From Sporomusa sp. KB1 (GTDB lineage: Bacteria; Bacillota; Negativicutes; Sporomusales; Sporomusaceae), in NCBI RefSeq assembly GCF_007830295.1, contig NZ_VLKC01000002.1:778940-842939 (forward strand): a stretch of DNA of 64,000 nt. Reading direction: 5' to 3'. Numbering within the stretch: position 1 is the stretch's first letter; every line of letters starts with the position of its first letter. This document shows positions 1 to 64,000 of the stretch, piece after piece. Below the pieces are notes generated by a model. That model made no database searches. It saw only the letters and a list, made by a program, of their open reading frames with translations, and was not told the origin of the DNA. A program made the translations under genes and the position numbers.

Positions 1-322
1 TGCCTACTGATTTTTTGTTATTGATTCCGATATCAATTACCGAATAAGGAACATTATTAGCCTGACAAAAACAACTAATCGTCGCTCGCCCGTCTACCAT
101 GTTCTGTGCCTGGAGGTAGGTAATTTCCTCGGGAAAATTCACCACGCCTTCTTCAATAACGCCATTATCGGACGCAAATATTAAATGATAGGGTTTAATT
201 TCCGGATGCATCGTGCCCCAGGCTAATAACATTTTTTTAAAAACCGTTTCTAATAATCCTAGGCTGTTTGCTGGTTTTGCTGCTCCATTAACTAAATCAT
301 CTACTCTTGCCTGATAGTTCAT
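1..322 (-). CDS. cobT: Nicotinate-nucleotide--dimethylbenzimidazole phosphoribosyltransferase (CobT-like), 5' part only
   Basis: The gene starts at the ATG at 322 and runs off the left edge, so only about 107 N-terminal residues are visible. These include IFASDNGVIEEG, FPEEITYLQ and a VIDIGI stretch, which match the N-terminal fold of CobT (typical form ADHGV, a Gly-rich loop, then VDVG). CobT activates lower-ligand bases for cobalamin assembly in the cytoplasm. A GGGGG ribosome site lies about 8 bases upstream of the start. The cobalamin riboswitch directly upstream independently supports a B12 role. The MVDGRATISC segment departs from the usual GGAAI, so a divergent paralogue is possible. 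The active-site half lies outside the window. Confidence 0.75.
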   Translation of the reverse strand, partial: MNYQARVDDLVNGAAKPANSLGLLETVFKKMLLAWGTMHPEIKPYHLIFASDNGVIEEGVVNFPEEITYLQAQNMVDGRATISCFCQANNVPYSVIDIGINNKKSVG

Positions 323-362
323 GCTTAATCCCCCTATTTCTTGTTTTGTACCAATACAATAA

Positions 363-397
363 ATAAAAGAAACCCTTAGCCCAAAAGAGCCAGGGTT
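363..397 (-). terminator. Rho-independent terminator of the cobalamin riboswitch
   Basis: On the minus strand AACCCT pairs with AGGGTT across a 15-base loop and is followed by TTTCTTTT. It lies between the riboswitch aptamer and the cobT start, as expected for control by transcription termination. Confidence 0.7.
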
Positions 398-439
398 ATA
401 TTTTCATAAAATCCTGTCCTCCTGGTACTACCTCTGGCG

Positions 440-650
440 CGGAGGTAAATAACAGCCAAAACAGGCAGGTCTCCTGGCTTACGGATCCAAAGAACACCCC
501 TGCCTTCCCGCTTGCTGGTGGCATAATAAAAGTATTCTTCCCCGCTTACAGTGGCGCGACCGCGTCGTTTAAGGATTTAGGCAATCCTTCCGAACTTCCC
601 TATTCTCCTCTTAGCTTACTAAGAGGCACCTGTATGGTGGCAAATTATTA
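440..650 (-). promoter_or_regulatory. Cobalamin (B12) riboswitch
   Basis: Read on the minus strand, the segment carries the B12 box AGCCAGGAGACCTGCC (473-488 on the plus strand). It also has GCCACTGTAAGCGGGGAAG, the GCCACCAGCAAGCGGGAAGG block and a 5' GCCACCATACAGGTGCC arm. These are the conserved blocks of the adenosylcobalamin aptamer in the correct order. A terminator and the cobT start follow. Binding of B12 is expected to shut off cobT transcription. The outer limits are approximate. Confidence 0.95.
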
Positions 651-819
651 AGTTTTGATTTCTGTTATACTCATTCTACAGTTATGACCATTCTCCTGTC
701 AGCCTATGTAGGTTCGCAAGATGTTGAAACATTTAGTCAAAAACATAACTTCCCCGCTTGTCTATCCTGCCTTCAAAGAGTACAATATGAATAGAAAGTT
801 TTAAAGGCAGGTGACAGCA

Positions 820-1404
820 ATGGAGAATACGGAATTATTGCAAGCCATCCGCTCTATGATCCAGGAAGAAATACAGCCTATTAAAGAAGAAATAACTACC
901 ATCAAATCCGATATCGGCACTCTCAAGTCAGATATGGACACTCTTAAGTCTGATATGGATACAATCAAATCTGATACTTCCGCCTTAAAGTCTGATATGG
1001 ATACCGTCAAATCCGATATTTCCGCCTTGAAGTCTGATATGGATACCGTCAAATCCGATATTTCCGCCTTGAAGTCTGATATGGATACCGTCAAATCCGA
1101 TACTTCCGCCTTGAAGTCTGATATGGATACCGTCAAATCCGATATTTCCGCCTTGAAGTCTGATATGGCTACCGCCAAATCCGATATTTCCACCATCCAA
1201 TCCACTATGGCTACCAAAGCTGATATTACCCGCTTAGAAAACAAGATTGAGCAATACGGCGAAGTCCAGCAAAAAGACATCTATCATTTGCTCCAGTTAA
1301 CCAGTAAAAAAGTTGATAACATCCACGAAGACTTAAAATCCCTGGCAGAAGTCACCGGCGAACATGAAATGAAAATTCGTTCTCTTGCCCGCCGCCCTGT
1401 TTGA
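820..1404 (+). CDS. Heptad-repeat coiled-coil protein of unknown function
   Basis: The protein has about 194 residues. After an acidic N-terminal segment of roughly 30 residues it has about fourteen consecutive seven-residue repeats of the pattern KSD-(M/I/T)-(D/S)-(T/A)-(V/L/I). A less repetitive coiled-coil tail follows, ending in a basic RSLARRPV. I chose the ATG at 820, which has AGGTGA five bases upstream. A GTG at 811 is in frame but has no properly spaced ribosome site. There is no signal peptide or membrane segment, so a cytoplasmic rod-like protein is likely. Similar KSD-repeat proteins occur widely in Firmicutes without assigned function. It is the only plus-strand gene in the first 50 kb and ends in its own terminator. 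Long antisense frames across it are by-products of the repeat. Confidence 0.8.
   Translation: MENTELLQAIRSMIQEEIQPIKEEITTIKSDIGTLKSDMDTLKSDMDTIKSDTSALKSDMDTVKSDISALKSDMDTVKSDISALKSDMDTVKSDTSALKSDMDTVKSDISALKSDMATAKSDISTIQSTMATKADITRLENKIEQYGEVQQKDIYHLLQLTSKKVDNIHEDLKSLAEVTGEHEMKIRSLARRPV
900..1200 (+). repeat. 42-bp (2 x 21 bp) tandem coding repeat
   Basis: A unit of the form AAGTCTGATATGGATACCGT plus 22 further bases recurs in register about four times between roughly 985 and 1165. More diverged 21-bp half-units lie on both sides. It encodes the heptads of the coiled-coil protein. Near-identity at DNA level indicates recent expansion and contraction by slippage or recombination. Confidence 0.9.
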
Positions 1405-1420
1405 AAGCGTACAAGTAATT

Positions 1421-1448
1421 AACCCGGCTATGTGCCGGTTATTTTTTT
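1421..1448 (+). terminator. Rho-independent terminator of the coiled-coil gene
   Basis: AACCGGC-type arms (AACCCGGC/GCCGGTT) around a short loop are followed by ATTTTTTT. The T-tract overlaps the last codons of the convergent DedA gene. Confidence 0.85.
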
Positions 1449-2026
1449 GCGCAACAAAGCAAATACCCGATTAGAATGGCGATAGCCAACACACCTGCTG
1501 CTGTCAAACCAATCGAATTACCTAAACCAGCTAACCGTTGCCAGTTATGCCCTAGCCCAGTCCCCAGATAGATAAGAGCACCACACCAAATAACTGAACT
1601 AATAAATATTCCGAAAATATAGGCCCTGCCATTCATCTGGACAAAGCCTGCCGGAATTGGAATAGCGCCGCGAATAACAGGTAGCAGCCTTCCAAAAACA
1701 ATGGTAAAAATGCCGTATTGAGTAAGCCATTTTTCAATAATCAGCAGTTTCGACTCAGTTGGTATGAGGAAGGAAAAATGTTGAGCTATAATTTTTGTTC
1801 TGCTAAACAAACCCAGTCCATAACTAATAACAGCCCCCAGTAAATCTCCCAATGCGGTGACCGCTATCGCAGGAAGCATTTCTAGTTGTCCGCTATATAC
1901 TAAATAACCGGTAACCCCCAGGGTTAATTCCCCTGGCAGGGGCAGGCCTGTACCAGTAAGCAGCATAGCTGTAAAAATAGCAAAGTAACCATAGGTGTCG
2001 ATATGATTAAGTACTGCTTGTTCCAT
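1439..2026 (-). CDS. DedA family membrane protein
   Basis: The protein has 195 residues and several hydrophobic spans. Family hallmarks are the re-entrant helix segment near residues 24-45 (TGTGLPLPGELTL, in place of the E-x-P-P-x-P type motif) and the conserved GRLLPVIRGAIPIPAG around residues 110-126 (the F/GR-F-P-x-R-x-x-x-x-x-x-A-G signature). DedA/VTT proteins are membrane scramblases or undecaprenyl-phosphate flippases needed for envelope homeostasis. The exact substrate cannot be read here. A GGAGG lies upstream of the ATG at a rather long spacing. The gene stands alone between two terminators and faces the coiled-coil gene tail to tail. Confidence 0.88.
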   Translation of the reverse strand: MEQAVLNHIDTYGYFAIFTAMLLTGTGLPLPGELTLGVTGYLVYSGQLEMLPAIAVTALGDLLGAVISYGLGLFSRTKIIAQHFSFLIPTESKLLIIEKWLTQYGIFTIVFGRLLPVIRGAIPIPAGFVQMNGRAYIFGIFISSVIWCGALIYLGTGLGHNWQRLAGLGNSIGLTAAGVLAIAILIGYLLCCAKK

Positions 2027-2090
2027 TGTCGAATTACCTAACCTCCACTGCGTAATCGATACATTGCTAATGTATCCCTGATATAAAAAA

Positions 2091-2117
2091 AAATCCGGCT
2101 ATCCGGATTTTTTTTTA
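2091..2117. terminator. Bidirectional rho-independent terminator
   Basis: AAATCCGG and CCGGATTT pair around a CTAT loop, with A8 on one side and T8 on the other. It can therefore stop transcripts from either strand. On the minus strand it ends the nitroreductase transcript. Confidence 0.85.
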
Positions 2118-2142
2118 GGTACAGCATCTGTCTTTTCTTAGC

Positions 2143-2778
2143 TCAAGAAATAAAAGTCGACACATCCTCCACCGGTTTTCGCGGCGGAACTGATACTTTA
2201 TCAGCAGCAGGAACACCCAGTGGTGTCATGGCAGCCAGCTGATAGCCTTCTTTATTAAAACCAATATATGCCGAAATATCTTCAGCAGCATGCGTCGGTC
2301 CGGTCATCCAGCAAGTGCCATAACCCAGGCTGGCAGCAGCTAACAGTAGATTTTCCAAGGCGGCTGCGATATTTTGAATACCAGGATTGGGGTTGGCATA
2401 TTTTATGGCTTCCTCGCGTGGCATAATGCCATCAGCTAAAAGCATATCAGCGATAGTATAATAAGGACCGGCATATACAAGAATCAACACAGGCGCAACC
2501 TTAAAAGCTGTTTGATAGGGCAGGCTTCCCTTTAACCCCTTAATTTTTGTCTCATCACATAAATATGTGCACAACTCAGCGTTCTTTCTCTCAACAATTC
2601 GGGCAATCTCGGCAATTTTCTTTTTATTTGTGATAACAACAAAATGCCAATTTTGCCGGTTTTTTCCTGATGGTGCATAAGTAGCCGCTTTGATTAGTTC
2701 TTTGATTGTTTGCTCTGGGACTTGTTCCTCTGTAAATTGACGTACACTATGACGCTTGTAAATAAATTCTAAGTCCAT
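2143..2778 (-). CDS. Nitroreductase family protein (FMN-dependent)
   Basis: The 211-residue protein has the N-terminal RHSVRQF motif and APSGKNRQNWHFVVI (around residues 35-49), which contact FMN in nitroreductases. A Gly-rich LGYGTCWMTGP segment (about 150-160) and MTPLGVPA near the C-terminus complete the fold. Such enzymes reduce nitro groups, quinones or flavins with NAD(P)H in the cytoplasm, and the substrate is not predictable. An AAGGAGGT ribosome site supports the ATG at 2778. It is flanked by a terminator downstream and a 130-bp gap upstream, so it is probably monocistronic or lightly coupled to the amidotransferase gene. Confidence 0.9.
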   Translation of the reverse strand: MDLEFIYKRHSVRQFTEEQVPEQTIKELIKAATYAPSGKNRQNWHFVVITNKKKIAEIARIVERKNAELCTYLCDETKIKGLKGSLPYQTAFKVAPVLILVYAGPYYTIADMLLADGIMPREEAIKYANPNPGIQNIAAALENLLLAAASLGYGTCWMTGPTHAAEDISAYIGFNKEGYQLAAMTPLGVPAADKVSVPPRKPVEDVSTFIS

Positions 2779-2910
2779 AATAACTGACCTCCTTGCATTT
2801 TCGGTATATTCACTGATCCCCTGCCTTCGTCCTGACTAGGCAACTTGTTAAAAAATCGTCTAATCCTTTTGGCTAACCAATTTTTATTTGCATGTAACGA
2901 ACCTGATGAT

Positions 2911-3624
2911 TTAAAGAACACCCTCACTGTACATCTTTTCAAGTTGTGTAAGAAACATATCCATCCACTTATTGCTTTGTTCAATATATTCAGGGTGAGC
3001 AAGCAGTTCTTCCGGCGTCTGCACATATACATCGGGAATCATTTCTGCGCGGCAGTTTTCTATAAGACCGGTGATGATCGACACTGTGTTTTCCAGGTGG
3101 TACTGAAAACCAAATACTCTGTTTTTATAAATAAATGCCTGCTGCTTGCAGGCATCGCTTGCTGCTATGCATTGTGCATCTTCCGGCAAAACGCTGAAAG
3201 TATCCCCATGCCACTGGAATACTATTGGCTGTTGAGGGAAAAAAGAGAATAAAGGGGATAACCTTGTTTCTTCCGTCAAGCTGACTGGAAACCAGCCAAT
3301 CTCTTTATAAGGATTTTGGGTCACCTTACCGCCGATTACATCAGCAATTAATTGACCACCGAGACAGAGGCCAATAACTACTTTACTGGCGTCAATCGCT
3401 TCTCTGATGAACGCCTTTTCATCAGCAAGCCACGGATAGATTGCTTCTTCATAGATATTCATCGGCCCTCCCATGACCACAAGCCAATCGAAATCGGCCT
3501 GCTCTGGGAGCGGCTCATGCTGGTATAACTGCGTGTTTGTCAGCACATGACCGTTTTCCCTCGCCCATAGCAGAATGCTGCCAGGGTTTTCAAAAGGGAC
3601 ATGTTGCAAATAATGAAGTCTCAT
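2911..3624 (-). CDS. Class I glutamine amidotransferase domain protein
   Basis: The 237-residue protein shows the GATase-1 nucleophile elbow GLCLGGQLIAD (Cys near residue 87) and a FQYHLE segment with the catalytic His and Glu near 174-176. The N-terminal WLVVMGGPMNIYEE is typical of stand-alone GMP-synthase-like amidotransferases. It hydrolyses glutamine or a gamma-glutamyl substrate; the acceptor is unknown because there is no fused synthetase domain. The ATG at 3624 has an AGGATAGGAG-type site upstream. It lies downstream of the anf operon terminator and upstream of the nitroreductase on the same strand, with no obvious functional link to either. Confidence 0.85.
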   Translation of the reverse strand: MRLHYLQHVPFENPGSILLWARENGHVLTNTQLYQHEPLPEQADFDWLVVMGGPMNIYEEAIYPWLADEKAFIREAIDASKVVIGLCLGGQLIADVIGGKVTQNPYKEIGWFPVSLTEETRLSPLFSFFPQQPIVFQWHGDTFSVLPEDAQCIAASDACKQQAFIYKNRVFGFQYHLENTVSIITGLIENCRAEMIPDVYVQTPEELLAHPEYIEQSNKWMDMFLTQLEKMYSEGVL

Positions 3625-3680
3625 TTTGTCTCCTATCCTTTCATCGTAGTTTTCTTCTGTTCATTTTCTCACAAATAAAT

Positions 3681-3725
3681 AAAAAAAGTCAACTCTAATG
3701 CAAATCTGCACTCCGCTTAGTTGAC
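3681..3725 (-). terminator. Rho-independent terminator after the anf-nifB operon
   Basis: On the minus strand GTCAACT and AGTTGAC close a 24-base loop and are followed by TTTTTTTATTTATTTG. It is the first terminator downstream of nifB and so marks the probable end of the nitrogenase transcript. Confidence 0.75.
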
Positions 3726-3739
3726 ACTTCATTGTATGA

Positions 3740-3886
3740 CTATTGATTATTTTTCTGACACGCCTGAACCACCAACTTGGTTAGGTCAGGCAACAACTTC
3801 CGTCGATACCGGTTTCATGCCCAATACCATCTGTTTCATAGATATGAAACTCTTCAGCGTGACCATAGTGCAAATCAACCAACTGC
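3740..3886 (-). pseudogene. Frameshifted NifX-like C-terminal domain remnant of NifB
   Basis: Immediately behind the nifB stop, shifting by one base in an AAAA run lets the reading continue as VDLHYGHAEEFHIYETDG. That is the hallmark start of the NifX/NafY-like domain normally fused to bacterial NifB. The frame then breaks again. A final piece reading LTKLVVQACQKNNQ ends at a TAG at 3740-3742, in the third frame. The remnant is only about 50 codons, against roughly 100 for an intact domain, so it has lost sequence as well as frame. The SAM domain itself is untouched. Confidence 0.7.
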
Positions 3887-4810
3887 TTATATTTTGGAGG
3901 TCACAGCTATCTTATACACCCTGGCCAGAAGATTACATTTTTTCATAGATTCGGGTTTAGGGCTACGGAACCTATGGGATTGATCTTCTGCTAAAAGCCC
4001 GATGGCATCGGCACGGCATTGCTGACAGTGAAGCATTTGGGGAATGTCGGTTTGGCACAAATCCCGCAAAGCATTTATCTCTTTTATGCTGGTCTGGGGG
4101 AAATTCTGAAACACACTGCCTGGCGCCGGGATGAGCGGCATAATATTAGTCATTAGTGCGCCCAAACTCTTTACTTTTTTTACTACTGCCGGGATATGTT
4201 CATCATTAATGCCCTTGATCATAACAATATTGACTTTGACCAGGATACCGTTATCTGCCAAAAGCTTAATGCCTTGCAGCTGGTTGCCGATCAATAGTTC
4301 AGCAGCATTTTCACCCACATAGTACTTACCCAGATAATGAATATGATGATAGATTTTGGCCCCGATGGCAGACTCCAGACAGTTTACAGTAACGGTTACA
4401 TGCTGAATCCCCAGGTCAATAATATCCTGCCCATAGTGAGGAAGCATCAGGCCATTAGTGGACAAGCAAAATATCATATCAGGCGATTCGGCCTTGATTA
4501 ACTGAATACTGCTTGTTACAGCCTCCCAATTGGCTAAGGCATCACCCGGACCGGCAATCCCAACAACACTCAACTGGGGAATTTCGGCTTTTACCCGGAT
4601 AAACTTTTCCAGACTCAGTGCCGGGGTCAATACCTCACTTGTCACACCAGGACGACTTTCATTTACACAATCATACTTGCGATTACAGTAGTTACAGCTA
4701 ATATTGCAAATCGGTGCCACTGGCAGATGCATTCTGGCAAATTTATGATGGGCATCAAAAGAATAGCAAGGGTGCTTGGCCGTAATTTCTGCTAATTCTT
4801 GTTTTTCCAT
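3887..4810 (-). CDS. nifB: NifB, nitrogenase cofactor precursor (NifB-co) synthase
   Basis: NifB is a radical SAM enzyme that fuses two [4Fe-4S] clusters and inserts carbide to make the 8Fe core used by all nitrogenase cofactors, including FeFe-co. The 307-residue protein starts with the NifB-specific HPCYSFDAHHKFARMHLP. The radical SAM motif CNISCNYCNRKYDC (about residues 35-48) and SRPGVTSEVL follow. A C-terminal LHCQQCRADAIG supplies the extra cluster Cys pair. Its length resembles archaeal SAM-only NifB. However, the downstream frameshifted remnant suggests it descends from a longer two-domain form. It closes the anf operon, 17 bases after the PNPOx-like gene, and would supply the cofactor core without NifEN, which FeFe-co assembly does not need. 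Confidence 0.95.
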   Translation of the reverse strand: MEKQELAEITAKHPCYSFDAHHKFARMHLPVAPICNISCNYCNRKYDCVNESRPGVTSEVLTPALSLEKFIRVKAEIPQLSVVGIAGPGDALANWEAVTSSIQLIKAESPDMIFCLSTNGLMLPHYGQDIIDLGIQHVTVTVNCLESAIGAKIYHHIHYLGKYYVGENAAELLIGNQLQGIKLLADNGILVKVNIVMIKGINDEHIPAVVKKVKSLGALMTNIMPLIPAPGSVFQNFPQTSIKEINALRDLCQTDIPQMLHCQQCRADAIGLLAEDQSHRFRSPKPESMKKCNLLARVYKIAVTSKI

Positions 4811-4827
4811 AGCTAATCAGCCTCTTT

Positions 4828-5358
4828 TCATTGCGCCTGAAACATATGCTCCAGATCAATTGGGTTTTCTTTGGCAGTAAGCTCCTCCGGATCAATAGAG
4901 TAAACGGCAACAGCATTGTTATCAAAGGATGAACGGTATTTATCCACAAATTGCCCTGAAAGTGGGGTTTTAAAAAACTGCGGCATAAACTTTTCTAAAA
5001 ACTGCGCCAGTACTTGCGTTTTTTCGGCTAAATCCTGAACAAGAACCGCCTTACCAAAAATAACAACACTCAGGTAGGCAGTATCACATTTGGCCGGCAC
5101 GGGGTCGGCTACAGTGCCAAATTCTTCAAATACGGTAAAACAGACGGACGGACTGGCGGCAAGGACGACGTTTTTTTTGCCGCTGCCCATACCATGGATA
5201 TATATTTTACCATTCCAATAAACATAATTGACAGGCAAAGCATAAGGCCTCTCGGCAATTTCACACATGCTTAATGTTCCAACCCTTTTTTCGGTTAAAA
5301 AACGGTTAATCTTTTCTTTATCCGCACAAATTCGTTGGGTGTATTTTATTTGTTCCAT
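4828..5358 (-). CDS. Pyridoxamine 5'-phosphate oxidase-like flavin/heme-binding protein
   Basis: About 176 residues with a split-barrel fold pattern: ...FLTEKRVGTLSMCE..RPYALPVNYVYWNGKIYIHGMGSGKKN, then SVCFTVFEEFG and a C-terminal VYSIDPEELTAKEN. This matches the NimA/PNPOx-like family, which binds flavin or heme and acts as a small redox or detoxifying protein. The ATG at 5358 fits better than the GTG at 5370, which abuts the AAAGGG. It sits between the HEPN-like gene and nifB in the nitrogenase operon. That suggests a nitrogenase-linked redox or protective role, which is an inference from position only. Confidence 0.8.
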   Translation of the reverse strand: MEQIKYTQRICADKEKINRFLTEKRVGTLSMCEIAERPYALPVNYVYWNGKIYIHGMGSGKKNVVLAASPSVCFTVFEEFGTVADPVPAKCDTAYLSVVIFGKAVLVQDLAEKTQVLAQFLEKFMPQFFKTPLSGQFVDKYRSSFDNNAVAVYSIDPEELTAKENPIDLEHMFQAQ

Positions 5359-5415
5359 CCTATCTATCACTCCCTTTAGCTAATAAGCGCACGCCGGTTG
5401 AGAAACACAGGCTGG

Positions 5416-5853
5416 CTATACTTCGTTACTGTTCTTAAAAGCCTCTCTAACTGCAGCAATCCTTGTCTGATCAAATAGTTGCTTAACCTCATTACACATT
5501 GCCAAAACGCGATCCGAATCAGATTCTTCGGGAATTCCATGATAATAATTTTCAAGAGAACAAATACCAAATAGTAAATCCAGCGATCTTATTTCCTTAT
5601 TTAATACCTCAGAAACGTCAATAATTGTTTCTACTGCATCCATAAGACAGGTATAGTTGTGATTTCCCGGCTCTTCGCCGTATAAATCACATAAAGCAAT
5701 AAGATAGTTTTCGAGCGCAACTGAAGCTACATTAAATATTACACTGGAACACTGTCCTTCTTCCAAAAACTGCTCGGCCCGATGATGATACATCTTGGCA
5801 CTGCGATAATCTGCCTCAAACGCTTCTATATCGATTTTATTGATATCAATCAT
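5416..5853 (-). CDS. HEPN-fold-like small protein in the anf operon
   Basis: The 145-residue all-helical protein has the HEPN layout. It has a first long helix with AEQFLEEGQCSSVIFNVASVA, then ALENYLIALCDLYGE, an H-containing loop (NHNYTCLMDAVETII), a helix with KEIRSLDLLFG and a final helix after PEESDSDRVLAMCNEV. The R-x4-6-H ribonuclease signature of toxic HEPN proteins is not apparent, so it is likely a non-nuclease binding or adaptor member. Start ATG 5853 has AGAGGAT upstream. It lies between anfK and the PNPOx-like gene and is separated from anfK by a strong hairpin. I know of no standard nitrogenase gene with this fold. AnfO is a different family by sequence, as far as I can judge. 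Confidence 0.6.
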   Translation of the reverse strand: MIDINKIDIEAFEADYRSAKMYHHRAEQFLEEGQCSSVIFNVASVALENYLIALCDLYGEEPGNHNYTCLMDAVETIIDVSEVLNKEIRSLDLLFGICSLENYYHGIPEESDSDRVLAMCNEVKQLFDQTRIAAVREAFKNSNEV

Positions 5854-5877
5854 TGTTTTATCCTCTTTTTTACTATT

Positions 5878-5919
5878 GATTCTGCCAGAACCTGATCCGT
5901 GTCAGGAACTGGCAGAATC
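5878..5919 (-). promoter_or_regulatory. Intercistronic hairpin between anfK and the HEPN-like gene
   Basis: An 11-bp stem (GATTCTGCCAG/CTGGCAGAATC) continues after an AA/AA internal loop into CCTGA/TCAGG with a six-base loop. No T-tract follows on the minus strand. It is better placed for mRNA 3'-end protection or processing, setting anfHDGK apart from the accessory genes, than for termination. Confidence 0.6.
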
Positions 5920-5982
5920 CAATAAATTCCCAGATGTCTTACACTAGCTGATGCTCAGAATGCTACTAGTCTTGAAGATGAC

Positions 5983-7371
5983 TTACCAAACATTGAGAAC
6001 CCATTCCTTGTTTTTCTTGTATTCCATGTCGGTAAAGAGCGTGTTCGCCATCTGCTCAGCAAGCCAGGTCGCACCCGCATAACCGACAACCGGATGACGA
6101 TACAGTCCCGCTCGGTCGTAGGTGGGGAACCCTACGCGTACCATCGGAATATTATTGTCAATGGAAACAAACCGTCCCTTGGAATGACCCAGAATGAGAT
6201 CAAGTTCAAGGCCCTCGTTCTTGATCCGGTTTTCCAGTTCCCACAGATCTGCATTCATGATGATTTCCATATTGAAATCGACGTTTTCCTGCAGCGCCTT
6301 AATCCGGGGATCGTCCGGGTAGGACGTATTGTCATCACCAAGCAATAGCAATACCGGTTTCATCTCCAGATCGATACAGAACTCTGCAAGTCCGATAACA
6401 AGATCGGCATTGCCATAGATAGCAACCTTCTTATCAGCGAAAAACATGTGAACTAGATCGGTCAGGGCATCAATGGCAAGTCCCCGTTCCCGGACAAGTG
6501 ATTTGGGAATCGGCTTGCCGGTTAGTTTCTTCACGTTCTGTAAAAAGGTATCTGTGTTGCGGATACCGATAGGCGTCGGACCAATGATCGCCGGAATATC
6601 GAATTCTTTTTCCAGATAGGTGGCGGTTTGACCGCCTTCATACCTGTTCAAAGCAATCGTTCCCAACGCGTCCGCTGTCCCGGTCAGGTCCGCAATCGTC
6701 GTGTCACCATGGGATACATGGTTGCCGTCAGGCATCAACGGGGAATCGAAATTCTCAATTTCGAACAGCACGGTCGACTCCACCTGCATTGCCGCCAGCA
6801 GATGCTTAAGTTCTGTTACATCTCCCGGATTGACCCAGCCGGTAATCAGATTGAGTTTTCCGCTGGGTTTATTTTTTTTCGCAAAGTGACTTACAAACTC
6901 TTTCACCGCAACATCGTATCCGCTCACCATACTCCCCTTAAAACTGGGTGTATGCACCGGAATCAAATGAACCTCTCGACCGGCATATTTTTCTTGCAAA
7001 AGCTCATTATTGAGTTTCAAAACTACACCGTCGATATCATCACCGATGACTTCTGTCGAACAGGTTGAGATGATCGGTATGACTTTGACATGCGGGTACC
7101 GCATCAACAGCACATCAATTGCCTCTTCAACGCGATGGGTGGCACCAAATACCGCACCATCCTCGTGCAGCGAGGAAGACGCTATCTCAAAGCTCTCCTT
7201 GAAATGCTGTGAAAACAGCAGGCGGACGAACATAACACAGCCCTGGCCTCCATGAACGATCCCAATACAATCCTTAATTCCTATACTAGCGTACTGCGCG
7301 CCACAAGGCTGACAGGTAAATATCGGGTTGATAACGCCGGCACGCTCTTTGGGTTTTACTTCACAAAACAT
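5983..7371 (-). CDS. anfK: Iron-only nitrogenase FeFe protein beta subunit AnfK
   Basis: AnfK pairs with AnfD to hold the P-cluster that passes electrons from AnfH to FeFe-co. I place the start at the ATG at 7371 (MFCEVKPKERAG), which has AAAAAGGAG nine bases upstream. The product is then 462 residues, the usual AnfK length; a start further upstream would add 18 residues of poor family fit. P-cluster Cys motifs are visible: INPIFTCQPCGAQY, VHGGQGCVMFVRL and ISTCSTEVIGDD. The sequence SSSLHEDGAVFGATHRVEEA is typical of AnfK/VnfK rather than NifK. It is the last structural gene, after anfG. Confidence 0.97.
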   Translation of the reverse strand: MFCEVKPKERAGVINPIFTCQPCGAQYASIGIKDCIGIVHGGQGCVMFVRLLFSQHFKESFEIASSSLHEDGAVFGATHRVEEAIDVLLMRYPHVKVIPIISTCSTEVIGDDIDGVVLKLNNELLQEKYAGREVHLIPVHTPSFKGSMVSGYDVAVKEFVSHFAKKNKPSGKLNLITGWVNPGDVTELKHLLAAMQVESTVLFEIENFDSPLMPDGNHVSHGDTTIADLTGTADALGTIALNRYEGGQTATYLEKEFDIPAIIGPTPIGIRNTDTFLQNVKKLTGKPIPKSLVRERGLAIDALTDLVHMFFADKKVAIYGNADLVIGLAEFCIDLEMKPVLLLLGDDNTSYPDDPRIKALQENVDFNMEIIMNADLWELENRIKNEGLELDLILGHSKGRFVSIDNNIPMVRVGFPTYDRAGLYRHPVVGYAGATWLAEQMANTLFTDMEYKKNKEWVLNVW

Positions 7372-7442
7372 AGCAATTACTCCTTTTTCTATTTGTTTTG
7401 TTCTGCGTCCGCCGTAATGGCACACAGCTTTTACCTTACTCT

Positions 7443-7793
7443 TTAATAATGCGGGTCAGTAAGCTCTGCATTCAGCGATCCTGTAATGGTTAAGTAGTCC
7501 ATACGGTCTTTGAGTCCCTGCATGAGCAACTTAATCTCCGGTTTATCCATCGTAAGCAACCATGGATACCGGCTTTTGAAAGCATCAGCCAAACACACGG
7601 CATCTACCCAATAGACTTTGTCAGTCGGATTGATAATGTCAACGGGTTCATCGCACAATAGCTGCATCGTTTTCGTAAGGATTCCCTCGTTTTGTTTCTC
7701 CCGGTCCCAGGAACGGGAGTGAAACTGCCACAGACATTTTTTCATTATATAATCTACTAGCTGCTCAGTCCTGTCTTTCATCATATCCTCCAT
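7443..7793 (-). CDS. anfG: Iron-only nitrogenase delta subunit AnfG
   Basis: AnfG is the small subunit unique to alternative nitrogenases; it binds AnfD and is needed for activity. The ~116-residue protein matches the family closely: [17 protein letters not shown] at the N-terminal side, [17 protein letters not shown] in the middle and [19 protein letters not shown] near the end. I chose ATG 7793, nine bases after GGAGG; the in-frame ATG at 7802 touches the GGAGG. It is placed anfD-anfG-anfK, the normal order, with 15 bases to the anfD stop. Confidence 0.97.
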
Positions 7794-7808
7794 AGCTATC
7801 ATCCTCCG

Positions 7809-9398
<1,590 letters not shown>

Positions 9399-9406
9399 TT
9401 AAAATA

Positions 9407-10255
<849 letters not shown>

Positions 10256-10302
10256 TTAAAGTTTTAATACTATTGGCTATAAACTGTTTACTATTCTTCC
10301 GG

Positions 10303-10710
10303 TTACACAGCCGCGTCGCCGGTTTCGCCGGTTCTGACACGAATGGCATCTGAAATCGGCAGGATAAATATTTTGCCATCACCGACCTTGTTATCTGTCC
10401 GGTTTACTGCGATAATTGTTTCAATAATTTTAGCTACTTCCTCATCATGGGCTAAGATAGTAAACATCCGGCGAGGAAACAACCGTGTACCATCCAAAAA
10501 TTGAACAATCATTTTTTCAGTCTTGGCATCGTCTTCTTTAGACAAGGCCAATAAGGTTTTCCGCCGTTCTGCAATAATCGACAGATCCTCAACCAGCCTG
10601 CCGCGCCCCATCACTTTAGTGGCGGTAAAACCAGCCACCCCAATCTCCACCAGGGCTTTTTTTGTAGCACTGACTTTGTTCATCCTGATCACAGCAATAA
10701 TTTCTTTCAC
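10303..10710 (-). CDS. nifI2: PII-family nitrogenase regulator NifI2
   Basis: NifI1 and NifI2 form a 2-oxoglutarate- and ATP-sensing complex that inhibits dinitrogenase when fixed nitrogen is available. I chose the GTG at 10710 (VKEIIAVIRMNKV...). AAAGGAGG lies upstream, and the start removes 45 residues of out-of-family leader that overlap nifI1. The 135-residue product has the PII beginning EIIAVIRMNK, an extended T-loop region and the NifI2 end VGDGKIFILPISDAIRVRTGETG. It follows nifI1 by 13 bases and precedes anfH. In most archaeal and many clostridial operons the pair sits between nifH and nifD. Confidence 0.92.
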   Translation of the reverse strand: MKEIIAVIRMNKVSATKKALVEIGVAGFTATKVMGRGRLVEDLSIIAERRKTLLALSKEDDAKTEKMIVQFLDGTRLFPRRMFTILAHDEEVAKIIETIIAVNRTDNKVGDGKIFILPISDAIRVRTGETGDAAV

Positions 10711-10723
10711 AGTTGCTCCTCCT

Positions 10724-11050
10724 TTACAGCCCTGTAGCACCGGTGGAAACAGTATATACTCCATCAAGCGGGCTGATAAAGATTTTACCGTCACCAAACG
10801 ATCCCTCGCCGCTGCTCTTAGCGTATTTGATGATAATTGACACAATTTCCTCTTTGTTTGCTGCAGGAGTCGCCATCATAATCAGGCTCTTGGGAATTTC
10901 GTCATATACGACGTCACCAACTTTTATCCCCATCTGCTTACCGCGGCCTACAACATCGACCACAGTGGCGGCATGGAAGCCGGCAGCCGATAGTTCTGAA
11001 AGAAGTACGTCTTTTTTCTCCGGTCTAACAATGGCTCTAACCATTATCAT
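10724..11050 (-). CDS. nifI1: PII-family nitrogenase regulator NifI1
   Basis: This 108-residue PII-like protein has RAIVRPEKKDVLLSELSAAG at the N-terminus, a short T-loop with VVGRGKQMGIKVGD and the C-terminal FGDGKIFISPLDGVYTVSTG of NifI1. Partnered with NifI2 it is expected to bind the dinitrogenase component and block access of the Fe protein under nitrogen sufficiency. No uridylylation Tyr of classical GlnB is evident in the T-loop. It lies second in the operon, 56 bases after orf90. Confidence 0.93.
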   Translation of the reverse strand: MIMVRAIVRPEKKDVLLSELSAAGFHAATVVDVVGRGKQMGIKVGDVVYDEIPKSLIMMATPAANKEEIVSIIIKYAKSSGEGSFGDGKIFISPLDGVYTVSTGATGL

Positions 11051-11106
11051 CGCTATCTCTCCCTTGATTTTTGTATTACACTGGGTTTCAACACTTTCAG
11101 CCTAGA

Positions 11107-11379
11107 CTATACTTTGACTAACCGGTATGGCGAACGTAAGCTGATAGTAATTTCTCCTTTTAAAAAACTGTCAATCAGAGCTTCCGATTTCCTGATTTCT
11201 TTTTTATTTACCAAGGAAATTAAATCGGCTTTACAGACAGTACTAAATTTGTAATCTTTTACTTTTCGTTTAGAGAGTTCGGTCGGAAGCATACTCTGGT
11301 CTGCACTAATCCCGGGGTTGGCATATCTATTGCTGCCAATGATAGTTTTGCTGTCTGTTTTCAATGCTCCCTTTTCCAC
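11107..11379 (-). CDS. Small protein of unknown function, first gene of the anf operon
   Basis: This 90-residue hydrophilic, Lys/Ser-rich protein starts at a GTG (11379) preceded by a good GGGAGGAG site. The C-terminal half (ADLISLVNKKEIRKSEALID followed by a basic SPYRLVKV) looks folded and may be a small helical domain. I do not recognise the family. No Cys motif, signal or membrane segment is present. Its place 56 bases ahead of nifI1 makes it the leading gene of the nitrogenase transcript, so a regulatory or assembly role is possible but unproven. Confidence 0.6.
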   Translation of the reverse strand: MEKGALKTDSKTIIGSNRYANPGISADQSMLPTELSKRKVKDYKFSTVCKADLISLVNKKEIRKSEALIDSFLKGEITISLRSPYRLVKV

Positions 11380-11437
11380 GATATTGTCTCCTCCCTATTT
11401 TTCTTCTTGAAAAGAGAATACTAACTTGTTATAATAA

Positions 11438-11545
11438 AATGGGTAATTTGAATAAACCTAGTGCTACTGGGAATAGTAAATTTACCTGTGCTTCATGGGT
11501 ATTCGTAGTGCTCATGAAGCTTTATATTGTTATGCTTTAACTCGA
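11438..11545. repeat. Duplicated structured element, copy A, in the anf leader
   Basis: This copy shares with the copy at 11676-11785 an AAATGGGTAA start, a central CCTAGTGCTACTGG block and a hairpin whose loop reads TATTCGTAGT. The arms GCTTCATG/CATGAAGC differ from copy B but still pair, so the stem covaries. Read on the minus strand, a short open frame with TTN...AQ...FPVALG is also shared with copy B. RNA element and leader-peptide readings are both possible. The strand is not settled. Confidence 0.6.
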
Positions 11546-11675
11546 TATAACCACCTCCTTAAAATATCGGCATACACCAAACTTTTTGACACAACCAATT
11601 TATACAAGCTGCATTGCTTACTAAATTGACTGTGGCGATAAGTTTGTTTATTGTTGAGTAATTAATTTAAATTAA

Positions 11676-11785
11676 AAATGGGTAAACTAAATAAACCCTA
11701 GTGCCACTGGAAATCGAAGATTTTTCGTCTTCTGCTCCTGAGCTTGATAGATATTCGTAGTATCTATCAAGCTTTTTGTTTGACT
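11676..11785. repeat. Duplicated structured element, copy B, in the anf leader
   Basis: Copy B has the same block order as copy A: AAATGGGTAA, CCTAGTGCCACTGG, then a 13-bp hairpin (AGCTTGATAGATA/TATCTATCAAGCT) with the same TTCGTAG loop. On the plus strand TTTTTGTTTG follows, as in a terminator. On the minus strand the frame shared with copy A has no clear start or ribosome site here, which favours an RNA element. The rest of the 11380-12080 interval holds no gene I can support. Confidence 0.6.
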
Positions 11786-12081
11786 ATTTAAAAGAATAAA
11801 AAAAATCAACTAACCGCACCTTGTGACGGCTAATTGATACCCCTTTGTACCTGTAGTTGAATTACTATTTACACATACAATACAACAAAACCAAATTATA
11901 GTCAATAACATTTTCTAAATTTCAGCACTCATATCAAATAAAAACTATCTAAAACTAATTACGATTACTCCATAACGCTTTATTGACATTGTTTTTGTTT
12001 GTTTTTGTTTTGTTTTTTTAAAAATGATTTGCATTCAAGAAATAATCAGTTATAATATAATCAAAAATTGAGTTTCAAAGT

Positions 12082-12126
12082 CACAAGGATGTGCCGACCG
12101 GAGATAGCCGAGTCGGTTTTTATTTT
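12082..12126 (+). terminator. Double-hairpin leader with terminator
   Basis: CACAAGGATGTG can form a small hairpin with hexaloop AAGGAT. Directly after it, CCGAC-CGG and CCG-A-GTCGG close on AGATAG and are followed by TTTTTATTTT. Two adjacent hexaloop hairpins next to a terminator recall ANTAR-regulated leaders; the first loop has A1 and G4 but the second lacks G4. A strong ribosome site and a ten-codon frame follow, so whatever it once controlled is gone or tiny. Confidence 0.5.
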
Positions 12127-12142
12127 CTGGAGGTGATGCCAC

Positions 12143-12352
12143 ATGTCAACTCACTTCACTTTGTCTACATAACCCGTTTTGGAACGACTTTCATCTCTGA
12201 ACCACTTTCACAAACATGATGTAAACCTGACCTCGCTTCTGAAGCGGATCTGCGAACTTTACTCAACAAACTTTACGCGCAAGCGAAAGTGGCCAAAAAT
12301 TAGATATTATATTATCTTTAATCATTGCTGCAGCTCCTCATATAACGTACTG
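12143..12352 (+). pseudogene. Possible gene fragment behind the leader (transposase-like remnant?)
   Basis: The ATG at 12143 has GGAGGTGATG upstream but stops after nine codons (MSTHFTLST). The same frame then stays open and reads ...LYSTNFTRKRKWPKIRYYIIFNH. That faintly resembles the FTRxRKLPF start of IS4-type transposases. There are no catalytic residues, inverted repeats or target duplication. It may be a fossil fragment or chance; I cannot assign it with confidence. Confidence 0.25.
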
Positions 12353-13759
12353 CTAATACCATAATCCAATCAAGCGCCAATAAACAACGCCTACTGTTAA
12401 ATATAGCACCACATGCAGCAAGGTAATCACGGTGCCAACACACCACCAAGTCTTTTTATTATTATATCCCTTTTCCATCAAAAGCGGCCCTAGCGCGTTG
12501 CCATAATGCGTCAATGTGCAAGAAATAATCATTAAATAGGCTAACACAAAAAAGGCCGGATACCTGGGTACATCAGTAGCTGCAACAAACGAAAAAATAA
12601 GCGGTGAAAAGGCTACCACATAGCCCGTATAGGATACGAAAAAATAGTGTGGCAAAATGGCCAGCGCCGCCACTAGCAGCAAAATACTATAGGGACCCAA
12701 ACCGGCTGTCGGCAGCAATAGTTTGATAACTCCGGCAAACCAGGCAAAAAATTCCAGTTTGGTCAGGGCCACTGAAAAACCTAAAATCGCACCAAACCAA
12801 ATGAGAAGCGACCACATTTCTTTGGTTTCAGCCAAGTCATTCCAATTAAGAACTCCGGTTACCAGCATAAGTGATACACCAATAAAGGCTACTAGCGTGC
12901 TATCTACTTTTGTTACCGTACCTGTGGACCATAGAATCAATATTGTTAAAAATATTCCAATTGCAGTTAACTCATTCCTGCTAATATGGCCCATGCCTGC
13001 CAATTCCCGCCTGGCACTGGCCCGCACCGCTGCCATAGAGACTGTGTCCGGCGGACATAACTTATATACAATATAAGGTGTCAATAAAAAACCGATAAAC
13101 CCCGGCAACGCCGCCAGGGTCCATAATGGCCAACTAATACTTATGCCTAGCACATCCTGAGCCAGCTTAACATTGATTAGATTTGGCCCCATCCCAGTCA
13201 TAAACAAACCACCGGAAAGCATACTGGCAGTAAATGTCAGCAGGGTAAAATAGGCACCCGTTCGCTGCTTGCCTTCCGGGTTATCGGAACTGCTGGCATC
13301 AATAACCCCCTCAGCCAGCGGATATACCAATCCGCCTGTTCGGGCTGGTGAAGACGGCGTACTAGTAGCCAGTATCATATCAATAAAGCTTAAAATATAA
13401 CCAATCCGCAGCGTTGTCTTGCCAAACTGACTAATTAGCCAAAGGCCAATCCTGCGGGTAAGTCCTGACTTTTTCAGACCGACACCAATCATCGAAGCTA
13501 CCAGTGTCAGCCACATCATTGTATCAGTGTACCCGACTAATATCTCACGAATGGGCAGAACAAATATACCTGACAATGTTGTGATAACTAATAATAACGT
13601 CGGTTCAGAACAGGGTTGCAAAATAAGACCCAGTATTAAAGCAACAAACACACCAAATAAATGCCACGCTGTTACGCTTAAGCCACTGGGGACCGGATAA
13701 GCAAAAAACACTCCGGCAACACTCAACAAAACGGCGATTTTGGCAAAGCGCACTTTCAC
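12353..13759 (-). CDS. DASS (SLC13) family anion/dicarboxylate transporter
   Basis: This 468-residue integral membrane protein has about 11-12 hydrophobic spans. Family features include ATSTPSSPARTGGLVYPL (near 130-147) and TGMGPNLINVKLA (near 195), the SNT-type re-entrant loops of the DASS/CitT family. Members move di- or tricarboxylates such as succinate, malate or citrate, by antiport or Na+ symport. The substrate is not predictable. The ATG at 13759 has an AAGGAGAT-type site. It stands alone on the minus strand with a terminator upstream of it. Confidence 0.88.
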   Translation of the reverse strand: MKVRFAKIAVLLSVAGVFFAYPVPSGLSVTAWHLFGVFVALILGLILQPCSEPTLLLVITTLSGIFVLPIREILVGYTDTMMWLTLVASMIGVGLKKSGLTRRIGLWLISQFGKTTLRIGYILSFIDMILATSTPSSPARTGGLVYPLAEGVIDASSSDNPEGKQRTGAYFTLLTFTASMLSGGLFMTGMGPNLINVKLAQDVLGISISWPLWTLAALPGFIGFLLTPYIVYKLCPPDTVSMAAVRASARRELAGMGHISRNELTAIGIFLTILILWSTGTVTKVDSTLVAFIGVSLMLVTGVLNWNDLAETKEMWSLLIWFGAILGFSVALTKLEFFAWFAGVIKLLLPTAGLGPYSILLLVAALAILPHYFFVSYTGYVVAFSPLIFSFVAATDVPRYPAFFVLAYLMIISCTLTHYGNALGPLLMEKGYNNKKTWWCVGTVITLLHVVLYLTVGVVYWRLIGLWY

Positions 13760-13907
13760 ATACTCATCTCCTTAAATAAAAACTTCTTTAATACTACCAC
13801 TTTCTCTCCCTTGTTACAAAACTTTTTTTATCTTTTGCGACAAGTTAAGACTCCCGCCTTCTTACAAATACACTTTACTTATTTTGTCTAGTACTGCTAT
13901 AGATAAC

Positions 13908-13931
13908 AAAAACAGGGCCATGCGGCCCTGT
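13908..13931. terminator. Rho-independent terminator after the radical SAM gene
   Basis: AAAACAGGGCC and GGCCCTGTTTT form a stem around ATGC with A/T flanks on both sides. On the minus strand it lies just past the radical SAM stop at 13982. Confidence 0.8.
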
Positions 13932-13981
13932 TTTCGTTACAACTTTATTTTATCCTAATGCACCATTGACAGCAAATTTCA

Positions 13982-14860
13982 TTATACCCTCTCTGTCTCC
14001 CGTGGACGAAGCTTGGAAACGTCTTTGCTGTCTATAATCGTGGTAAGTGTTCGCAGCAGTTCGTCTTTGCCTTCAGGCATTATATTTTCCAAATAGATAC
14101 AGTTAGATGGATGAATCGAAGTAATACCGGAATGTTTCAGCTCCATATCCCGAATCATTACACGCAGCTCTGCCAATATTTCCATTTCTTCCGGGACTTC
14201 GAACGCCCCGCTTTGAGTTTTCTCATAGAGCTCAGTTCCTGGCTGTACGATAATCGTTAGAATACCTATATAATCCGGCTGAATCTCATTACAAATCAGA
14301 GCCGTATTCTTTGCATGCTCCCAGGCTTTGGCCCCTTTCCCTGCCAACCCTAAAATCACGGTAACAAACAAATTTATCCCCGCTTGCTTTATTTTTCTCC
14401 CTGCTTGAACCATTTCCCCACGGCTAACGCCTTTTCGTATAGCACGAAGAACCTCTTCATCTCCGCTCTCTACACCCAGATGAGCCTCAACCAGTCCATG
14501 TTTTTGAAGCTCTATCAATTCAGCAAGCGTTTTATTCAATATGCTAACGGCACTCGCGTAAGTTCCAACATAGGTGAGGCTGGGAAAAGTATCATACAGG
14601 CAGTCTAATATCGTTATCAAATTCTCTGCAGGCATACTTAGTGCATCACCGTCTGCAAGAAAAACCTTTTTCACATCACCATAATATTCTTTTGCGAGCT
14701 CAATATCTTTTAAAATTTCATTTAGCTCACGCAAACGATATTGCTTATCTTTATACATATAGCAAAATATACATTGATTATGACTGCAGCCAATCGTACA
14801 CTGCAGTATATAATCGTCTCCTGCTAAATGGGGGCTGTAAATATTTCCTTCATATCTCAT
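13982..14860 (-). CDS. Radical SAM protein of unknown substrate
   Basis: The 292-residue protein carries an expanded radical SAM cysteine motif, CTIGCSHNQCIFCYMYKDK (residues about 21-39). FLADGDAL follows, then EAHLGVESGDEEVLRAIRKG and VTVILGLAGKG, the GGE-like and HemN-like barrel segments. The GCSHNQCIFCYMYK signature is typical of a COG1032/HemN-like group of anaerobes without an assigned reaction. A short C-terminal helical tail replaces a HemN domain, so a true coproporphyrinogen dehydrogenase is unlikely. It is 34 bases downstream of a small ORF and may be co-transcribed with it. Confidence 0.85.
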   Translation of the reverse strand: MRYEGNIYSPHLAGDDYILQCTIGCSHNQCIFCYMYKDKQYRLRELNEILKDIELAKEYYGDVKKVFLADGDALSMPAENLITILDCLYDTFPSLTYVGTYASAVSILNKTLAELIELQKHGLVEAHLGVESGDEEVLRAIRKGVSRGEMVQAGRKIKQAGINLFVTVILGLAGKGAKAWEHAKNTALICNEIQPDYIGILTIIVQPGTELYEKTQSGAFEVPEEMEILAELRVMIRDMELKHSGITSIHPSNCIYLENIMPEGKDELLRTLTTIIDSKDVSKLRPRETERV

Positions 14861-14893
14861 ACGCGATTCTCTCTCCCAGCAATCGAGCGCAGA

Positions 14894-15079
14894 CTAATTG
14901 TTAGCTACTTTGCGCACATACATGAACTTAACTTTTGCGTTACTCGGTTTATTTTTATACAGCATACTATATACCATTTTCTTAGCATCTTCCGGACTAC
15001 TAGTTTTTACTGTATTCATCATTAAGATAGCATCACCTGCAGTTGGGCAAAGGTGATACTTAACTTCATATGTGTTCAT
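14894..15079 (-). CDS. Small protein of unknown function
   Basis: A 61-residue protein, MNTYEVKYHLCPTAGDAILM..., with a mixed beta-alpha-beta pattern and a basic C-terminus (AKVKFMYVRKVANN). GAGGTGATA precedes the ATG at good spacing, and codon use is normal, which supports a real gene. It lies 33 bases before the radical SAM gene on the same strand, so it could be its partner or peptide substrate. No Cys-rich core or cleavage motif is seen, and I do not recognise a family. Confidence 0.65.
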   Translation of the reverse strand: MNTYEVKYHLCPTAGDAILMMNTVKTSSPEDAKKMVYSMLYKNKPSNAKVKFMYVRKVANN

Positions 15080-15185
15080 ATTATCACCTCGCCTCAGATA
15101 TTTTTACGCTTCCGCTGTTCCAAATGGAGTAACTATGGCTTCCTGTACAAAGCCAAGCAGACTAGGCTGCTATTACACCGGTAGG

Positions 15186-15779
15186 TTAACTAACCGGTTT
15201 ATCGCTCCCGCCAAGATAGGATAAATCTTCTGGTGTATTAAGGTTACAAAATATTTCTTTAGGGTCCCCCACCTGCCGTAAATCGCTTTCAACTATTTTG
15301 CATACTCTTACATCGGGATAAAATCTAAATACCTGACTAACACCTGCTTGCAAACACTTTTCTATCGGTTTTATGCAATTGCGTGAATAGACTGCGCAGA
15401 GTGGTTCTAACCGGTTTCCTATCTCGGGAACGACTACGTCACATCCCGCTCTTCGTTCCAGTAAATACCTGGCTAGCTCTTCTGTAAAAAACGGCATATC
15501 ACAGGAAACTATAAATGAGTACTGATGTTGGGCGGCCATAAGTCCTGCTTGCATTCCGCCAAGCGGACCCATGCCCGGGTAGCTGTCTGGAACCTCCACA
15601 ATTCCCGGTAAATTATATTTTGCTGTGTGGTTACTGGCAATAATTACTTCATCCACAAAGTTTTGCAGTTTTCGCACAGTACGCTCGATAAGAGTTTCAT
15701 TTTTAAATACTAACAGGGTTTTATCCCGCCCCATGCGTGAACTGCGTCCTCCTGCCAAAATTATACCGCTCACCGCCAT
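15186..15779 (-). CDS. mobA: Molybdenum cofactor guanylyltransferase MobA
   Basis: MobA transfers GMP to molybdopterin to form the guanine dinucleotide cofactor used by DMSO-reductase-family enzymes. The 197-residue protein starts SGIILAGGRSSRMGRDKTLL, the nucleotide-binding LAGGxSxRMGxDK motif. It continues with GPLGGMQAGL and SCDMPFF, the metal/GTP-binding core, and NLNTPEDL near the end. The family length is normal. It is consistent with the five bis-pterin-type enzymes in this window. It is separate from the moa/moe operon and lies between the small ORF and the cytochrome b gene, probably with its own promoter. Confidence 0.95.
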   Translation of the reverse strand: MAVSGIILAGGRSSRMGRDKTLLVFKNETLIERTVRKLQNFVDEVIIASNHTAKYNLPGIVEVPDSYPGMGPLGGMQAGLMAAQHQYSFIVSCDMPFFTEELARYLLERRAGCDVVVPEIGNRLEPLCAVYSRNCIKPIEKCLQAGVSQVFRFYPDVRVCKIVESDLRQVGDPKEIFCNLNTPEDLSYLGGSDKPVS

Positions 15780-15936
15780 AATAGCCCCCCTAGCCCATTG
15801 AATTCTATTTCTATTATACTTTCTTATTAAAAATTTTGCAGGTGCAAATGGGTGTTTTATAGCACACCACCCACCTGCAATTTTTTAACATTTGTATATG
15901 CTGTTCAAAAAAGTGAGCTATTTCTGCGCCTTATTG

Positions 15937-16641
15937 TTAACGTACATGCTGCTGCCCTGTAACAGGTACAGACGTATTGGCTTTTACTCGCATAATTTCG
16001 TTTTCAACCCATACCGGGTTATGATGCTCAGCCTCATGGAGCGGCTGAGTTCCATCACCAAACATGCACAAAAATTCGCCCCAATTGTAGATTCCGAGGA
16101 AGATATGCGCGAATACGCTCACTCCCAGGACAATACCAACCACCAAATGCACCATATCAAACCAGTACATGGCTGCTTTAGGCGCTACCGGCAGGAAGGC
16201 ATATAGTGCCCACCCGGTAACAATTAACAGTATACCACCAATCAGCATCATAATCCCCATTTGTTTTTGACCAGAGTTCATTTTACCCATTGGCGGCACT
16301 GGAATGGTTTTGCCTAATAGAATTTTCTGCGGATAGCCACCACAAATCTTCATCCAGGCCATATCCCGCTCATCAAAGGTAAATATCCGGCGGGTAAAGG
16401 CAACAATTCTGTCCAAAGCAAAAATCGTGTAAAAAATACACGCTAACGTAAGAATGCCTGCACCAACAATATGGATTTGCATAATCAAATTTTGCAAATC
16501 TTCACCAAATGGTTTTAGCCAAATAAAAAATCCGGTAATGGCTGCTGGTAAAAAACCTACTATTAATCCCCAGTGAAATAGCCGCGAGATAAGAGGGTGC
16601 TTGAGTACCCGCGGTCCATGTTCATCATGCTGGCTCATCAA
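15937..16641 (-). CDS. Cytochrome b subunit of the exported [FeFe] hydrogenase
   Basis: The 234-residue membrane protein has four main hydrophobic spans (about 24-42, 53-75, 126-148, 158-185). Conserved His residues in HPLISRLFHWGL, QIHIVGAG, DMVHLVVG and AHIFLGIYNWGE match diheme cytochrome b of formate dehydrogenases and hydrogenases. It would pass electrons between the periplasmic hydrogenase and menaquinone, or another membrane carrier. It is the third gene of the hydrogenase operon, nine bases after the small-subunit gene. Cytoplasmic tails rich in His/Asp are at both ends. Confidence 0.9.
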   Translation of the reverse strand: MMSQHDEHGPRVLKHPLISRLFHWGLIVGFLPAAITGFFIWLKPFGEDLQNLIMQIHIVGAGILTLACIFYTIFALDRIVAFTRRIFTFDERDMAWMKICGGYPQKILLGKTIPVPPMGKMNSGQKQMGIMMLIGGILLIVTGWALYAFLPVAPKAAMYWFDMVHLVVGIVLGVSVFAHIFLGIYNWGEFLCMFGDGTQPLHEAEHHNPVWVENEIMRVKANTSVPVTGQQHVR

Positions 16642-16650
16642 TTATCCCTC

Positions 16651-16962
16651 CTACACTAATTTCGTTCTGTCTACATACTTAGTATGAAACAGTTCTTCGG
16701 CCAAATTACTGAGTGGATTCTGGGCAAACTTTTTGTACACATCAGTAACCGCCTGATTGTTGTGGCTTTGGCGGACTTTTGCTTTTACATCATCATTATA
16801 AATGCCTTGTGCCCGCAGCTTAATGTATTTTGTGCGGTCTTGTACCAAATCTGTAGCAACATAGGCCCCGGTCCACAAGATTGCACCGGCTACACCTACA
16901 ATTCCGATGAATTCACGTCGTGAGACCTTCACGGCCTTTTCTACATAATCATAATGCGCCAT
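16651..16962 (-). CDS. hydB: [FeFe] hydrogenase small subunit with Tat signal
   Basis: The 103-residue protein begins with a twin-arginine signal: SRREFIGIVG is followed by a hydrophobic stretch to about residue 40. After it comes the small-subunit domain with QDRTKYIKLRAQGIYNDDVKAKVRQSHNN and LFHTKYVDRT. In Desulfovibrio-type dimeric hydrogenases the small subunit wraps round the large one and carries the Tat signal for both. It sits 12 bases after the large-subunit gene. A cleavage site is not obvious, so the signal may remain as a membrane anchor. Confidence 0.93.
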   Translation of the reverse strand: MAHYDYVEKAVKVSRREFIGIVGVAGAILWTGAYVATDLVQDRTKYIKLRAQGIYNDDVKAKVRQSHNNQAVTDVYKKFAQNPLSNLAEELFHTKYVDRTKLV

Positions 16963-16974
16963 TGTGTTCCCTCC

Positions 16975-18234
16975 TTATGACCAAGGTAGTACGGCCTTGG
17001 CTTTATCCAGCCAGGAAGTACCCATTGGGTTGATTGGCTGACCGCCACCATTGACACAGCCGGCCGGACAATTCATAATTTCGATGAAGTGATAAGGTGA
17101 TTTACCAGCCTTGGTTTCTTCCAGGAGCGGTTTTACGTTTTCTTTGGTGCCATGAGCTACCGCTACCTTCAACGTAACTTCTTTACCTGTTTTAGCATCT
17201 TTCATGGTAACACTAGCTTCCTTTACGCCTTTGAGACCGCGAACAGGCTTGAATTCAAGCACATCCAGTTCCTGACCGGTGATTACAAAATAGGCTGTCC
17301 GTAAAGCGGCTTCCATTACACCGCCAGTATTGGCAAAAATAGTACCTGCGCCACTGTATTGGGCCAAGGGATTATCCTTATCAGTAAACTCAGCAACAGT
17401 CCTAAGGTCAATATTCAGTTTCTTAAACAGACGGGCTAAATCCCTGGTAGTGAGTACTACATCAATATCAGGATAGCTTCCTGATCTGCCTTGTGTCTTC
17501 CAGTAATCCGAAGCACTTGTAAATTCAGGGCGCGAAGCCTCGAATTTTTTGGCAGTACAGGGCATAACGCCTACCATAAAAATATCTTCCGGGTTAACCT
17601 TCCAAACTTCCTTGGCACCATAGGTTTTTCCGAGTGCGCCAGCCATCATCATTGGTGATTTGGCAGAAGACATATTGGGTAAAAGTTCGGGGTAATACAG
17701 CTCGGCATACCGGACCCAGGCCGGACAGCACGAAGTAAACTGTGGCAAAGGCCCTAAATGATGTTCTGCCGGCTCCCCTAATGCATAGTGGCGTATCTTG
17801 GCAATAAGCTCCATGCCTTCTTCCATAATGGTCTGGTCAGCAGTAAAGACAGTGTCAAGAACTTTAAACCCAGCCTGTTTCAGTGCTCCATACATTTTTT
17901 CTGTTACCAGGCTGCCGGGTTCCATGCCGAACTCCTCACCAATAGCAACACGAACCGCCGGGGCAATTGTAGCAACAACTGTGAGCTGTTTGTTTTTTAG
18001 CTGTGCAAGCACTTTGTCGACAACGTCAACCTTATCCTGCGGTGCTCCAAAAGGGCAATTTACCAAGCATTGTCCACAAGAGATACACTTCTCACTGTTG
18101 ATCGCATGAACGGTTCCATATTTGCCGTCGATAGCTCCTGTCGGGCAAAACGACTTGCAGGAATCGCAGCCTTTACAAGCCTTTCGATCGATTTCAATAA
18201 CCCTTGTTAACTCTTGTCCTTGAAATCCTTTCAA
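16975..18234 (-). CDS. hydA: [FeFe] hydrogenase large (catalytic) subunit
   Basis: The 419-residue protein has two N-terminal [4Fe-4S] motifs (CKGCDSCKSFC and CISCGQCLVNC, residues about 20-65). The three H-cluster motifs follow: TSCCPAW, MPCTAKKFEA and NCPAGCVNGGGQP. It oxidises or evolves H2. It has no signal of its own, so export by hitch-hiking on the Tat small subunit is expected. An AAATTTGAAAGG-type site lies near the ATG. L1 has Ala instead of the more common Gly (TSCCPGW). The operon order is large, small, cytochrome b. Maturases HydEFG are not in the window. Confidence 0.96.
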   Translation of the reverse strand: MKGFQGQELTRVIEIDRKACKGCDSCKSFCPTGAIDGKYGTVHAINSEKCISCGQCLVNCPFGAPQDKVDVVDKVLAQLKNKQLTVVATIAPAVRVAIGEEFGMEPGSLVTEKMYGALKQAGFKVLDTVFTADQTIMEEGMELIAKIRHYALGEPAEHHLGPLPQFTSCCPAWVRYAELYYPELLPNMSSAKSPMMMAGALGKTYGAKEVWKVNPEDIFMVGVMPCTAKKFEASRPEFTSASDYWKTQGRSGSYPDIDVVLTTRDLARLFKKLNIDLRTVAEFTDKDNPLAQYSGAGTIFANTGGVMEAALRTAYFVITGQELDVLEFKPVRGLKGVKEASVTMKDAKTGKEVTLKVAVAHGTKENVKPLLEETKAGKSPYHFIEIMNCPAGCVNGGGQPINPMGTSWLDKAKAVLPWS

Positions 18235-18311
18235 ATTTAGACCTCCCCTATAAAATTTAAGCTAACTTGGCTCGCACCAAACCTTTGGCGATTGACGAGA
18301 GCTGAGTTAAC

Positions 18312-18349
18312 TTAGTAAATCAGAAAGTAAGTACTTTCTGATTTACTAA
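18312..18349. promoter_or_regulatory. 18-bp perfect inverted repeat upstream of the hydrogenase operon
   Basis: TTAGTAAATCAGAAAGTA is followed after AG by its exact reverse complement. On the plus strand A7 follows; on the minus strand T7 precedes it and none follows, so it is not a classical terminator for moeA. It sits 78 bases before the hydrogenase start and may be an operator or an mRNA end/processing hairpin after moeA. Confidence 0.5.
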
Positions 18350-18402
18350 AAAAACTATTTTAGTCAGTAATATAGGGTACTGTCCTTAGGTTGTCTGCCA
18401 CC

Positions 18403-19638
18403 TCATATAAAGAGTTCACTGCCGCCTACCATAACTGCTGAAACTTCTTGTCCGGCGACTAACGGTCCACTTCCCGCAGGCACGTCAATTAGCGCATTGC
18501 AGGCAACCATGGATTTCAGAACACCATTACTTTGCCCGCCTGTAAGTTCTATATAATTAGTATTGTTAATTGTCTGTACTTTGGCCCGTAAAAATCTGCG
18601 CTGTGTACTCGGTTTATTAAAGCTGCCTTTCAGAATTGCCGAAATTTTGGGCGGCATTTTTTGGTCAAGCCCGAGCATTATTTTAATTAAAGGCACAACG
18701 ATCAAATCAAAGGTTATACAGGCGGCGGCAGGGTTTCCCGAAAGGCCAATAATTAATTTATTATGGTAGGTTGCAGCTATCATCGGCGAACCTGGCTTCA
18801 TATCAATTTTTCGAAAAATGATTTCTGCACCAATTTCTTTAAAAGCAGCTGGTACTATATCGTAATCACCTACTGAAACGCCCCCGGTAGTAATGACTAA
18901 ATCCGCTACGTCTAATGCTTGGGTAAGGCGTTCAACTATAGCTTCTTTTTCATCAGGAACAATTCCCATTGCCACAGGCGCTGCCCCTAGTTGCAAACAA
19001 TAGGCACCCAGAAAATGTTGATTGGAATTATATATCTTACCTGGCCGCAGTTCTTCTGCCGGATCGATCACTTCGTCACCGGTACTAAGGATAGCTATTC
19101 TGGTCTTACTAAACACCGGTACTTCATCTAATCCAATGGCGGCTAGCAGCCCCACAAGCGGCGGAGTCAACACCGTACCTTTCTTAGCAATAACTTCTCC
19201 CTGCTGTACGTCCTCACCAGCTCGAATGATATCGTTTCCCGCTTTTAGGGGATAATATAGTTCGACCTTATTTCCCGCTCTTTTTACGTCCTCAAATTTG
19301 ATAATTACATCGGCACCATTTGGTATCGGAGCCCCGGTCATAACCTTGATAGCCGTTCCCTGAGTTACCTGTTTTTTAGGCATATAGCCCGCTTGTACCT
19401 CTTCGATAACTTCCAGTGTCACTGGATTTGATGAGTTAGCTTGTTCAGTATCTTGCGCCTGTAGCGCATAGCCGTCCAAAGGTGATTTATCAAATGGCGG
19501 CAGGTTTATACCTGTTCGTACATCCTGACTTAAAACCCTGCCGGCAGCGCTAGTCAACGGCACCTGACATTCTGTAACCGGATGGGTTAAATTTAATAAC
19601 AATGCCTGCGCTTCTTCCAAGGGAATACCTGTCTTCAT
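18403..19638 (-). CDS. moeA: Molybdopterin molybdenumtransferase MoeA
   Basis: MoeA inserts molybdate (or tungstate) into adenylated molybdopterin. I chose ATG 19638 (MKTGIPLEEAQALLL), with AGGAGGTGG upstream, giving 411 residues; a longer frame from 19707 adds an unlikely leader. The motifs are PPFDKSPLDGYAL, PNGADVIIKFEDV, STGDEVIDPAEELRPGKIYNSN, TTGGVSVGDYD and GLSGNPAAACITF. Domain order I-IV is complete. It is the last gene of the moa/moe operon. Confidence 0.95.
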   Translation of the reverse strand: MKTGIPLEEAQALLLNLTHPVTECQVPLTSAAGRVLSQDVRTGINLPPFDKSPLDGYALQAQDTEQANSSNPVTLEVIEEVQAGYMPKKQVTQGTAIKVMTGAPIPNGADVIIKFEDVKRAGNKVELYYPLKAGNDIIRAGEDVQQGEVIAKKGTVLTPPLVGLLAAIGLDEVPVFSKTRIAILSTGDEVIDPAEELRPGKIYNSNQHFLGAYCLQLGAAPVAMGIVPDEKEAIVERLTQALDVADLVITTGGVSVGDYDIVPAAFKEIGAEIIFRKIDMKPGSPMIAATYHNKLIIGLSGNPAAACITFDLIVVPLIKIMLGLDQKMPPKISAILKGSFNKPSTQRRFLRAKVQTINNTNYIELTGGQSNGVLKSMVACNALIDVPAGSGPLVAGQEVSAVMVGGSELFI

Positions 19639-19660
19639 TTTTCCACCTCCTGTTTCCTTT

Positions 19661-20683
19661 TCACGCACCAGTACCAAACGAGCAAGCGGGGTACTGGCAA
19701 ACCTCACACTCCAGACATAAGCCGCCCATTCCCAGCTTCACAACCATTGGCCTGGTAATATGCTGACCTGTCAAAACCAATGGCAGAACAAGATCAAACA
19801 CTGTCGTTTTATGATACATTACGCAGCCTGGCAATCCTAAAACCGGTACTTGCCCCAAATACGCCACCATTAGCATTGATCCCGGCAATACAGGCGCACC
19901 ATAGGTTACAATTTCCGCCCCTGCTTTTCTAATTCCGCTGGGAGTAACATCATCAGGGTCAACCGACATGCCTCCAGTTGTCAATATCAGTTCAGCACCA
20001 TTAGCTAGTAAGGATTTCACTGCTTGTGCTATTTCCTCCGCATCATCAGGAACAAGAATGTGCTGCACTACCTGGCAGCCAAATCCTTCTACTTTTGCTT
20101 TTACAACCGGCCCAAACTTATCCTGAATACGTCCATGATAAACCTCACTGCCTGTCGTAATAACACCCACTTTATAAGAATGAAACGGTTTAACGGCAAC
20201 AACCTCGGTTTGCTGGGCAATTTTCTCCACCATTGCTATTTTGGTTTCATCAATCAATAAGGGGATAACCCGGACACTGGCAATCTTATCTCCTTTTTTC
20301 ACCGGCCTGTTGTTATTACGGGTCGCAACAACAATCTCTTCAATCATATTAATACGTGTTAGGAGCTCTTCATTTATAGCAACCATTCCATCATGCCCGG
20401 CGATAAGATTAACCTTGCCTTCACTGGGATCAGTCATGCTAAGTCCTTGCCCCTTTACTGCCTGGGCAAGACGTAGTCCCGCGTCATTTTCATGCAAAAA
20501 TCCTTTTTTCATTTGCCAAACATAAAGATGTTCCTTTCCCAGCTTCAAGAGTTTCGGAATATCTTCTGCTGTAATGATATGTCCTTTTTTAAAGGCTTCA
20601 CCCTTGAATTCACCAGGTATTATTTTAGTAATGTCATGACATAGCACATTGCCTATTGCTTCTTCCACTCTGACTATCTGCAT
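19661..20683 (-). CDS. MoeA-like molybdopterin-binding protein with Cys-rich tail
   Basis: The 340-residue protein starts MQIVRVEEAIGNVLCHDITKI, a shortened MoeA-like N-terminus. It continues with a MoCF-binding domain containing GVITTGSEVYHGR, TTGGMSVDPDDVTP, GAPVLPGSM and GLPGCVMYHKTT. The C-terminus adds GGLCLECEVCQYPACSFGTG, four closely spaced Cys that could bind metal. This family is common beside moeA in Firmicutes that use many Mo/W enzymes and may be a dedicated insertase or storage protein. It lies 22 bases before moeA. Confidence 0.85.
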   Translation of the reverse strand: MQIVRVEEAIGNVLCHDITKIIPGEFKGEAFKKGHIITAEDIPKLLKLGKEHLYVWQMKKGFLHENDAGLRLAQAVKGQGLSMTDPSEGKVNLIAGHDGMVAINEELLTRINMIEEIVVATRNNNRPVKKGDKIASVRVIPLLIDETKIAMVEKIAQQTEVVAVKPFHSYKVGVITTGSEVYHGRIQDKFGPVVKAKVEGFGCQVVQHILVPDDAEEIAQAVKSLLANGAELILTTGGMSVDPDDVTPSGIRKAGAEIVTYGAPVLPGSMLMVAYLGQVPVLGLPGCVMYHKTTVFDLVLPLVLTGQHITRPMVVKLGMGGLCLECEVCQYPACSFGTGA

Positions 20684-20719
20684 GGCTTCTTTCTCCTTAC
20701 TATTTATACTCCCAAAATT

Positions 20720-21154
20720 TCAACCGATCATTTCTATTTCGTCGCCAGCTTTTATCCAGCCTGGGGTAAGCACTATGGTAAAAATGCCTTCTCTAGGCAT
20801 AACGCAGTCTCCTGTCTTTTCCCTGATGGCACACCCCTTGTGACACTCTTTACCGATTTGTGTCACTTCCATCAGTGTTTCCCCTACTTTAAGCTTAGTT
20901 CCTACAGGAAGCTCAAACAAAACAATACCCTCTGTAGTAATGTTTTCAGCAAAACTTCCTGTTTCAAGCTGGTCAAACCCCAGGTTTCTAATCTTATCAA
21001 TACTCTCGTTTCCCAGCAGGCTTACCTGTCTGTGCCAGTTTCCGGCGTGTGCGTCCCCCTGCAAGCCGGAGTTTACTGCAAAATAGCCTTTTTCAATGGC
21101 CCGCTTAGGCTCTCCCTTTTTTTCACTACTATTTACTGCCAGTACTTTTGCCAT
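20720..21154 (-). CDS. MOSC domain protein
   Basis: The 144-residue stand-alone MOSC domain has VNSGLQGDAHAGNWHRQVSLLG and GSFAENITTEGI, with the conserved Cys in IGKECHKGCAIREKTGDC. MOSC domains carry sulfur or bind Mo cofactor; in small stand-alone form they are thought to help sulfuration or delivery. The extra Cys (ECHKGC...GDC) is typical for the Firmicute version found in moa operons. It lies in the operon between moaC and the moeA-like gene. Confidence 0.9.
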   Translation of the reverse strand: MAKVLAVNSSEKKGEPKRAIEKGYFAVNSGLQGDAHAGNWHRQVSLLGNESIDKIRNLGFDQLETGSFAENITTEGIVLFELPVGTKLKVGETLMEVTQIGKECHKGCAIREKTGDCVMPREGIFTIVLTPGWIKAGDEIEMIG

Positions 21155-21208
21155 TGTCTATCCCCCCGTGTTCTTATACATCATAGCATCTCTATACAAT
21201 AACCTTCA

Positions 21209-21685
21209 CTATTGATCTCGCTTAACATGCCCGCTTTTGCCACCCATTTTTTCCATAAGTTTTATATCCGTAATTTCCATCCAGCGGTCAACGGCTTTGC
21301 TCATATCATAGATCGTCATCGCGGCAACACTGACACCACTGATAGCTTCCATCTCCACACCGGTTTTTCCTGTCGTTTTAACCTGACAGCGTATGATTAT
21401 ACTGGAATTTAATTCGTCCATTTCAAACTCAATATCTACCGAAGTCAACATTAGGGGATGGCACATGGGAATAAGACTGGACGTTTGTTTTGCTCCCATT
21501 ATACCAGCTACCTGAGCAACTCCCAGAACGTCCCCTTTTTTGATACCGCCACTCTTTATAGCTTGCAGGGTGCCTGACTGCATGTGAACAATTGCCTGTG
21601 CCGTAGCTGTGCGCACAGTATCATTTTTTTCACTGACATCCACCATGCGCGCGTATCCGGCAGCATTGAAATGTGTAAACTCCAT
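21209..21685 (-). CDS. moaC: Cyclic pyranopterin monophosphate synthase MoaC
   Basis: MoaC converts the MoaA product into cyclic pyranopterin monophosphate. The 158-residue protein has FNAAGYARMVDVSEK, a central ...SLIPMCHPLMLTSVDIEFE and VEMEAISGVSVAAMTIYDMSKAVD with the catalytic Lys region. The length is normal. Its start lies two bases after the moaA stop, so translation is coupled. Confidence 0.96.
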   Translation of the reverse strand: MEFTHFNAAGYARMVDVSEKNDTVRTATAQAIVHMQSGTLQAIKSGGIKKGDVLGVAQVAGIMGAKQTSSLIPMCHPLMLTSVDIEFEMDELNSSIIIRCQVKTTGKTGVEMEAISGVSVAAMTIYDMSKAVDRWMEITDIKLMEKMGGKSGHVKRDQ

Positions 21686-21687
21686 TG

Positions 21688-22668
21688 TTATCCCCCTATT
21701 TGGTACATCTTGCGTTTATTGTCTGCACCCCAACCTTCATCCATATGGTGACGTTGCGGCTTCTCCCTGATTGCCTTGCTGAAGATGTCTATCAGTTTTT
21801 CATCGCTGGCATGATTTTGTAAAGCCAGTCGTAAATTTAACTCCTCTTTGCCAAACAAACAACTGCGAAGTTTACCGTCAGCTGTCATACGAATCCGGTT
21901 GCACTCACCGCAAAAATGATCACTCATGGCACTTATAAAACCAATTGTACCAATTCCACTATGTATGTGGTAGGATTTAGCCGGACCATTGCCTTGTACA
22001 TTTACGCCTTTATATAACTCATATTTTTGTTCAATGATTTCTCGAACCTCATTTACCGTTACCACTCGATCGGTTTTATAAAAAGGCAAATCGCCCACAG
22101 GCATAAACTCGATAAAACGCACATGTAATGGCATTCTTGTTGCTAATTCAACAAAATCCAGTATTTCATGGTCATTAATTCCCTTCATAACCACCGTATT
22201 AATTTTTATTGGTGCCATACCTATTTCTATTGCTTTAGCGATCGAACGAATCACCTCATTCAGACTGCCCCGCCTGGTAATGTATTTGAAAGTTTCCGGG
22301 TTAAGGCTGTCCAAACTAAAGTTAATTCTTGTCAAACCGGCTGCCTTCAACTCTTCTGCCATGTCAGCATACAGCATCCCGTTTGTCGTAATCGCTATAT
22401 CACTAATCCCCGGAATTTGGGCAATGTCTGCAATAAGCTTAGTAATATTTCTGCGAACAAGCGGCTCGCCGCCGGTTAACCTAACTTTTCGAATTCCTAC
22501 CCTGGCACCGATCCTAACGAGACGGGCAATCTCTTCCAGTGTCAGGATACTTGTATGACCAAGATCTGCAAGTCCCTCTTCAGGCATACAATACTTGCAA
22601 CGCAAATTGCATCTATTTGTAACAGAAACACGCAAATAATCGATATTTCTAGCATAACTATCAAACAT
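21688..22668 (-). CDS. moaA: GTP 3',8-cyclase MoaA
   Basis: MoaA is the radical SAM enzyme that starts molybdenum-cofactor synthesis from GTP. The 326-residue protein has the N-terminal CNLRCKYCMPEEG cluster motif and GGEPLVRR. The C-terminal cluster is HFCGECNRIRMTADGKLRSC, and the protein ends in the functional double-glycine tail QIGG. It is the first gene of moaA-moaC-MOSC-moeA2-moeA. Its leader carries a Moco-type RNA, a terminator and a sigma-54 promoter. Confidence 0.97.
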   Translation of the reverse strand: MFDSYARNIDYLRVSVTNRCNLRCKYCMPEEGLADLGHTSILTLEEIARLVRIGARVGIRKVRLTGGEPLVRRNITKLIADIAQIPGISDIAITTNGMLYADMAEELKAAGLTRINFSLDSLNPETFKYITRRGSLNEVIRSIAKAIEIGMAPIKINTVVMKGINDHEILDFVELATRMPLHVRFIEFMPVGDLPFYKTDRVVTVNEVREIIEQKYELYKGVNVQGNGPAKSYHIHSGIGTIGFISAMSDHFCGECNRIRMTADGKLRSCLFGKEELNLRLALQNHASDEKLIDIFSKAIREKPQRHHMDEGWGADNKRKMYQIGG

Positions 22669-22719
22669 AGCTCATTCACTTCCTTCCTAGATGTAATAAA
22701 ACGAAATCTTTATCAGAAT

Positions 22720-22757
22720 ATAAATAAAACTTCTGCGAGAAGCGCACAGAAGTTTTT
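22720..22757 (-). terminator. Terminator in the moaA leader
   Basis: On the minus strand AAAACTTCTG and CAGAAGTTTT close an 11-base loop and are followed by ATTTATATT. It lies between the Moco-type RNA and moaA, where it could be the switch's off-state. Confidence 0.8.
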
Positions 22758-22761
22758 ATCT

Positions 22762-22895
22762 CAAAACTCATGAAGCGCCTCCTTTCCCAGATTGGGAGGT
22801 AGTGAAATTTCTTTCGCTACCCCGTGAACTAATCGTTCAGACTGCCAGACCATGGATAACTTTAGGTCATACAGCTCGGAGTGCCAGTTATTATT
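22762..22895 (-). promoter_or_regulatory. Molybdenum-cofactor (Moco) RNA motif, putative riboswitch
   Basis: Read on the minus strand, the leader has GGCACTCCGAGC, CCATGGTCTGGCAG and, near the 3' end, CACTACCTCCC with GGGAAAGGAGGCG. The arms CCTCCCAATCTGGGAAAGGAGG pair. These blocks, the position before moaA and the following terminator fit the Moco RNA motif of Mo/W-cofactor genes. I rely on memory of the motif, so a covariance search is needed to confirm it. Confidence 0.72.
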
Positions 22896-22915
22896 TATTT
22901 CCAATTACTTTTTAT

Positions 22916-22932
22916 CGCAAAAATCGTGCCAA
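22916..22932 (-). promoter_or_regulatory. Sigma-54 promoter of the moaA operon
   Basis: Minus strand TTGGCACGATTTTTGCG matches the -24 TGGCAC and -12 TTGC consensus with correct spacing. A start about 12 bases past the GC would place the whole Moco-type RNA in the transcript. Confidence 0.85.
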
Positions 22933-23109
22933 TCTTTTTTTCCATTATCCAATCCCAAAAACTCTTGCCTAGTAAGCATTTATCGCTGTCTTAACTTTTG
23001 TGATATTTTATTTATTTTTTATTTTGAGAAAACATCGTATCATTTTGAAATTAATAATCGTCTTTTTTACTTTGCTTGTTACCAAGTTCTTTAGACCACC
23101 GAAGCTATA

Positions 23110-23703
23110 TTAATGCACTTCACCCTCGTGGTTATCCAGAAATGCCAGCCCTGGAGAATAGGCTTGACCTAAATATTCTCCAAATGCATAATAGGAGCGG
23201 TCTGAAGCACTACTAATTAATGGATTAATCATACTAGCCATAGGGGTTCCATTTGAATCAAGAATTTCTTCATCTGCTTTGACGCCAAGGATTTGACCAA
23301 TAAATTGCGTGTGAGCCCCCATTTCAATAGCATGAAGGAGTTTGCACTCAAAAGCTAAGGGAAACTCACTAACAAAGGGTGCGTTAACATTATCACTTCT
23401 TATCGGAGTAAGGCCAGTCACGCCAAATTTATCTGTATTTTTACCTGAAACTAGACCAATATAATCTGTTTCTGCTATATGCTGCACCGATGGTATATTA
23501 ATCGTAAATGCTTTCTGTTGAAGAATGTTAGTATACGTCAAGCGTGATTTTCGCAACGAAATTGCTATACATGGGGGAGCCGAGCAACATATCCCGCCCC
23601 ACGCAACAGTCATAATATTAGGCTGATCACTAGCGTCGTAGCTTCCTACAACCCATACCGGCGAGGGCATAGCAAATAATTTAGTTCCTAGGGACTTTTT
23701 CAT
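23110..23703 (-). CDS. Flavin reductase-like FMN-binding protein (flavoredoxin type)
   Basis: The 197-residue protein has PSPVWVVGSYDASDQPNIMTVAWGGICCSAPPCIAISLR, the FMN-binding split-barrel start of the flavin reductase-like/flavoredoxin family. TYTNILQQKAFTINIPS and an ALECKLLHAIE-type segment follow. It would bind FMN and carry electrons in the cytoplasm. It is the last gene of the long minus-strand run that includes the NrfD-linked Mo enzyme. A clear GGGAGGTGGGAG lies before the ATG. Confidence 0.88.
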   Translation of the reverse strand: MKKSLGTKLFAMPSPVWVVGSYDASDQPNIMTVAWGGICCSAPPCIAISLRKSRLTYTNILQQKAFTINIPSVQHIAETDYIGLVSGKNTDKFGVTGLTPIRSDNVNAPFVSEFPLAFECKLLHAIEMGAHTQFIGQILGVKADEEILDSNGTPMASMINPLISSASDRSYYAFGEYLGQAYSPGLAFLDNHEGEVH

Positions 23704-23733
23704 ACTCCCACCTCCCTTAATTAATAAACCATT

Positions 23734-24522
23734 CTAAAATTTAATACGCATTCCATCATAAGCGACACATACATTCTCATAGCTTGCAACTTCCTCAGCG
23801 AGCTGATTTGTGGTCACTGGTTGGCTGTAATGGATAGCCAAATGAGTAATCACAGTTTTTTTGGCTCGAATTTGGTTGCCAAGATCAACGGCCTGCTCTA
23901 TTGACATATGAGCATGGGGAAACCAATTCTCGCCATGAAAAGTTGCATCACATATCAACCAGTCAACCCCACGCACTTTTGCAGCGCTAGCTTCCGGAAG
24001 CCCGGCGGTATCCGGGTAATAGGCAAGCCTATTACCCGTTGATTCCAGCAAAAAACCCGCCGTTTCTATCCCGTGATTTGCAGGCAAAGGAGTCAAGTGT
24101 AATTCGCCCAAACAGTATTGCTTGCTAAACTCCCATGATTTAACCGCAAAAATTTCTGTCAAATTAGGAAACGCATCCGCAAACTGCTTTACTGCACTGG
24201 GTGGCAAAAATATAGGAATCGCTGCGTTTCTGGCTAATTTAACATAATATTCAAGTTCTCCAAGTCCGCCAAAATGATCATAGTGCCAATGCGTCATAAA
24301 TATACAGTCAACCTGGGTAATGTTTTCTCTGATAAGCTGACGCCGTAAATCAGGAGAAGCATCAATAAGTATCTTGCTGTCACCTGTGTCGATGAATGCT
24401 CCACTGCGTGTTCTGGCTAACTCAGGATTGCTTCTGGCTTCCCGGCATCCCACACAATCACAGAAAAAGGAAGGTAAACCAGGTCCTGCCCCGGTCCCCA
24501 GTAATATAAAAGTTGCTTCCAC
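23734..24522 (-). CDS. Metallo-beta-lactamase-fold hydrolase (PhnP-like)
   Basis: The 262-residue protein has the metal motif MTHWHYDHFGGL (HxHxDH) near residue 80 and SPDLRRQL before it. PDTAGLPEASA, HAHMSIEQAVDLG and ITHLAIHYSQP supply further ligands. An N-terminal CDCVGCREARSNPE insertion with Cys is typical of PhnP-type phosphodiesterases and pterin-related MBL proteins such as PqqB. PhnP cleaves cyclic phosphates; here no phosphonate genes are nearby, so the substrate is open. It lies between the GNAT and flavin reductase genes, closely spaced. Confidence 0.85.
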   Translation of the reverse strand: MEATFILLGTGAGPGLPSFFCDCVGCREARSNPELARTRSGAFIDTGDSKILIDASPDLRRQLIRENITQVDCIFMTHWHYDHFGGLGELEYYVKLARNAAIPIFLPPSAVKQFADAFPNLTEIFAVKSWEFSKQYCLGELHLTPLPANHGIETAGFLLESTGNRLAYYPDTAGLPEASAAKVRGVDWLICDATFHGENWFPHAHMSIEQAVDLGNQIRAKKTVITHLAIHYSQPVTTNQLAEEVASYENVCVAYDGMRIKF

Positions 24523-24550
24523 GTCAGTTCGCTCCTCGTTGTACCTATTC

Positions 24551-25027
24551 TTATACGATATATTTATGGCATTCGATGATCATCGCAACAGGCTTACAGT
24601 CCTCTTTGTCCGGACATTCTAAACACTGCTCATCATAAGGCTCAGCCAGTTCGGAAAAATCACAGGCGACAAACCCGTTCTTTTCATAAAAACGTACGGC
24701 ATCACCTTTGGCAACTGTCGTAACCTTGTATAAGCTGTCATTACTATCAAATGAATTTTGGCAGTACTTTTCAGGGTTATTAATCATTTCTTGTAACAAC
24801 TGACTGCCAATTCCCGTGTTACGTCCAGCTTCGTTGACAGCAAATACTAATAAATGAAAGAAGTTGGTATCAAGTTGAGCTAACATTGCCCCAGCTAACA
24901 CTTTATTATCTGATTTTACCAGTACGTGTTCCTCAATATCGCCAGCAAGGCCCATGCCGTAGCCTGTGAATAGAGCCTGTAATTCAGCCTCGTCTTCGCC
25001 AGTGGCAAAAACTATCTCTGTGCACAT
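24551..25027 (-). CDS. GNAT-family acetyltransferase with Cys-rich C-terminal tail
   Basis: The 158-residue protein has the GNAT acetyl-CoA loop NEAGRNTGIGSQLLQEMI (about 87-104) and the VRFYEKNGFVACDF end motif. The C-terminus adds CLECPDKEDC, which could bind metal or an Fe-S cluster. The family acetylates amines; the target is unknown. Its position in the Mo-enzyme operon, 15 bases after the NrfD-like gene, suggests a role with that complex, but this is inference. Confidence 0.8.
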   Translation of the reverse strand: MCTEIVFATGEDEAELQALFTGYGMGLAGDIEEHVLVKSDNKVLAGAMLAQLDTNFFHLLVFAVNEAGRNTGIGSQLLQEMINNPEKYCQNSFDSNDSLYKVTTVAKGDAVRFYEKNGFVACDFSELAEPYDEQCLECPDKEDCKPVAMIIECHKYIV

Positions 25028-25042
25028 AAGTGATACCCCTGC

Positions 25043-26008
25043 TTATTTTTGTGAATTTAACCAACAAGCCTTTTCCCGCCAACGATTTTCCAGCGCAATG
25101 GCCAGCTTGGCGATTTCTTTTCTATTCATTTCATCCTTTTCCTCACCAGGCAAAACAACTCTTACCGCAGCTCTTAAGAAGTCGATTCTGAAACAAGCCC
25201 CGCCAACAAGCACCAGTACTGCGGCCATAACTAACCAGTATATAGAAGTAAATAGCAAGCTAATGACCATTGGTACTAACGTTCCGAAGATAACGACTCC
25301 AGCCCAAAAAGCTGAGCTAAATTCGCCACTCCATAGCTTATTCGCGCCTCGACGAGCCTCCTCGGCCGACGATAGCTTCATTCCTAATACATAGCCAGGT
25401 ATAGCAAACAGCTGGGCAACTAACAAAGCGGCCAATAAATTCTTAATGGTAACAGTATAAGCATTCTCACCATAACCAAATATACACAATACCAGAGTTA
25501 ATGCGGCAGCCCCAGTTGCAGTCCCATTAATTAAGAAAACGCCAATCAGTCCGCCACCATTCCAAAAGCCTCTGCCTTTTGCTTCACCCAACTCTATTCC
25601 CGGGTAGGTAACATAGAGCAGAGCCGCTATAATAGCCAGCACCGCAACAATCGTCTTGAGCCAGCCAAATCCTGCCCAAGGAATAAAACTAAAGAAAAAT
25701 GTTCCATATGCAAATATCAACGGCATATATAAGCTTTGTATGAGTGAGCCAAAGCTCATAACAGAAGCAAAAGGACGCGCGTTAACCAAATGCCCCTTGG
25801 TTTTGTGAGTTAATTCTTCCAGTAGCAGCAATGCACCTACTCCGGCTGCTGCCAAGGCCACGATACTTACCCAGCCGTTAATTTGTCCGGCTATTGGATT
25901 TCCTACCAAGTCTGTTACTGCAGCAATAACAAACATCATCGCTCCCATTGCGGCTAGAAAAAAGTACCACGCCGGTTGACTTCCCCAATATTCCTGCTGT
26001 TTTTCCAT
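25043..26008 (-). CDS. NrfD/DmsC-type membrane anchor subunit
   Basis: The 321-residue integral membrane protein has about eight to nine spans. It starts with WGSQPAWYFFLAAMGAMMFVIA and includes ELTHKTKGHLVNARPFASVMSFGS, as in NrfD/PsrC-family quinone-interacting anchors. These proteins couple a periplasmic or cytoplasmic Fe-S subunit to the menaquinone pool without heme. It follows the four-cluster ferredoxin gene by 14 bases, completing a catalytic-FeS-anchor trio. A basic, soluble C-terminus of about 45 residues is unusual but not unique. Confidence 0.88.
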   Translation of the reverse strand: MEKQQEYWGSQPAWYFFLAAMGAMMFVIAAVTDLVGNPIAGQINGWVSIVALAAAGVGALLLLEELTHKTKGHLVNARPFASVMSFGSLIQSLYMPLIFAYGTFFFSFIPWAGFGWLKTIVAVLAIIAALLYVTYPGIELGEAKGRGFWNGGGLIGVFLINGTATGAAALTLVLCIFGYGENAYTVTIKNLLAALLVAQLFAIPGYVLGMKLSSAEEARRGANKLWSGEFSSAFWAGVVIFGTLVPMVISLLFTSIYWLVMAAVLVLVGGACFRIDFLRAAVRVVLPGEEKDEMNRKEIAKLAIALENRWREKACWLNSQK

Positions 26009-26022
26009 GCTAGCCCCTCCTC

Positions 26023-26565
26023 CTATGGCATAATATAGTAAACTGATGGTTTAGTTCCTAAATGTGAGTACAACGGCTGTGCATTATTCTTCCGGATCAA
26101 TTTCACGATCTCACTGTCAGGATCGTCAAGATCACCAACATGTCTTGCCTTTAACTGACAGGTTTCTACACACCGTGTAACCATACCCTCGTCTAATCGA
26201 TTGAAACACAGGGAGCACTTTTCAACGATTCCATTTTCTTCATTCATTTGACGCACACCATAGGGGCAAACTACCATACAGAATTGACAGCCTACACATT
26301 TTTCCGGGTCAATTGCCACAATACCATCTTCACGGTGATGACTGGCGCCTGTAGGACAGCCATCAACACAGGGGGCATCCTGGCAATGCATACACCCTAT
26401 CGTAATATTATAGGAAGTCAAATTCGGATACTCCCCAATCGGTCCCACTTTGGAAACCTTACAGTATTTCATATCGAAAGGTAAGTTGTTTTCATTTTGG
26501 CAAGCAATCGTGCAGGCATGACAGCCTACACATTTTGTCAAATCAATTAGCATTCCCCAGTGCAT
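26023..26565 (-). CDS. Four-cluster ferredoxin subunit (DmsB/NrfC-like)
   Basis: I chose ATG 26565, which overlaps the TAA of the catalytic-subunit gene and has GGAGGGG ten bases upstream, giving 180 residues. Four [4Fe-4S] groups are visible: CVGCHACTIAC, CMHCQDAPCVDGC, CVGCQFCMVVCPYG and a last group with CSLCFNRLDEG...CVETC. This is the electron-transfer subunit between the NrfD-type anchor and the Mo/W subunit. There is no signal peptide. Confidence 0.94.
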   Translation of the reverse strand: MHWGMLIDLTKCVGCHACTIACQNENNLPFDMKYCKVSKVGPIGEYPNLTSYNITIGCMHCQDAPCVDGCPTGASHHREDGIVAIDPEKCVGCQFCMVVCPYGVRQMNEENGIVEKCSLCFNRLDEGMVTRCVETCQLKARHVGDLDDPDSEIVKLIRKNNAQPLYSHLGTKPSVYYIMP

Positions 26566-28760
26566 TAGTCGTTCCCCTCCACTTTCGAAATCCGACACAT
26601 AACGCCTCTAGAGCAAAAACTGCCGCAAAGCTCATCTAAAGTGTCCGGATCGTCATCCACGCATACATTAATATTGGATTCAAATACGCCCATTAAGCTA
26701 GGATCTTTTACTTCCTTTTCAGGGAACCACCAGCCACGTTCTGCCTGAATAACATCAGGTGCTACAGCCGAGGTGATAAATGCGGTCTGCTTAACCTTGC
26801 CGGTTGGCGTTTCAATCCAAACCCATTCGCCCTCTTTGATGTTACATTTTTGAGCAAGAGCCGGATTAATGGCAACTCGTGGATAAGGCCGTAACAATCT
26901 GATTCTTGTTATTTCCCGGTGTTCAGAATGGAAGAACGGCATAAAACCACCACCGGCAACAAGACTTAATGGATATTGCTCCGCCAATTCCGGTTTGGCT
27001 TCAGCGCTGAATGGCGGTGCTACATAGTGAGGCAGCGGATCATAACCAAGCTGTTCAAAGATGGATATTTTAAGTTCAACTTTACCTGACGGAGTAGCCA
27101 CACCACGAGTTTCATATTTGCGGTAATCACGCTCGGCAAAATGCATCCGGTACAGCTCAACAAATTCTTCATAACTTTCAAGCTCTAAGCCTAGCGGATC
27201 AAGTCGGTACTTGAATATTTCTTCATCAGTTTTCCAAGGCCAATACTCTGCTTGCCCCATTCTATGACCAAGTTCTGACCAAAACTCGGTATCAGTCTTA
27301 CGCTCATACATTGGTTCAATTGCTTTCTCGGAAGCAATCAGCCAATCAGAAACCCCGTACGTGGTAGTCATAACCGGTCTTTCCAACCAGGAAGCAGCAG
27401 GCAAAATATAGTCAGCCAGCATAGCTGACGGCGTCATCCAATACTCCATTACTACATACAAATCAAGCTTTTTTAATCCTTCATAAACAAGTTTGGAGTT
27501 TGCATACGATACTAACGGATTATTAGCCAATGTGATACAGGCTTTTACCGGGTAGGGTTTTTCTGTTGCCATAGCTCTAAATACTGTTGAGGGATTGGCT
27601 TCACAGAACCATTCTGCCGGGATACTTTTACCCCATACGCGCAGCATATTTTCGGTTAACATTTCGTAACCTGGCCAGGAGTTCAGTTTAAACCGGTCTG
27701 ACCCCAACTGTTTCGCCCGCTGCTCTTCTGGCAGCATATCATTTAATTCCATTTCCCAGTCAGTAATGAAGGTTGGGTGAGGACCAGGCATTACATCGCC
27801 GCCCGGAACGTCTAAATTGCCGCAAATGATACGCAACGCAACACGTGCTTGAGCGGAAGCTGCACTGCCTTTTCCTAATTGGTCTGTAGCAACTCCCCAT
27901 ACGATACAAGCCGGCTTGCTCATCGCGTACATTCTGGCAGTCTCAGCAATCAATTCCGGAGATAGACCGGTTTTTTCGGCTGCCCATTCAGGCGTGTATT
28001 CTTCTACTCTTTCACTTAATTCTTCAAATCCTACTGTCCATTCAGCAATGAAGTCATAATCGCATAAGCCTTCGTTAATAATAACATTCAGCCAGGCAAG
28101 TGCCAGAGCATTGTCCGAACCTGGCTTTAAAGGCATCCAGATGTCAGCTTTCGAGGCGGTTTCACTGTAGTTCGGATCAATAACAATAATTTTCGTTCCA
28201 TTCGCTTTAGCTTGTAACATACCACGCATTTCCGGCAAATAGGAAGACCCGCCATTATGACCCCATATAACAGCACATTTTGCTCCCGCAATTTCGGGGT
28301 CGAAAGCGGCCCAACCGTAGGACGCTGCCTCGGTTAAAAAGTTAGGAATCCAGCAAACAGGAGCTGTATGAACAACATTAGGGCTACCCACGAGATTGAA
28401 GAAACGTCTCCGGGCAAAATCATCAGTCCGGTTAGTGCCCCCGGTAGTAGTGATTGTCTCAGCACCATACTTTGCTTTTAAAGCAGTTAAACGTGCCGCA
28501 ATGTCATCTAATGCTTCTTCCCAGGACACGCGTTTGAATTCACCTGACCCGCGTTTACCTACCCTTTTAAGAGGATAGTTAATCCGGTTGGGGTGGTTGA
28601 GGTGATCTAATGCCGAAGCTCCCCGAGGACATTGCGCCCCCGCATTAAACGGATGCTCCGGATCTCCCACAACCTTTGTTATCACTCCGTTTTCCACTGT
28701 TGCCAGCATACCACAATTCATATGGCAGAAGTGGCAAGCCGTCTTTTTTTCTTCACTCAT
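26565..28760 (-). CDS. DMSO-reductase-family molybdopterin oxidoreductase, NrfD-linked
   Basis: The 731-residue protein has a canonical FS0 cluster: C9-x2-C12-x3-C16-x27-C44. The metal-ligand region TAPVCWIPNFL (Cys136) suggests a Cys-ligated Mo or W. Later segments LPAASWLERP, GGGFMPFFHSEHREI and AERGWWFPEKE are pterin-binding hallmarks. There is no Tat signal, so the complex should face the cytoplasm. It is grouped with a four-cluster ferredoxin and an NrfD anchor, as in polysulfide/DMSO-type reductases. The substrate is unknown. An acetylene-hydratase role is unlikely because the Asp beside the first Cys pair is not present. Confidence 0.93.
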   Translation of the reverse strand: MSEEKKTACHFCHMNCGMLATVENGVITKVVGDPEHPFNAGAQCPRGASALDHLNHPNRINYPLKRVGKRGSGEFKRVSWEEALDDIAARLTALKAKYGAETITTTGGTNRTDDFARRRFFNLVGSPNVVHTAPVCWIPNFLTEAASYGWAAFDPEIAGAKCAVIWGHNGGSSYLPEMRGMLQAKANGTKIIVIDPNYSETASKADIWMPLKPGSDNALALAWLNVIINEGLCDYDFIAEWTVGFEELSERVEEYTPEWAAEKTGLSPELIAETARMYAMSKPACIVWGVATDQLGKGSAASAQARVALRIICGNLDVPGGDVMPGPHPTFITDWEMELNDMLPEEQRAKQLGSDRFKLNSWPGYEMLTENMLRVWGKSIPAEWFCEANPSTVFRAMATEKPYPVKACITLANNPLVSYANSKLVYEGLKKLDLYVVMEYWMTPSAMLADYILPAASWLERPVMTTTYGVSDWLIASEKAIEPMYERKTDTEFWSELGHRMGQAEYWPWKTDEEIFKYRLDPLGLELESYEEFVELYRMHFAERDYRKYETRGVATPSGKVELKISIFEQLGYDPLPHYVAPPFSAEAKPELAEQYPLSLVAGGGFMPFFHSEHREITRIRLLRPYPRVAINPALAQKCNIKEGEWVWIETPTGKVKQTAFITSAVAPDVIQAERGWWFPEKEVKDPSLMGVFESNINVCVDDDPDTLDELCGSFCSRGVMCRISKVEGND

Positions 28761-28803
28761 CCTTTATCCCCCAATTTCATACAATATTATCGGTTTTTTA
28801 GCT

Positions 28804-29754
28804 TTAGCGAACTGTTAGCTGTATGGCTTTTTGCGGACATTGCCCGGCACAGGTATAGCAGGCACAACATTTCTCGGCAGCTGATGCACTTGCCGTTTGC
28901 TTCCCATCCATAGTCACCATCCTAATTACGGCTTCCGGACAAAACGCTTCACATAAACCACAGCCGGTGCACTGGTTGCTGTCAATACGAACATCAACCG
29001 AATTACCTCCTACCGGTTCAGCACAAGCTACTTTATCTATAACTGGCGGCATATAGATCCGCCGCCGAGCCTCCGGAATACTTTTTACCGATAATTTTTC
29101 CAGTGCCCCTACCAGTGTGGGCAACTGTTGAAACGGTACAGAAACATAGGCTTCAAAATCACTAATATCACTAATGGCTCTGGCACCATAACAACCGAAA
29201 GAAATATTCATTTGTTGAGTTTTCATAACCTGTACCGTCAAATCAGCACAAGTTGAGTTGTAACCTGAAGTATGAAAATTATGCCGTTCCCCCGTGCTAT
29301 AGCTGGCTGCACACATTAACCACATCATTTGTTCAGGATACATAGTAAAAATAACTACATCTGGTTCAAAAGTGGCATCCTCAAGCGGAGCAAGCACAGT
29401 CGCCGCATAGGTACCTGCTTCAAACTCCTGCCTTGTGGCTATCATTTTCTGTGCACATTCAATTGTCGGCAATTTTTTAAACAACAGATATAATTCACCA
29501 GAACGCAATTTAGGGGACATAGGAACCAACCCCATAATTGCAGCTCCGTCCGGGCAGGCGTGCCGACTGGGTGGCATATATAAACTATTACCTCGCCGAG
29601 CAAGGGTGATAGCCTGGCAGTGTCTCAGCGGAACCGAAGGCTGAGTTACTTTTTCCGGAACTTTTTCACCGGGCTTTACTAGTTTTACCGCAACTGGTGA
29701 CCACCTAAGTGTCAACATTTTTGTAAGTGCTGTGGCAAGTTCATTATTATTCAC
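28804..29754 (-). CDS. DUF169 protein with C-terminal 2x[4Fe-4S] ferredoxin domain
   Basis: I chose the GTG at 29754 with AAAGGAGA upstream, giving about 316 residues; a longer frame overlaps the upstream gene. Residues ~1-235 are DUF169: LRWSPVAVKL, RHCQAITLARRG, PDGAAIMGLVP and FGCYGAR. The C-terminal part has CTGCGLCEAFCPEAVI and CCACYTCAGQCPQKAI. DUF169 proteins occur with Mo/W or corrinoid metabolism but have no fixed reaction. It lies between the HdrD-like and catalytic-subunit genes. Confidence 0.85.
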   Translation of the reverse strand: MNNNELATALTKMLTLRWSPVAVKLVKPGEKVPEKVTQPSVPLRHCQAITLARRGNSLYMPPSRHACPDGAAIMGLVPMSPKLRSGELYLLFKKLPTIECAQKMIATRQEFEAGTYAATVLAPLEDATFEPDVVIFTMYPEQMMWLMCAASYSTGERHNFHTSGYNSTCADLTVQVMKTQQMNISFGCYGARAISDISDFEAYVSVPFQQLPTLVGALEKLSVKSIPEARRRIYMPPVIDKVACAEPVGGNSVDVRIDSNQCTGCGLCEAFCPEAVIRMVTMDGKQTASASAAEKCCACYTCAGQCPQKAIQLTVR

Positions 29755-29773
29755 GCTGCTTGGTCTCCTTTTC

Positions 29774-30874
29774 TTACCTGTCCTCTGCCATAATTTGTTC
29801 CCATATTTTTTCCCCATCAGCACCGGTGAGCATTTTAGCTACCCGTGCTTTCGCCCCAGTGAATTCTTTATTTTGATCCAGTAACAAGTGTAACGCGTGA
29901 GTTACGGGAATAGGCGAACTAAAAACATCAAATTTCAACACACAACTTAGACAGTACCCTACCAGAATATCGGCGCCGGACAACTTGACTTCATTCATTC
30001 TTTGCTCTACGAGTTTTTCCGTTAATTCCGGATTAAAGTGAGAAATCTGCCCACCGCTGCCGCAACAAATTGCTTGCTCTTTACTGTGTTTCATTTCTAT
30101 TATAGAAAAGCCACTTTGCTCCAATGCTTGACGCACTTGACTGGCAAACGTAAGTTCAAACCGATCCGGACAGGCATCATGGATGGTGCACTTGATTTTG
30201 TCAGTCCGCTTAAGTGGCTCAATTTTTAACACTTCATACACTGTCTGAACACTAACATCACAAAATTCAAAGACGTTTTTCAATTGATAATAACAACCTG
30301 GGCAGGCAGTAATAAGCCTGGTAATGTTATGTTTTTGCACAAATTCCCTTAACCCCGCCTGCATGATTTCAGCTCTTTGCTGCAAACCCATTTGAAGCAA
30401 AGGTTTGCTACAACACTCTGTCCATATGCCCTGACAGTTACAGTCAGTCTGTAATCTGCAATAAACCTCACGCGTTAGTTCCGGAGAATACGTCAGCAAA
30501 GTACAGCCGGGAAAAAACCAAGTTCCACCACTGCCGACATTTTCTATATCACGATAGTCAATACCATAATAGCTGCGGAAAACATTCATAACATTATTTT
30601 TTCTATCAGGAAATAGATACCGGTATTCATCAATATCCAATTCACCATTAGCTACTGCTTCATTCCTTCGGCTGGCAAACATCTCTTTGGGGCTTAGTCC
30701 TTGTGGACAAACAGCCTCACATGCACCGCATAATGAACAGCTAAAGGCATCGTCAACCTCGACCCCTTGCTTTGCTATTATCGCCGGTGTTTTTCCTGTT
30801 GCTTTTAGAAATTGACAAATTTCAGTACATTCACCACATTCAATACAGTTTTTCGCTAGTCTATCCATCCACAA
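29774..30874 (-). CDS. HdrD/GlpC-like CCG-domain iron-sulfur protein
   Basis: The 366-residue protein has two N-terminal [4Fe-4S] motifs (CIECGECTEIC and CSLCGACEAVCPQG). Two CCG domains follow, with FPGCTLLTY...CCSKPLL and HDACPDRFE...AICCGSGGQ. Such proteins handle thiol/disulfide or lactate/glycerol-3-phosphate-type electron transfer. In this operon it could feed electrons to the DUF169-ferredoxin and Mo enzyme. It lies between the DUF2064 gene and the DUF169 gene. Confidence 0.9.
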   Translation of the reverse strand: MWMDRLAKNCIECGECTEICQFLKATGKTPAIIAKQGVEVDDAFSCSLCGACEAVCPQGLSPKEMFASRRNEAVANGELDIDEYRYLFPDRKNNVMNVFRSYYGIDYRDIENVGSGGTWFFPGCTLLTYSPELTREVYCRLQTDCNCQGIWTECCSKPLLQMGLQQRAEIMQAGLREFVQKHNITRLITACPGCYYQLKNVFEFCDVSVQTVYEVLKIEPLKRTDKIKCTIHDACPDRFELTFASQVRQALEQSGFSIIEMKHSKEQAICCGSGGQISHFNPELTEKLVEQRMNEVKLSGADILVGYCLSCVLKFDVFSSPIPVTHALHLLLDQNKEFTGAKARVAKMLTGADGEKIWEQIMAEDR

Positions 30875-30915
30875 CTCCCCTTAAGACCACCACGACTTAC
30901 CAAAGAATTTTATAA

Positions 30916-31743
30916 TCAACGGTGCGCTACTGCCGTGCTTTCCAGACCGATTTCATTTAAAACTGCAATGGTGTTTGCCGGTATCTTGATGCTTTTATCG
31001 CAGCGTGCTGCTAATTCCAACGCCTTGATAACCGGAATCATGCTTGCTAAATCCACTGGAATATCAACGTCAGGCGCGGCTTCAACTATACCAAATGGAA
31101 TATCTTGCCGTACCGCTTTAGTTATCAACATATCCAACGCAGTTGTCCCATCAGTATTGTAAAATACCCGGTTGAAATCAAATGGCGTCGTACAGGTAAA
31201 ACCAACAACGGAAAAGCCACCTTCCTGACAAGCTCCTTCCACTAACCCTGCTCCCAGTTTTTGGGATACATTATCAATTTTACGGGCCACTTTTAGACCA
31301 TATTCACTCGTTGCCAACTGTTCCAGTTTGCAAACAGCATCCTTTAGGATGGAAGGCTGCAAGCTAGGCAGGTCTCCACCGACAATGATCACACTATCAG
31401 CTAAACGTTCCGAAGCCCCGTTTTTCAGAATATAATCAGCAGCATATTGCATACATTGATCAAAGTTGCCGCCTCGGTCAGCATAAACTTCTTTAATTTG
31501 CGAACGGTCGGAAATCCTGGACAACAGTTTTTCCAGGTATTCGCGATCTCCATCATGATTGTAACAAACCCGGATGTCACCACTTTTGGCCTCGATACAA
31601 ACGTTAATTACGTCTAGCAGACAGCCTTCATAAAAAGCCATAGCCTCTTCCGGAGTTAATATGCCGCCCCGCTCTGTAGTAAGCCGGGTTTTAGTTTCTC
31701 CGGCCTTAGGAACTTTGGTAAATACAACTATTGCATTGCGCAT
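30916..31743 (-). CDS. DUF2064 (TIGR04282-type) glycosyl/nucleotidyl-transferase-like protein
   Basis: The 275-residue protein starts RNAIVVFTKVPKAGETKTRL, the KxPxxGxxKTRL motif of the DUF2064 family. It has IIVGGDLPSLQPSIL near residue 123-137. The fold resembles nucleotide-diphosphate sugar transferases such as MobA and CofC. This raises the possibility of a cofactor-nucleotide role, but no reaction is established. It is the promoter-proximal gene of the Mo-enzyme operon, downstream of two sigma-54-like sites. The AGGGGGAATAGT site precedes the ATG. Confidence 0.82.
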   Translation of the reverse strand: MRNAIVVFTKVPKAGETKTRLTTERGGILTPEEAMAFYEGCLLDVINVCIEAKSGDIRVCYNHDGDREYLEKLLSRISDRSQIKEVYADRGGNFDQCMQYAADYILKNGASERLADSVIIVGGDLPSLQPSILKDAVCKLEQLATSEYGLKVARKIDNVSQKLGAGLVEGACQEGGFSVVGFTCTTPFDFNRVFYNTDGTTALDMLITKAVRQDIPFGIVEAAPDVDIPVDLASMIPVIKALELAARCDKSIKIPANTIAVLNEIGLESTAVAHR

Positions 31744-31879
31744 TACTATTCCCCCTATAAATAAACTAAGCTACTTTAAATATATACCAAGCACAGGTAA
31801 ATTTCGGTATCCTTGCATCCGCTAAGCTCAGTATTTCTCTGTTATATCGCATTCATATTATTATCTAAATACTTTATAA

Positions 31880-31896
31880 TGCAAAATTCATGCCAA
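31880..31896 (-). promoter_or_regulatory. Sigma-54 promoter, proximal, of the DUF2064-Mo enzyme operon
   Basis: Minus strand TTGGCATGAATTTTGCA has the -24 GG and -12 GC at the right distance. It lies about 140 bases upstream of the DUF2064 start. Confidence 0.78.
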
Positions 31897-32096
31897 TTAG
31901 TTTTCTTAATAAACAAACCCCCAAACCTCTTATAGATAAAGCATTTGCGCTTATTTTTATTTTTGTAATTCCTTTTTCTTTTTTTCATTTTGAGAAATTC
32001 CTCATTTTTATTGTCTCATTTTAAAATCAATAACGCTTCTTTTTCAGTACACACCAAAAAGGAAATTTGATTAAAATAACCACAAAGATATTTTAA

Positions 32097-32113
32097 TGCA
32101 AATTTTATGCCAA
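32097..32113 (-). promoter_or_regulatory. Second sigma-54-like site upstream of the same operon
   Basis: Minus strand TTGGCATAAAATTTGCA also fits the -24/-12 pattern, about 217 bases upstream of the proximal site. Two such sites in tandem over a gene-free 570-bp interval suggest dual promoters or a decoy. The rest of 31744-32312 is AT-rich and shows no gene I can support. Confidence 0.65.
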
Positions 32114-32312
32114 CCTAAAAAACAGCGCAAAAGCTCGATATTTCGTAGAAAAAGCTACTTTTAGTCAATAACAAGATGAACCAAATTGATTTAAATTTTC
32201 TATTTTGGGACAGCAATTCAGTCTCCTCGCAGAAGCTTAAAACTTTTGATCCCGCCTGAATAAAAAAAGCAGCCTTTTCCATAAACAAATACTCTCTCAC
32301 AATTAACTAAAC

Positions 32313-34286
32313 CTAAACTTTGAATCTACTGACTACGTTTTGCAATTGTTCCGCCAGTTCAGCCAGATTCTGACTGGAAGACGCGATTTCCTCCATTGAA
32401 GCTGACTGTTCTTCGGTTGCAGCGGAAACGGTCTGTGCCTGGCTTGCTATCTCCCGACTTATCGTTTCCACTTCTTTCACCGTCTCAAGAACCTTTTCGC
32501 TATTGAAAGCCAATTCATCCATTCCATTGGCGGCGTCTTGTGCAATGTCTGCAACTTCCTTCACATGTCCGTTGATGTCCCGGAAGGCTATACCTGCTTG
32601 ATCAACGACCTCATATCCCCGCTTCACTTCCTGGGTTCCATTGGTCATAGCAGTCACTGCATTTTCTGTCTTTCCTTGAATATCGCTAATAAGTTCGGCA
32701 ATCTTTTTTGCCGCCTCTTGCGATTGCTCTGCCAACTTGCGTACTTCCTCGGCTACCACCGCAAATCCTCGACCTTGTTCGCCGGCTCGTGCTGCCTCAA
32801 TGGCAGCGTTGAGTGCTAACAGATTTGTTTGGCTAGCGATACCAGCGATTGTTTCGACGATTTGTCCAATTTCTTTGGAGCGTTCACCAAGCTCAACAAC
32901 TACTTGTGCTGAATTATCCACTGTTTGCTTGATACTGTTCATCTGACTCACAGCAGTAGTAACAGCCTTATTGCCTTCTGCAGCTGAATTCACCGCTCTG
33001 CTGGCGATGTTTACTGCATTGCGCGTTTTATCAGCTTGCTGCCGTGCTTCACTCGTAATCTGTTGCATAAAGTCAACAGCTTTTGTTACAGCACTGGTCT
33101 GGCGTGCGGCTCCCTGAGCGGTTTCGACAATAGAACCAGCCACCTGGCTGGCTGCCTGGGCTGACTGATCGGCATTGGCGGTCAGTTCTTCCGAAGAAGC
33201 AGCTACCTGCTCTGAAGTACTGCCGATCTGGCGCACCAGGTTGTGAAGATTCCCAGTCATCGTTTCGAACGCTCTCGCCAGATGCCCCAGTTCATCTTGG
33301 GAATTGACGTTAATTTCCGCCATTCTAAGGTCACCAGCAGCGATGCCATTTGCTGCTGCCTCCAATGTTTGCAATGGTTTTGAAATACGAGAAGCTATCA
33401 TCAAGATTGCCAAACTGGCGATAATAAGCACAACCATGATAGTACCAATGGAAACCCAAGTAAAAGCATCCAATTTGCCAGTCACTTCACTTGCTGGCAC
33501 ATTGACTCCGATTGACCAGCTAGTCCCCGCTATCGGTGCATAAGCTAAATACTTAGACGAACCGTCATAATTGTAACTTGCAAGACCACTTTCACCCTGC
33601 ACCATTTTTTCCTCTGCCGCCTTCAGCGCGGGGTTGGCATTAGAATCTGTCAGCACATTTGTCTTGTTGGCAATTTCTTTATTGGGATGGATAATTGTTA
33701 ACCCATCTTTACGCAGCAGGAATGCATAACCGGTCTTTCCAACTTTGATACCGAGAACCTTTTTTTCTACTTCCTCAATATTGACTGGTCCGGCCAAAAC
33801 GCCGATAATTCGCCCATTAGCTTGGATAGGGACAGCGATAACCACAATGAGCTTACCAGTTCCTTTGGACATAACCGGGTCAGAAATTACAGTTTCCCCC
33901 TTTATCCCCTGTTTAAAATAGTCACGATCGGCCAGATTTCCGGTTTCACCTTTGGAATCAAAATAATTCCCAGTGCTGTCAATCCAAAGAATGTTCTCAT
34001 ACATCTTATTCCTGGCCAATTCTGCCCCAAGATAAGGTGCAATACCCTCACGGTTGCCGCTAACCGCGAGAGGCGACCTGGCGATAGTTGCCATCTCCGT
34101 CACAGTACCTGACAACCACATGCCGATTTCCTTACCACTGTTTTGTACCAGGTTAGTAATTTCTACTTCAATATCTTTTGTCAAAATTTTCTTTGCCTGC
34201 CAATAATTCAGTCCCGCCAAAGCAGCAAGTGTCACCACAAATAGTGTGATAATCGCCACCAGTAGTTTAACTTTAATACTTTTCAT
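32313..34286 (-). CDS. Methyl-accepting chemotaxis protein with Cache sensor
   Basis: The 657-residue protein has an N-terminal membrane span (about 8-27), an extracytoplasmic dCache-like sensor (about 30-280) and a second span near 282-303. A HAMP domain follows, then a long signalling coiled coil with the hairpin tip [20 protein letters not shown] and [20 protein letters not shown]. It detects a small molecule outside the cell and signals to CheA. It starts 17 bases after the zinc-ribbon gene at 34304, so a shared transcript is likely. A related partial receptor lies at the right edge. Confidence 0.95.
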
Positions 34287-34303
34287 GCCATCGCCTCTAT
34301 TTA

Positions 34304-34657
34304 CTATTTCTCTTGCCTCAGATTCATGGAATTCTTTGGTACAGCCATTTCATCAGCAGCATTGTTATTGCTTGATGACGGCGGTGTATTTCGGTTGCAA
34401 AGCTTTGCCATACCATCTTTAGGAGTATCTTGATGTCTGCCACAAGGATTCACGCACTTCAGTCCGCTATAATGACACATAATGGCAGGTTGTCGAACTT
34501 GTTCCGGCAGAGTTGCACGGCATTTTTTACAGTTTTTAATACCAGCTAAATTATGACCTCCACATGCAGGACATTTTACTATTTGAATCGGTGGTTTACA
34601 TTTCCCGCAAGATGGGTTACAGACCCAGCACACAATACTTCCGCCTCTCTTTCCCAT
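34304..34657 (-). CDS. Cys-rich zinc-ribbon protein upstream of the chemoreceptor
   Basis: The 117-residue protein has [14 protein letters not shown] and a zinc ribbon [18 protein letters not shown], related to the microproteins beside the Mo enzymes. A second Cys/His-rich piece, [15 protein letters not shown], and a low-complexity Ser/Asn tail follow. The ATG has no convincing ribosome site, so the start may be wrong or poorly translated. No enzyme domain is present; it is likely a metal-bound adaptor. The link to the receptor is by position only. Confidence 0.6.
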
Positions 34658-34840
34658 ACGTGTATATTTTTCTTAGTCTAACATACTCCACCTCGGTACA
34701 AGACCTTGTTCTAGTAAACATATTGTTAGTTGATAACTCTATGCCATTATTTCAGAAGATTGCGAAATCACTGTCGTTCAGACGTCTCAGACAACCTGCT
34801 TTTTAGCAGTAAAAAATCCCAGTTCAGGTTCTCGTAATAC

Positions 34841-36418
34841 TTAAGCCAACATATAACACATAGCAGCGGTTATCAGTACTAAAACAATTGAAATTGGGAA
34901 GGTGGTTTTCATTACTTTATTCTCTTCTCCGAAAGCATCTATGACATAAGCCGCATTTTGTAGCTTTCCCGGTGAACAAACACTGGCCAAACCAGCCCCT
35001 ATGCCTGTAGCGGCAGTAACAATCCGTGGATCAACATGTATCATATCAGAAGTTAATATATTATATTTAGCAAACATGGCCAAGGCCGAAGCTTCGCTTG
35101 AAGTAACAAAGCCGCCAAACATCCCCAATGGCGCGGTAATCAACGGATAAAAGGAACCAAATAGTTCTGCGGACTCCAAAGCCAGAACTGAAACCATGTT
35201 ATGTGTGGGATCAACATTCTTCCAGACTCCGCCGACGTTTTCTAAACCGGTATTATTCATTAGCAAGCCTAACATAAAGAATACAGCTAATGATAATACT
35301 GGTTTGGGAGCCCTTAACAGCCAATTGTTTAGGGTTTCTTGAATCTCTTTCTTTTTAGGCTTAAGAAAAATTGCCGAAAGTAGTGTACTTATCAACACCC
35401 AGGTATAGGCATTCCAAAGCGGTCGAATCTTGATTACCTGACCGGGTACTACGGAAACTGCCATCTCAAATTCTTTAAATAATAATTTATTTAAAGGCGG
35501 ATAAAAATTAACGATTAACAAGGCTGCGATCAAAATAATCCAAGGAGAAAATGCCGTAATCAAAGACATCTCCTTTTCTATTTGCAGTTCTTCCGGTGTT
35601 AAACAAGCCTTACAAATAATCGGCTTGCCAATTACTTTAAGATAAAGCATCATCACCAACATCACTGCAATACCTGCAATTATTCCGGTCAATACTACTC
35701 CCGAGCTAAAAGCTGGGATATAGGCAATAGCCACAGCCGTAAAACCTGCCGTCAAACCGGCAAGCAGACATGGAAAAAATCCTTTTACCATCGTCTTTAA
35801 TCCACCCACAAGCCACATCATGGCAAATGCAATTAAAGTCGATATGACCGGTAAATATTTAGAAAAAACCTGAGCAGCTTCAACCAATGGAACACCAGTA
35901 AAATCCGAATAAGTTACTAGTGGCGCTCCTAACATTGAATACGTACAAAGGGCGTCGAATCCCAGAGCAGGCAAAGCAATCGCCATAAATTTAGAATAGC
36001 CCATTGCTACCATAATCGGCGGTAAAACAGTTACCGGTGTTGCCCCGGCTGCTACTAGCATCATACCTGCACCCAGATTAACTGTCATTATTTGTGTAGC
36101 TGAATCCGAAAGAGCTAAGGTTTTTAAAAAAACAGCAATTCTTTTCAATGCGCCGGTAGCTTCCATAAAGTTAATCTGAAGAATTGATGTGACCGCCATT
36201 AGAGTAATGGGGAAAGAAGCGATAATCCCGGCGGCACTCGCCCTCATACTAAGCTCAAAAGACGTATAAAAGAAAAAGTATCCTACCAACATGCACAATA
36301 CCCAGCCAATAAGAGCACTGGTATGGGTAGCTACATTCTTCCAGGTCAGTAACAAAAAAATTATAATAATTGGTAACAAAGTTAAAAAGCTCAACAGTTC
36401 CACATAAATCCCCCTCAT
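34841..36418 (-). CDS. lctP: L-lactate permease (LctP/LldP family)
   Basis: The 525-residue membrane protein has about 12-14 spans and the LctP family pattern: AAGIIASFPITLMAVTSILQINFMEATGALK near the N-terminus, then NLGAGMMLVAAGATPVTVLPPIMVAMG and PLGMFGGFVTSSEASA...ATGIGAGLASVCSPGKLQNA near the C-terminus. It imports L-lactate or related 2-hydroxy acids with protons. AGGGGGAT-type bases precede the ATG. It lies downstream of the MoOR1-ferredoxin-zinc ribbon genes, separated by about 460 bases, and has no visible sigma-54 site. Confidence 0.92.
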   Translation of the reverse strand: MRGIYVELLSFLTLLPIIIIFLLLTWKNVATHTSALIGWVLCMLVGYFFFYTSFELSMRASAAGIIASFPITLMAVTSILQINFMEATGALKRIAVFLKTLALSDSATQIMTVNLGAGMMLVAAGATPVTVLPPIMVAMGYSKFMAIALPALGFDALCTYSMLGAPLVTYSDFTGVPLVEAAQVFSKYLPVISTLIAFAMMWLVGGLKTMVKGFFPCLLAGLTAGFTAVAIAYIPAFSSGVVLTGIIAGIAVMLVMMLYLKVIGKPIICKACLTPEELQIEKEMSLITAFSPWIILIAALLIVNFYPPLNKLLFKEFEMAVSVVPGQVIKIRPLWNAYTWVLISTLLSAIFLKPKKKEIQETLNNWLLRAPKPVLSLAVFFMLGLLMNNTGLENVGGVWKNVDPTHNMVSVLALESAELFGSFYPLITAPLGMFGGFVTSSEASALAMFAKYNILTSDMIHVDPRIVTAATGIGAGLASVCSPGKLQNAAYVIDAFGEENKVMKTTFPISIVLVLITAAMCYMLA

Positions 36419-36821
36419 TTTCCTATTTGCAGCTTAGTAGCACAGATGATATTTTTTTATAAAGTAAGTCAAATCAGCCTATGGGGAAATGGGGTGGGTT
36501 CTTCCACCCAAATCACTTTGGTACATTCCAGGATTTGATAGTTAATTGCATGCGTAATAAAGCGTACTTCGTACATTACGGGTACCCCTATGTATCTGTA
36601 CTATTATTTAATTTGGAATCCATTTATTAGTTTTAATTTAATTGATTCATTTTCTTCCCTTCTCGTTTCCACTATAGTCAGGTCTCAGAAACTGACTACA
36701 GTGGAAGCGAGCTTGTACTTGTGTTTTTGCATGTTGTAAAGCGATATTACAAGGGGTTCCACAAACTTATTCTTGAGGTCGCCTTGATATTTTGATATTT
36801 CCCTTACTCATTCTAAAACAT

Positions 36822-36856
36822 GTTAGTAAGGTTCGTACCGTGCGAACCTTACTAAC
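36822..36856. terminator. 14-bp perfect hairpin after the MoOR1 unit
   Basis: GTTAGTAAGGTTCG and its reverse complement surround TACCGTG. On the minus strand ATGTTTTAG follows, a weak T-tract. It lies 27 bases past the zinc-ribbon stop and probably ends or protects that transcript. The remaining bases up to the lactate permease (36419-36821) show no gene. Confidence 0.6.
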
Positions 36857-36882
36857 AATGAACCGTATTACGGCTTACCTTA

Positions 36883-37017
36883 TTATTTTTTTTCAGCTTC
36901 TGGCTTAGGCAAATCGGCACCACACTTTTTACATTTCGTAAGTTTGGGTGGATTAAAACCTTTACAGGCAGGACATTGCGTCATCATTTTGTTTAATTCC
37001 GGCGGTCTAAAACACAT
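36883..37017 (-). CDS. Zinc-ribbon microprotein 1 (MoOR1 unit)
   Basis: The 44-residue protein MCFRPPELNKMM-TQCPACKGFNPPKLTKCKKCGADLP has CPAC...CKKC spaced 12 apart, a rubredoxin-knuckle zinc ribbon. The N-terminal MCFRPP is shared with the microprotein at 60595. A GAGGGG site lies six bases upstream of the ATG. The gene follows the ferredoxin gene of the duplicated pair by 151 bases. Its function is unknown; repeated association with the Mo/W enzymes suggests a maturation or metal-delivery partner. Confidence 0.75.
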   Translation of the reverse strand: MCFRPPELNKMMTQCPACKGFNPPKLTKCKKCGADLPKPEAEKK

Positions 37018-37168
37018 AAAAACCCCTCTTTTCTTTTATTAATTTTTAATACGATATTTACTGTTAAACCGCACTTGCCACAGATAACGCATCGCTTACC
37101 GAGAAAGTGCTTGTTTACTCTTTGGTGTCAGAACTTTTACCTCATCAGCCACAATAAAATTGGATTCC

Positions 37169-37519
37169 TTACTTAGAAAACAGCACCATTTTAGGTTTTT
37201 CTTCCATCTTCTTAGCAAGTTCTTCAATGGTTCCATAATACATAACATTGCTTTGGCAATGGTGCACGCAGGTCGGTTTCCGGCCTTCTTCAACCCGCTT
37301 GGAACAAAGATCACAAAGCGATGTGGGAACAGGAATGTAATTCCATTCCCAGCTGCCATCTGGATTCTGACGGGGACCTTCTTCTACTACTTTAATCCCG
37401 TATTGACCTACTTGGAGGTCTAATTCTTTCTTACATGCCACTTCGCAGCTATGACAATTTGTACAATATTCATAATCGATTAGTAAGCCATAGCGACCTT
37501 TTTCATTATTTTTTGACAT
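37169..37519 (-). CDS. Two-cluster ferredoxin subunit of MoOR1
   Basis: From the ATG at 37519 (eight bases after GGGGGG; a TTG six bases further upstream lacks spacing) the protein has 116 residues. CTNCHSCEVAC and CDLCSKRVEEGRKPTCVHHC bind two [4Fe-4S] clusters. It overlaps the MoOR1 stop by 14 bases, so translation is coupled. It is a short electron-transfer beta subunit, smaller than DmsB types, and there is no membrane anchor gene. The product is identical to that of copy 2. Confidence 0.92.
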   Translation of the reverse strand: MSKNNEKGRYGLLIDYEYCTNCHSCEVACKKELDLQVGQYGIKVVEEGPRQNPDGSWEWNYIPVPTSLCDLCSKRVEEGRKPTCVHHCQSNVMYYGTIEELAKKMEEKPKMVLFSK

Positions 37520-39833
37520 AGCCAAAACCCCCCAGCTTGGTTACTATTTTCGACGGTAATTCTTTATCATTCTCAGGGGTCAATTTATATACCTTACAAA
37601 TGGTTGATTTATACGGAGCGCCATAATGAGTCGGACCGTGTACGCCCATCGTTGTAAGGTTGTTGATGTTGCTATCAAATACCCCAAACAAAGTAGGTTC
37701 TGCTCCCTCTTTTTCCGGGAACCACCAGCCGTGTTCGCCGCGAACTACTTTAGGATCAAGACCTGCATTAAATCTTGCGATCTGTTTGCACTTGCCACGG
37801 CGATTTTCAAGCCATACCCAGTCTCCTTCAATGATTCCCAATGCTTTTGCTGTTTCCGGGTTGATATCCATCATCGGTTGCGGATGGATTTCACGCATGG
37901 TTGGTAACTGTCTGTGTTCGGAGTGGAAGCAACCCCACAGCCGGTTACCAGTGGTAAGAATCAACGGATATTCTTTCATAAGCTCCGGTGTGGTATTAGG
38001 ACCTTCATTTGGTTCAATATGGAAACCAAGGGAATCAAATCCCCAAACATCAAACAAGGTGGAGGTAATTTCGTACTTGCCGGTTGGAGTTACGAAACCT
38101 GGCTGACCATCTTTACGGAGCAAGCCTTTTTCGTATTTCTTATAGGTGTAATCCCAATCCCACCAGTCTTGCACTTTTTCAACAAGATCAGCAAAGTCAT
38201 AATCTACGCCATCGTCATCTTTAAGGAAATCATCCAGGAAGTCTACGTCGGTATTGTATTGTTCAAAGCGGTCAGGTCTGATCCGCTTGCCTAAGTCAAG
38301 AACAATTTGCTCGTCTGTTTTGGTATCTTCGTAGGTGTCAGCCGCTTTAGTCAGGGCACGTAGCGGGGTCCACCATGATCTAAAGCTGTTACGTTCAACA
38401 CTCATCGCAACAGGCAGAACCAAATCGGCGCAAGCCACTGCCGTCGGGGTCATGAACAAGTCAACAACTACGTTGAAAGGTACTTTTTTCATAGCCGCAT
38501 ATACGCGAGGCGCTTCACCGGCCATGTTGGTAATTGGATTGGTTCCTTGCATCCACAGCATTTGCACAGGATACGGCAGGCCGCTTTCCAGGGTTTCCAG
38601 AAGTTTATCAGGCGGGATAAACGGAGTGTAACCAGATTCATGGATAGGGGACTCATAGGTGCCAATTCGCTTTAACAGCATTTCTTCCGATATATTTTCC
38701 AAACCACTGCCATATTTTTTACCACGGTTGTAAGCATACCGTTGTAACACCATGCCGCCTGGTACGTCAATGTTGCCGGTGATTGCCATTAAATCTGTGA
38801 TTAAGCAAGAAGCTTCCATGGCTGCCATCTGCATATCAATAGCCAGACCCCATTGAATAGCTCCATTTTTGGCATTTGCATACATACGTGCCGCTTTTAT
38901 GATCAAATCTTTAGGAATCCAGGTAATTTCCGCTACTTTTTCCGGCGTATATTCCTGTACTCTTTCGACTAACTCATCAAAACCATATGTCCAATTTTCA
39001 ACAAAATCTTCATCATAAAGTTTCTCATTGATAACCACGTGAAGGATACCAAGAGCAAGGGCAGCGTCAGTACCAGGACGAATCTTCAACCAGGCATCTG
39101 CTCTGGCTGCCAGCCAAGTCAGGGCAGGGTCTACAACAACTAATTTGGTACCAAGTCTCATCATATCCACAAGCCAGTGACCAAGGAAACCGTCACCATT
39201 AGACACCAGCGGATTGTTGCCCCAAACTAGAATCACTTCCGGCTTCTTCCATTCAGGACGGGCTTCACGCAGCGGGTGAGTCTGCGAGCAGTCAGCAATC
39301 AGGCAGTCACCGGCTTTAATCAAATTGGCTGTCATCCGTGGCTGATAGCAGGAGTCTGCACTCAGGAAGCCAAAGGACACATTCGGGCTACCAAAAATGG
39401 TACGCGTGATTACTGCTGGCTGCCACATAGCGTTACGGCCTGTACCAACCAAGGTAACAATGCTTTCTACACCGTGATTTTCTTTGATGTCATTATATTT
39501 GCTTTCAATCAGATCATAAGCTTGATCCCAGGTAATTCGTTCCCACTTATTCTCGCCTCTTTCCCCAACCCTTTTAAGAGGCCATTTCAAGCGTTCGGGA
39601 CTGTACACCTGCTCAACCATATTGATGCAACGCAAACATAATCTGCCACGGTTAACCGGAGAATTGGGATCACCCTCAATTTTCTCCAGCTTGCCATTCT
39701 TCGTGTACAAAAGTACTCCGCAACTGCAGTGACACCCTGGAGCCGTCCACACTGCGGTACGAGTTACGTCATACTCGCCTTCCTGCCAACGGGCTGCCGT
39801 TTTATAAAGCTCTTTGTTAATTTCTTCAGACAT
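37506..39833 (-). CDS. DMSO-reductase-family molybdopterin oxidoreductase, copy 1 (MoOR1)
   Basis: The 775-residue protein belongs to the bis-pterin family. Signs are the WPLKRVGERGENKWERITWDQ linker, GNNPLVSNGDGFLGHW, VDPALTWLAARADAW, HSEHRQLPTM and RGEHGWWFPEKE. Cys162 in LSADSCYQPR is the likely Mo/W ligand. The N-terminal cluster is unusual: C34-x3-C38-x27-C66 is present but the first Cys of C-x2-C is Ala31, while Cys36 is extra. No Tat signal is present, so the site is cytoplasmic. It forms a pair with the ferredoxin that follows. The substrate is unknown. Confidence 0.93.
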   Translation of the reverse strand: MSEEINKELYKTAARWQEGEYDVTRTAVWTAPGCHCSCGVLLYTKNGKLEKIEGDPNSPVNRGRLCLRCINMVEQVYSPERLKWPLKRVGERGENKWERITWDQAYDLIESKYNDIKENHGVESIVTLVGTGRNAMWQPAVITRTIFGSPNVSFGFLSADSCYQPRMTANLIKAGDCLIADCSQTHPLREARPEWKKPEVILVWGNNPLVSNGDGFLGHWLVDMMRLGTKLVVVDPALTWLAARADAWLKIRPGTDAALALGILHVVINEKLYDEDFVENWTYGFDELVERVQEYTPEKVAEITWIPKDLIIKAARMYANAKNGAIQWGLAIDMQMAAMEASCLITDLMAITGNIDVPGGMVLQRYAYNRGKKYGSGLENISEEMLLKRIGTYESPIHESGYTPFIPPDKLLETLESGLPYPVQMLWMQGTNPITNMAGEAPRVYAAMKKVPFNVVVDLFMTPTAVACADLVLPVAMSVERNSFRSWWTPLRALTKAADTYEDTKTDEQIVLDLGKRIRPDRFEQYNTDVDFLDDFLKDDDGVDYDFADLVEKVQDWWDWDYTYKKYEKGLLRKDGQPGFVTPTGKYEITSTLFDVWGFDSLGFHIEPNEGPNTTPELMKEYPLILTTGNRLWGCFHSEHRQLPTMREIHPQPMMDINPETAKALGIIEGDWVWLENRRGKCKQIARFNAGLDPKVVRGEHGWWFPEKEGAEPTLFGVFDSNINNLTTMGVHGPTHYGAPYKSTICKVYKLTPENDKELPSKIVTKLGGFGYVKK

Positions 39834-39948
39834 GCTTTTCCCTCCTTAACTCTTTTGGGTAACATTAGTACAACTGAGACGCTGTTTATCGGCCCCCCTA
39901 CTATCTAAAACTAAAATCAATAACATTCATGGTACCGCTTACTAATAA

Positions 39949-39965
39949 TGCAAAATGTGTGCCAA
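39949..39965 (-). promoter_or_regulatory. Sigma-54 promoter of MoOR1
   Basis: Minus strand TTGGCACACATTTTGCA fits the -24/-12 consensus. It is 116 bases before the MoOR1 start. The flanks are clearly related to those of the sites at 44821 and 45598. Confidence 0.88.
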
Positions 39966-40053
39966 CTCTGACAACATTGTCCTAAACCCTGCTTTTTCAA
40001 GACTTTCCGCTATGTACAACCCACTCCGGTTCACTAGCTAACCGCTTCATTTG

Positions 40054-40071
40054 AAGAATCATTGATTTCTT
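40054..40071. promoter_or_regulatory. Candidate enhancer dyad for a sigma-54 activator
   Basis: AAGAATCATTGATTTCTT is a near-palindrome about 90-105 bases upstream of the sigma-54 site. It recurs unchanged at 44926-44943 at the same distance, in a surrounding conserved block that also contains AACCGCTTCATT. Confidence 0.55.
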
Positions 40072-40105
40072 TTGGGAATTTATCATCCAACCAAAACTCA
40101 GACTT

Positions 40106-40189
40106 CTATATGGGCATTAGCGCTTTTGGAACTATCCTTTTTGTCCATTTTTGGTTGTTTGAATCCACCTACTTTATTATTACTCATCA
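40106..40189 (-). CDS. 27-residue ORF, possible truncated zinc-ribbon relative
   Basis: GAGGAGGT precedes an ATG-ATG start. The product MMSNNKVGGFKQPKMDKR... resembles the N-terminus of the microproteins at 41781 and 45322 (MGATNAKGGFVPPLAEK) but ends before any Cys. It may be a decayed copy or a real peptide. Confidence 0.4.
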
Positions 40190-40332
40190 TAATACCTCCT
40201 CTTAAAAATCACTTACTTTTTTTGTAACTCTTAAACCGATTCTCATAACTGTGTAAAACGAACTCCTATCTTGCAATCGTTCTATAAAGCAGAAGAGCCT
40301 AGCATCAAAGGTAACGTGCTCAGGAGTTTCTA

Positions 40333-41661
40333 TCAAGCGGTCTTTTCTTCATCTGTGCTTGTTTGGCTGGCCGCACTGTATTTTTTGTTTGTCATAAGAA
40401 TCCATGCACAACCAATTGCAATGATAGACAGGATCAGATTAAACCACATGCAAGCTGTAAAGGCTGAAACAGGATAAGGAGTAACCCCTCTAGAAACACT
40501 CTGAATGATTAGGCCCCAGATTTGTTGGCCTACACCTGCAGCGACAACCCACACGGAGGTGTTCAAAAAACCCATGGTTGTTCCCAGATAGGAAACAGGA
40601 AAGGCTTCACGGCAGAAGATAAAGGTGGTTGAAATTACAAACATCTGCAGCCCGCCAAGGAAAAAGTTAAATACCTTCAGCTCGGTTACACCAATCGTAC
40701 CGGGCTGTGTCATCAGCCAGATCCAGTTCAGTGCTACTAAAATAACCCCATAGAACATTGTTTTCCTGGAGCCCAGCGCTTTCACAATCACCCCGCTAAG
40801 GAAACAGCCAACCACGATGCCCCATGCATACCACACCATAATGCTGCCAATCATGGGTTTTTCAAAGCCGAATACATTGGCCAGATAAACGCCTTCCCAC
40901 ATGCCGCCAAAGCACTGCGCATGGGAGTTCCCACCCAGTGAAAGCAAAAAGACCAGCCAGAGAAGCGGACTCTTCAATACGGTGCCGATCCCTGCTTGTT
41001 CTGCATTCGCAGCATCATCCGTGGCTATCGGAGCGATTCCTGCCAACTCATCAGGCGTTAACAAACCTTTTTCACCAGGTTTGTCTCTGAGGAACAGAAA
41101 TGCGACTACGGCAAGTACAAAGCTAAAAATGGCCACGAACACCATAGCCGGGCGCCATCCCACAGTGTCCATAAGTTGGCCCAAGGGAGCTGTTCCCACT
41201 ACACTTCCCAGAGCCCCAAGTCCCATAAACAGGCCCCATAGAAGAGGATACTGGGCACTAGTAAACCATGCAGAGGTGATCTTCGCTCCGCCGATCAGGA
41301 ATCCTGATACTGCTAGCGCTAAAATAACACGACCGATTACCAGCATGGTGAAACCCTGTGCTCCGGCGAAAACGAACCCGCCAATACCACCCAGAATCAA
41401 AAGAGCGGTTATTCCCTTACGGGCACCGATTTTGTCCATCAGTGTTCCCACCGGCGCTTGGGCAATCGCGTAAACCCACGTATAAGCAAGTCCCATGAAT
41501 CCAAAGGTTATAGCCGTTAGTTGGAGGTCTTTCATCAAATCCGGCCCCATGATTCCGGGCGTCATTCGATGAAACAACGTGAGCATATACGCTAAAATGA
41601 CGATAATATACATTGGCCATTGATGCCTTTTTAACTTAGTAAGCATTTTTTGTTTATTCAT
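40333..41661 (-). CDS. MFS transporter of the MoOR2 unit
   Basis: This 12-span MFS protein has about 442 residues from ATG 41661. A TTG two codons upstream has better spacing to GAGGAGG, and an ATG at 41712 lacks a site, so the exact start is unsure. The motif GTLMDKIGARKG between spans 2 and 3, and HRMTPGIMGPDLMKDLQL near the start, fit the anion/organic-acid branch. It is 119 bases past the zinc-ribbon 2 stop and probably carries the substrate or product of MoOR2. It is clearly related to the MFS at 48541. Confidence 0.88.
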   Translation of the reverse strand: MNKQKMLTKLKRHQWPMYIIVILAYMLTLFHRMTPGIMGPDLMKDLQLTAITFGFMGLAYTWVYAIAQAPVGTLMDKIGARKGITALLILGGIGGFVFAGAQGFTMLVIGRVILALAVSGFLIGGAKITSAWFTSAQYPLLWGLFMGLGALGSVVGTAPLGQLMDTVGWRPAMVFVAIFSFVLAVVAFLFLRDKPGEKGLLTPDELAGIAPIATDDAANAEQAGIGTVLKSPLLWLVFLLSLGGNSHAQCFGGMWEGVYLANVFGFEKPMIGSIMVWYAWGIVVGCFLSGVIVKALGSRKTMFYGVILVALNWIWLMTQPGTIGVTELKVFNFFLGGLQMFVISTTFIFCREAFPVSYLGTTMGFLNTSVWVVAAGVGQQIWGLIIQSVSRGVTPYPVSAFTACMWFNLILSIIAIGCAWILMTNKKYSAASQTSTDEEKTA

Positions 41662-41780
41662 ATCCAAGATACTCGCCTCCTCGTATTCATTCATTTTAGA
41701 AAGATTCGCCATCCTTTAAGCGAATGGCGAATCTTCATCCACGCAATTCCACGTGGCTTACCTATGAATTTATCAGAATC

Positions 41781-41921
41781 TTATTCTTTGGGTTTTTCGG
41801 CACCGCACTTTTTACATTTCGTCAGTTTAGTGGAATTGAAGCCTTTGCAGGCCGGGCACTCCCAAACCAGTTTTTCTGCTAACGGTGGTACAAATCCGCC
41901 CTTGGCATTAGTTGCTCCCAT
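41781..41921 (-). CDS. Zinc-ribbon microprotein 2 (MoOR2 unit)
   Basis: The 46-residue protein MGATNAKGGFVPPLAEKLVW is followed by ECPACKGFNSTKLTKCKKCGAEKPKE. The zinc-ribbon spacing is the same as in microprotein 1. AGGAGAGG precedes the ATG. It lies between the MoOR2 ferredoxin and MFS genes and is nearly identical to microprotein 3 at 45322. Confidence 0.8.
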   Translation of the reverse strand: MGATNAKGGFVPPLAEKLVWECPACKGFNSTKLTKCKKCGAEKPKE

Positions 41922-41954
41922 GAAAATCCTCTCCTTCTTTTTAGCTTTTAGTGT

Positions 41955-41988
41955 GATTTAATGTTAAACTTACGTTTAACATTAAATC
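41955..41988. promoter_or_regulatory. 15-bp perfect hairpin between ferredoxin 2 and zinc ribbon 2
   Basis: GATTTAATGTTAAAC and its exact complement surround TTAC. There is no T-tract, so it is probably an mRNA processing or stability structure. A degenerate relative lies near 45493 before microprotein 3. Confidence 0.6.
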
Positions 41989-42037
41989 TCAGCTTACTAT
42001 GGCGCAATGTTATTCTTCCTACTACAAAAGGTGTTCC

Positions 42038-42388
42038 TTACTTAGAGAACAGCACCATTTTAGGTTTTTCTTCCATTTTCTTAGCAAGTTCTTCAATGGT
42101 TCCATAATACATAACATTGCTTTGGCAATGGTGCACGCAGGTCGGTTTCCGGCCTTCTTCAACCCGCTTGGAACAAAGATCACAAAGCGATGTGGGAACA
42201 GGAATGTAATTCCATTCCCAGCTGCCATCTGGATTCTGACGGGGACCTTCTTCTACTACTTTAATCCCGTATTGACCTACTTGGAGGTCTAATTCTTTCT
42301 TACATGCCACTTCGCAGCTATGACAATTTGTACAATATTCATAATCGATTAGTAAGCCATAGCGACCTTTTTCATTATTTTTTGACAT
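42038..42388 (-). CDS. Two-cluster ferredoxin subunit of MoOR2
   Basis: It has the same 116-residue sequence as the copy-1 ferredoxin, with CTNCHSCEVAC and CDLC...CVHHC cluster motifs. It overlaps MoOR2 by 14 bases. It is followed by the 15-bp hairpin and the zinc-ribbon gene, unlike copy 1 where the hairpin comes after the zinc ribbon. Confidence 0.92.
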   Translation of the reverse strand: MSKNNEKGRYGLLIDYEYCTNCHSCEVACKKELDLQVGQYGIKVVEEGPRQNPDGSWEWNYIPVPTSLCDLCSKRVEEGRKPTCVHHCQSNVMYYGTIEELAKKMEEKPKMVLFSK

Positions 42389-44702
42389 AGCCAAAACCCC
42401 CCAGCTTGGTTACTATTTTCGACGGTAATTCTTTATCATTCTCAGGGGTCAATTTATATACCTTACAAATGGTTGATTTATACGGAGCGCCATAATGAGT
42501 CGGACCGTGTACGCCCATCGTTGTAAGGTTGTTGATGTTGCTATCAAATACCCCAAACAAAGTAGGTTCTGCTCCCTCTTTTTCCGGGAACCACCAGCCG
42601 TGTTCGCCGCGAACTACTTTAGGATCAAGACCTGCATTAAATCTTGCGATCTGTTTGCACTTGCCACGGCGATTTTCAAGCCATACCCAGTCTCCTTCAA
42701 TGATTCCCAATGCTTTTGCTGTTTCCGGGTTGATATCCATCATCGGTTGCGGATGGATTTCACGCATGGTTGGTAACTGTCTGTGTTCGGAGTGGAAGCA
42801 ACCCCACAGCCGGTTACCAGTGGTAAGAATCAACGGATATTCTTTCATAAGCTCCGGTGTGGTATTAGGACCTTCATTTGGTTCAATATGGAAACCAAGG
42901 GAATCAAATCCCCAAACATCAAACAAGGTGGAGGTAATTTCGTACTTGCCGGTTGGAGTTACGAAACCTGGCTGACCATCTTTACGGAGCAAGCCTTTTT
43001 CGTATTTCTTATAGGTGTAATCCCAATCCCACCAGTCTTGCACTTTTTCAACAAGGTCAGCAAAGTCATAATCTACGCCATCGTCATCTTTAAGGAAATC
43101 ATCCAGGAAGTCTACGTCGGTATTGTATTGTTCAAAGCGGTCAGGTCTGATCCGCTTGCCTAAGTCAAGAACAATTTGCTCGTCTGTTTTGGTATCTTCG
43201 TAGGTGTCAGCCGCTTTAGTCAGGGCACGTAGCGGGGTCCACCATGATCTAAAGCTGTTACGTTCAACACTCATCGCAACAGGCAGAACCAAATCGGCGC
43301 AAGCCACTGCCGTCGGGGTCATGAACAAGTCAACAACTACGTTGAAAGGTACTTTTTTCATAGCCGCATATACGCGAGGCGCTTCACCGGCCATGTTGGT
43401 AATTGGATTGGTTCCTTGCATCCACAGCATTTGCACAGGATACGGCAGGCCGCTTTCCAGGGTTTCCAGAAGTTTATCAGGCGGGATAAACGGAGTGTAA
43501 CCAGATTCATGGATAGGGGACTCATAGGTGCCAATTCGCTTTAACAGCATTTCTTCCGATATATTTTCCAAACCACTGCCATATTTTTTACCACGGTTGT
43601 AAGCATACCGTTGTAACACCATGCCGCCTGGTACGTCAATGTTGCCGGTGATTGCCATTAAATCTGTGATTAAGCAAGAAGCTTCCATGGCTGCCATCTG
43701 CATATCAATAGCCAGACCCCATTGAATAGCTCCATTTTTGGCATTTGCATACATACGTGCCGCTTTTATGATCAAATCTTTAGGAATCCAGGTAATTTCC
43801 GCTACTTTTTCCGGCGTATATTCCTGTACTCTTTCGACTAACTCATCAAAACCATATGTCCAATTTTCAACAAAATCTTCATCATAAAGTTTCTCATTGA
43901 TAACCACGTGAAGGATACCAAGAGCAAGGGCAGCGTCAGTACCAGGACGAATCTTCAACCAGGCATCTGCTCTGGCTGCCAGCCAAGTCAGGGCAGGGTC
44001 TACAACAACTAATTTGGTACCAAGTCTCATCATATCCACAAGCCAGTGACCAAGGAAACCGTCACCATTAGACACCAGCGGATTGTTGCCCCAAACTAGA
44101 ATCACTTCCGGCTTCTTCCATTCAGGACGGGCTTCACGCAGCGGGTGAGTCTGCGAGCAGTCAGCAATCAGGCAGTCACCGGCTTTAATCAAATTGGCTG
44201 TCATCCGTGGCTGATAGCAGGAGTCTGCACTCAGGAAGCCAAAGGACACATTCGGGCTACCAAAAATGGTACGCGTGATTACTGCTGGCTGCCACATAGC
44301 GTTACGGCCTGTACCAACCAAGGTAACAATGCTTTCTACACCGTGATTTTCTTTGATGTCATTATATTTGCTTTCAATCAGATCATAAGCTTGATCCCAG
44401 GTAATTCGTTCCCACTTATTCTCGCCTCTTTCCCCAACCCTTTTAAGAGGCCATTTCAAGCGTTCGGGACTGTACACCTGCTCAACCATATTGATGCAAC
44501 GCAAACATAATCTGCCACGGTTAACCGGAGAATTGGGATCACCCTCAATTTTCTCCAGCTTGCCATTCTTCGTGTACAAAAGTACTCCGCAACTGCAGTG
44601 ACACCCTGGAGCCGTCCACACTGCGGTACGAGTTACGTCATACTCGCCTTCCTGCCAACGGGCTGCCGTTTTGTAAAGCTCTTTGTTAATTTCTTCAGAC
44701 AT
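42375..44702 (-). CDS. DMSO-reductase-family molybdopterin oxidoreductase, copy 2 (MoOR2)
   Basis: The 775-residue product appears identical to MoOR1, including Cys162 in the metal-ligand region and the C34/C36/C38/C66 N-terminal pattern. It is controlled by its own sigma-54 site and has a different downstream context (zinc ribbon plus MFS). With identical proteins the two loci may differ only in regulation or dosage. Confidence 0.93.
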   Translation of the reverse strand: MSEEINKELYKTAARWQEGEYDVTRTAVWTAPGCHCSCGVLLYTKNGKLEKIEGDPNSPVNRGRLCLRCINMVEQVYSPERLKWPLKRVGERGENKWERITWDQAYDLIESKYNDIKENHGVESIVTLVGTGRNAMWQPAVITRTIFGSPNVSFGFLSADSCYQPRMTANLIKAGDCLIADCSQTHPLREARPEWKKPEVILVWGNNPLVSNGDGFLGHWLVDMMRLGTKLVVVDPALTWLAARADAWLKIRPGTDAALALGILHVVINEKLYDEDFVENWTYGFDELVERVQEYTPEKVAEITWIPKDLIIKAARMYANAKNGAIQWGLAIDMQMAAMEASCLITDLMAITGNIDVPGGMVLQRYAYNRGKKYGSGLENISEEMLLKRIGTYESPIHESGYTPFIPPDKLLETLESGLPYPVQMLWMQGTNPITNMAGEAPRVYAAMKKVPFNVVVDLFMTPTAVACADLVLPVAMSVERNSFRSWWTPLRALTKAADTYEDTKTDEQIVLDLGKRIRPDRFEQYNTDVDFLDDFLKDDDGVDYDFADLVEKVQDWWDWDYTYKKYEKGLLRKDGQPGFVTPTGKYEITSTLFDVWGFDSLGFHIEPNEGPNTTPELMKEYPLILTTGNRLWGCFHSEHRQLPTMREIHPQPMMDINPETAKALGIIEGDWVWLENRRGKCKQIARFNAGLDPKVVRGEHGWWFPEKEGAEPTLFGVFDSNINNLTTMGVHGPTHYGAPYKSTICKVYKLTPENDKELPSKIVTKLGGFGYVKK

Positions 44703-44820
44703 GCCTTGCCCTCCTTAACTCTTTTTGGATAACATTAATTCAACTGAAACTGTTTTATTCGATCCCCTCTACTACTTAGAAATAAATCGAAAATATTCAA
44801 TGTTACCACTTTTCTAATAT

Positions 44821-44837
44821 TGCAAAATGTGTGCCAA
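44821..44837 (-). promoter_or_regulatory. Sigma-54 promoter of MoOR2
   Basis: Minus strand TTGGCACACATTTTGCA is identical to the MoOR1 site. It lies 119 bases before the MoOR2 start, with related but diverged flanks. Confidence 0.88.
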
Positions 44838-44925
44838 CCTTCACAACAGTTTTAAAACTCCCGGTTTTTCAACACTTTCAGCTAGTTATCCACTATTCCG
44901 GCTTACTAGCCAACCGCTTCATTTA

Positions 44926-44943
44926 AAGAATCATTGATTTCTT
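44926..44943. promoter_or_regulatory. Candidate enhancer dyad, copy 2
   Basis: Identical to 40054-40071 (AAGAATCATTGATTTCTT), at the same distance from its sigma-54 site. Confidence 0.55.
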
Positions 44944-44987
44944 TTGGGAATTTATTCTGCTCCAAACCAAGAACAGATTGCAGGCAA

Positions 44988-45212
44988 TCATTGTTCGGGA
45001 TGAGTATTTTCCTTTTCAATTTCCTTTGTGATAAATTCCAATTCTTCCACCAGCCGCGACCGTTGTTCCCTAATCCAGTCTTCGCCATGTTCGCTTATGA
45101 GGCCCGTCGCACTGCGCAATACGAATGTCTCCAGTAATTTGCCACCGGGAAGCGAGTCAATCTCGAGCAATTTTAAGAGATATGGCAGTGTTAGTTTATT
45201 TTCATCATTCAT
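44988..45212 (-). CDS. Small protein of unknown function behind zinc ribbon 3
   Basis: From ATG 45212 (seven bases after AAGGAG; the frame extends further but without a site) the protein has 74 residues. It has LPYLLKLLEIDSLPGGKLLE and an ending rich in Glu/Lys helix (RSRLVEELEFITKEIEKE). A small helical protein; I do not recognise it. It is probably in one transcript with zinc ribbon 3, and the MoOR2 sigma-54 site lies just downstream. Confidence 0.6.
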   Translation of the reverse strand: MNDENKLTLPYLLKLLEIDSLPGGKLLETFVLRSATGLISEHGEDWIREQRSRLVEELEFITKEIEKENTHPEQ

Positions 45213-45321
45213 ATTTTTGCTCCTTATATTTATCCTTTTAGAACAATTCGCCATCCTTTCAGAATGGCGAATCTTCGTCCACGTAATTCTACATGGCGCA
45301 GCTTATGATTTTGTCTGAATC

Positions 45322-45462
45322 CTATTTGGGGGGCTTTTCGGCACCGCACTTTTTACATTTTGTCAGTTTTATGGAATTGAATCCTTTACAGGCGGGACAC
45401 TCCCAAACCAGTTTTTCTGCTAACGGTGGTACAAAGCCACCCTTAGCATTAGTTGCTCCCAT
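45322..45462 (-). CDS. Zinc-ribbon microprotein 3
   Basis: The 46-residue protein differs from microprotein 2 mainly at one inner residue (SIKL for STKL) and in the last residues. AGGAGAGG precedes the ATG. It has its own sigma-54 site about 136 bases upstream and is not directly next to a catalytic gene, so it can be made independently. Confidence 0.8.
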   Translation of the reverse strand: MGATNAKGGFVPPLAEKLVWECPACKGFNSIKLTKCKKCGAEKPPK

Positions 45463-45597
45463 AAAAATCCTCTCCTTCTCGTGTTTTAGTGTGATTTAAC
45501 GTTAAACTTATGTCTAACAATAGGCCGCCGCTTTTGCAGCATACAATCTAACGCTAACTCACAACTATCAAGATTTTTCTTTCCAATCTTCTAAGAA

Positions 45598-45614
45598 TGC
45601 AAAATATGTGCCAA
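45598..45614 (-). promoter_or_regulatory. Sigma-54 promoter of zinc ribbon 3
   Basis: Minus strand TTGGCACATATTTTGCA. Flanking sequence shares blocks with the MoOR1 and MoOR2 promoters (AACCG, TTCATTTAAAGAAT). The rest of 45463-45820 shows no gene. Confidence 0.85.
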
Positions 45615-45820
45615 GCCTAACGTAGCGCCTTTAACTCCCGTTTCTTCAATGTTTTCGGATATTTATCCGACACTCTAGCCAATAGTCAACCGGTTCATTT
45701 AAAGAATTACTGCTTTATTTTGAGAATCCGATTTTTTTTACAAACTAAAATTGCCAAAGACAGACTACGGCGAATGTCATTACCAGAACTAGTATTGATG
45801 TTATATGGACATAAAAATAC

Positions 45821-45881
45821 TACTTCCCGTCATACACAATATCTCTTAGCAGAATAAGATTAGTGTATATGACGGGAAGTA
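45821..45881 (-). terminator. Terminator of activator 1
   Basis: ACTTCCCGTCAT(AT)ACAC pairs with GTGTATGACGGGAAGT around a long loop and is followed by AGTATTTTTA on the minus strand, 34 bases past the activator stop. Confidence 0.7.
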
Positions 45882-45914
45882 GAGATTACCGCAAGAATAA
45901 AATTCTTACATTAG

Positions 45915-47942
45915 TTAATCAATATTAATATTATATTCTTTCAGTTTTCTATAAAGCGTAGATTTGCCTATTCCCAGTAAATCAGCCGCCTTAGTTATAT
46001 TATTTTTAGTTTTATATAAGACATTCTCAATGGATATCTTCTCCAATATTTCAATGGTATATACTTCTCCTATATTCCCAACAGCAGCAGTTTGAGCAGG
46101 CTCGCCATTTAGAATTATTGCCGGCAGGTCTTCCGCTTCGATAATTTGATTCTGCGCAGTATTAACTGCATAAATCACAGCATTCTCCAATTGCCGTACA
46201 TTGCCTGGCCAATTATATTCACTCATTATATTTCGTGCAGATGGGCCTATTGTCGGAACTTCCCACCCCATCTTTTCACAGTATTTCTTGATAAAATATT
46301 GACCTAGTAGCGTCACATCATTTTCTCTTAATCGCAGAGAGGGAAGGTTGATTGACAAAACTGACAGGCGAAAATAAAGGTCTTCGCGAAAAAGCTTCTC
46401 CCTTATCATTTGATAGAGATCTTTATTGGTGGCGGCAACAACGCGAAAATCTACCCGTTTATAGCGCCGCCCGCCAACACGCATAACTTGCTTGTCCTCT
46501 AAAACTCTAAGCAAGACAGCCTGTAGTTCCAGCGGCATATCCCCAATTTCATCTAAGAAAAGTGTTCCACCATGGGCTAACTCTATTTTTCCTGGCCTCC
46601 CGCCACGCTCTGCACCAGTAAAGCTCCCGCCCTCATAACCAAACAATTCACTTTCAATTAATTCCCGGGGCAGTGCTGCACAGTTTACTGCCACAAACGG
46701 TCCATTGGGCCGATGTTTGCTATGTATGGCCTGGGCGAAAAGTTCTTTTCCAGTGCCGCTCTCACCAATTAGCAGGATATTTTCCGGAGAACTGGCAAAA
46801 CGTTTTCCTAGTGCTACTGCTTTCTTAAATTCTTTGCTCTCACCAATAAGATCGTCAAAACTATAATTAGCCATAGCACCTGACCGGCTGTTTACCATAG
46901 CGTTTACTTTTTCGGCGCTTACCAACTTTATAACCGCTCCGTCTACTTGCCCGGTAGTAGAGTTTACCACTCGAATATTAATCATATAATTCTGCTCACT
47001 ATTACAGACGCAAAGGCTCTCTTCTATATCAGCATTTTCCCCATCTGCAATCAAAGCCATGAGACGAGACTGGCTGTTTAAAAATTCACGGATATTTCTA
47101 TTCTCTGTTTTTCCTTTCTCCAACCCCAGCATCTGACTGCCTTCTTTGTTTATATGAATTATCTCGCCAGTTGAATCTATGGTAATAATGCCTTCGTCGA
47201 TGACCGCTAAAGTCACTTTAAGCGTATAATTAGCCATCTTTAGCCGTTCATTAGTAATTTGCAATTGATCATAACTTCTTCTTAATTTTAGTTTATTTTC
47301 AACATCGGCTGCCATGGCAGTTACCAGACCCAGAGCATGTGAATTCAAATTAACAAAAACGTCATCATCCAAAGGTTCATTCATTAAATGCTGACTCAGA
47401 ACCATGATAGCAATAATATCACCGTTGTCATCTATTATGGGAGCTGCTGAAGTATTAGAATTATTAAAGGTCACACAGTAATGCTCCGGCCCCAGCAATT
47501 GCACCGGACGCCTAAGCTGCATGCTTAATATGTGTGCACAGGTACCCATAGTTTTTTCGTTCCAAACGATTCCTGTCATTGAGTTGCGTTCTGGAACTAA
47601 CCTTAACAAATCGCCTTCATTTAACAACAGAACGCCATTTTCATCAAATAAATAAATAGCATATCGGGAAGCAAACATCAAGTCTTTCAATTTCACGGCT
47701 TCAAATATGGATTTAGCAACATCAATCAGCAAATGTTTTTTTTGCAAAAGCTTCTCAAGTTGCTCGGGGTCTAAACGTTCTGCTATTATCTCAGTGTAAG
47801 GGCTGATACCCATCGCTTGAGATTTAATCCAAGATTCAGCCACTTCCGGATTAATATGAATACTGCTACGTGGATCCTCATTATCTTTGAAAAATCTTAT
47901 CTTGCTTTGCTGTATTTCCAGCCAACGATTTTTGAGTTTCAA
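45915..47942 (-). CDS. Sigma-54-dependent enhancer-binding activator (AcoR/DhaR-like), 1
   Basis: The 675-residue protein has an N-terminal GAF-like sensor (about 60-210) and a PAS domain (about 240-345). The AAA+ domain carries Walker A GESGTGKE (393-400), the sigma-54 contact loop GSFTGA (439-444) and Walker B LFLDEIGD (461-468). A Fis-type HTH ends with AADLLGIGKSTLYRKLKEY. The Ala-to-Ser change in the GAFTGA loop is shared with activator 2. It probably controls the adjacent sigma-54 promoters in response to a small ligand. The ATG follows a GGGGCAGGGGATTG region with an irregular site. Confidence 0.93.
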   Translation of the reverse strand: MKLKNRWLEIQQSKIRFFKDNEDPRSSIHINPEVAESWIKSQAMGISPYTEIIAERLDPEQLEKLLQKKHLLIDVAKSIFEAVKLKDLMFASRYAIYLFDENGVLLLNEGDLLRLVPERNSMTGIVWNEKTMGTCAHILSMQLRRPVQLLGPEHYCVTFNNSNTSAAPIIDDNGDIIAIMVLSQHLMNEPLDDDVFVNLNSHALGLVTAMAADVENKLKLRRSYDQLQITNERLKMANYTLKVTLAVIDEGIITIDSTGEIIHINKEGSQMLGLEKGKTENRNIREFLNSQSRLMALIADGENADIEESLCVCNSEQNYMINIRVVNSTTGQVDGAVIKLVSAEKVNAMVNSRSGAMANYSFDDLIGESKEFKKAVALGKRFASSPENILLIGESGTGKELFAQAIHSKHRPNGPFVAVNCAALPRELIESELFGYEGGSFTGAERGGRPGKIELAHGGTLFLDEIGDMPLELQAVLLRVLEDKQVMRVGGRRYKRVDFRVVAATNKDLYQMIREKLFREDLYFRLSVLSINLPSLRLRENDVTLLGQYFIKKYCEKMGWEVPTIGPSARNIMSEYNWPGNVRQLENAVIYAVNTAQNQIIEAEDLPAIILNGEPAQTAAVGNIGEVYTIEILEKISIENVLYKTKNNITKAADLLGIGKSTLYRKLKEYNINID

Positions 47943-48214
47943 TCCCCTGCCCCCTCTTCATTTTAGATTCTTGGTATTCGCCAGGTGGTTGAGTCCTCAA
48001 TTTTTCGAATTTATTTCGCAAATTAATCCAAGCTTCTGCCGATTTCTAAGTGAATTTCTTACAGCTTTCATTGCTAAACCGGCAGGACTAACAACTAGAC
48101 GCTTTCCAAGCGTACTAAAGATAACCCTCCCCTTATAAAGATGTACTTATAGGCGGCCATAGTACATCCTTATTTTAGAATATAAAGAGCATTCACATCC
48201 TCTTGCCATACTAC

Positions 48215-48390
48215 ATTTTGGCATTAAAAAAGGCAGCCTCATTTACCAGACTTCCTTTGCATAATAAAGCAGGCATAAAAATTTACTCTTCATATCCTTC
48301 AGTCATCACTTCCATATGGGAAACAATAACTAAGAACTTCTTGTGGTAATATATGCTATTCTCGAAATTCAAAAAAAATCCTGCAACCAT
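48215..48390 (-). pseudogene. Remnant of a protein ending HMEVMTEGYEE, with its terminator
   Basis: On the minus strand a frame from 48390 ends ...VIVSHMEVMTEGYEE at the stop at 48283. It is followed by a terminator-like hairpin (AGGAAGTCTG...CTGCCT, T6). About 110 bp are shared with 63485-63640 (roughly 80% by eye), both upstream of a sigma-54 activator. No ribosome site fits, so it is a 3' remnant rather than a gene. Confidence 0.5.
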
Positions 48391-48394
48391 TTTT

Positions 48395-48430
48395 GATATT
48401 TTCTGATATTTCTCGATATTTCATGATATT
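48395..48430. repeat. Four 10-bp-phased GATATT repeats
   Basis: GATATT occurs at 48395, 48405, 48415 and 48425, exactly one helical turn apart, with variable TTCT/TCTC/TCAT spacers. A cooperative protein-binding array or bent DNA is possible. The whole interval 47943-48540 has no intact gene. Confidence 0.55.
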
Positions 48431-48475
48431 TATTTCATATATTTAACCTTTTAATGTTTCAAAATTTAAAAATTT

Positions 48476-48504
48476 AAAAACCCCCGGCTTAGCCGAGGGT
48501 TTTG
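48476..48504 (-). terminator. Terminator of the MFS gene at 48541
   Basis: AAAACCCTCGGC and GCCGGGGGTTTT form the stem on the minus strand, followed by a T-rich tract (TTTTTAAATTTTT). Confidence 0.8.
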
Positions 48505-48540
48505 CTTGAACGTGTGCCACCCTTTATTACTAGGCTACAC

Positions 48541-49866
48541 CTAAATGGCGCTAGTGCGATCTGCGGTAGATTCAGACCTATGCAAAGTTTTAATAAGATA
48601 GATTGCGCAAAATGAACTAACTACCAACGTAGCTGCTTGTACCCACATTGCCAATTCAAAGGCTTCCACCGGATAAGGTGTTTGCCCTTTTGAGATAGTG
48701 TTGATAATTAGACCCCACACTTGTTGAAATACACCTGTACCAAAAATCCAAGCAAAAGTATTACACACTCCAATAGCCGTACCTACCTGCGAGGCTGGAA
48801 CAAGTTGTCTAACAACGGCAAAACCTCCTACTACTGCATACATACCACAAAAACCAATGGTTGCATAGATAATCTTTAGTTCCATAATACTAAGGGTTCG
48901 CAAATTAGTCAGCATATACAACCATGACAATAGAAATATTACTGCCCCCGATAACATGACTCCGGCATTACCAATCTTTTTACTAACCCATCCAACTACA
49001 ATGCTCCCTAAAATTGCTCCCAATGCAGCATAAGTTAATATTCCTGCAACCTCCCCCTTAGTGAGACCATACACGTTGGAGAGAAGAACTCCACCCCATA
49101 AGGCTACAATAACTTGGCTAGTGGCATTCGTCCCGAGAGCAAACACCGCAATTAGCCATAAGCGCGGTTGAGCAAGCACTTGCTTGGTTGATATCCACCA
49201 GTGAACCTGGGGGGAATCCTGCTTTATTTGAAGAGTTGTATCTTCGTCAAGCTCATCAGGTGCAGGTAATCCAATATCGGATGGATGGGATTTTATTACT
49301 AGATAAGAGATTATTGCCATTGCTACACATGTAATGGTAATAATCACAAAGGAACTACGCCAGCCAGTTTGGTTTATCAAAACTTGGAGTGGTGCAGTAG
49401 CAAATAATCCACCTAATGCGCCAAAGCCCATATAAATACCATTAATTGTGGCAAACTGTTTTGCGGAAAACCAAGAGGAAATTATCTTCACACCGGCAAT
49501 AAATATCCCTGCCAACGATACAGCCACCAACATTCGTCCAACAACAATCATTGCTAGAGATTCAGCCATACTAAAAATAAAACTGCCAATTGCAGTAACT
49601 AATAAACTGAGAACTAAACCTATACGGGAACCTACCCGGTCGATTATTGCTCCGGCGGGAGCATTGGCAATCGCATACGCCCAGAAGAAGGTAAGCCCTA
49701 ATAACCCGAATTGTGCGGCGTCAAGTTTCAAATCACGGATCAGATCTGGCCCCATAACCGCGGGCGCTTGGCGGCAAAAAGGACTAAGCATATATGCAAT
49801 GCAAATAATCGCATACATAGTCCACTGATATTTTTTTAGTTTTTCGAGCATCATGCTTTTATCCAT
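48541..49866 (-). CDS. MFS transporter 2
   Basis: From ATG 49866 (eight bases after GGGAG; a TTG at 49881 is less likely) the protein has 441 residues and 12 spans. FCRQAPAVMGPDLIRDLKLDAAQFG and IIDRVGSRIG match the MFS at 40333 across the length. It probably carries the substrate handled by the URO-D protein encoded just upstream. The gap to that gene is about 125 bases and holds a terminator-like hairpin. Confidence 0.88.
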   Translation of the reverse strand: MDKSMMLEKLKKYQWTMYAIICIAYMLSPFCRQAPAVMGPDLIRDLKLDAAQFGLLGLTFFWAYAIANAPAGAIIDRVGSRIGLVLSLLVTAIGSFIFSMAESLAMIVVGRMLVAVSLAGIFIAGVKIISSWFSAKQFATINGIYMGFGALGGLFATAPLQVLINQTGWRSSFVIITITCVAMAIISYLVIKSHPSDIGLPAPDELDEDTTLQIKQDSPQVHWWISTKQVLAQPRLWLIAVFALGTNATSQVIVALWGGVLLSNVYGLTKGEVAGILTYAALGAILGSIVVGWVSKKIGNAGVMLSGAVIFLLSWLYMLTNLRTLSIMELKIIYATIGFCGMYAVVGGFAVVRQLVPASQVGTAIGVCNTFAWIFGTGVFQQVWGLIINTISKGQTPYPVEAFELAMWVQAATLVVSSFCAIYLIKTLHRSESTADRTSAI

Positions 49867-49943
49867 AAACACCACTCCCAACTTATTTACTAATTATTGC
49901 CCTATTTATCTACGCATTAAATACAGCATCCTTCTCCCTAAGG

Positions 49944-49978
49944 AAAAAAAGAACTACGAAATACTTATAGTAGTTCTT
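49944..49978 (-). terminator. Terminator after the URO-D gene
   Basis: AGAACTAC and GTAGTTCT pair around a 12-base loop on the minus strand and are followed by TTTTTTTCC. It separates the methyltransferase gene from the MFS gene. Confidence 0.75.
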
Positions 49979-49992
49979 CATACACTAGTTTC

Positions 49993-51129
49993 TTAGTTAT
50001 AACGTCCATATTTTTCTACTGCATCAAAGAACGCTTTAACATTTTCGTGCTTCGAATTCATAGGTACCGTACAACCCGAAGAATAAAGGAAGCCTTCTCC
50101 GTTTTTAAATGTACTAAACAATTTTTTAGCATACTCATCTACCTCGTTTGGCGATGCAACAGTAAATAATCCTGCACTTACATCTCCCTTTATCGCACAA
50201 TGCCCCTTTAAAATATCATGTGCTTTAAAGATATCTGTTGCGCTGTCCAGTTCAAGGACAAATTTTTTCGCAGGTAAATCTAAGAAGGTTTCGAGATTTT
50301 GCGTCCAGTCAGAGTCAAAATGCAGAATTGGTACGATATTCTTTTCGGCTAGTCTAGTTACTATTGATTTTAGATAAGGATGTCCAAATCTTTCATAATT
50401 TTTCTTTGATATGAACTGACCACTGCATCTGACGCCACCTATAAATACCCTATTTATCCCGGTGGCTTCTATCCCTTTTACCGCAGCCTCAACGGTTCCG
50501 TCACAACAAATCCAGAGTAACTCCTGAAGCTCATCGGCCATTTGGTACATATCTTTATAAAATTTCTCCATAGACCGGCTCATGGACAAAGTATCAAACG
50601 GTATCACTCCGGCAAATGAACCCCAAGTCGCACTTTGACTGCGGCGAAGTGTTGCCTCTAATTCTTTTTTCCGTATTTCAGCTGCAAGTTTGATGCCTTC
50701 TAGTACTTCTTCCCGAGTCTTTATATGAGCTCTTTCCAAAAAGATTAATCTATACTCCCCGCTTCCCCTTTCCTTTAGAATGTTATAATCCTCGCGTGTC
50801 ATGGCCTCAAATTCTACCATCTGGTATTGATCGTTATCAGCCAATTCAACACCTGGATATTTACACCGCATTGAACCCACTACTTTGGCAACAGGTCCAT
50901 ACCGAAGTTGCTGCATATAGGCATTGCTATCCCAAATTGGGTATGCCTCTTTCACTTTGTCAATTGAGGCGAGACATTTGTTCCAATCCCAGTTAAATTC
51001 CTTGTTTGTAATACCGGCAAACTGACCAGCGTACTGTTCAATTAACGGTGCGCAAACTACTCTATCCACGGGTTCGAGATTAATCGTTGCCACAATTCGT
51101 TCTTCAGCCGTCATAACATCTTTACTCAT
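49993..51129 (-). CDS. URO-D domain protein, possible corrinoid-dependent methyltransferase
   Basis: The 378-residue protein starts MTAEERIVATINLEPVDRVVCAPL and has the URO-D barrel pattern: FIGGVRCSGQFISKKNYERFGHPYLK, PILHFDSDWTQNLETF, KGDVSAGLFTVASPNEV and FLYSSGCTVP. MtaA/CmuA-type members transfer methyl groups from corrinoid proteins to CoM or tetrahydrofolate using zinc held by H-x-C...C. Here the first motif reads H-x-D (HFD), so the metal site may differ. O-demethylation of a methoxylated compound is one possibility; heme synthesis is unlikely because the decarboxylase motifs are absent. Confidence 0.8.
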   Translation of the reverse strand: MSKDVMTAEERIVATINLEPVDRVVCAPLIEQYAGQFAGITNKEFNWDWNKCLASIDKVKEAYPIWDSNAYMQQLRYGPVAKVVGSMRCKYPGVELADNDQYQMVEFEAMTREDYNILKERGSGEYRLIFLERAHIKTREEVLEGIKLAAEIRKKELEATLRRSQSATWGSFAGVIPFDTLSMSRSMEKFYKDMYQMADELQELLWICCDGTVEAAVKGIEATGINRVFIGGVRCSGQFISKKNYERFGHPYLKSIVTRLAEKNIVPILHFDSDWTQNLETFLDLPAKKFVLELDSATDIFKAHDILKGHCAIKGDVSAGLFTVASPNEVDEYAKKLFSTFKNGEGFLYSSGCTVPMNSKHENVKAFFDAVEKYGRYN

Positions 51130-51332
51130 TCAAATAATCCTCCCTATCATTTCATTTTTTAATTTTTCAGACTTATATGTACATTTCTATTATAAAACAG
51201 ATTAATTTTAACGGAGATAAGTGTTATGTATAAGAGGATAATAAAATTTTATAAGATTCAGAGTTTTCATCCATTGTTCTAATATAGATAACTATGTATA
51301 ATTAAAATAAGGGTACTGACTGGGGAGAGATT

Positions 51333-52211
51333 ATGGATATAAAGCAATTACGATATTTTATCTCTGTGGCTAAGCATCTTAATTTTACCAAAGCGGCACA
51401 AGAGCATTTTATGACACAACCTGCTCTTAGCCAACAAATTGCTGACCTCGAACGTCATCTTGGAGTAAAACTGTTCATCCGTAACAGACATTCTGTTTTT
51501 TTAACTCCAGCTGCTGATGAGTTATTGCCAGAAGCGAAATATCTTGTATCTAAGTCGGATGAATTCATTCAACTTGCAAACCAGGTTCAGAGCGGTATGG
51601 CGGGCTGTTTAACAATTGGCGTTTTAGGCCTTTCTGAGCGAAGCTTTCTCCCTTCGTTAATTTTAACTTATCGCTCAAAATATCCGCATATCAAAATATC
51701 TTTACAGCTACTATCAATGGGTGCCCTAGATAAAGCCCTTGAAGCTCAAAATGTAGATGTAGGATTTACATTAATAGAAAAACCTGCACCAAGCTTTTTG
51801 AACTGGAAAACCCTCAAAAAAGACACTCTTTGCGTAGTATCGCGTAATGATAACCCATTAACAGAAAGCAACTATATTAGTTTTTCGGATTTAACTAAAG
51901 AAACAGTGTTTTTTCAGGATCGTTTAACGTCTCCAAGGGGCTTTAATAATCTAACACGAGTTTGTTCAAATAGGGGTTTTACGCCTAACGTTAACTTAGC
52001 CCCAAATTGGGGAACAGTACTTATGTCTGTTGAGTCTGGAATGGGGATCTCAATACTCCCCCGTTTAATCCCTAATACTTATGGCAGTCCCAACCTCCAG
52101 TTATCTGGCCTGGAAGGCAATGATACTCAAGTTGAGTTTGTAATCGCTTGGAATTTAGCAAATTCAAATCCGGCTATTTCCCTTTTTCTAAACGAGTTGG
52201 AAAAAAATTAA
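51333..52211 (+). CDS. LysR-family transcriptional regulator
   Basis: The 292-residue protein has the N-terminal winged HTH (MDIKQLRYFISVAKHLNFTKAAQEHFMTQPALSQQIADLE) and a LysR substrate-binding domain with LSGLEGND near the end. It is divergent from the URO-D gene across a 203-bp interval, the usual arrangement for control of the neighbour, and responds to a small-molecule inducer. GGGGAGAG lies before the ATG. It ends in its own terminator. Confidence 0.92.
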   Translation: MDIKQLRYFISVAKHLNFTKAAQEHFMTQPALSQQIADLERHLGVKLFIRNRHSVFLTPAADELLPEAKYLVSKSDEFIQLANQVQSGMAGCLTIGVLGLSERSFLPSLILTYRSKYPHIKISLQLLSMGALDKALEAQNVDVGFTLIEKPAPSFLNWKTLKKDTLCVVSRNDNPLTESNYISFSDLTKETVFFQDRLTSPRGFNNLTRVCSNRGFTPNVNLAPNWGTVLMSVESGMGISILPRLIPNTYGSPNLQLSGLEGNDTQVEFVIAWNLANSNPAISLFLNELEKN

Positions 52212-52240
52212 TTTTTAGAAAAATAAAAAAAATTAGATAA

Positions 52241-52290
52241 AAAGCAGGGCTGGAAAAACTTAGAGATAAGTTTATTCACAGCCCTGCTTT
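52241..52290 (+). terminator. Terminator of the LysR gene
   Basis: AAAGCAGGGCTG and CAGCCCTGCTTT form a 12-bp stem with an inner AAACTT/AAGTTT stem. ATCTATATTTTTG follows. 52291-52495 has no gene I can support. Confidence 0.8.
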
Positions 52291-52495
52291 ATCTATATTT
52301 TTGTTTCGAAACTATATACGATGTGTTAAATATTTTTGCAGGTAGGGATGGTACATTGTCAATGCATCACCTACCGGCGCCTATGACAAGAGGCTTTTTG
52401 CCCTACTTTTCGATTGTGGAGTACAACCTATCATCACGGCTAGTTTTCTTATGCTAACCCTCCAGCATGTGATGTTCCTTTGCTGACAGACTGGA

Positions 52496-52849
52496 TTATT
52501 TGTTTTGGGCATTCAATTTTTCCAGCATTTGAAAGGCTCTTTCATCCAGAAATCTTCTAACCAGTTTACTATCGATGCCACCTACGATGCAAGGCTCTCC
52601 ATTGATGACAGTGATGGGAAAAAGCTTGCCAGCTTCAACTAATTGGCGGCATTTGTCATTCTGTATCCCTTTAACATCAGTATCGATATATTTTATGGCA
52701 ACACTGTTACCGAAGCTCTGCTTTAATTCTTTAACTAAGTTTTCATACGAAGCAAGCTCCAAAGCAGCTTGCTTGCCTGCTTGATCAAGCTCAGAATTCG
52801 GGTTGGTTCCGCCATACACTTCAATTAATATACAGTCCTTACTCTTCAT
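52496..52849 (-). CDS. YuzD/DUF1462-like thioredoxin-fold protein
   Basis: The 117-residue protein has ILIEVYGGTNPNSEL and FPITVINGEPCIVGGIDSKLVRRFLDE, the beginning and end of the YuzD-type thioredoxin fold. The usual CxxC is replaced by TNPN, so a simple dithiol role is excluded. It lies 23 bases after the aldehyde dehydrogenase stop and is the last gene of the MoOR3 operon. Its function there is unknown. Confidence 0.75.
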   Translation of the reverse strand: MKSKDCILIEVYGGTNPNSELDQAGKQAALELASYENLVKELKQSFGNSVAIKYIDTDVKGIQNDKCRQLVEAGKLFPITVINGEPCIVGGIDSKLVRRFLDERAFQMLEKLNAQNK

Positions 52850-52872
52850 GTTTTTATTTCTCCATTTATTAT

Positions 52873-54321
52873 TTATTTGAGATATCTCATAGTATGATAA
52901 TCAATGTAGGCTGACAATGTAGGCTCTCCGGCCAGTTCCCTGCCCATCCCGCTGTTTTTGACTCCGCCGAAGGGCATACCCAGAGATAATGATTCAAAAC
53001 TATGATTGTTTATGAAAGTCGATCCTGCTTCGATTTGTTGCCCTATTGCTAAAGCTCTTTGGATATCGCTGGACCAAACCGAGGAACATAGACCGTATTC
53101 GGTCTCATTTGCATACTCAATAGCTTGTTCTACGGTTTTGTAAGGAATGATGGGGATAATGGGTCCGAATTGCTCACAGCTAACAATTTGTGAAAGGTGA
53201 TCCTCATCTTTTACTACATGCGGTAGTAGGAAGTAGCCATTATCCCACCCCTCTGGATTTAGCTTGGAGCCAAGTTCCCTCACAACAGCACCGCTATTTT
53301 TGGTATTCTCAATCATTGCCTTAACCAAATTATATTGTTTATTATTATTCAGAGGACCAAAAGAAGCCCCTTCCGCTAAACCATGCCCCACTTTGTATTC
53401 ATTGACAATATCACACATGGTGTTAAAAAACTTATCAAGCATCTTTTCCTGTACATAAATACGCTTCACTGCAAAACAAATTTGACCACTTCTTGTATAT
53501 ACTCCCTTTAATAGCTTGGGAATAATATCTGCCGGATTCACATCATCCAGAATAATCGCTGGATCGTTGCCGCCTAATTCCAAGGTGACGGCTTTAAAGA
53601 AACTAGCTGCGTTACTGTTTACCTGTGCACCCGTTTCGGTTCCGCCTGTAAAAGCAATCTTTTTTACCAGCGGATGACGTGTTAAAGCCACCCCAACCCC
53701 TGCATCTCCATGGACAACATTTATTACCCCGTCGGGTAATATGGCAGCTATTCTTTTCAAAAGAATACTTATGGCAAGCGGTGCCGTTGGAGATGGTTTA
53801 ATTACCATCGTATTACCGGTTACTAATGCAGGGCCAACTTTCATCATCGTCAAACAAACCGGCATATTCCAAGGAACGATGGCACCAATCACGCCTTTGG
53901 CTTTCTTCTCAATGCTAACCCAGCTAGAATCATCTTCAATGAACTCTGTTTTTACAAAGTTTTCACCTATACCGGCATAGTATTCCAATGTAGCCATGCC
54001 TATACCGAAATCCGTTTGAGCTTCCCATAACATGCCTCCATGCTCTCTAACCAGAAGAGGCACCAGGTCCCCCATTGAATCTTGCACAACTTTCACGGCC
54101 GCAGTTATCTTTTCAATTCTTTCCTTACTATTCGTTTTTCTCCAGTCAAGAAATGCGTTATGGGCCGCCTGAACCGCTTTATCTACATCTTCAGCAGTAC
54201 CTACTGCAACCCGCCCCACTACGTCGGTAAGTTTCCCTGGATCATGTATTTCAGCATAATTCTGCGCCAGAACTTCCTGGTTGTTAATCAAAATATCAAC
54301 CTGACATTCAAGATTTAACAC
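52873..54321 (-). CDS. Aldehyde dehydrogenase (NAD(P)+ dependent)
   Basis: The 482-residue protein starts at a GTG after GGAGG at eight bases. Motifs are IGAIVPWNMPVCLTMMKVGPAL, KPSPTAPL, VTLELGGNDPAIILDD with the general-base Glu, and TRSGQICFAVKRIYV with the catalytic Cys. It oxidises an aldehyde to a carboxylate, or runs in reverse with a coupled reductant. It follows the NuoG-like gene by about 72 bases. Its presence with an NADH-linked Mo/W enzyme suggests aldehyde/acid interconversion in the same pathway. Confidence 0.93.
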   Translation of the reverse strand: MLNLECQVDILINNQEVLAQNYAEIHDPGKLTDVVGRVAVGTAEDVDKAVQAAHNAFLDWRKTNSKERIEKITAAVKVVQDSMGDLVPLLVREHGGMLWEAQTDFGIGMATLEYYAGIGENFVKTEFIEDDSSWVSIEKKAKGVIGAIVPWNMPVCLTMMKVGPALVTGNTMVIKPSPTAPLAISILLKRIAAILPDGVINVVHGDAGVGVALTRHPLVKKIAFTGGTETGAQVNSNAASFFKAVTLELGGNDPAIILDDVNPADIIPKLLKGVYTRSGQICFAVKRIYVQEKMLDKFFNTMCDIVNEYKVGHGLAEGASFGPLNNNKQYNLVKAMIENTKNSGAVVRELGSKLNPEGWDNGYFLLPHVVKDEDHLSQIVSCEQFGPIIPIIPYKTVEQAIEYANETEYGLCSSVWSSDIQRALAIGQQIEAGSTFINNHSFESLSLGMPFGGVKNSGMGRELAGEPTLSAYIDYHTMRYLK

Positions 54322-54393
54322 AGATCTTACCTCCCCGAATTCAACTATTTAATCCATTCCTTTCAAAATTCATACCTTTTCTGCATTAGAATG

Positions 54394-55011
54394 CTACTCT
54401 TTATATAACCGAGCCTTAAAGGCATGCTCGGCATCAGGAGAAATAAATCCCGTGGGACAGATATTGCGACAGGCGCAGCAGTTTCCGCAGGAGGCTTTGT
54501 TACCCGCTCCAGGAACTAAACCAATACGCAGATTTTTGCCTCGGCCTAAAAATGTCAGGCGATTTTTGCCTATTTTCCTGCACATTCTTATACATAGTCC
54601 GCATAGTATACACCCTTCTGTTGTGGAACCGGATAACACCTGGCCGTCTGCCGTCTTGTCTTGTACGAGTTTCAACAGTAAACCTTCTGCTTCACTGTTA
54701 TGGAAGGGCCTGTCGCGCAAGAGAATTTGCGCTGCCCAGGCGCGTAGACGCTGGAGACGCGGGGTAGCAGTCTTTATTTGCAGACCATCCTCGACTTCCA
54801 ATAAGCAGGCATGTCGGGGTTTCCAAATAGCATTGCCCCGGATTTCTACCTCTACCATACACAGACCGCAACTGCCATAGGCTTCTAACGCTGGATAATA
54901 GCATAAAGCAGGTATGTCTATTCCATGATCTCGCAAAGCTTGCAGCACGATAGTACTCTTGGAGACAGCCAGACTCCTCCCATCGACTACTATCGCTACT
55001 AATTCTTCCAT
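54394..55011 (-). CDS. NuoG N-terminal-like / HoxU-like iron-sulfur protein
   Basis: The 205-residue protein has an N-terminal [2Fe-2S] domain (CYYPALEAYGSCGLCMVEVE). A His-containing segment follows, then two [4Fe-4S] motifs (CILCGLCIRMC and CGNCCACRNIC). This corresponds to the N-terminus of NuoG and to HoxU diaphorase subunits. It overlaps the NuoF-like stop by 13 bases and completes a NuoEFG-like NADH module that should carry electrons to or from MoOR3. Confidence 0.92.
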   Translation of the reverse strand: MEELVAIVVDGRSLAVSKSTIVLQALRDHGIDIPALCYYPALEAYGSCGLCMVEVEIRGNAIWKPRHACLLEVEDGLQIKTATPRLQRLRAWAAQILLRDRPFHNSEAEGLLLKLVQDKTADGQVLSGSTTEGCILCGLCIRMCRKIGKNRLTFLGRGKNLRIGLVPGAGNKASCGNCCACRNICPTGFISPDAEHAFKARLYKE

Positions 55012-57008
55012 GTAAATTCCTCCGAAGTTATCCTGATGCTGTTAAAGGGGCAGGTCTCATAGCAGGCCCAGCACTTAATGCAGCGCTCAGGGTCAACAAT
55101 GAAGCGGTCTGTCTTTCCCCCTCGCATTGTAACTGCTTCAGTTGGACAAACCTGATAACACGCCTTACATTCTTTGCAGGGCAGAATAATTTCAAAATCG
55201 ATTAGGGGTCTGCAGGATACTGCCGGACATTTACCTTTTACATGAGCCTCATATTCGTCTCTAAAATAAGTTAGCGTTGTAATTACCGGATTCGTCGCTG
55301 TCTGACCTAAGCCACACAGCGACACTTGAGGAATAGTCAAACTCAATTCTTCTATTTCTTCCACTATGCCTTTGTAACCCTTCCCAATCGTTAATGTCAA
55401 CAGCCGAGCTGCCAATTCCCGCAACCCACCCCGGCAGATGCTGCATTTGCCGCAGGATTCACTGCCCATAAAGTTTGTCATATGCCTGGCCATATCTACC
55501 ATGCAGCGGTTTTTACCCAAGGGCACTAATCCCCCGGAGCCCATGATGGCTCCGGCAGCAGCGACTGTTTCATAATCGAGGGAAAAATTGCGATAAGGAA
55601 CTATCCCGCCTGAGGGTCCCCCAATCTGCAACGCTTTAATAGACTCCTTATCTGCAGCCCCGATTTTTTCTACTAATACCTGAGTACTGGTACCCAATGG
55701 GACTTCAATAAATCCCGTGCGCTTGATATCCCCGGCCAGACAGAATATTTTCGTTCCCGGACTTTTTTCCGTACCTGCTTCCCGGAAGGCTTCAGCTCCG
55801 TTGAGTATAATCCAGGGGATATTGGCGAGCGTTTCCACATTATTGATGACGGTGGGATGATCATGAAAACCGCGATTAGCTGGATAGGGTGGACGAAGCT
55901 GGGATTCTCCGCGCTTACCCTGCATTACCTGCAGCATGGATGTTTCTTCACCGCACACAAAGGCTCCACCGCTCTCCACCAGGGTAATGGTAAGGCTACA
56001 GTTGGAACCCATGATATTGTTTCCTAAAAAAACCACCTTACGTGCACTCGCGATTGCTTTCCTTAGTAGCTGAACTGCCAGCGGATATTCGTGCCGCACA
56101 AATATATAGGCTTGAGCTGCGCCAACCGCCAGAGCAGCAATCATCAAACCTTCCAGTACACTATGCGGATCACTTTCTAACAGGGCGCGATCCATATATG
56201 CCCCAGGATCCCCCTCATCTGCATTGGCGATTACATAACGGACAGGATCAGGGCTCTGATAGGCCATATCCCATTTTTCTCCGGTAGGAAATCCCGCTCC
56301 CCCGCGGCCACGCAGGCCAGATGCCCTGATCATATCAATGATCGTTCTGCTTTTTAACGTAAAAAGCGCTTTCTCCAGTGCCAGATAGCCGCCCATGGCG
56401 GCATATTCTGCTATACTTTCCGGATCTAGTAACCCACAGCGGCCGCTGATGCGCCGTACCTGGGGCTGAAAGAATTCACTGAAACCTGAGTTCACTATTT
56501 TTATTAGTTCCAAATCTTGAATGCCACGAAGAATTCCAGGTTTACGTTCTTGGGCTATAGCCCATAGATAAGGGGACGTTTTGCTTCCCGGGGGCTCCTC
56601 TGCGGTTTTAATGATGCGCCAAAAGGAATTCGTGTCTATATTTCCATAAAAGTAATGTTTTCCGTCCGGTGTCCTGACATTCACCAGCGGCTCCGCATAA
56701 CAGGCTCCCTGACAGCCTACTTTGTATACTCCGGCTTTTCCGTTCCAATCCCGTTTTTCTAAATTATTATAAATCTCCAGCGCTCCAGCAGCTCTGCCAC
56801 AGGTAGCCGTTCCTACACTGATCCGGGATTTATGACCGCAGAGCGTTATCTTCCCTTCTTCGGCCAGACTCTGGAGGGGTACATGCACCGCAAAATTCAG
56901 CGGTTTGTACGGTTCAAATCGTATCGGTTCCCTTTTTTCTTCCGCAATAGGTTTAGCTACCTGGTAGCTATGTACGGCTGGAAACCGAAATTCTGAACGG
57001 CCAATCAT
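54999..57008 (-). CDS. NuoF-like NADH-binding subunit with C-terminal ferredoxin domains
   Basis: The 669-residue protein has an N-terminal [2Fe-2S] thioredoxin-like part (about 50-145), then RGRGGAGFPTGEKWD, NADEGDPGAYMDR and GAAQAYIFVRHEYPLA of the FMN/NADH core, an SLBB segment and a SCGKCSICRGG cluster. Two further [4Fe-4S] motifs close it (CKECKACYQVC and CIKCWACYETC). This is the HydB/NuoF architecture of hydrogenases and formate dehydrogenases that use NAD. It overlaps the NuoE-like gene by four bases. Confidence 0.95.
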   Translation of the reverse strand: MIGRSEFRFPAVHSYQVAKPIAEEKREPIRFEPYKPLNFAVHVPLQSLAEEGKITLCGHKSRISVGTATCGRAAGALEIYNNLEKRDWNGKAGVYKVGCQGACYAEPLVNVRTPDGKHYFYGNIDTNSFWRIIKTAEEPPGSKTSPYLWAIAQERKPGILRGIQDLELIKIVNSGFSEFFQPQVRRISGRCGLLDPESIAEYAAMGGYLALEKALFTLKSRTIIDMIRASGLRGRGGAGFPTGEKWDMAYQSPDPVRYVIANADEGDPGAYMDRALLESDPHSVLEGLMIAALAVGAAQAYIFVRHEYPLAVQLLRKAIASARKVVFLGNNIMGSNCSLTITLVESGGAFVCGEETSMLQVMQGKRGESQLRPPYPANRGFHDHPTVINNVETLANIPWIILNGAEAFREAGTEKSPGTKIFCLAGDIKRTGFIEVPLGTSTQVLVEKIGAADKESIKALQIGGPSGGIVPYRNFSLDYETVAAAGAIMGSGGLVPLGKNRCMVDMARHMTNFMGSESCGKCSICRGGLRELAARLLTLTIGKGYKGIVEEIEELSLTIPQVSLCGLGQTATNPVITTLTYFRDEYEAHVKGKCPAVSCRPLIDFEIILPCKECKACYQVCPTEAVTMRGGKTDRFIVDPERCIKCWACYETCPFNSIRITSEEFTWKN

Positions 57009-57466
57009 CCCTTTTTCCTCAAATCTCCAAGCATCAGAGGTACCTGGTAGGATTTGATTTTACCGTTTATTTGCCCATCTACCACTACCAGCGGAGCACG
57101 GCTGCAGGCGCCAACACAATAAACGTGGTCTACCGTTACAAAACCATCAGCTGAAGTATCTTCGCCGTCCTCTAGTTTTAGCTCCGCAGCCAGGCGATCA
57201 TTTAGTAAGGAAGCCCCCCGGGCATAGCAGGCCGTTCCATAGCATACCGATAGTTTGTGCTTACCGGCGGGACGACTGCGAAAAAAGTTAAAGAAGCTTA
57301 CCAGTCCATGCAGTTGCGACTCCGGCACTCCTGCCTGCCGGGCCAGTTCGGTTAACCGGTCGCGCGGAATATACCCCTGCTCCTCCTGAACCTGATTAAG
57401 GATATTGATTAGCTGCTTATCGCGTTCCGGTAACTGCTCCCATTCTTCCAGATTTGTCGGCATCAT
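57005..57466 (-). CDS. NuoE-like [2Fe-2S] subunit
   Basis: The 153-residue protein has the NuoE fold: LINILNQVQEEQGYIPRDRLTELA, then LVSFFNFFRSRPAGKHKLSVCYGTACYARG and DHVYCVGACSRAPLVVVDG, giving Cys pairs CYGTAC and CVGAC. It carries electrons with the NuoF-like subunit. It begins about 140 bases after the ferredoxin gene, with a strong hairpin in between. Confidence 0.95.
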   Translation of the reverse strand: MMPTNLEEWEQLPERDKQLINILNQVQEEQGYIPRDRLTELARQAGVPESQLHGLVSFFNFFRSRPAGKHKLSVCYGTACYARGASLLNDRLAAELKLEDGEDTSADGFVTVDHVYCVGACSRAPLVVVDGQINGKIKSYQVPLMLGDLRKKG

Positions 57467-57518
57467 TTTCCCTCCTCTGTTGACAGCTGGACTATACGAA
57501 CGCCACCCGTATAACGCC

Positions 57519-57554
57519 GATTAGGGCTCCCTCTGCTTTGAGGGAGCCCTAATC
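57519..57554. promoter_or_regulatory. 15-bp perfect hairpin between ferredoxin 3 and the NuoE-like gene
   Basis: GATTAGGGCTCCCTC and its exact complement surround TGCTTT. It has no T-tract on the minus strand. A processing or stability role is likely; a partial terminator would explain lower levels of the NuoEF genes. Confidence 0.6.
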
Positions 57555-57602
57555 AGCTCACTAACTCACCACTAGAGCCGGAGCAAGCATGAGTGTCTGT
57601 TT

Positions 57603-57944
57603 TTACTCAGGAACAAACAGTACTTGTTTGCCTTTGTTATTTAATTTGACAGCCAATTCTTCTACCGGGCCATATTCAATAACCGAAGCCTGGCAATGGT
57701 GTACACAGGAAGGTTTTTTACCAGCGGCCACCCTGTCACCGCACAAATCACAAAGTTGGGTGGGAATGGGAACATAGGTTAATTCCCATTTGTCCCCAGT
57801 ATCTTTTAATTTAAACGGACCATTTTTAGCTAATTTAATACCATACTTGCCATTGGGAAGACTTAGCTCTTTTTTGCAGGCAACTTCGCAGCTATGGCAG
57901 CCTGTGCAATATTCATAGTCTATTAATAAACCATTGCGTGACAT
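57603..57944 (-). CDS. Two-cluster ferredoxin subunit of MoOR3
   Basis: The 113-residue protein has CTGCHSCEVAC and CDLCGDRVAAGKKPSCVHHC, and is a clear homologue of the MoOR1/2 ferredoxins. GAGGTGTAGAACA precedes the ATG, 16 bases past the MoOR3 stop. It links MoOR3 to the NuoEFG-like module. Confidence 0.93.
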   Translation of the reverse strand: MSRNGLLIDYEYCTGCHSCEVACKKELSLPNGKYGIKLAKNGPFKLKDTGDKWELTYVPIPTQLCDLCGDRVAAGKKPSCVHHCQASVIEYGPVEELAVKLNNKGKQVLFVPE

Positions 57945-57960
57945 TGTTCTACACCTCCGT

Positions 57961-60192
57961 TTATTCTGCTTTGTAAATCTTACAAATCGTGTTCTTTAAC
58001 GGGGCACCATATCCGGTGGGGCCAGTTGTACACTGGGTTGTAAGGTTGTTGATGTTGGATTCGAATGCACCATACAGGGTAGGCTCTGCAGCTTCTCTTT
58101 CCGGGAACCACCAGCCATGTTCACCATGGATAACTCTGGGGTCCCAACCCGGATCAAGTACAGCCTGCTGTTTGCATTTTCCGATATTATTTTCGATCCA
58201 TACCCAGTCTCCCTCTTTAATGCCATATTTTGCAGCCGTTTCCGGGTTCATGCTCACTCTTGGATTGGGATGGAATTCCCGCAAAGTCGCACTCTGACGA
58301 TGTTCGGAATGGAAGAATTCCCATTGCCGTGAGCCAGCAGTCAGAATTAACGGATATTCCTTCATCATTTGGGGCGTAGAGACTGGACTATAGGGCGGTT
58401 CCATATGGAATGGCAGTGGATCCAATCCCCATTCAGCAAAGATATCCTGGTAAAGGTTGACCATTCCGGTATCAGTGTTGAATCCAGGTTCTCCGTCTTC
58501 ACGCAGCTTCCCAGTTTCATACTTCTTGTAATGAACTTCCGGCCATATCACAGTTTTTTCTTCAAGCTCTTTGAAGGTAACGCCGGCTGGTATAAGGGCC
58601 CAGTCAATCATGTCTTCCACTGTATCCCAGGGAAATGCTTCCGGATTCAGGCGTTTGCCGATGTCTAAGACAATCTCTTCATCGGTCTTGGCCTCTTCAT
58701 ATTGAGTAACCTTAGAAATGGAACGTAAAGGCGTCCACCAATTTCTTAAACTGTCACGTTCTACGCTCATGGAAGCTGGCAGAACCAGGTCAGCATGGGC
58801 TACCGCAGAAGGTGTTAAAACAGGGTCTACCACTACAACGAAGGGTACTTTCTTCAAGGCTGCGTAAACACGTTTTGACTCACTTGCAGTGTTCACAAAG
58901 GTGTTGGTAGTTTCCATCCAGTACATCTGAATGGGATACGGCCTGCCAGTTTCAATAGCCTCTAAGACCGAGTCGCCACGGGCTGTTGCGCACAGTCCAT
59001 ATTTAAACAGTGGATATTCAGCAACACCAAGTCGCTTCGCCCGCATTTCTTCAGACAATTCTGCAAGGCCCCAGTCAGATGATACATGAGCGAGACGGTC
59101 TACACCGAATGCCGTACGAATAAGATGGTTTCCGCCAGGAACATCAAGATTGCCAGTAATAGCAACCAAAGCACAAATGGCATTCGCAACGGAAACCCCG
59201 GCTCTCTGGGTGTCTACGGCCAGTCCCCATTGAACCGAAGCTGGTTTCGCTTTAGCAAAGAACCGTGCTGCCTCCCTAATTTTTTCGGCCGGAACCCAGC
59301 TGATTTCCTCTGCTTTTTCCGGGGGATATTCTTTAACCCGTTCAGCCAGTTGCTCAAGTCCATAGGTCCAGTTTTTTACAAAGTCTTTGTCATAGAGTTC
59401 TTCGCCAATGATTACGTTAAGCATAGCCAACCCAACTGCAGCATCACTACCAGGGCGCAGCTGCAGCCAATAATCAGCTCTCGAAGCAAACCAGGTCAGG
59501 TAGGGGTCTACCACGATCAGCTTGGTCCCTCTCTTTTGCATGTCAACAATCCAGTGGCCCAGGAATCCGTCTCCATTACTGATCATTGGGTTATTACCCC
59601 AGATGATAATACATTCCGGCAGCTTCCATTCGGGATTATCATAACGGCGTGGGTCTAACTGAGATGCATCAACAATAAAGAAATCCCCAATCATGGTTCC
59701 CATGGCGGCTGCACGGGGCAGATAGCAAGAGTCACCGGCCAGGAATCCCATGGAAAAGTTAGGACTCTTAAAGGCAGAATAAGTCAGTTTCGGTACGAGT
59801 GACCAGATATTACGTCCGGTTCCTATCGCGGTTACAATCGACTCCGGTCCATAATCTTTCCAGATGGAACGTACTTTTTCTTCGATAATATCATAGGCTT
59901 CATCCCAGGTAATCCGTTCCCATTTGTTCTCGCCGCGTTCACCAGCCCGCTTCATAGGCCATTTGACACGTTTAGGATCGTTAACCAGTTCCGGAGCACT
60001 CAAGCACCGCATACACAGTCTGCCAAAATTATATTGGCTTTCCGGGTCTCCTTCTACCTTAACCAGCTCATTTCCCTTAGTGTAATAAAGAACTGAGCAG
60101 CCATCATGACAACCTGGCGCTGTCCATGAACATGTACGGGTTACAGTCAAATCGCCTTCTTGCCACTGTACTTTTTTACTATCACTACCCAT
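57961..60192 (-). CDS. DMSO-reductase-family molybdopterin oxidoreductase 3 (MoOR3)
   Basis: I chose ATG 60192 (nine bases after AAGGAGG), giving 743 residues; a longer frame adds 26 residues that overlap the upstream gene. The N-terminal cluster has C28-x3-C32-x27-C60, with Cys21 as possible first ligand since Ala25 holds the normal place. Cys156 in LAGDSCYLPR is the likely Mo/W ligand. HSEHRQSATLR and HGEHGWWFPERE are pterin contacts. Clearly related to MoOR1/2 but diverged, and linked to an NADH module and aldehyde dehydrogenase. No Tat signal is present. Confidence 0.93.
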   Translation of the reverse strand: MGSDSKKVQWQEGDLTVTRTCSWTAPGCHDGCSVLYYTKGNELVKVEGDPESQYNFGRLCMRCLSAPELVNDPKRVKWPMKRAGERGENKWERITWDEAYDIIEEKVRSIWKDYGPESIVTAIGTGRNIWSLVPKLTYSAFKSPNFSMGFLAGDSCYLPRAAAMGTMIGDFFIVDASQLDPRRYDNPEWKLPECIIIWGNNPMISNGDGFLGHWIVDMQKRGTKLIVVDPYLTWFASRADYWLQLRPGSDAAVGLAMLNVIIGEELYDKDFVKNWTYGLEQLAERVKEYPPEKAEEISWVPAEKIREAARFFAKAKPASVQWGLAVDTQRAGVSVANAICALVAITGNLDVPGGNHLIRTAFGVDRLAHVSSDWGLAELSEEMRAKRLGVAEYPLFKYGLCATARGDSVLEAIETGRPYPIQMYWMETTNTFVNTASESKRVYAALKKVPFVVVVDPVLTPSAVAHADLVLPASMSVERDSLRNWWTPLRSISKVTQYEEAKTDEEIVLDIGKRLNPEAFPWDTVEDMIDWALIPAGVTFKELEEKTVIWPEVHYKKYETGKLREDGEPGFNTDTGMVNLYQDIFAEWGLDPLPFHMEPPYSPVSTPQMMKEYPLILTAGSRQWEFFHSEHRQSATLREFHPNPRVSMNPETAAKYGIKEGDWVWIENNIGKCKQQAVLDPGWDPRVIHGEHGWWFPEREAAEPTLYGAFESNINNLTTQCTTGPTGYGAPLKNTICKIYKAE

Positions 60193-60220
60193 AATTGCCT
60201 GCCTCCTTATATTAGTTTTT

Positions 60221-60391
60221 CTATTTTTCCTTTTTGGGAACGTCTGCCCCGCATCTGCGGCATTTTTCAAGGGCCGGTGGATTAAACATCCCGCAGGAAG
60301 GGCACTTTACATTTTTAGTTGCATAGTCACTTAAACTGTAATTCGCATTATTCAGCATACCAGGATTTCCCTCTGTCTTTTTCCTATCCAT
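60221..60391 (-). CDS. Zinc-ribbon microprotein 4 (MoOR3 operon)
   Basis: From ATG 60391 (eight bases after AAGGAGG) the protein has 56 residues: a polar N-terminus with NNANYSLSDYATKN, then CPSCGMFNPPALEKCRRCGADVPKKEK. The CxxC-x12-CxxC spacing matches the others. It lies directly upstream of MoOR3 (28 bases). Confidence 0.78.
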   Translation of the reverse strand: MDRKKTEGNPGMLNNANYSLSDYATKNVKCPSCGMFNPPALEKCRRCGADVPKKEK

Positions 60392-60594
60392 ACCCGCAAA
60401 CCTCCTTCTAACTGTCACAATCTCCGCCCCGCGGCCCAACCCGGCGCTATCTGGTTAGATAATCTGGGCCGCATTGCACATTCTCACTTTGGTTACAATT
60501 CCCCCTTTCACATGTTGCTGTCCAATATGTTTATCCCTATATCAGGGCACATTTTGGCTACATCCAAACTGAATACGTTTTTTAATGAGTTTAC

Positions 60595-60732
60595 CTATTT
60601 CTCGTTAGTCACGTCTTTCGCTTTCGGCATATCCACTCCGCATTTTTTGCATTTTTCAAGGGTCGATGGATTGAACATTCCGCATGAAGGACACTTTACC
60701 GCTTTGGCTGCGGATGGTGGTCTAAAACACAT
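60595..60732 (-). CDS. Zinc-ribbon microprotein 5 (first gene of MoOR3 operon)
   Basis: The 45-residue protein MCFRPPSAAKAVKCPSCGMF continues with NPSTLEKCKKCGVDMPKAKD. GAAGGAGAAG precedes the ATG. It shares MCFRPP with microprotein 1 and CPSCGMFNP with microprotein 4. It is the promoter-proximal gene after the sigma-54 site, about 200 bases before microprotein 4. Confidence 0.78.
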   Translation of the reverse strand: MCFRPPSAAKAVKCPSCGMFNPSTLEKCKKCGVDMPKAKDVTNEK

Positions 60733-60797
60733 GACATCTTCTCCTTCCCGGTTTGAATTTGCAATTCTTTGTTTGTAAGCTGCATAACCTTATATAT

Positions 60798-60814
60798 AGC
60801 ATTAAGTGTGCCAA
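60798..60814 (-). promoter_or_regulatory. Sigma-54 promoter of the MoOR3 operon
   Basis: Minus strand TTGGCACACTTAATGCT has a perfect -24 and a -12 with GC but ATGC in place of TTGC. It is 66 bases before microprotein 5. The interval 60815-61032 shows no gene. Confidence 0.7.
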
Positions 60815-61032
60815 TTAGTCTTCATATCCCATACAGGGCAATACATCAGGGTTTTTTAAAAAAATGCCTACTAATTTGCCATTCTAAAATACGATTATGA
60901 CAAAATGCTGCTCCTATTTTAAAAAACTTTTTCGCTGTTTTGCAAAAAGTTATACCTACGCAGGCACTAGCAAACGCTGTCTGGCAAATACTGAAAATGC
61001 CCACATACAATAAGGGTGTGGTTGAACTTAAA

Positions 61033-61075
61033 ATGCCCTCCCAGGTAGAATTGAAGAATCTACCTGGGAGGGCAT
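61033..61075. terminator. Strong hairpin terminator of activator 2
   Basis: ATGCCCTCCCAGGTAGA and its complement form a 17-bp stem around nine bases. ATTTTAAG follows on the minus strand and CTTTT on the plus strand. It sits 43 bases past the activator stop. Confidence 0.75.
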
Positions 61076-61117
61076 CTTTTACTATTTGTATCGCCAGCGG
61101 TAGCGGCGAATTGGAGG

Positions 61118-63241
61118 TTATAATGTAATATCGTACTCTTTAATTTTTCTATACAGTGTGGATTTGCTTATCTGCAGGATGCTTGCAGCGTGAGCAATAG
61201 AATTATTGCATTTTAATAAAGTACTCTTTATTGCTGCTTTTTCCCAGACTTGCAGCGGAAGTATTTCCTCAGTTTCAGTAGAATTATTTTTATCATTGCT
61301 AAGTTCCCTGCCGTCTTCTACCATTTCATAAGGTAAGTGCTCTACATTAATGACGTCACTCTGAGTAATATTAATGGCATAAATAATTGCATTCTCCAAT
61401 TGCCGCACATTTCCCGGCCAGTTATATTCCAATATTTTTTTTATAGCAGCAGGGCTCAGTTGTGGTTTTGACCTGCCGGTTTTATCACAATAAGTGTGGA
61501 TAAAGTACTGACACAGCAGTATTATATCATGTTCACGCTGACGTAAGGGAGGGATAGAAATTCTCAGCACTGATAATCGATAATATAAATCTTCCCGAAA
61601 CTGATTTTCTTGGACCATTTTAAGCAGATTACGGTTCGTTGCGGCTACAACCCGGAAATTAACTTCTTGATAACGCTTCCCGCCTACTCTCATGACTTGT
61701 TTATCCTCCAACACCCGCAGCAGTACTGCCTGAACCTCATAAGGCATATCGCCTATTTCATCCAGGAAGAGGGTGCCACCATTGGCCAACTCTATTTTAC
61801 CAGGTTTACCATGGCTATCGGCGCCGGTAAATGAACCGCCTTCATACCCAAACAGTTCGCTTTCAATCAAGCTTCTGGGCATAGACGCACAATTAATAGC
61901 AACAAAAGGGCCTTGAGGACAATAATTGTTATGGATTGCTTGCGCAAAGAGTTCTTTCCCCGTGCCGCTCTCACCAATAAGTAAAATGTTTTCCGAGGAC
62001 AAAGAAAACCGTTGAGCTATATCCTTTACCTTCTTTATTTCGTTACAATCGCCAATAATATCATTAAAGCCAAACTTGGCCTGAGAACCTGCTCGCAGGC
62101 TTGCCAGAGCATTAATTTTATCTGGATGAACGATTCGGATTACTGCTCCCCGGATTATTTGGGGGTCTTGACTATGCGTACTTCGAATAGTCAAAATGTA
62201 GGATTCCTCACTTTTACCAATTTTGAACGTTGTCTCCCGATAACTAATAGGCTCACCACTAGTAAGGGCCTTTGTTATAAACGACTTGTCAGTAAGAAAG
62301 TCTGAAATATTTCTACTGATAGCTTCAGAGTGTGTCAGCCTCAATATCCGACTAGCTTTCTGATTAATATGAGTAATATTACCGAATCTGTCCACTGTAA
62401 TTAGTCCCTCATCTGTGAATGCCAGGGTAGCTTCCAGCATATTATAGGAAGTTTCTAGGCTCTCATTAACTTGCATTAAATTACTATTGGCAATAATAAG
62501 ATTGTCACTGCTCTTTAAAAGTTTTATTTGAGTTTCAATAGCCACACCCATAGCAGTAATAAGGCCAAGGGTATGCAGACTTAGCCTTGGCAAGCTATCT
62601 TCCCAGGTGGAATTTGATAAAGCTTTACTTAACAACACCAGGGAGGCAATTACTTCCCCATGTTCATCAAATAAGGGCGTAGCTGAGGCAATATTATTCT
62701 GAAAAGCAGCCGAATAATGCTCCGGTCCCAGCAACTGCACCGGTTCCTTTAGATACATACACAGCATGTGGGAGCTGTTGCCCATACTAGTATCATTCAA
62801 AATTAATCCAGTTAATGATTTTTGTTTGGAAAATGGAACTAAGCTCTCCCAATCACCCTCCAGGAGAAGTATTATCCCATTTTTATCAAACAAGTATATA
62901 ATATAATCAGAATAAAACATTACATATTTAAAGTTTTGGATAATTGAATTGGTAACTTCAATGAGAAGACGGTTTTTTTCTATCGTTTTCTCCAGTGCTT
63001 CGGAATTTAACCACTCTCTAGTTACCAGGGCATTAGGTTTTATACCCCTATCACGCGAGTTTATCCAGGACCTAGCTATTTCCTTGTCAACATATTGACT
63101 ATTTCGGGGGTCTTCTGCATATTCGAAAAAGTTAAGTCTACATTGCTGTATATTTTTCCAGTTCTCCTTGGAAAAGAACTTATCTCTATTGATTGAACTG
63201 AAAATATCATTGATATCCGATTTCTGACAAACTAAGATCAT
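61118..63241 (-). CDS. Sigma-54-dependent enhancer-binding activator (AcoR/DhaR-like), 2
   Basis: The 707-residue protein is a paralogue of activator 1: a GAF-like region with LGPEHYSAAFQNN, a PAS domain, AAA+ with GESGTGKE, GSFTGA and LFLDEIGD, and a Fis-type HTH ending HAASILQISKSTLYRKIKEY. The N-terminus is about 30 residues longer. GGAGGT precedes the ATG by seven bases. It lies upstream of the MoOR3 operon on the same strand and likely controls its sigma-54 promoter. The sensory part has diverged more than the AAA+ core, so it may bind another ligand. Confidence 0.93.
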   Translation of the reverse strand: MILVCQKSDINDIFSSINRDKFFSKENWKNIQQCRLNFFEYAEDPRNSQYVDKEIARSWINSRDRGIKPNALVTREWLNSEALEKTIEKNRLLIEVTNSIIQNFKYVMFYSDYIIYLFDKNGIILLLEGDWESLVPFSKQKSLTGLILNDTSMGNSSHMLCMYLKEPVQLLGPEHYSAAFQNNIASATPLFDEHGEVIASLVLLSKALSNSTWEDSLPRLSLHTLGLITAMGVAIETQIKLLKSSDNLIIANSNLMQVNESLETSYNMLEATLAFTDEGLITVDRFGNITHINQKASRILRLTHSEAISRNISDFLTDKSFITKALTSGEPISYRETTFKIGKSEESYILTIRSTHSQDPQIIRGAVIRIVHPDKINALASLRAGSQAKFGFNDIIGDCNEIKKVKDIAQRFSLSSENILLIGESGTGKELFAQAIHNNYCPQGPFVAINCASMPRSLIESELFGYEGGSFTGADSHGKPGKIELANGGTLFLDEIGDMPYEVQAVLLRVLEDKQVMRVGGKRYQEVNFRVVAATNRNLLKMVQENQFREDLYYRLSVLRISIPPLRQREHDIILLCQYFIHTYCDKTGRSKPQLSPAAIKKILEYNWPGNVRQLENAIIYAINITQSDVINVEHLPYEMVEDGRELSNDKNNSTETEEILPLQVWEKAAIKSTLLKCNNSIAHAASILQISKSTLYRKIKEYDITL

Positions 63242-63484
63242 TAAAATACCTCCATTTCGTCAATAAATCCGTATCAACTCAACAAAGTCATATATACACA
63301 ACTGGAACTAGTCAACTATCTTGCAAATTATGAATCACAATAAAACTGATTGCTGAGTCAAAAACATAGCATCACCCATGGTTTTGATTATTATCATGTG
63401 ATAAAATCCACAGGACTCACTCTGTCGGACAATTAATTTTTTCGCTATAATCTCCGACATTTAATTCCCCTTATTTTTAGTTAA

Positions 63485-63640
63485 AGTTAAAAAAAGGAAG
63501 CCTGATTTACCAGACTTCCTTCGCACAATACGGGCAGGCACGAAAATTACTCTTCATACCCTTCGGTCATCACTTCCACATGGGCAATGATGACTTGGAA
63601 CTCATCTTATGATTATAATCATTCTTGATATGACTATAAA
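63485..63640 (-). pseudogene. Second copy of the HVEVMTEGYEE-ending remnant with terminator
   Basis: The frame ends ...FQVIIAHVEVMTEGYEE at 63547-63549 and opens only after an in-frame TAA 15 codons upstream. A hairpin AGGAAG-T-CTG/CAG-G-CTTCCT with T7 follows (63485-63520). It is a partner of 48215-48390. The wider gap 63242-63774 has no intact gene. Confidence 0.5.
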
Positions 63641-63774
63641 ATCCTGCCAGAAATTAATTATTTAATTAAAAATATTTTGACAACTGATGGCTTTTGAGAG
63701 ATTGACATTTACGACAGTACTTTATTTCGAAAGTACAACAGAGTTAACCACCTTGCTTTGTTTATCCTGCCGCC

Positions 63775-64000
63775 TTACATCCTAAACTTATTAACAGCTC
63801 CTTGTAACTGCTCTGCCAATTGAGCTAAATGGTGGCTGGAAGCAGATATTTCTTCCATTGACGCCAATTGCTCCTCTGTGGCAGCAGAAATACTTTGTGT
63901 CTGACTAGAAATCTCGCGGCTAAAGGTTTCAACTTCTTTCATTGATTCAACTACTTGTTGACTGGAAGCAGCAAGCTGCTGCATGCCGTCGGCTGCCTCT
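63775..64000 (-). CDS. Methyl-accepting chemotaxis protein, 3' end only
   Basis: About 75 C-terminal residues are visible (...EAADGMQQLAASSQQVVESMKEVETFSREISSQTQSISAATEEQLASMEEISASSHHLAQLAEQLQGAVNKFRM). The signalling coiled coil with the EEQLASMEEI methylation segment and the family end AEQLQGAVNKFRM are clear. It resembles the end of the receptor at 32313. The sensor domain lies beyond the right edge. Confidence 0.9.
   Translation of the reverse strand, partial: EAADGMQQLAASSQQVVESMKEVETFSREISSQTQSISAATEEQLASMEEISASSHHLAQLAEQLQGAVNKFRM

What the first reader, a model, noticed from the sequence alone, without database searches (positions are those of the whole stretch)
23110..31743. Nine-gene redox operon joining HdrD-like, DUF169-ferredoxin and an NrfD-linked Mo enzyme
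The order DUF2064-HdrD-like-DUF169/ferredoxin-MoOR-four-cluster ferredoxin-NrfD-GNAT-MBL-flavin reductase is closely spaced and on one strand. It combines a soluble CCG electron donor and a membrane quinone module on one catalytic subunit. That suggests electron bifurcation or quinone-linked reduction of an unknown compound. DUF169 and the GNAT with a CLEC...EDC tail are of unknown role in such a complex.
Basis: partly seen in the sequence, partly recalled or inferred. Interest (0 to 1): 0.52.

Follow-up and report, generated by a model that had tools for sequence, protein, structure and literature searches.

The report
Molybdenum enzyme with obligate helper genes
In a Sporomusa acetogen, a quinone-linked molybdenum or tungsten enzyme of unknown substrate is encoded with a set of uncharacterised helper genes that is inherited almost only together with that enzyme family, which makes the helpers good candidates for an unknown step in building or driving such enzymes.

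Summary
The nine genes are real, on one strand, with gaps of -50 to 43 bases, and keep their order in 6 of 6 other same-genus genomes that carry the enzyme. The catalytic subunit resembles acetylene hydratase most among solved structures but has His for its catalytic Asp13.

Comparison shows three modules: (1) enzyme, ferredoxin and NrfD, an ordinary quinone-linked trio; (2) a core of DUF2064, DUF169-ferredoxin, GNAT and a PhnP-like hydrolase, present in 20 of 20 long loci of relatives, with the enzyme absent from 9 of these 20 loci; (3) an HdrD-like protein, usually with the core. Core marker and enzyme clade occur in exactly the same 17 of 380 genomes of the class, and in another order in 14 each of 73, 13 shared. 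Sigma-54-like sites precede core, enzyme and cofactor genes; a second moaA-moaC operon next door has a Moco riboswitch.

Best reading: a sigma-54-linked Mo/W enzyme with a dedicated accessory pathway. What that pathway makes is inferred, not shown. Bifurcation has no support.

The parts
32097..32113 (-). sigma-54-like site, distal (11 of 13 consensus positions)
   Evidence: sequence match only
31880..31896 (-). sigma-54-like site (12 of 13), 136 bases before DUF2064
   Evidence: a site at the same place in all five other Sporomusa-type loci L092-L095 and L097
30916..31743 (-). DUF2064, CofC/FbiD-like nucleotidyltransferase fold (core cassette)
29774..30874 (-). HdrD-like protein: dicluster ferredoxin plus two CCG domains
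28804..29823 (-). DUF169 fused to 2x[4Fe-4S] ferredoxin (core cassette, search marker)
26565..28760 (-). molybdopterin oxidoreductase, clade A, acetylene-hydratase-like with His13
26023..26598 (-). four-cluster ferredoxin subunit
25043..26008 (-). NrfD membrane subunit
24551..25027 (-). GNAT with four invariant Cys (core cassette)
23734..24522 (-). PhnP-like metallo-beta-lactamase-fold hydrolase (core cassette)
23110..23703 (-). flavin-reductase-like protein (7 of 20 long loci only)
22916..22932 (-). sigma-54-like site (12 of 13) of the moaA operon
22764..22893 (-). Moco riboswitch RF01055, 73.8 bits, followed by a terminator-like hairpin at 22756-22726
19661..22668 (-). co-regulated second Moco set: MoaA, MoaC, MOSC, MoeA-like
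   Evidence: names of MOSC and MoeA given by reading the sequence, not by a profile call

Best explanation
The operon encodes one co-inherited system: a Mo/W enzyme plus a dedicated accessory cassette. SHOWN: a molybdopterin oxidoreductase of a distinct clade (A, sister to B) with a multi-cluster ferredoxin and an NrfD subunit; a core cassette (DUF2064, DUF169-ferredoxin, GNAT, PhnP-like hydrolase) whose marker tracks clade A/B genome by genome; an HdrD-like protein usually in the same genomes; sigma-54-like sites shared by core, enzyme and Moco genes. INFERRED: the enzyme is cytoplasmic (no leader peptide seen) and exchanges electrons with menaquinone through ferredoxin and NrfD, as other NrfD-linked Mo enzymes do. 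INFERRED, my commitment: the core is an accessory pathway that makes, tailors or inserts a small phosphorylated, probably nucleotide-linked component needed by this enzyme clade, most likely its Mo/W-pterin cofactor. DUF2064 would transfer a nucleotide, the PhnP-like hydrolase would cut a phosphodiester, GNAT would acylate, and DUF169-ferredoxin with the HdrD-like protein would supply electrons or thiol chemistry. The substrate of the enzyme is unknown; acetylene hydration is unlikely.
For: Co-inheritance: same 17 of 380 genomes; 14 each, 13 shared, of 73 (Fisher 2e-12, genomes treated as independent); 16 of 17 cassette genomes outside the Negativicutes have an A/B enzyme. Core constant in 20 of 20 long loci. 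Moco context: a MoaA-like gene in 13 of 20 long loci and moaC, MOSC and MoeA-like genes in 8 each; two or more moaC in 13 of 17 cassette genomes against 10 of 363 others; MobA in L109 and L119. DUF2064 model is closest to a putative nucleotide-sugar transferase (3cgx), then FbiD and CofC; the hydrolase is PhnP-like. Sigma-54-like sites before 17 of 34 cassette, 7 of 9 enzyme, 8 of 14 Moco and 10 of 103 other units.
Against: The nine-gene operon carries no Moco riboswitch while the moaA operon does, which speaks against plain Moco synthesis. Outside Sporomusa-type loci and L096 the riboswitch was found in only 1 of 23 loci. None of the core proteins reaches a named equivalog cut-off. No biochemical data. 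In 7 of 20 long loci no MoaA-like gene lies in the locus. G452 has the enzyme without the marker and G395 the cassette without the enzyme, though both may be incomplete assemblies.
Confidence: 0.4

Rival explanations
1. One reading: the products form one electron-transfer assembly in which the HdrD-like protein and DUF169-ferredoxin feed a quinone-linked Mo enzyme, perhaps with bifurcation; GNAT, MBL and DUF2064 are helpers.
For: Iron-sulfur proteins in one operon; HdrD orthologue next to the clade-B enzyme in two Pelobacter-like genomes; HdrD present in 5 of 7 genomes whose cassette lacks it.
Against: No bifurcating flavoprotein among the nine; HdrD not found in G021 (99% complete) although it has the enzyme twice; the core outlasts the enzyme at the locus in 9 of 20 long loci and three of its four proteins are not redox proteins.
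Confidence: 0.25
2. The core works on the substrate or product side: DUF2064, GNAT and the hydrolase activate or process an organic compound (for instance a phosphate ester) that the Mo/W enzyme reduces or oxidises.
For: The core enzymes are typical of small-molecule pathways; some loci add an OYE-family reductase, an APH-type kinase, a nucleoside hydrolase or a BioB-like radical SAM protein.
Against: These extra genes vary from locus to locus, and Moco genes are the more common neighbours. No transporter is conserved with the core.
Confidence: 0.25
3. Only co-regulation: the core and the enzyme are expressed together with Moco supply under sigma-54, without a direct biochemical link.
For: Other Mo enzymes of the window that have no core beside them also have sigma-54-like sites (39965, 44837).
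Against: The core marker follows clade A/B and not Moco use (MoaC in 206 of 380) nor the number of Mo enzymes: G400, with 57 candidates but no A/B enzyme, lacks it.
Confidence: 0.1

Closest known systems
Acetylene hydratase (Syntrophotalea acetylenica, PDB 2e7z)
   Same: Best solved relative of the catalytic subunit over almost the full length (9e-141); Cys metal ligand and N-terminal cluster Cys kept
   Different: Asp13 is His, Lys48 is Arg; acetylene hydratase is a soluble monomer (PMC12096430, passages), here there are ferredoxin and NrfD subunits
NrfD-linked Mo enzymes of the PsrABC/PhsABC kind
   Same: Catalytic, four-cluster ferredoxin and NrfD subunits in that order
   Different: Catalytic subunit scores 312.6 against the PhsA cut-off of 694; no leader peptide seen in the sequence; accessory core is extra
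CofC/FbiD guanylyltransferases
   Same: Fold of the DUF2064 model
   Different: TIGR04282 score 73.8 against cut-off 134; nearest structure is a DUF2064-like protein of unproven function (3cgx)
PhnP cyclic phosphodiesterase
   Same: HxHxDH and CxCxxC motifs, sequence match 3e-25 to 3g1p
   Different: 132.1 bits against the equivalog cut-off of 272.25; no phosphonate genes in the operon
HdrD / HdrB-HdrC type proteins
   Same: Dicluster ferredoxin plus two CCG domains
   Different: No equivalog cut-off reached; no HdrA or HdrE in the operon

Membership tests
DMSO reductase (MopB) superfamily | Molybdop_Fe4S4, Molybdopterin and Molydop_binding domains | tested here: met
   all three over the Pfam cut-off
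Acetylene hydratase | catalytic Asp13 | tested here: not met
   His at that place in the window, in 13 of 15 clade-A and 20 of 21 clade-B rows (others gapped). His also occurs in 17 of 31 other rows
Acetylene hydratase | Lys48 | tested here: not met
   Arg; residue number recalled, its place fixed by the alignment
Acetylene hydratase | Cys ligand to the metal (Cys141) | tested here: met
   Cys in 67 of 67 rows
Acetylene hydratase | hydrates acetylene | not testable with these tools
   needs assay
PhsA/PsrA thiosulfate or polysulfide reductase | NCBIfam PhsA cut-off (694 bits) | tested here: not met
   312.6 bits
NrfD-linked membrane complex | NrfD subunit with matching ferredoxin | tested here: met
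   PF03916 83.6 bits, Fer4_11 82.8 bits
Flavin-based electron bifurcation | FAD-binding bifurcating subunit (HdrA, Etf or NuoF kind) | tested here: not met
   none among the nine proteins
CofC/FbiD guanylyltransferase | fold | tested here: met
CofC/FbiD guanylyltransferase | guanylylation of a phospho-acid | not testable with these tools
   needs assay
TIGR04282 (DUF2064-type, named for arsenosugar synthesis) | curated cut-off 134 bits | tested here: not met
   73.8 bits
PhnP | curated cut-off 272.25 bits | tested here: not met
   132.1 bits
PhnP | HxHxDH metal site and CxCxxC site | tested here: met
   invariant in 17 of 17 aligned sequences; that CxCxxC binds the extra zinc of PhnP is recalled
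sigma-54 regulon | -24/-12 element upstream, enriched among relatives | tested here: met
sigma-54 regulon | transcription lost without RpoN | not testable with these tools
   needs mutant and RNA-seq

The most novel reading that the evidence does not exclude
The core cassette makes an undescribed form of the molybdenum/tungsten pterin cofactor, for example with another nucleotide or an acylated side chain, which only this clade of acetylene-hydratase-like, quinone-linked enzymes uses. This would explain the exact co-inheritance, the private second Moco gene set, and a nucleotidyltransferase-fold protein, a phosphodiesterase-like protein and an acetyltransferase in one cassette.
Probability: 0.2. 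Interest if true: 0.85.

Novelty: new variant of a known kind. Interest (0 to 1): 0.55.

Why it matters
Three uncharacterised families (this type of DUF2064, DUF169-ferredoxin and a four-Cys GNAT) gain a concrete context: they are inherited with one clade of Mo/W enzymes in acetogens, sulfate reducers and Pelobacter-like bacteria. If they tailor or insert its cofactor, the known chemistry of Mo/W cofactor assembly grows by a branch; if they feed it electrons, a soluble route into quinone-linked Mo enzymes is found. A cultured host, Sporomusa ovata, carries the same operon (L093), so the question can be tested directly.

Tried and rejected
Alternative molybdopterin synthase: I asked whether the core replaces MoaE. 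MoaE (PF02391) is in 18 of 380 genomes of the class and MoaC in 206, but at least 11 of the 17 cassette genomes do have a MoaE match, so lack of MoaE is not tied to the cassette. Rejected.

Acetylene hydratase: rejected on Asp13 and Lys48. His13 is not unique to clades A and B (17 of 31 other rows), so I do not claim it as a signature.

HdrD as a dispensable gene: first suggested by its absence from 6 of 20 long loci, then weakened, since 5 of 7 such genomes have it elsewhere (G016, G380, G381, G384, G385); it was not found in G021 and in the 65%-complete G024 (G033 and G387 were controls and have it).

Fold of DUF169: model pLDDT 74.8. Foldseek and VIA-align matched essentially the ferredoxin part, and the sequence profile too.

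Literature, only in the held open-access library: DUF169 (16 papers), DUF2064 (0), COG2043/COG3222/PF02596/PF09837/TIGR04282 (3), acetylene hydratase + Sporomusa (0), acetylene hydratase + molybdopterin + acetogen (5), TrsS + radical SAM + seleno (1), Formimonas warabiya (12), Sporomusa + molybdopterin + sigma-54 (0), Sporomusa + molybdopterin oxidoreductase (5), a five-term Moco search (0). Nothing that I saw describes this gene set. Passages only were read in PMC5322559, PMC8762117, PMC4001038, PMC10100899, PMC6895022, PMC9768040, PMC12096430 and PMC7483475; all other papers only as search listings.

Weak points of my counts: searches used a simple longest-ORF caller that misses genes in GC-rich loci (L100, L103, L120), so (tblastn) is the one used for gene content. 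Some of the 103 control units lie near the cassette. Units starting within 300 bases of a contig end were dropped. Fisher tests treat related genomes as independent. The tree was the quick kind, and one of 67 selected rows was left out for length.
Full report
What is there. The window lies in a 6.06 Mb genome of a Negativicute whose nearest named relative at this locus is Sporomusa silvacetica (catalytic subunit 98%). In 6 of 6 other same-genus genomes that carry the catalytic gene all nine keep their order; two more genus members, G001 and G003, lack it.

The catalytic subunit. Its best solved relative is acetylene hydratase (9e-141). The Cys metal ligand is kept. Asp13, described as specific to that subfamily and as needed for activity (PMC12096430, passages), is His, and Lys48 is Arg. 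A quick tree of 66 Mo-enzyme rows from my loci puts the window's protein in clade A (15 rows, support 99), sister to clade B (21 rows, support 100; A and B together 95); the other copies of the window's own genome fall outside. The ferredoxin and NrfD subunits are of the common quinone-linked kind. I see no leader peptide on the catalytic subunit in the sequence and infer a cytoplasmic active site.

The nine genes are three modules. A scan of the genome collection with the DUF169-ferredoxin alignment gave 29 loci: Sporomusa species, Moorella stamsii and M. sulfitireducens, Candidatus Formimonas warabiya, Desulfosporosinus, Peptococcaceae, Syntrophomonadaceae, and two Desulfuromonadaceae/Pelobacter genomes among others. 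By tblastn, DUF2064, DUF169-ferredoxin, GNAT and MBL are in 20 of the 20 loci of 15 kb or more; the other 9 loci are shorter pieces (over all 29: 27, 29, 25 and 25). Of the 20 long loci, HdrD-like is in 14, an A/B enzyme in 11 and the flavin reductase in 7. In the Sporomusa operon the enzyme trio is set into the middle of this core. In other genomes the core runs on into Moco genes: in L072, the same contig as L096, DUF2064-HdrD-DUF169-GNAT-MBL is followed by MoeA-like, moaA, moaC and MOSC genes, with the enzyme further off.

Co-inheritance. In the window's class, DUF169-ferredoxin (E 1e-30) is in 17 of 380 genomes and the A/B enzyme (E 1e-200) in 17 of 380, and they are the same 17. In the order that holds Desulfosporosinus sp. 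SRJS8 each is in 14 of 73, 13 shared. The exceptions are G452 (enzyme only) and G394 (marker only at these thresholds; it holds a partial 51% enzyme gene). Of 17 genomes outside the Negativicutes, chosen for having the cassette, 16 have an A/B enzyme; G395, a MAG of 2.0 Mb, does not. The link is to the clade and not to Mo use in general: MoaC is in 206 of 380 genomes, and G400, with 57 Mo-enzyme candidates but no A/B enzyme, lacks the marker.

Cofactor genes and control. 13 of 17 cassette genomes have two or more moaC matches against 10 of 363 others. In the window the second set (moaA, moaC, MOSC, MoeA-like) sits just downstream behind its own sigma-54-like site (22932), a Moco riboswitch (22764-22893) and a terminator-like hairpin. 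The riboswitch is in 6 of 6 of L092-L097 but in 0 of 7 of L098-L104, 1 of 11 and 0 of 5 of the remaining loci. The nine-gene operon has sigma-54-like sites at 31896 and 32113 and no riboswitch. Over the 29 loci such sites precede 17 of 34 cassette units, 7 of 9 enzyme units, 8 of 14 Moco units and 10 of 103 other units (cassette against other, Fisher 2e-6). Three Peptococcaceae carry an rpoN gene inside the cassette (L106, L115, L116). In L105 a sigma-54-like site and a Moco riboswitch lead an ABC importer with a Peripla_BP_2 binding protein.

What the core might do. The DUF2064 model (pLDDT 89.2) matches a putative nucleotide-sugar transferase (3cgx) best and then the guanylyltransferases FbiD and CofC. 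The hydrolase is PhnP-like, with CxCxxC and HxHxDH motifs invariant in 17 of 17 aligned sequences. GNAT has four invariant Cys in 16 of 16. DUF169 keeps Cys69, 90, 192 and 211 in 28 of 28, besides the ferredoxin part. None of them reaches the curated cut-off of a named equivalog. A nucleotidyltransferase fold, a phosphodiesterase-like protein and an acetyltransferase beside Moco genes make tailoring or insertion of the metal-pterin cofactor my first choice. A substrate-side pathway fits nearly as well, and the lack of a Moco riboswitch on the core speaks against simple Moco synthesis.

The HdrD-like protein. Where the cassette lacks it, an orthologue is usually elsewhere: 5 of 7 such genomes; not found in G021 and in the incomplete G024. 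In the two Pelobacter-like genomes it lies about 340-350 bases from the clade-B enzyme gene, on the other strand. No bifurcating flavoprotein is encoded among the nine.

Verdict. A real, conserved, sigma-54-linked gene system of a known enzyme superfamily with an uncharacterised and nearly strictly co-inherited accessory cassette.

Noticed in passing
window 63500-63612 (-) and 61118-63241 (-): A second Moco riboswitch (40.2 bits, gathering 36) lies 258 bases before a sigma-54 activator gene (Sigma54_activat, PAS, HTH_8), which would tie a regulator to Mo/W cofactor level.
   Followed up: partly
window about 37125-39900 and 41994-44770 (-): Two near-identical tandem copies (offset 4869 bases, 99.6-100% over about 2.5 kb) of another molybdopterin oxidoreductase gene, 37506-39833 and 42375-44702, each with a sigma-54-like site 115-118 bases upstream; ends of the repeat are approximate.
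   Followed up: partly
L047-L053, e.g. L052:11540-12856: Between the clade-B Mo enzyme unit and a third Mo enzyme (clade C) lies a radical SAM gene related to TrsS (390 of 490 bits) with an HMPTM zinc ribbon, a domain named after a pterin methylase.
   Followed up: no
class of the window, 380 genomes: MoaC is found in 206 of 380 genomes but MoaE in 18 of 380, with weak scores (23-34 bits): most of these bacteria have either a very divergent molybdopterin synthase or another one.
   Followed up: partly
L105:3279-6572: A sigma-54-like site and a Moco riboswitch lead an ABC importer with a Peripla_BP_2 binding protein, a likely molybdate or tungstate importer.
   Followed up: no
L106, L115, L116: An rpoN (sigma-54) gene lies inside the cassette, between DUF2064 and the HdrD-like gene, in three Peptococcaceae.
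   Followed up: no
window 447-648 (-): Cobalamin riboswitch, 89.9 bits.
   Followed up: no
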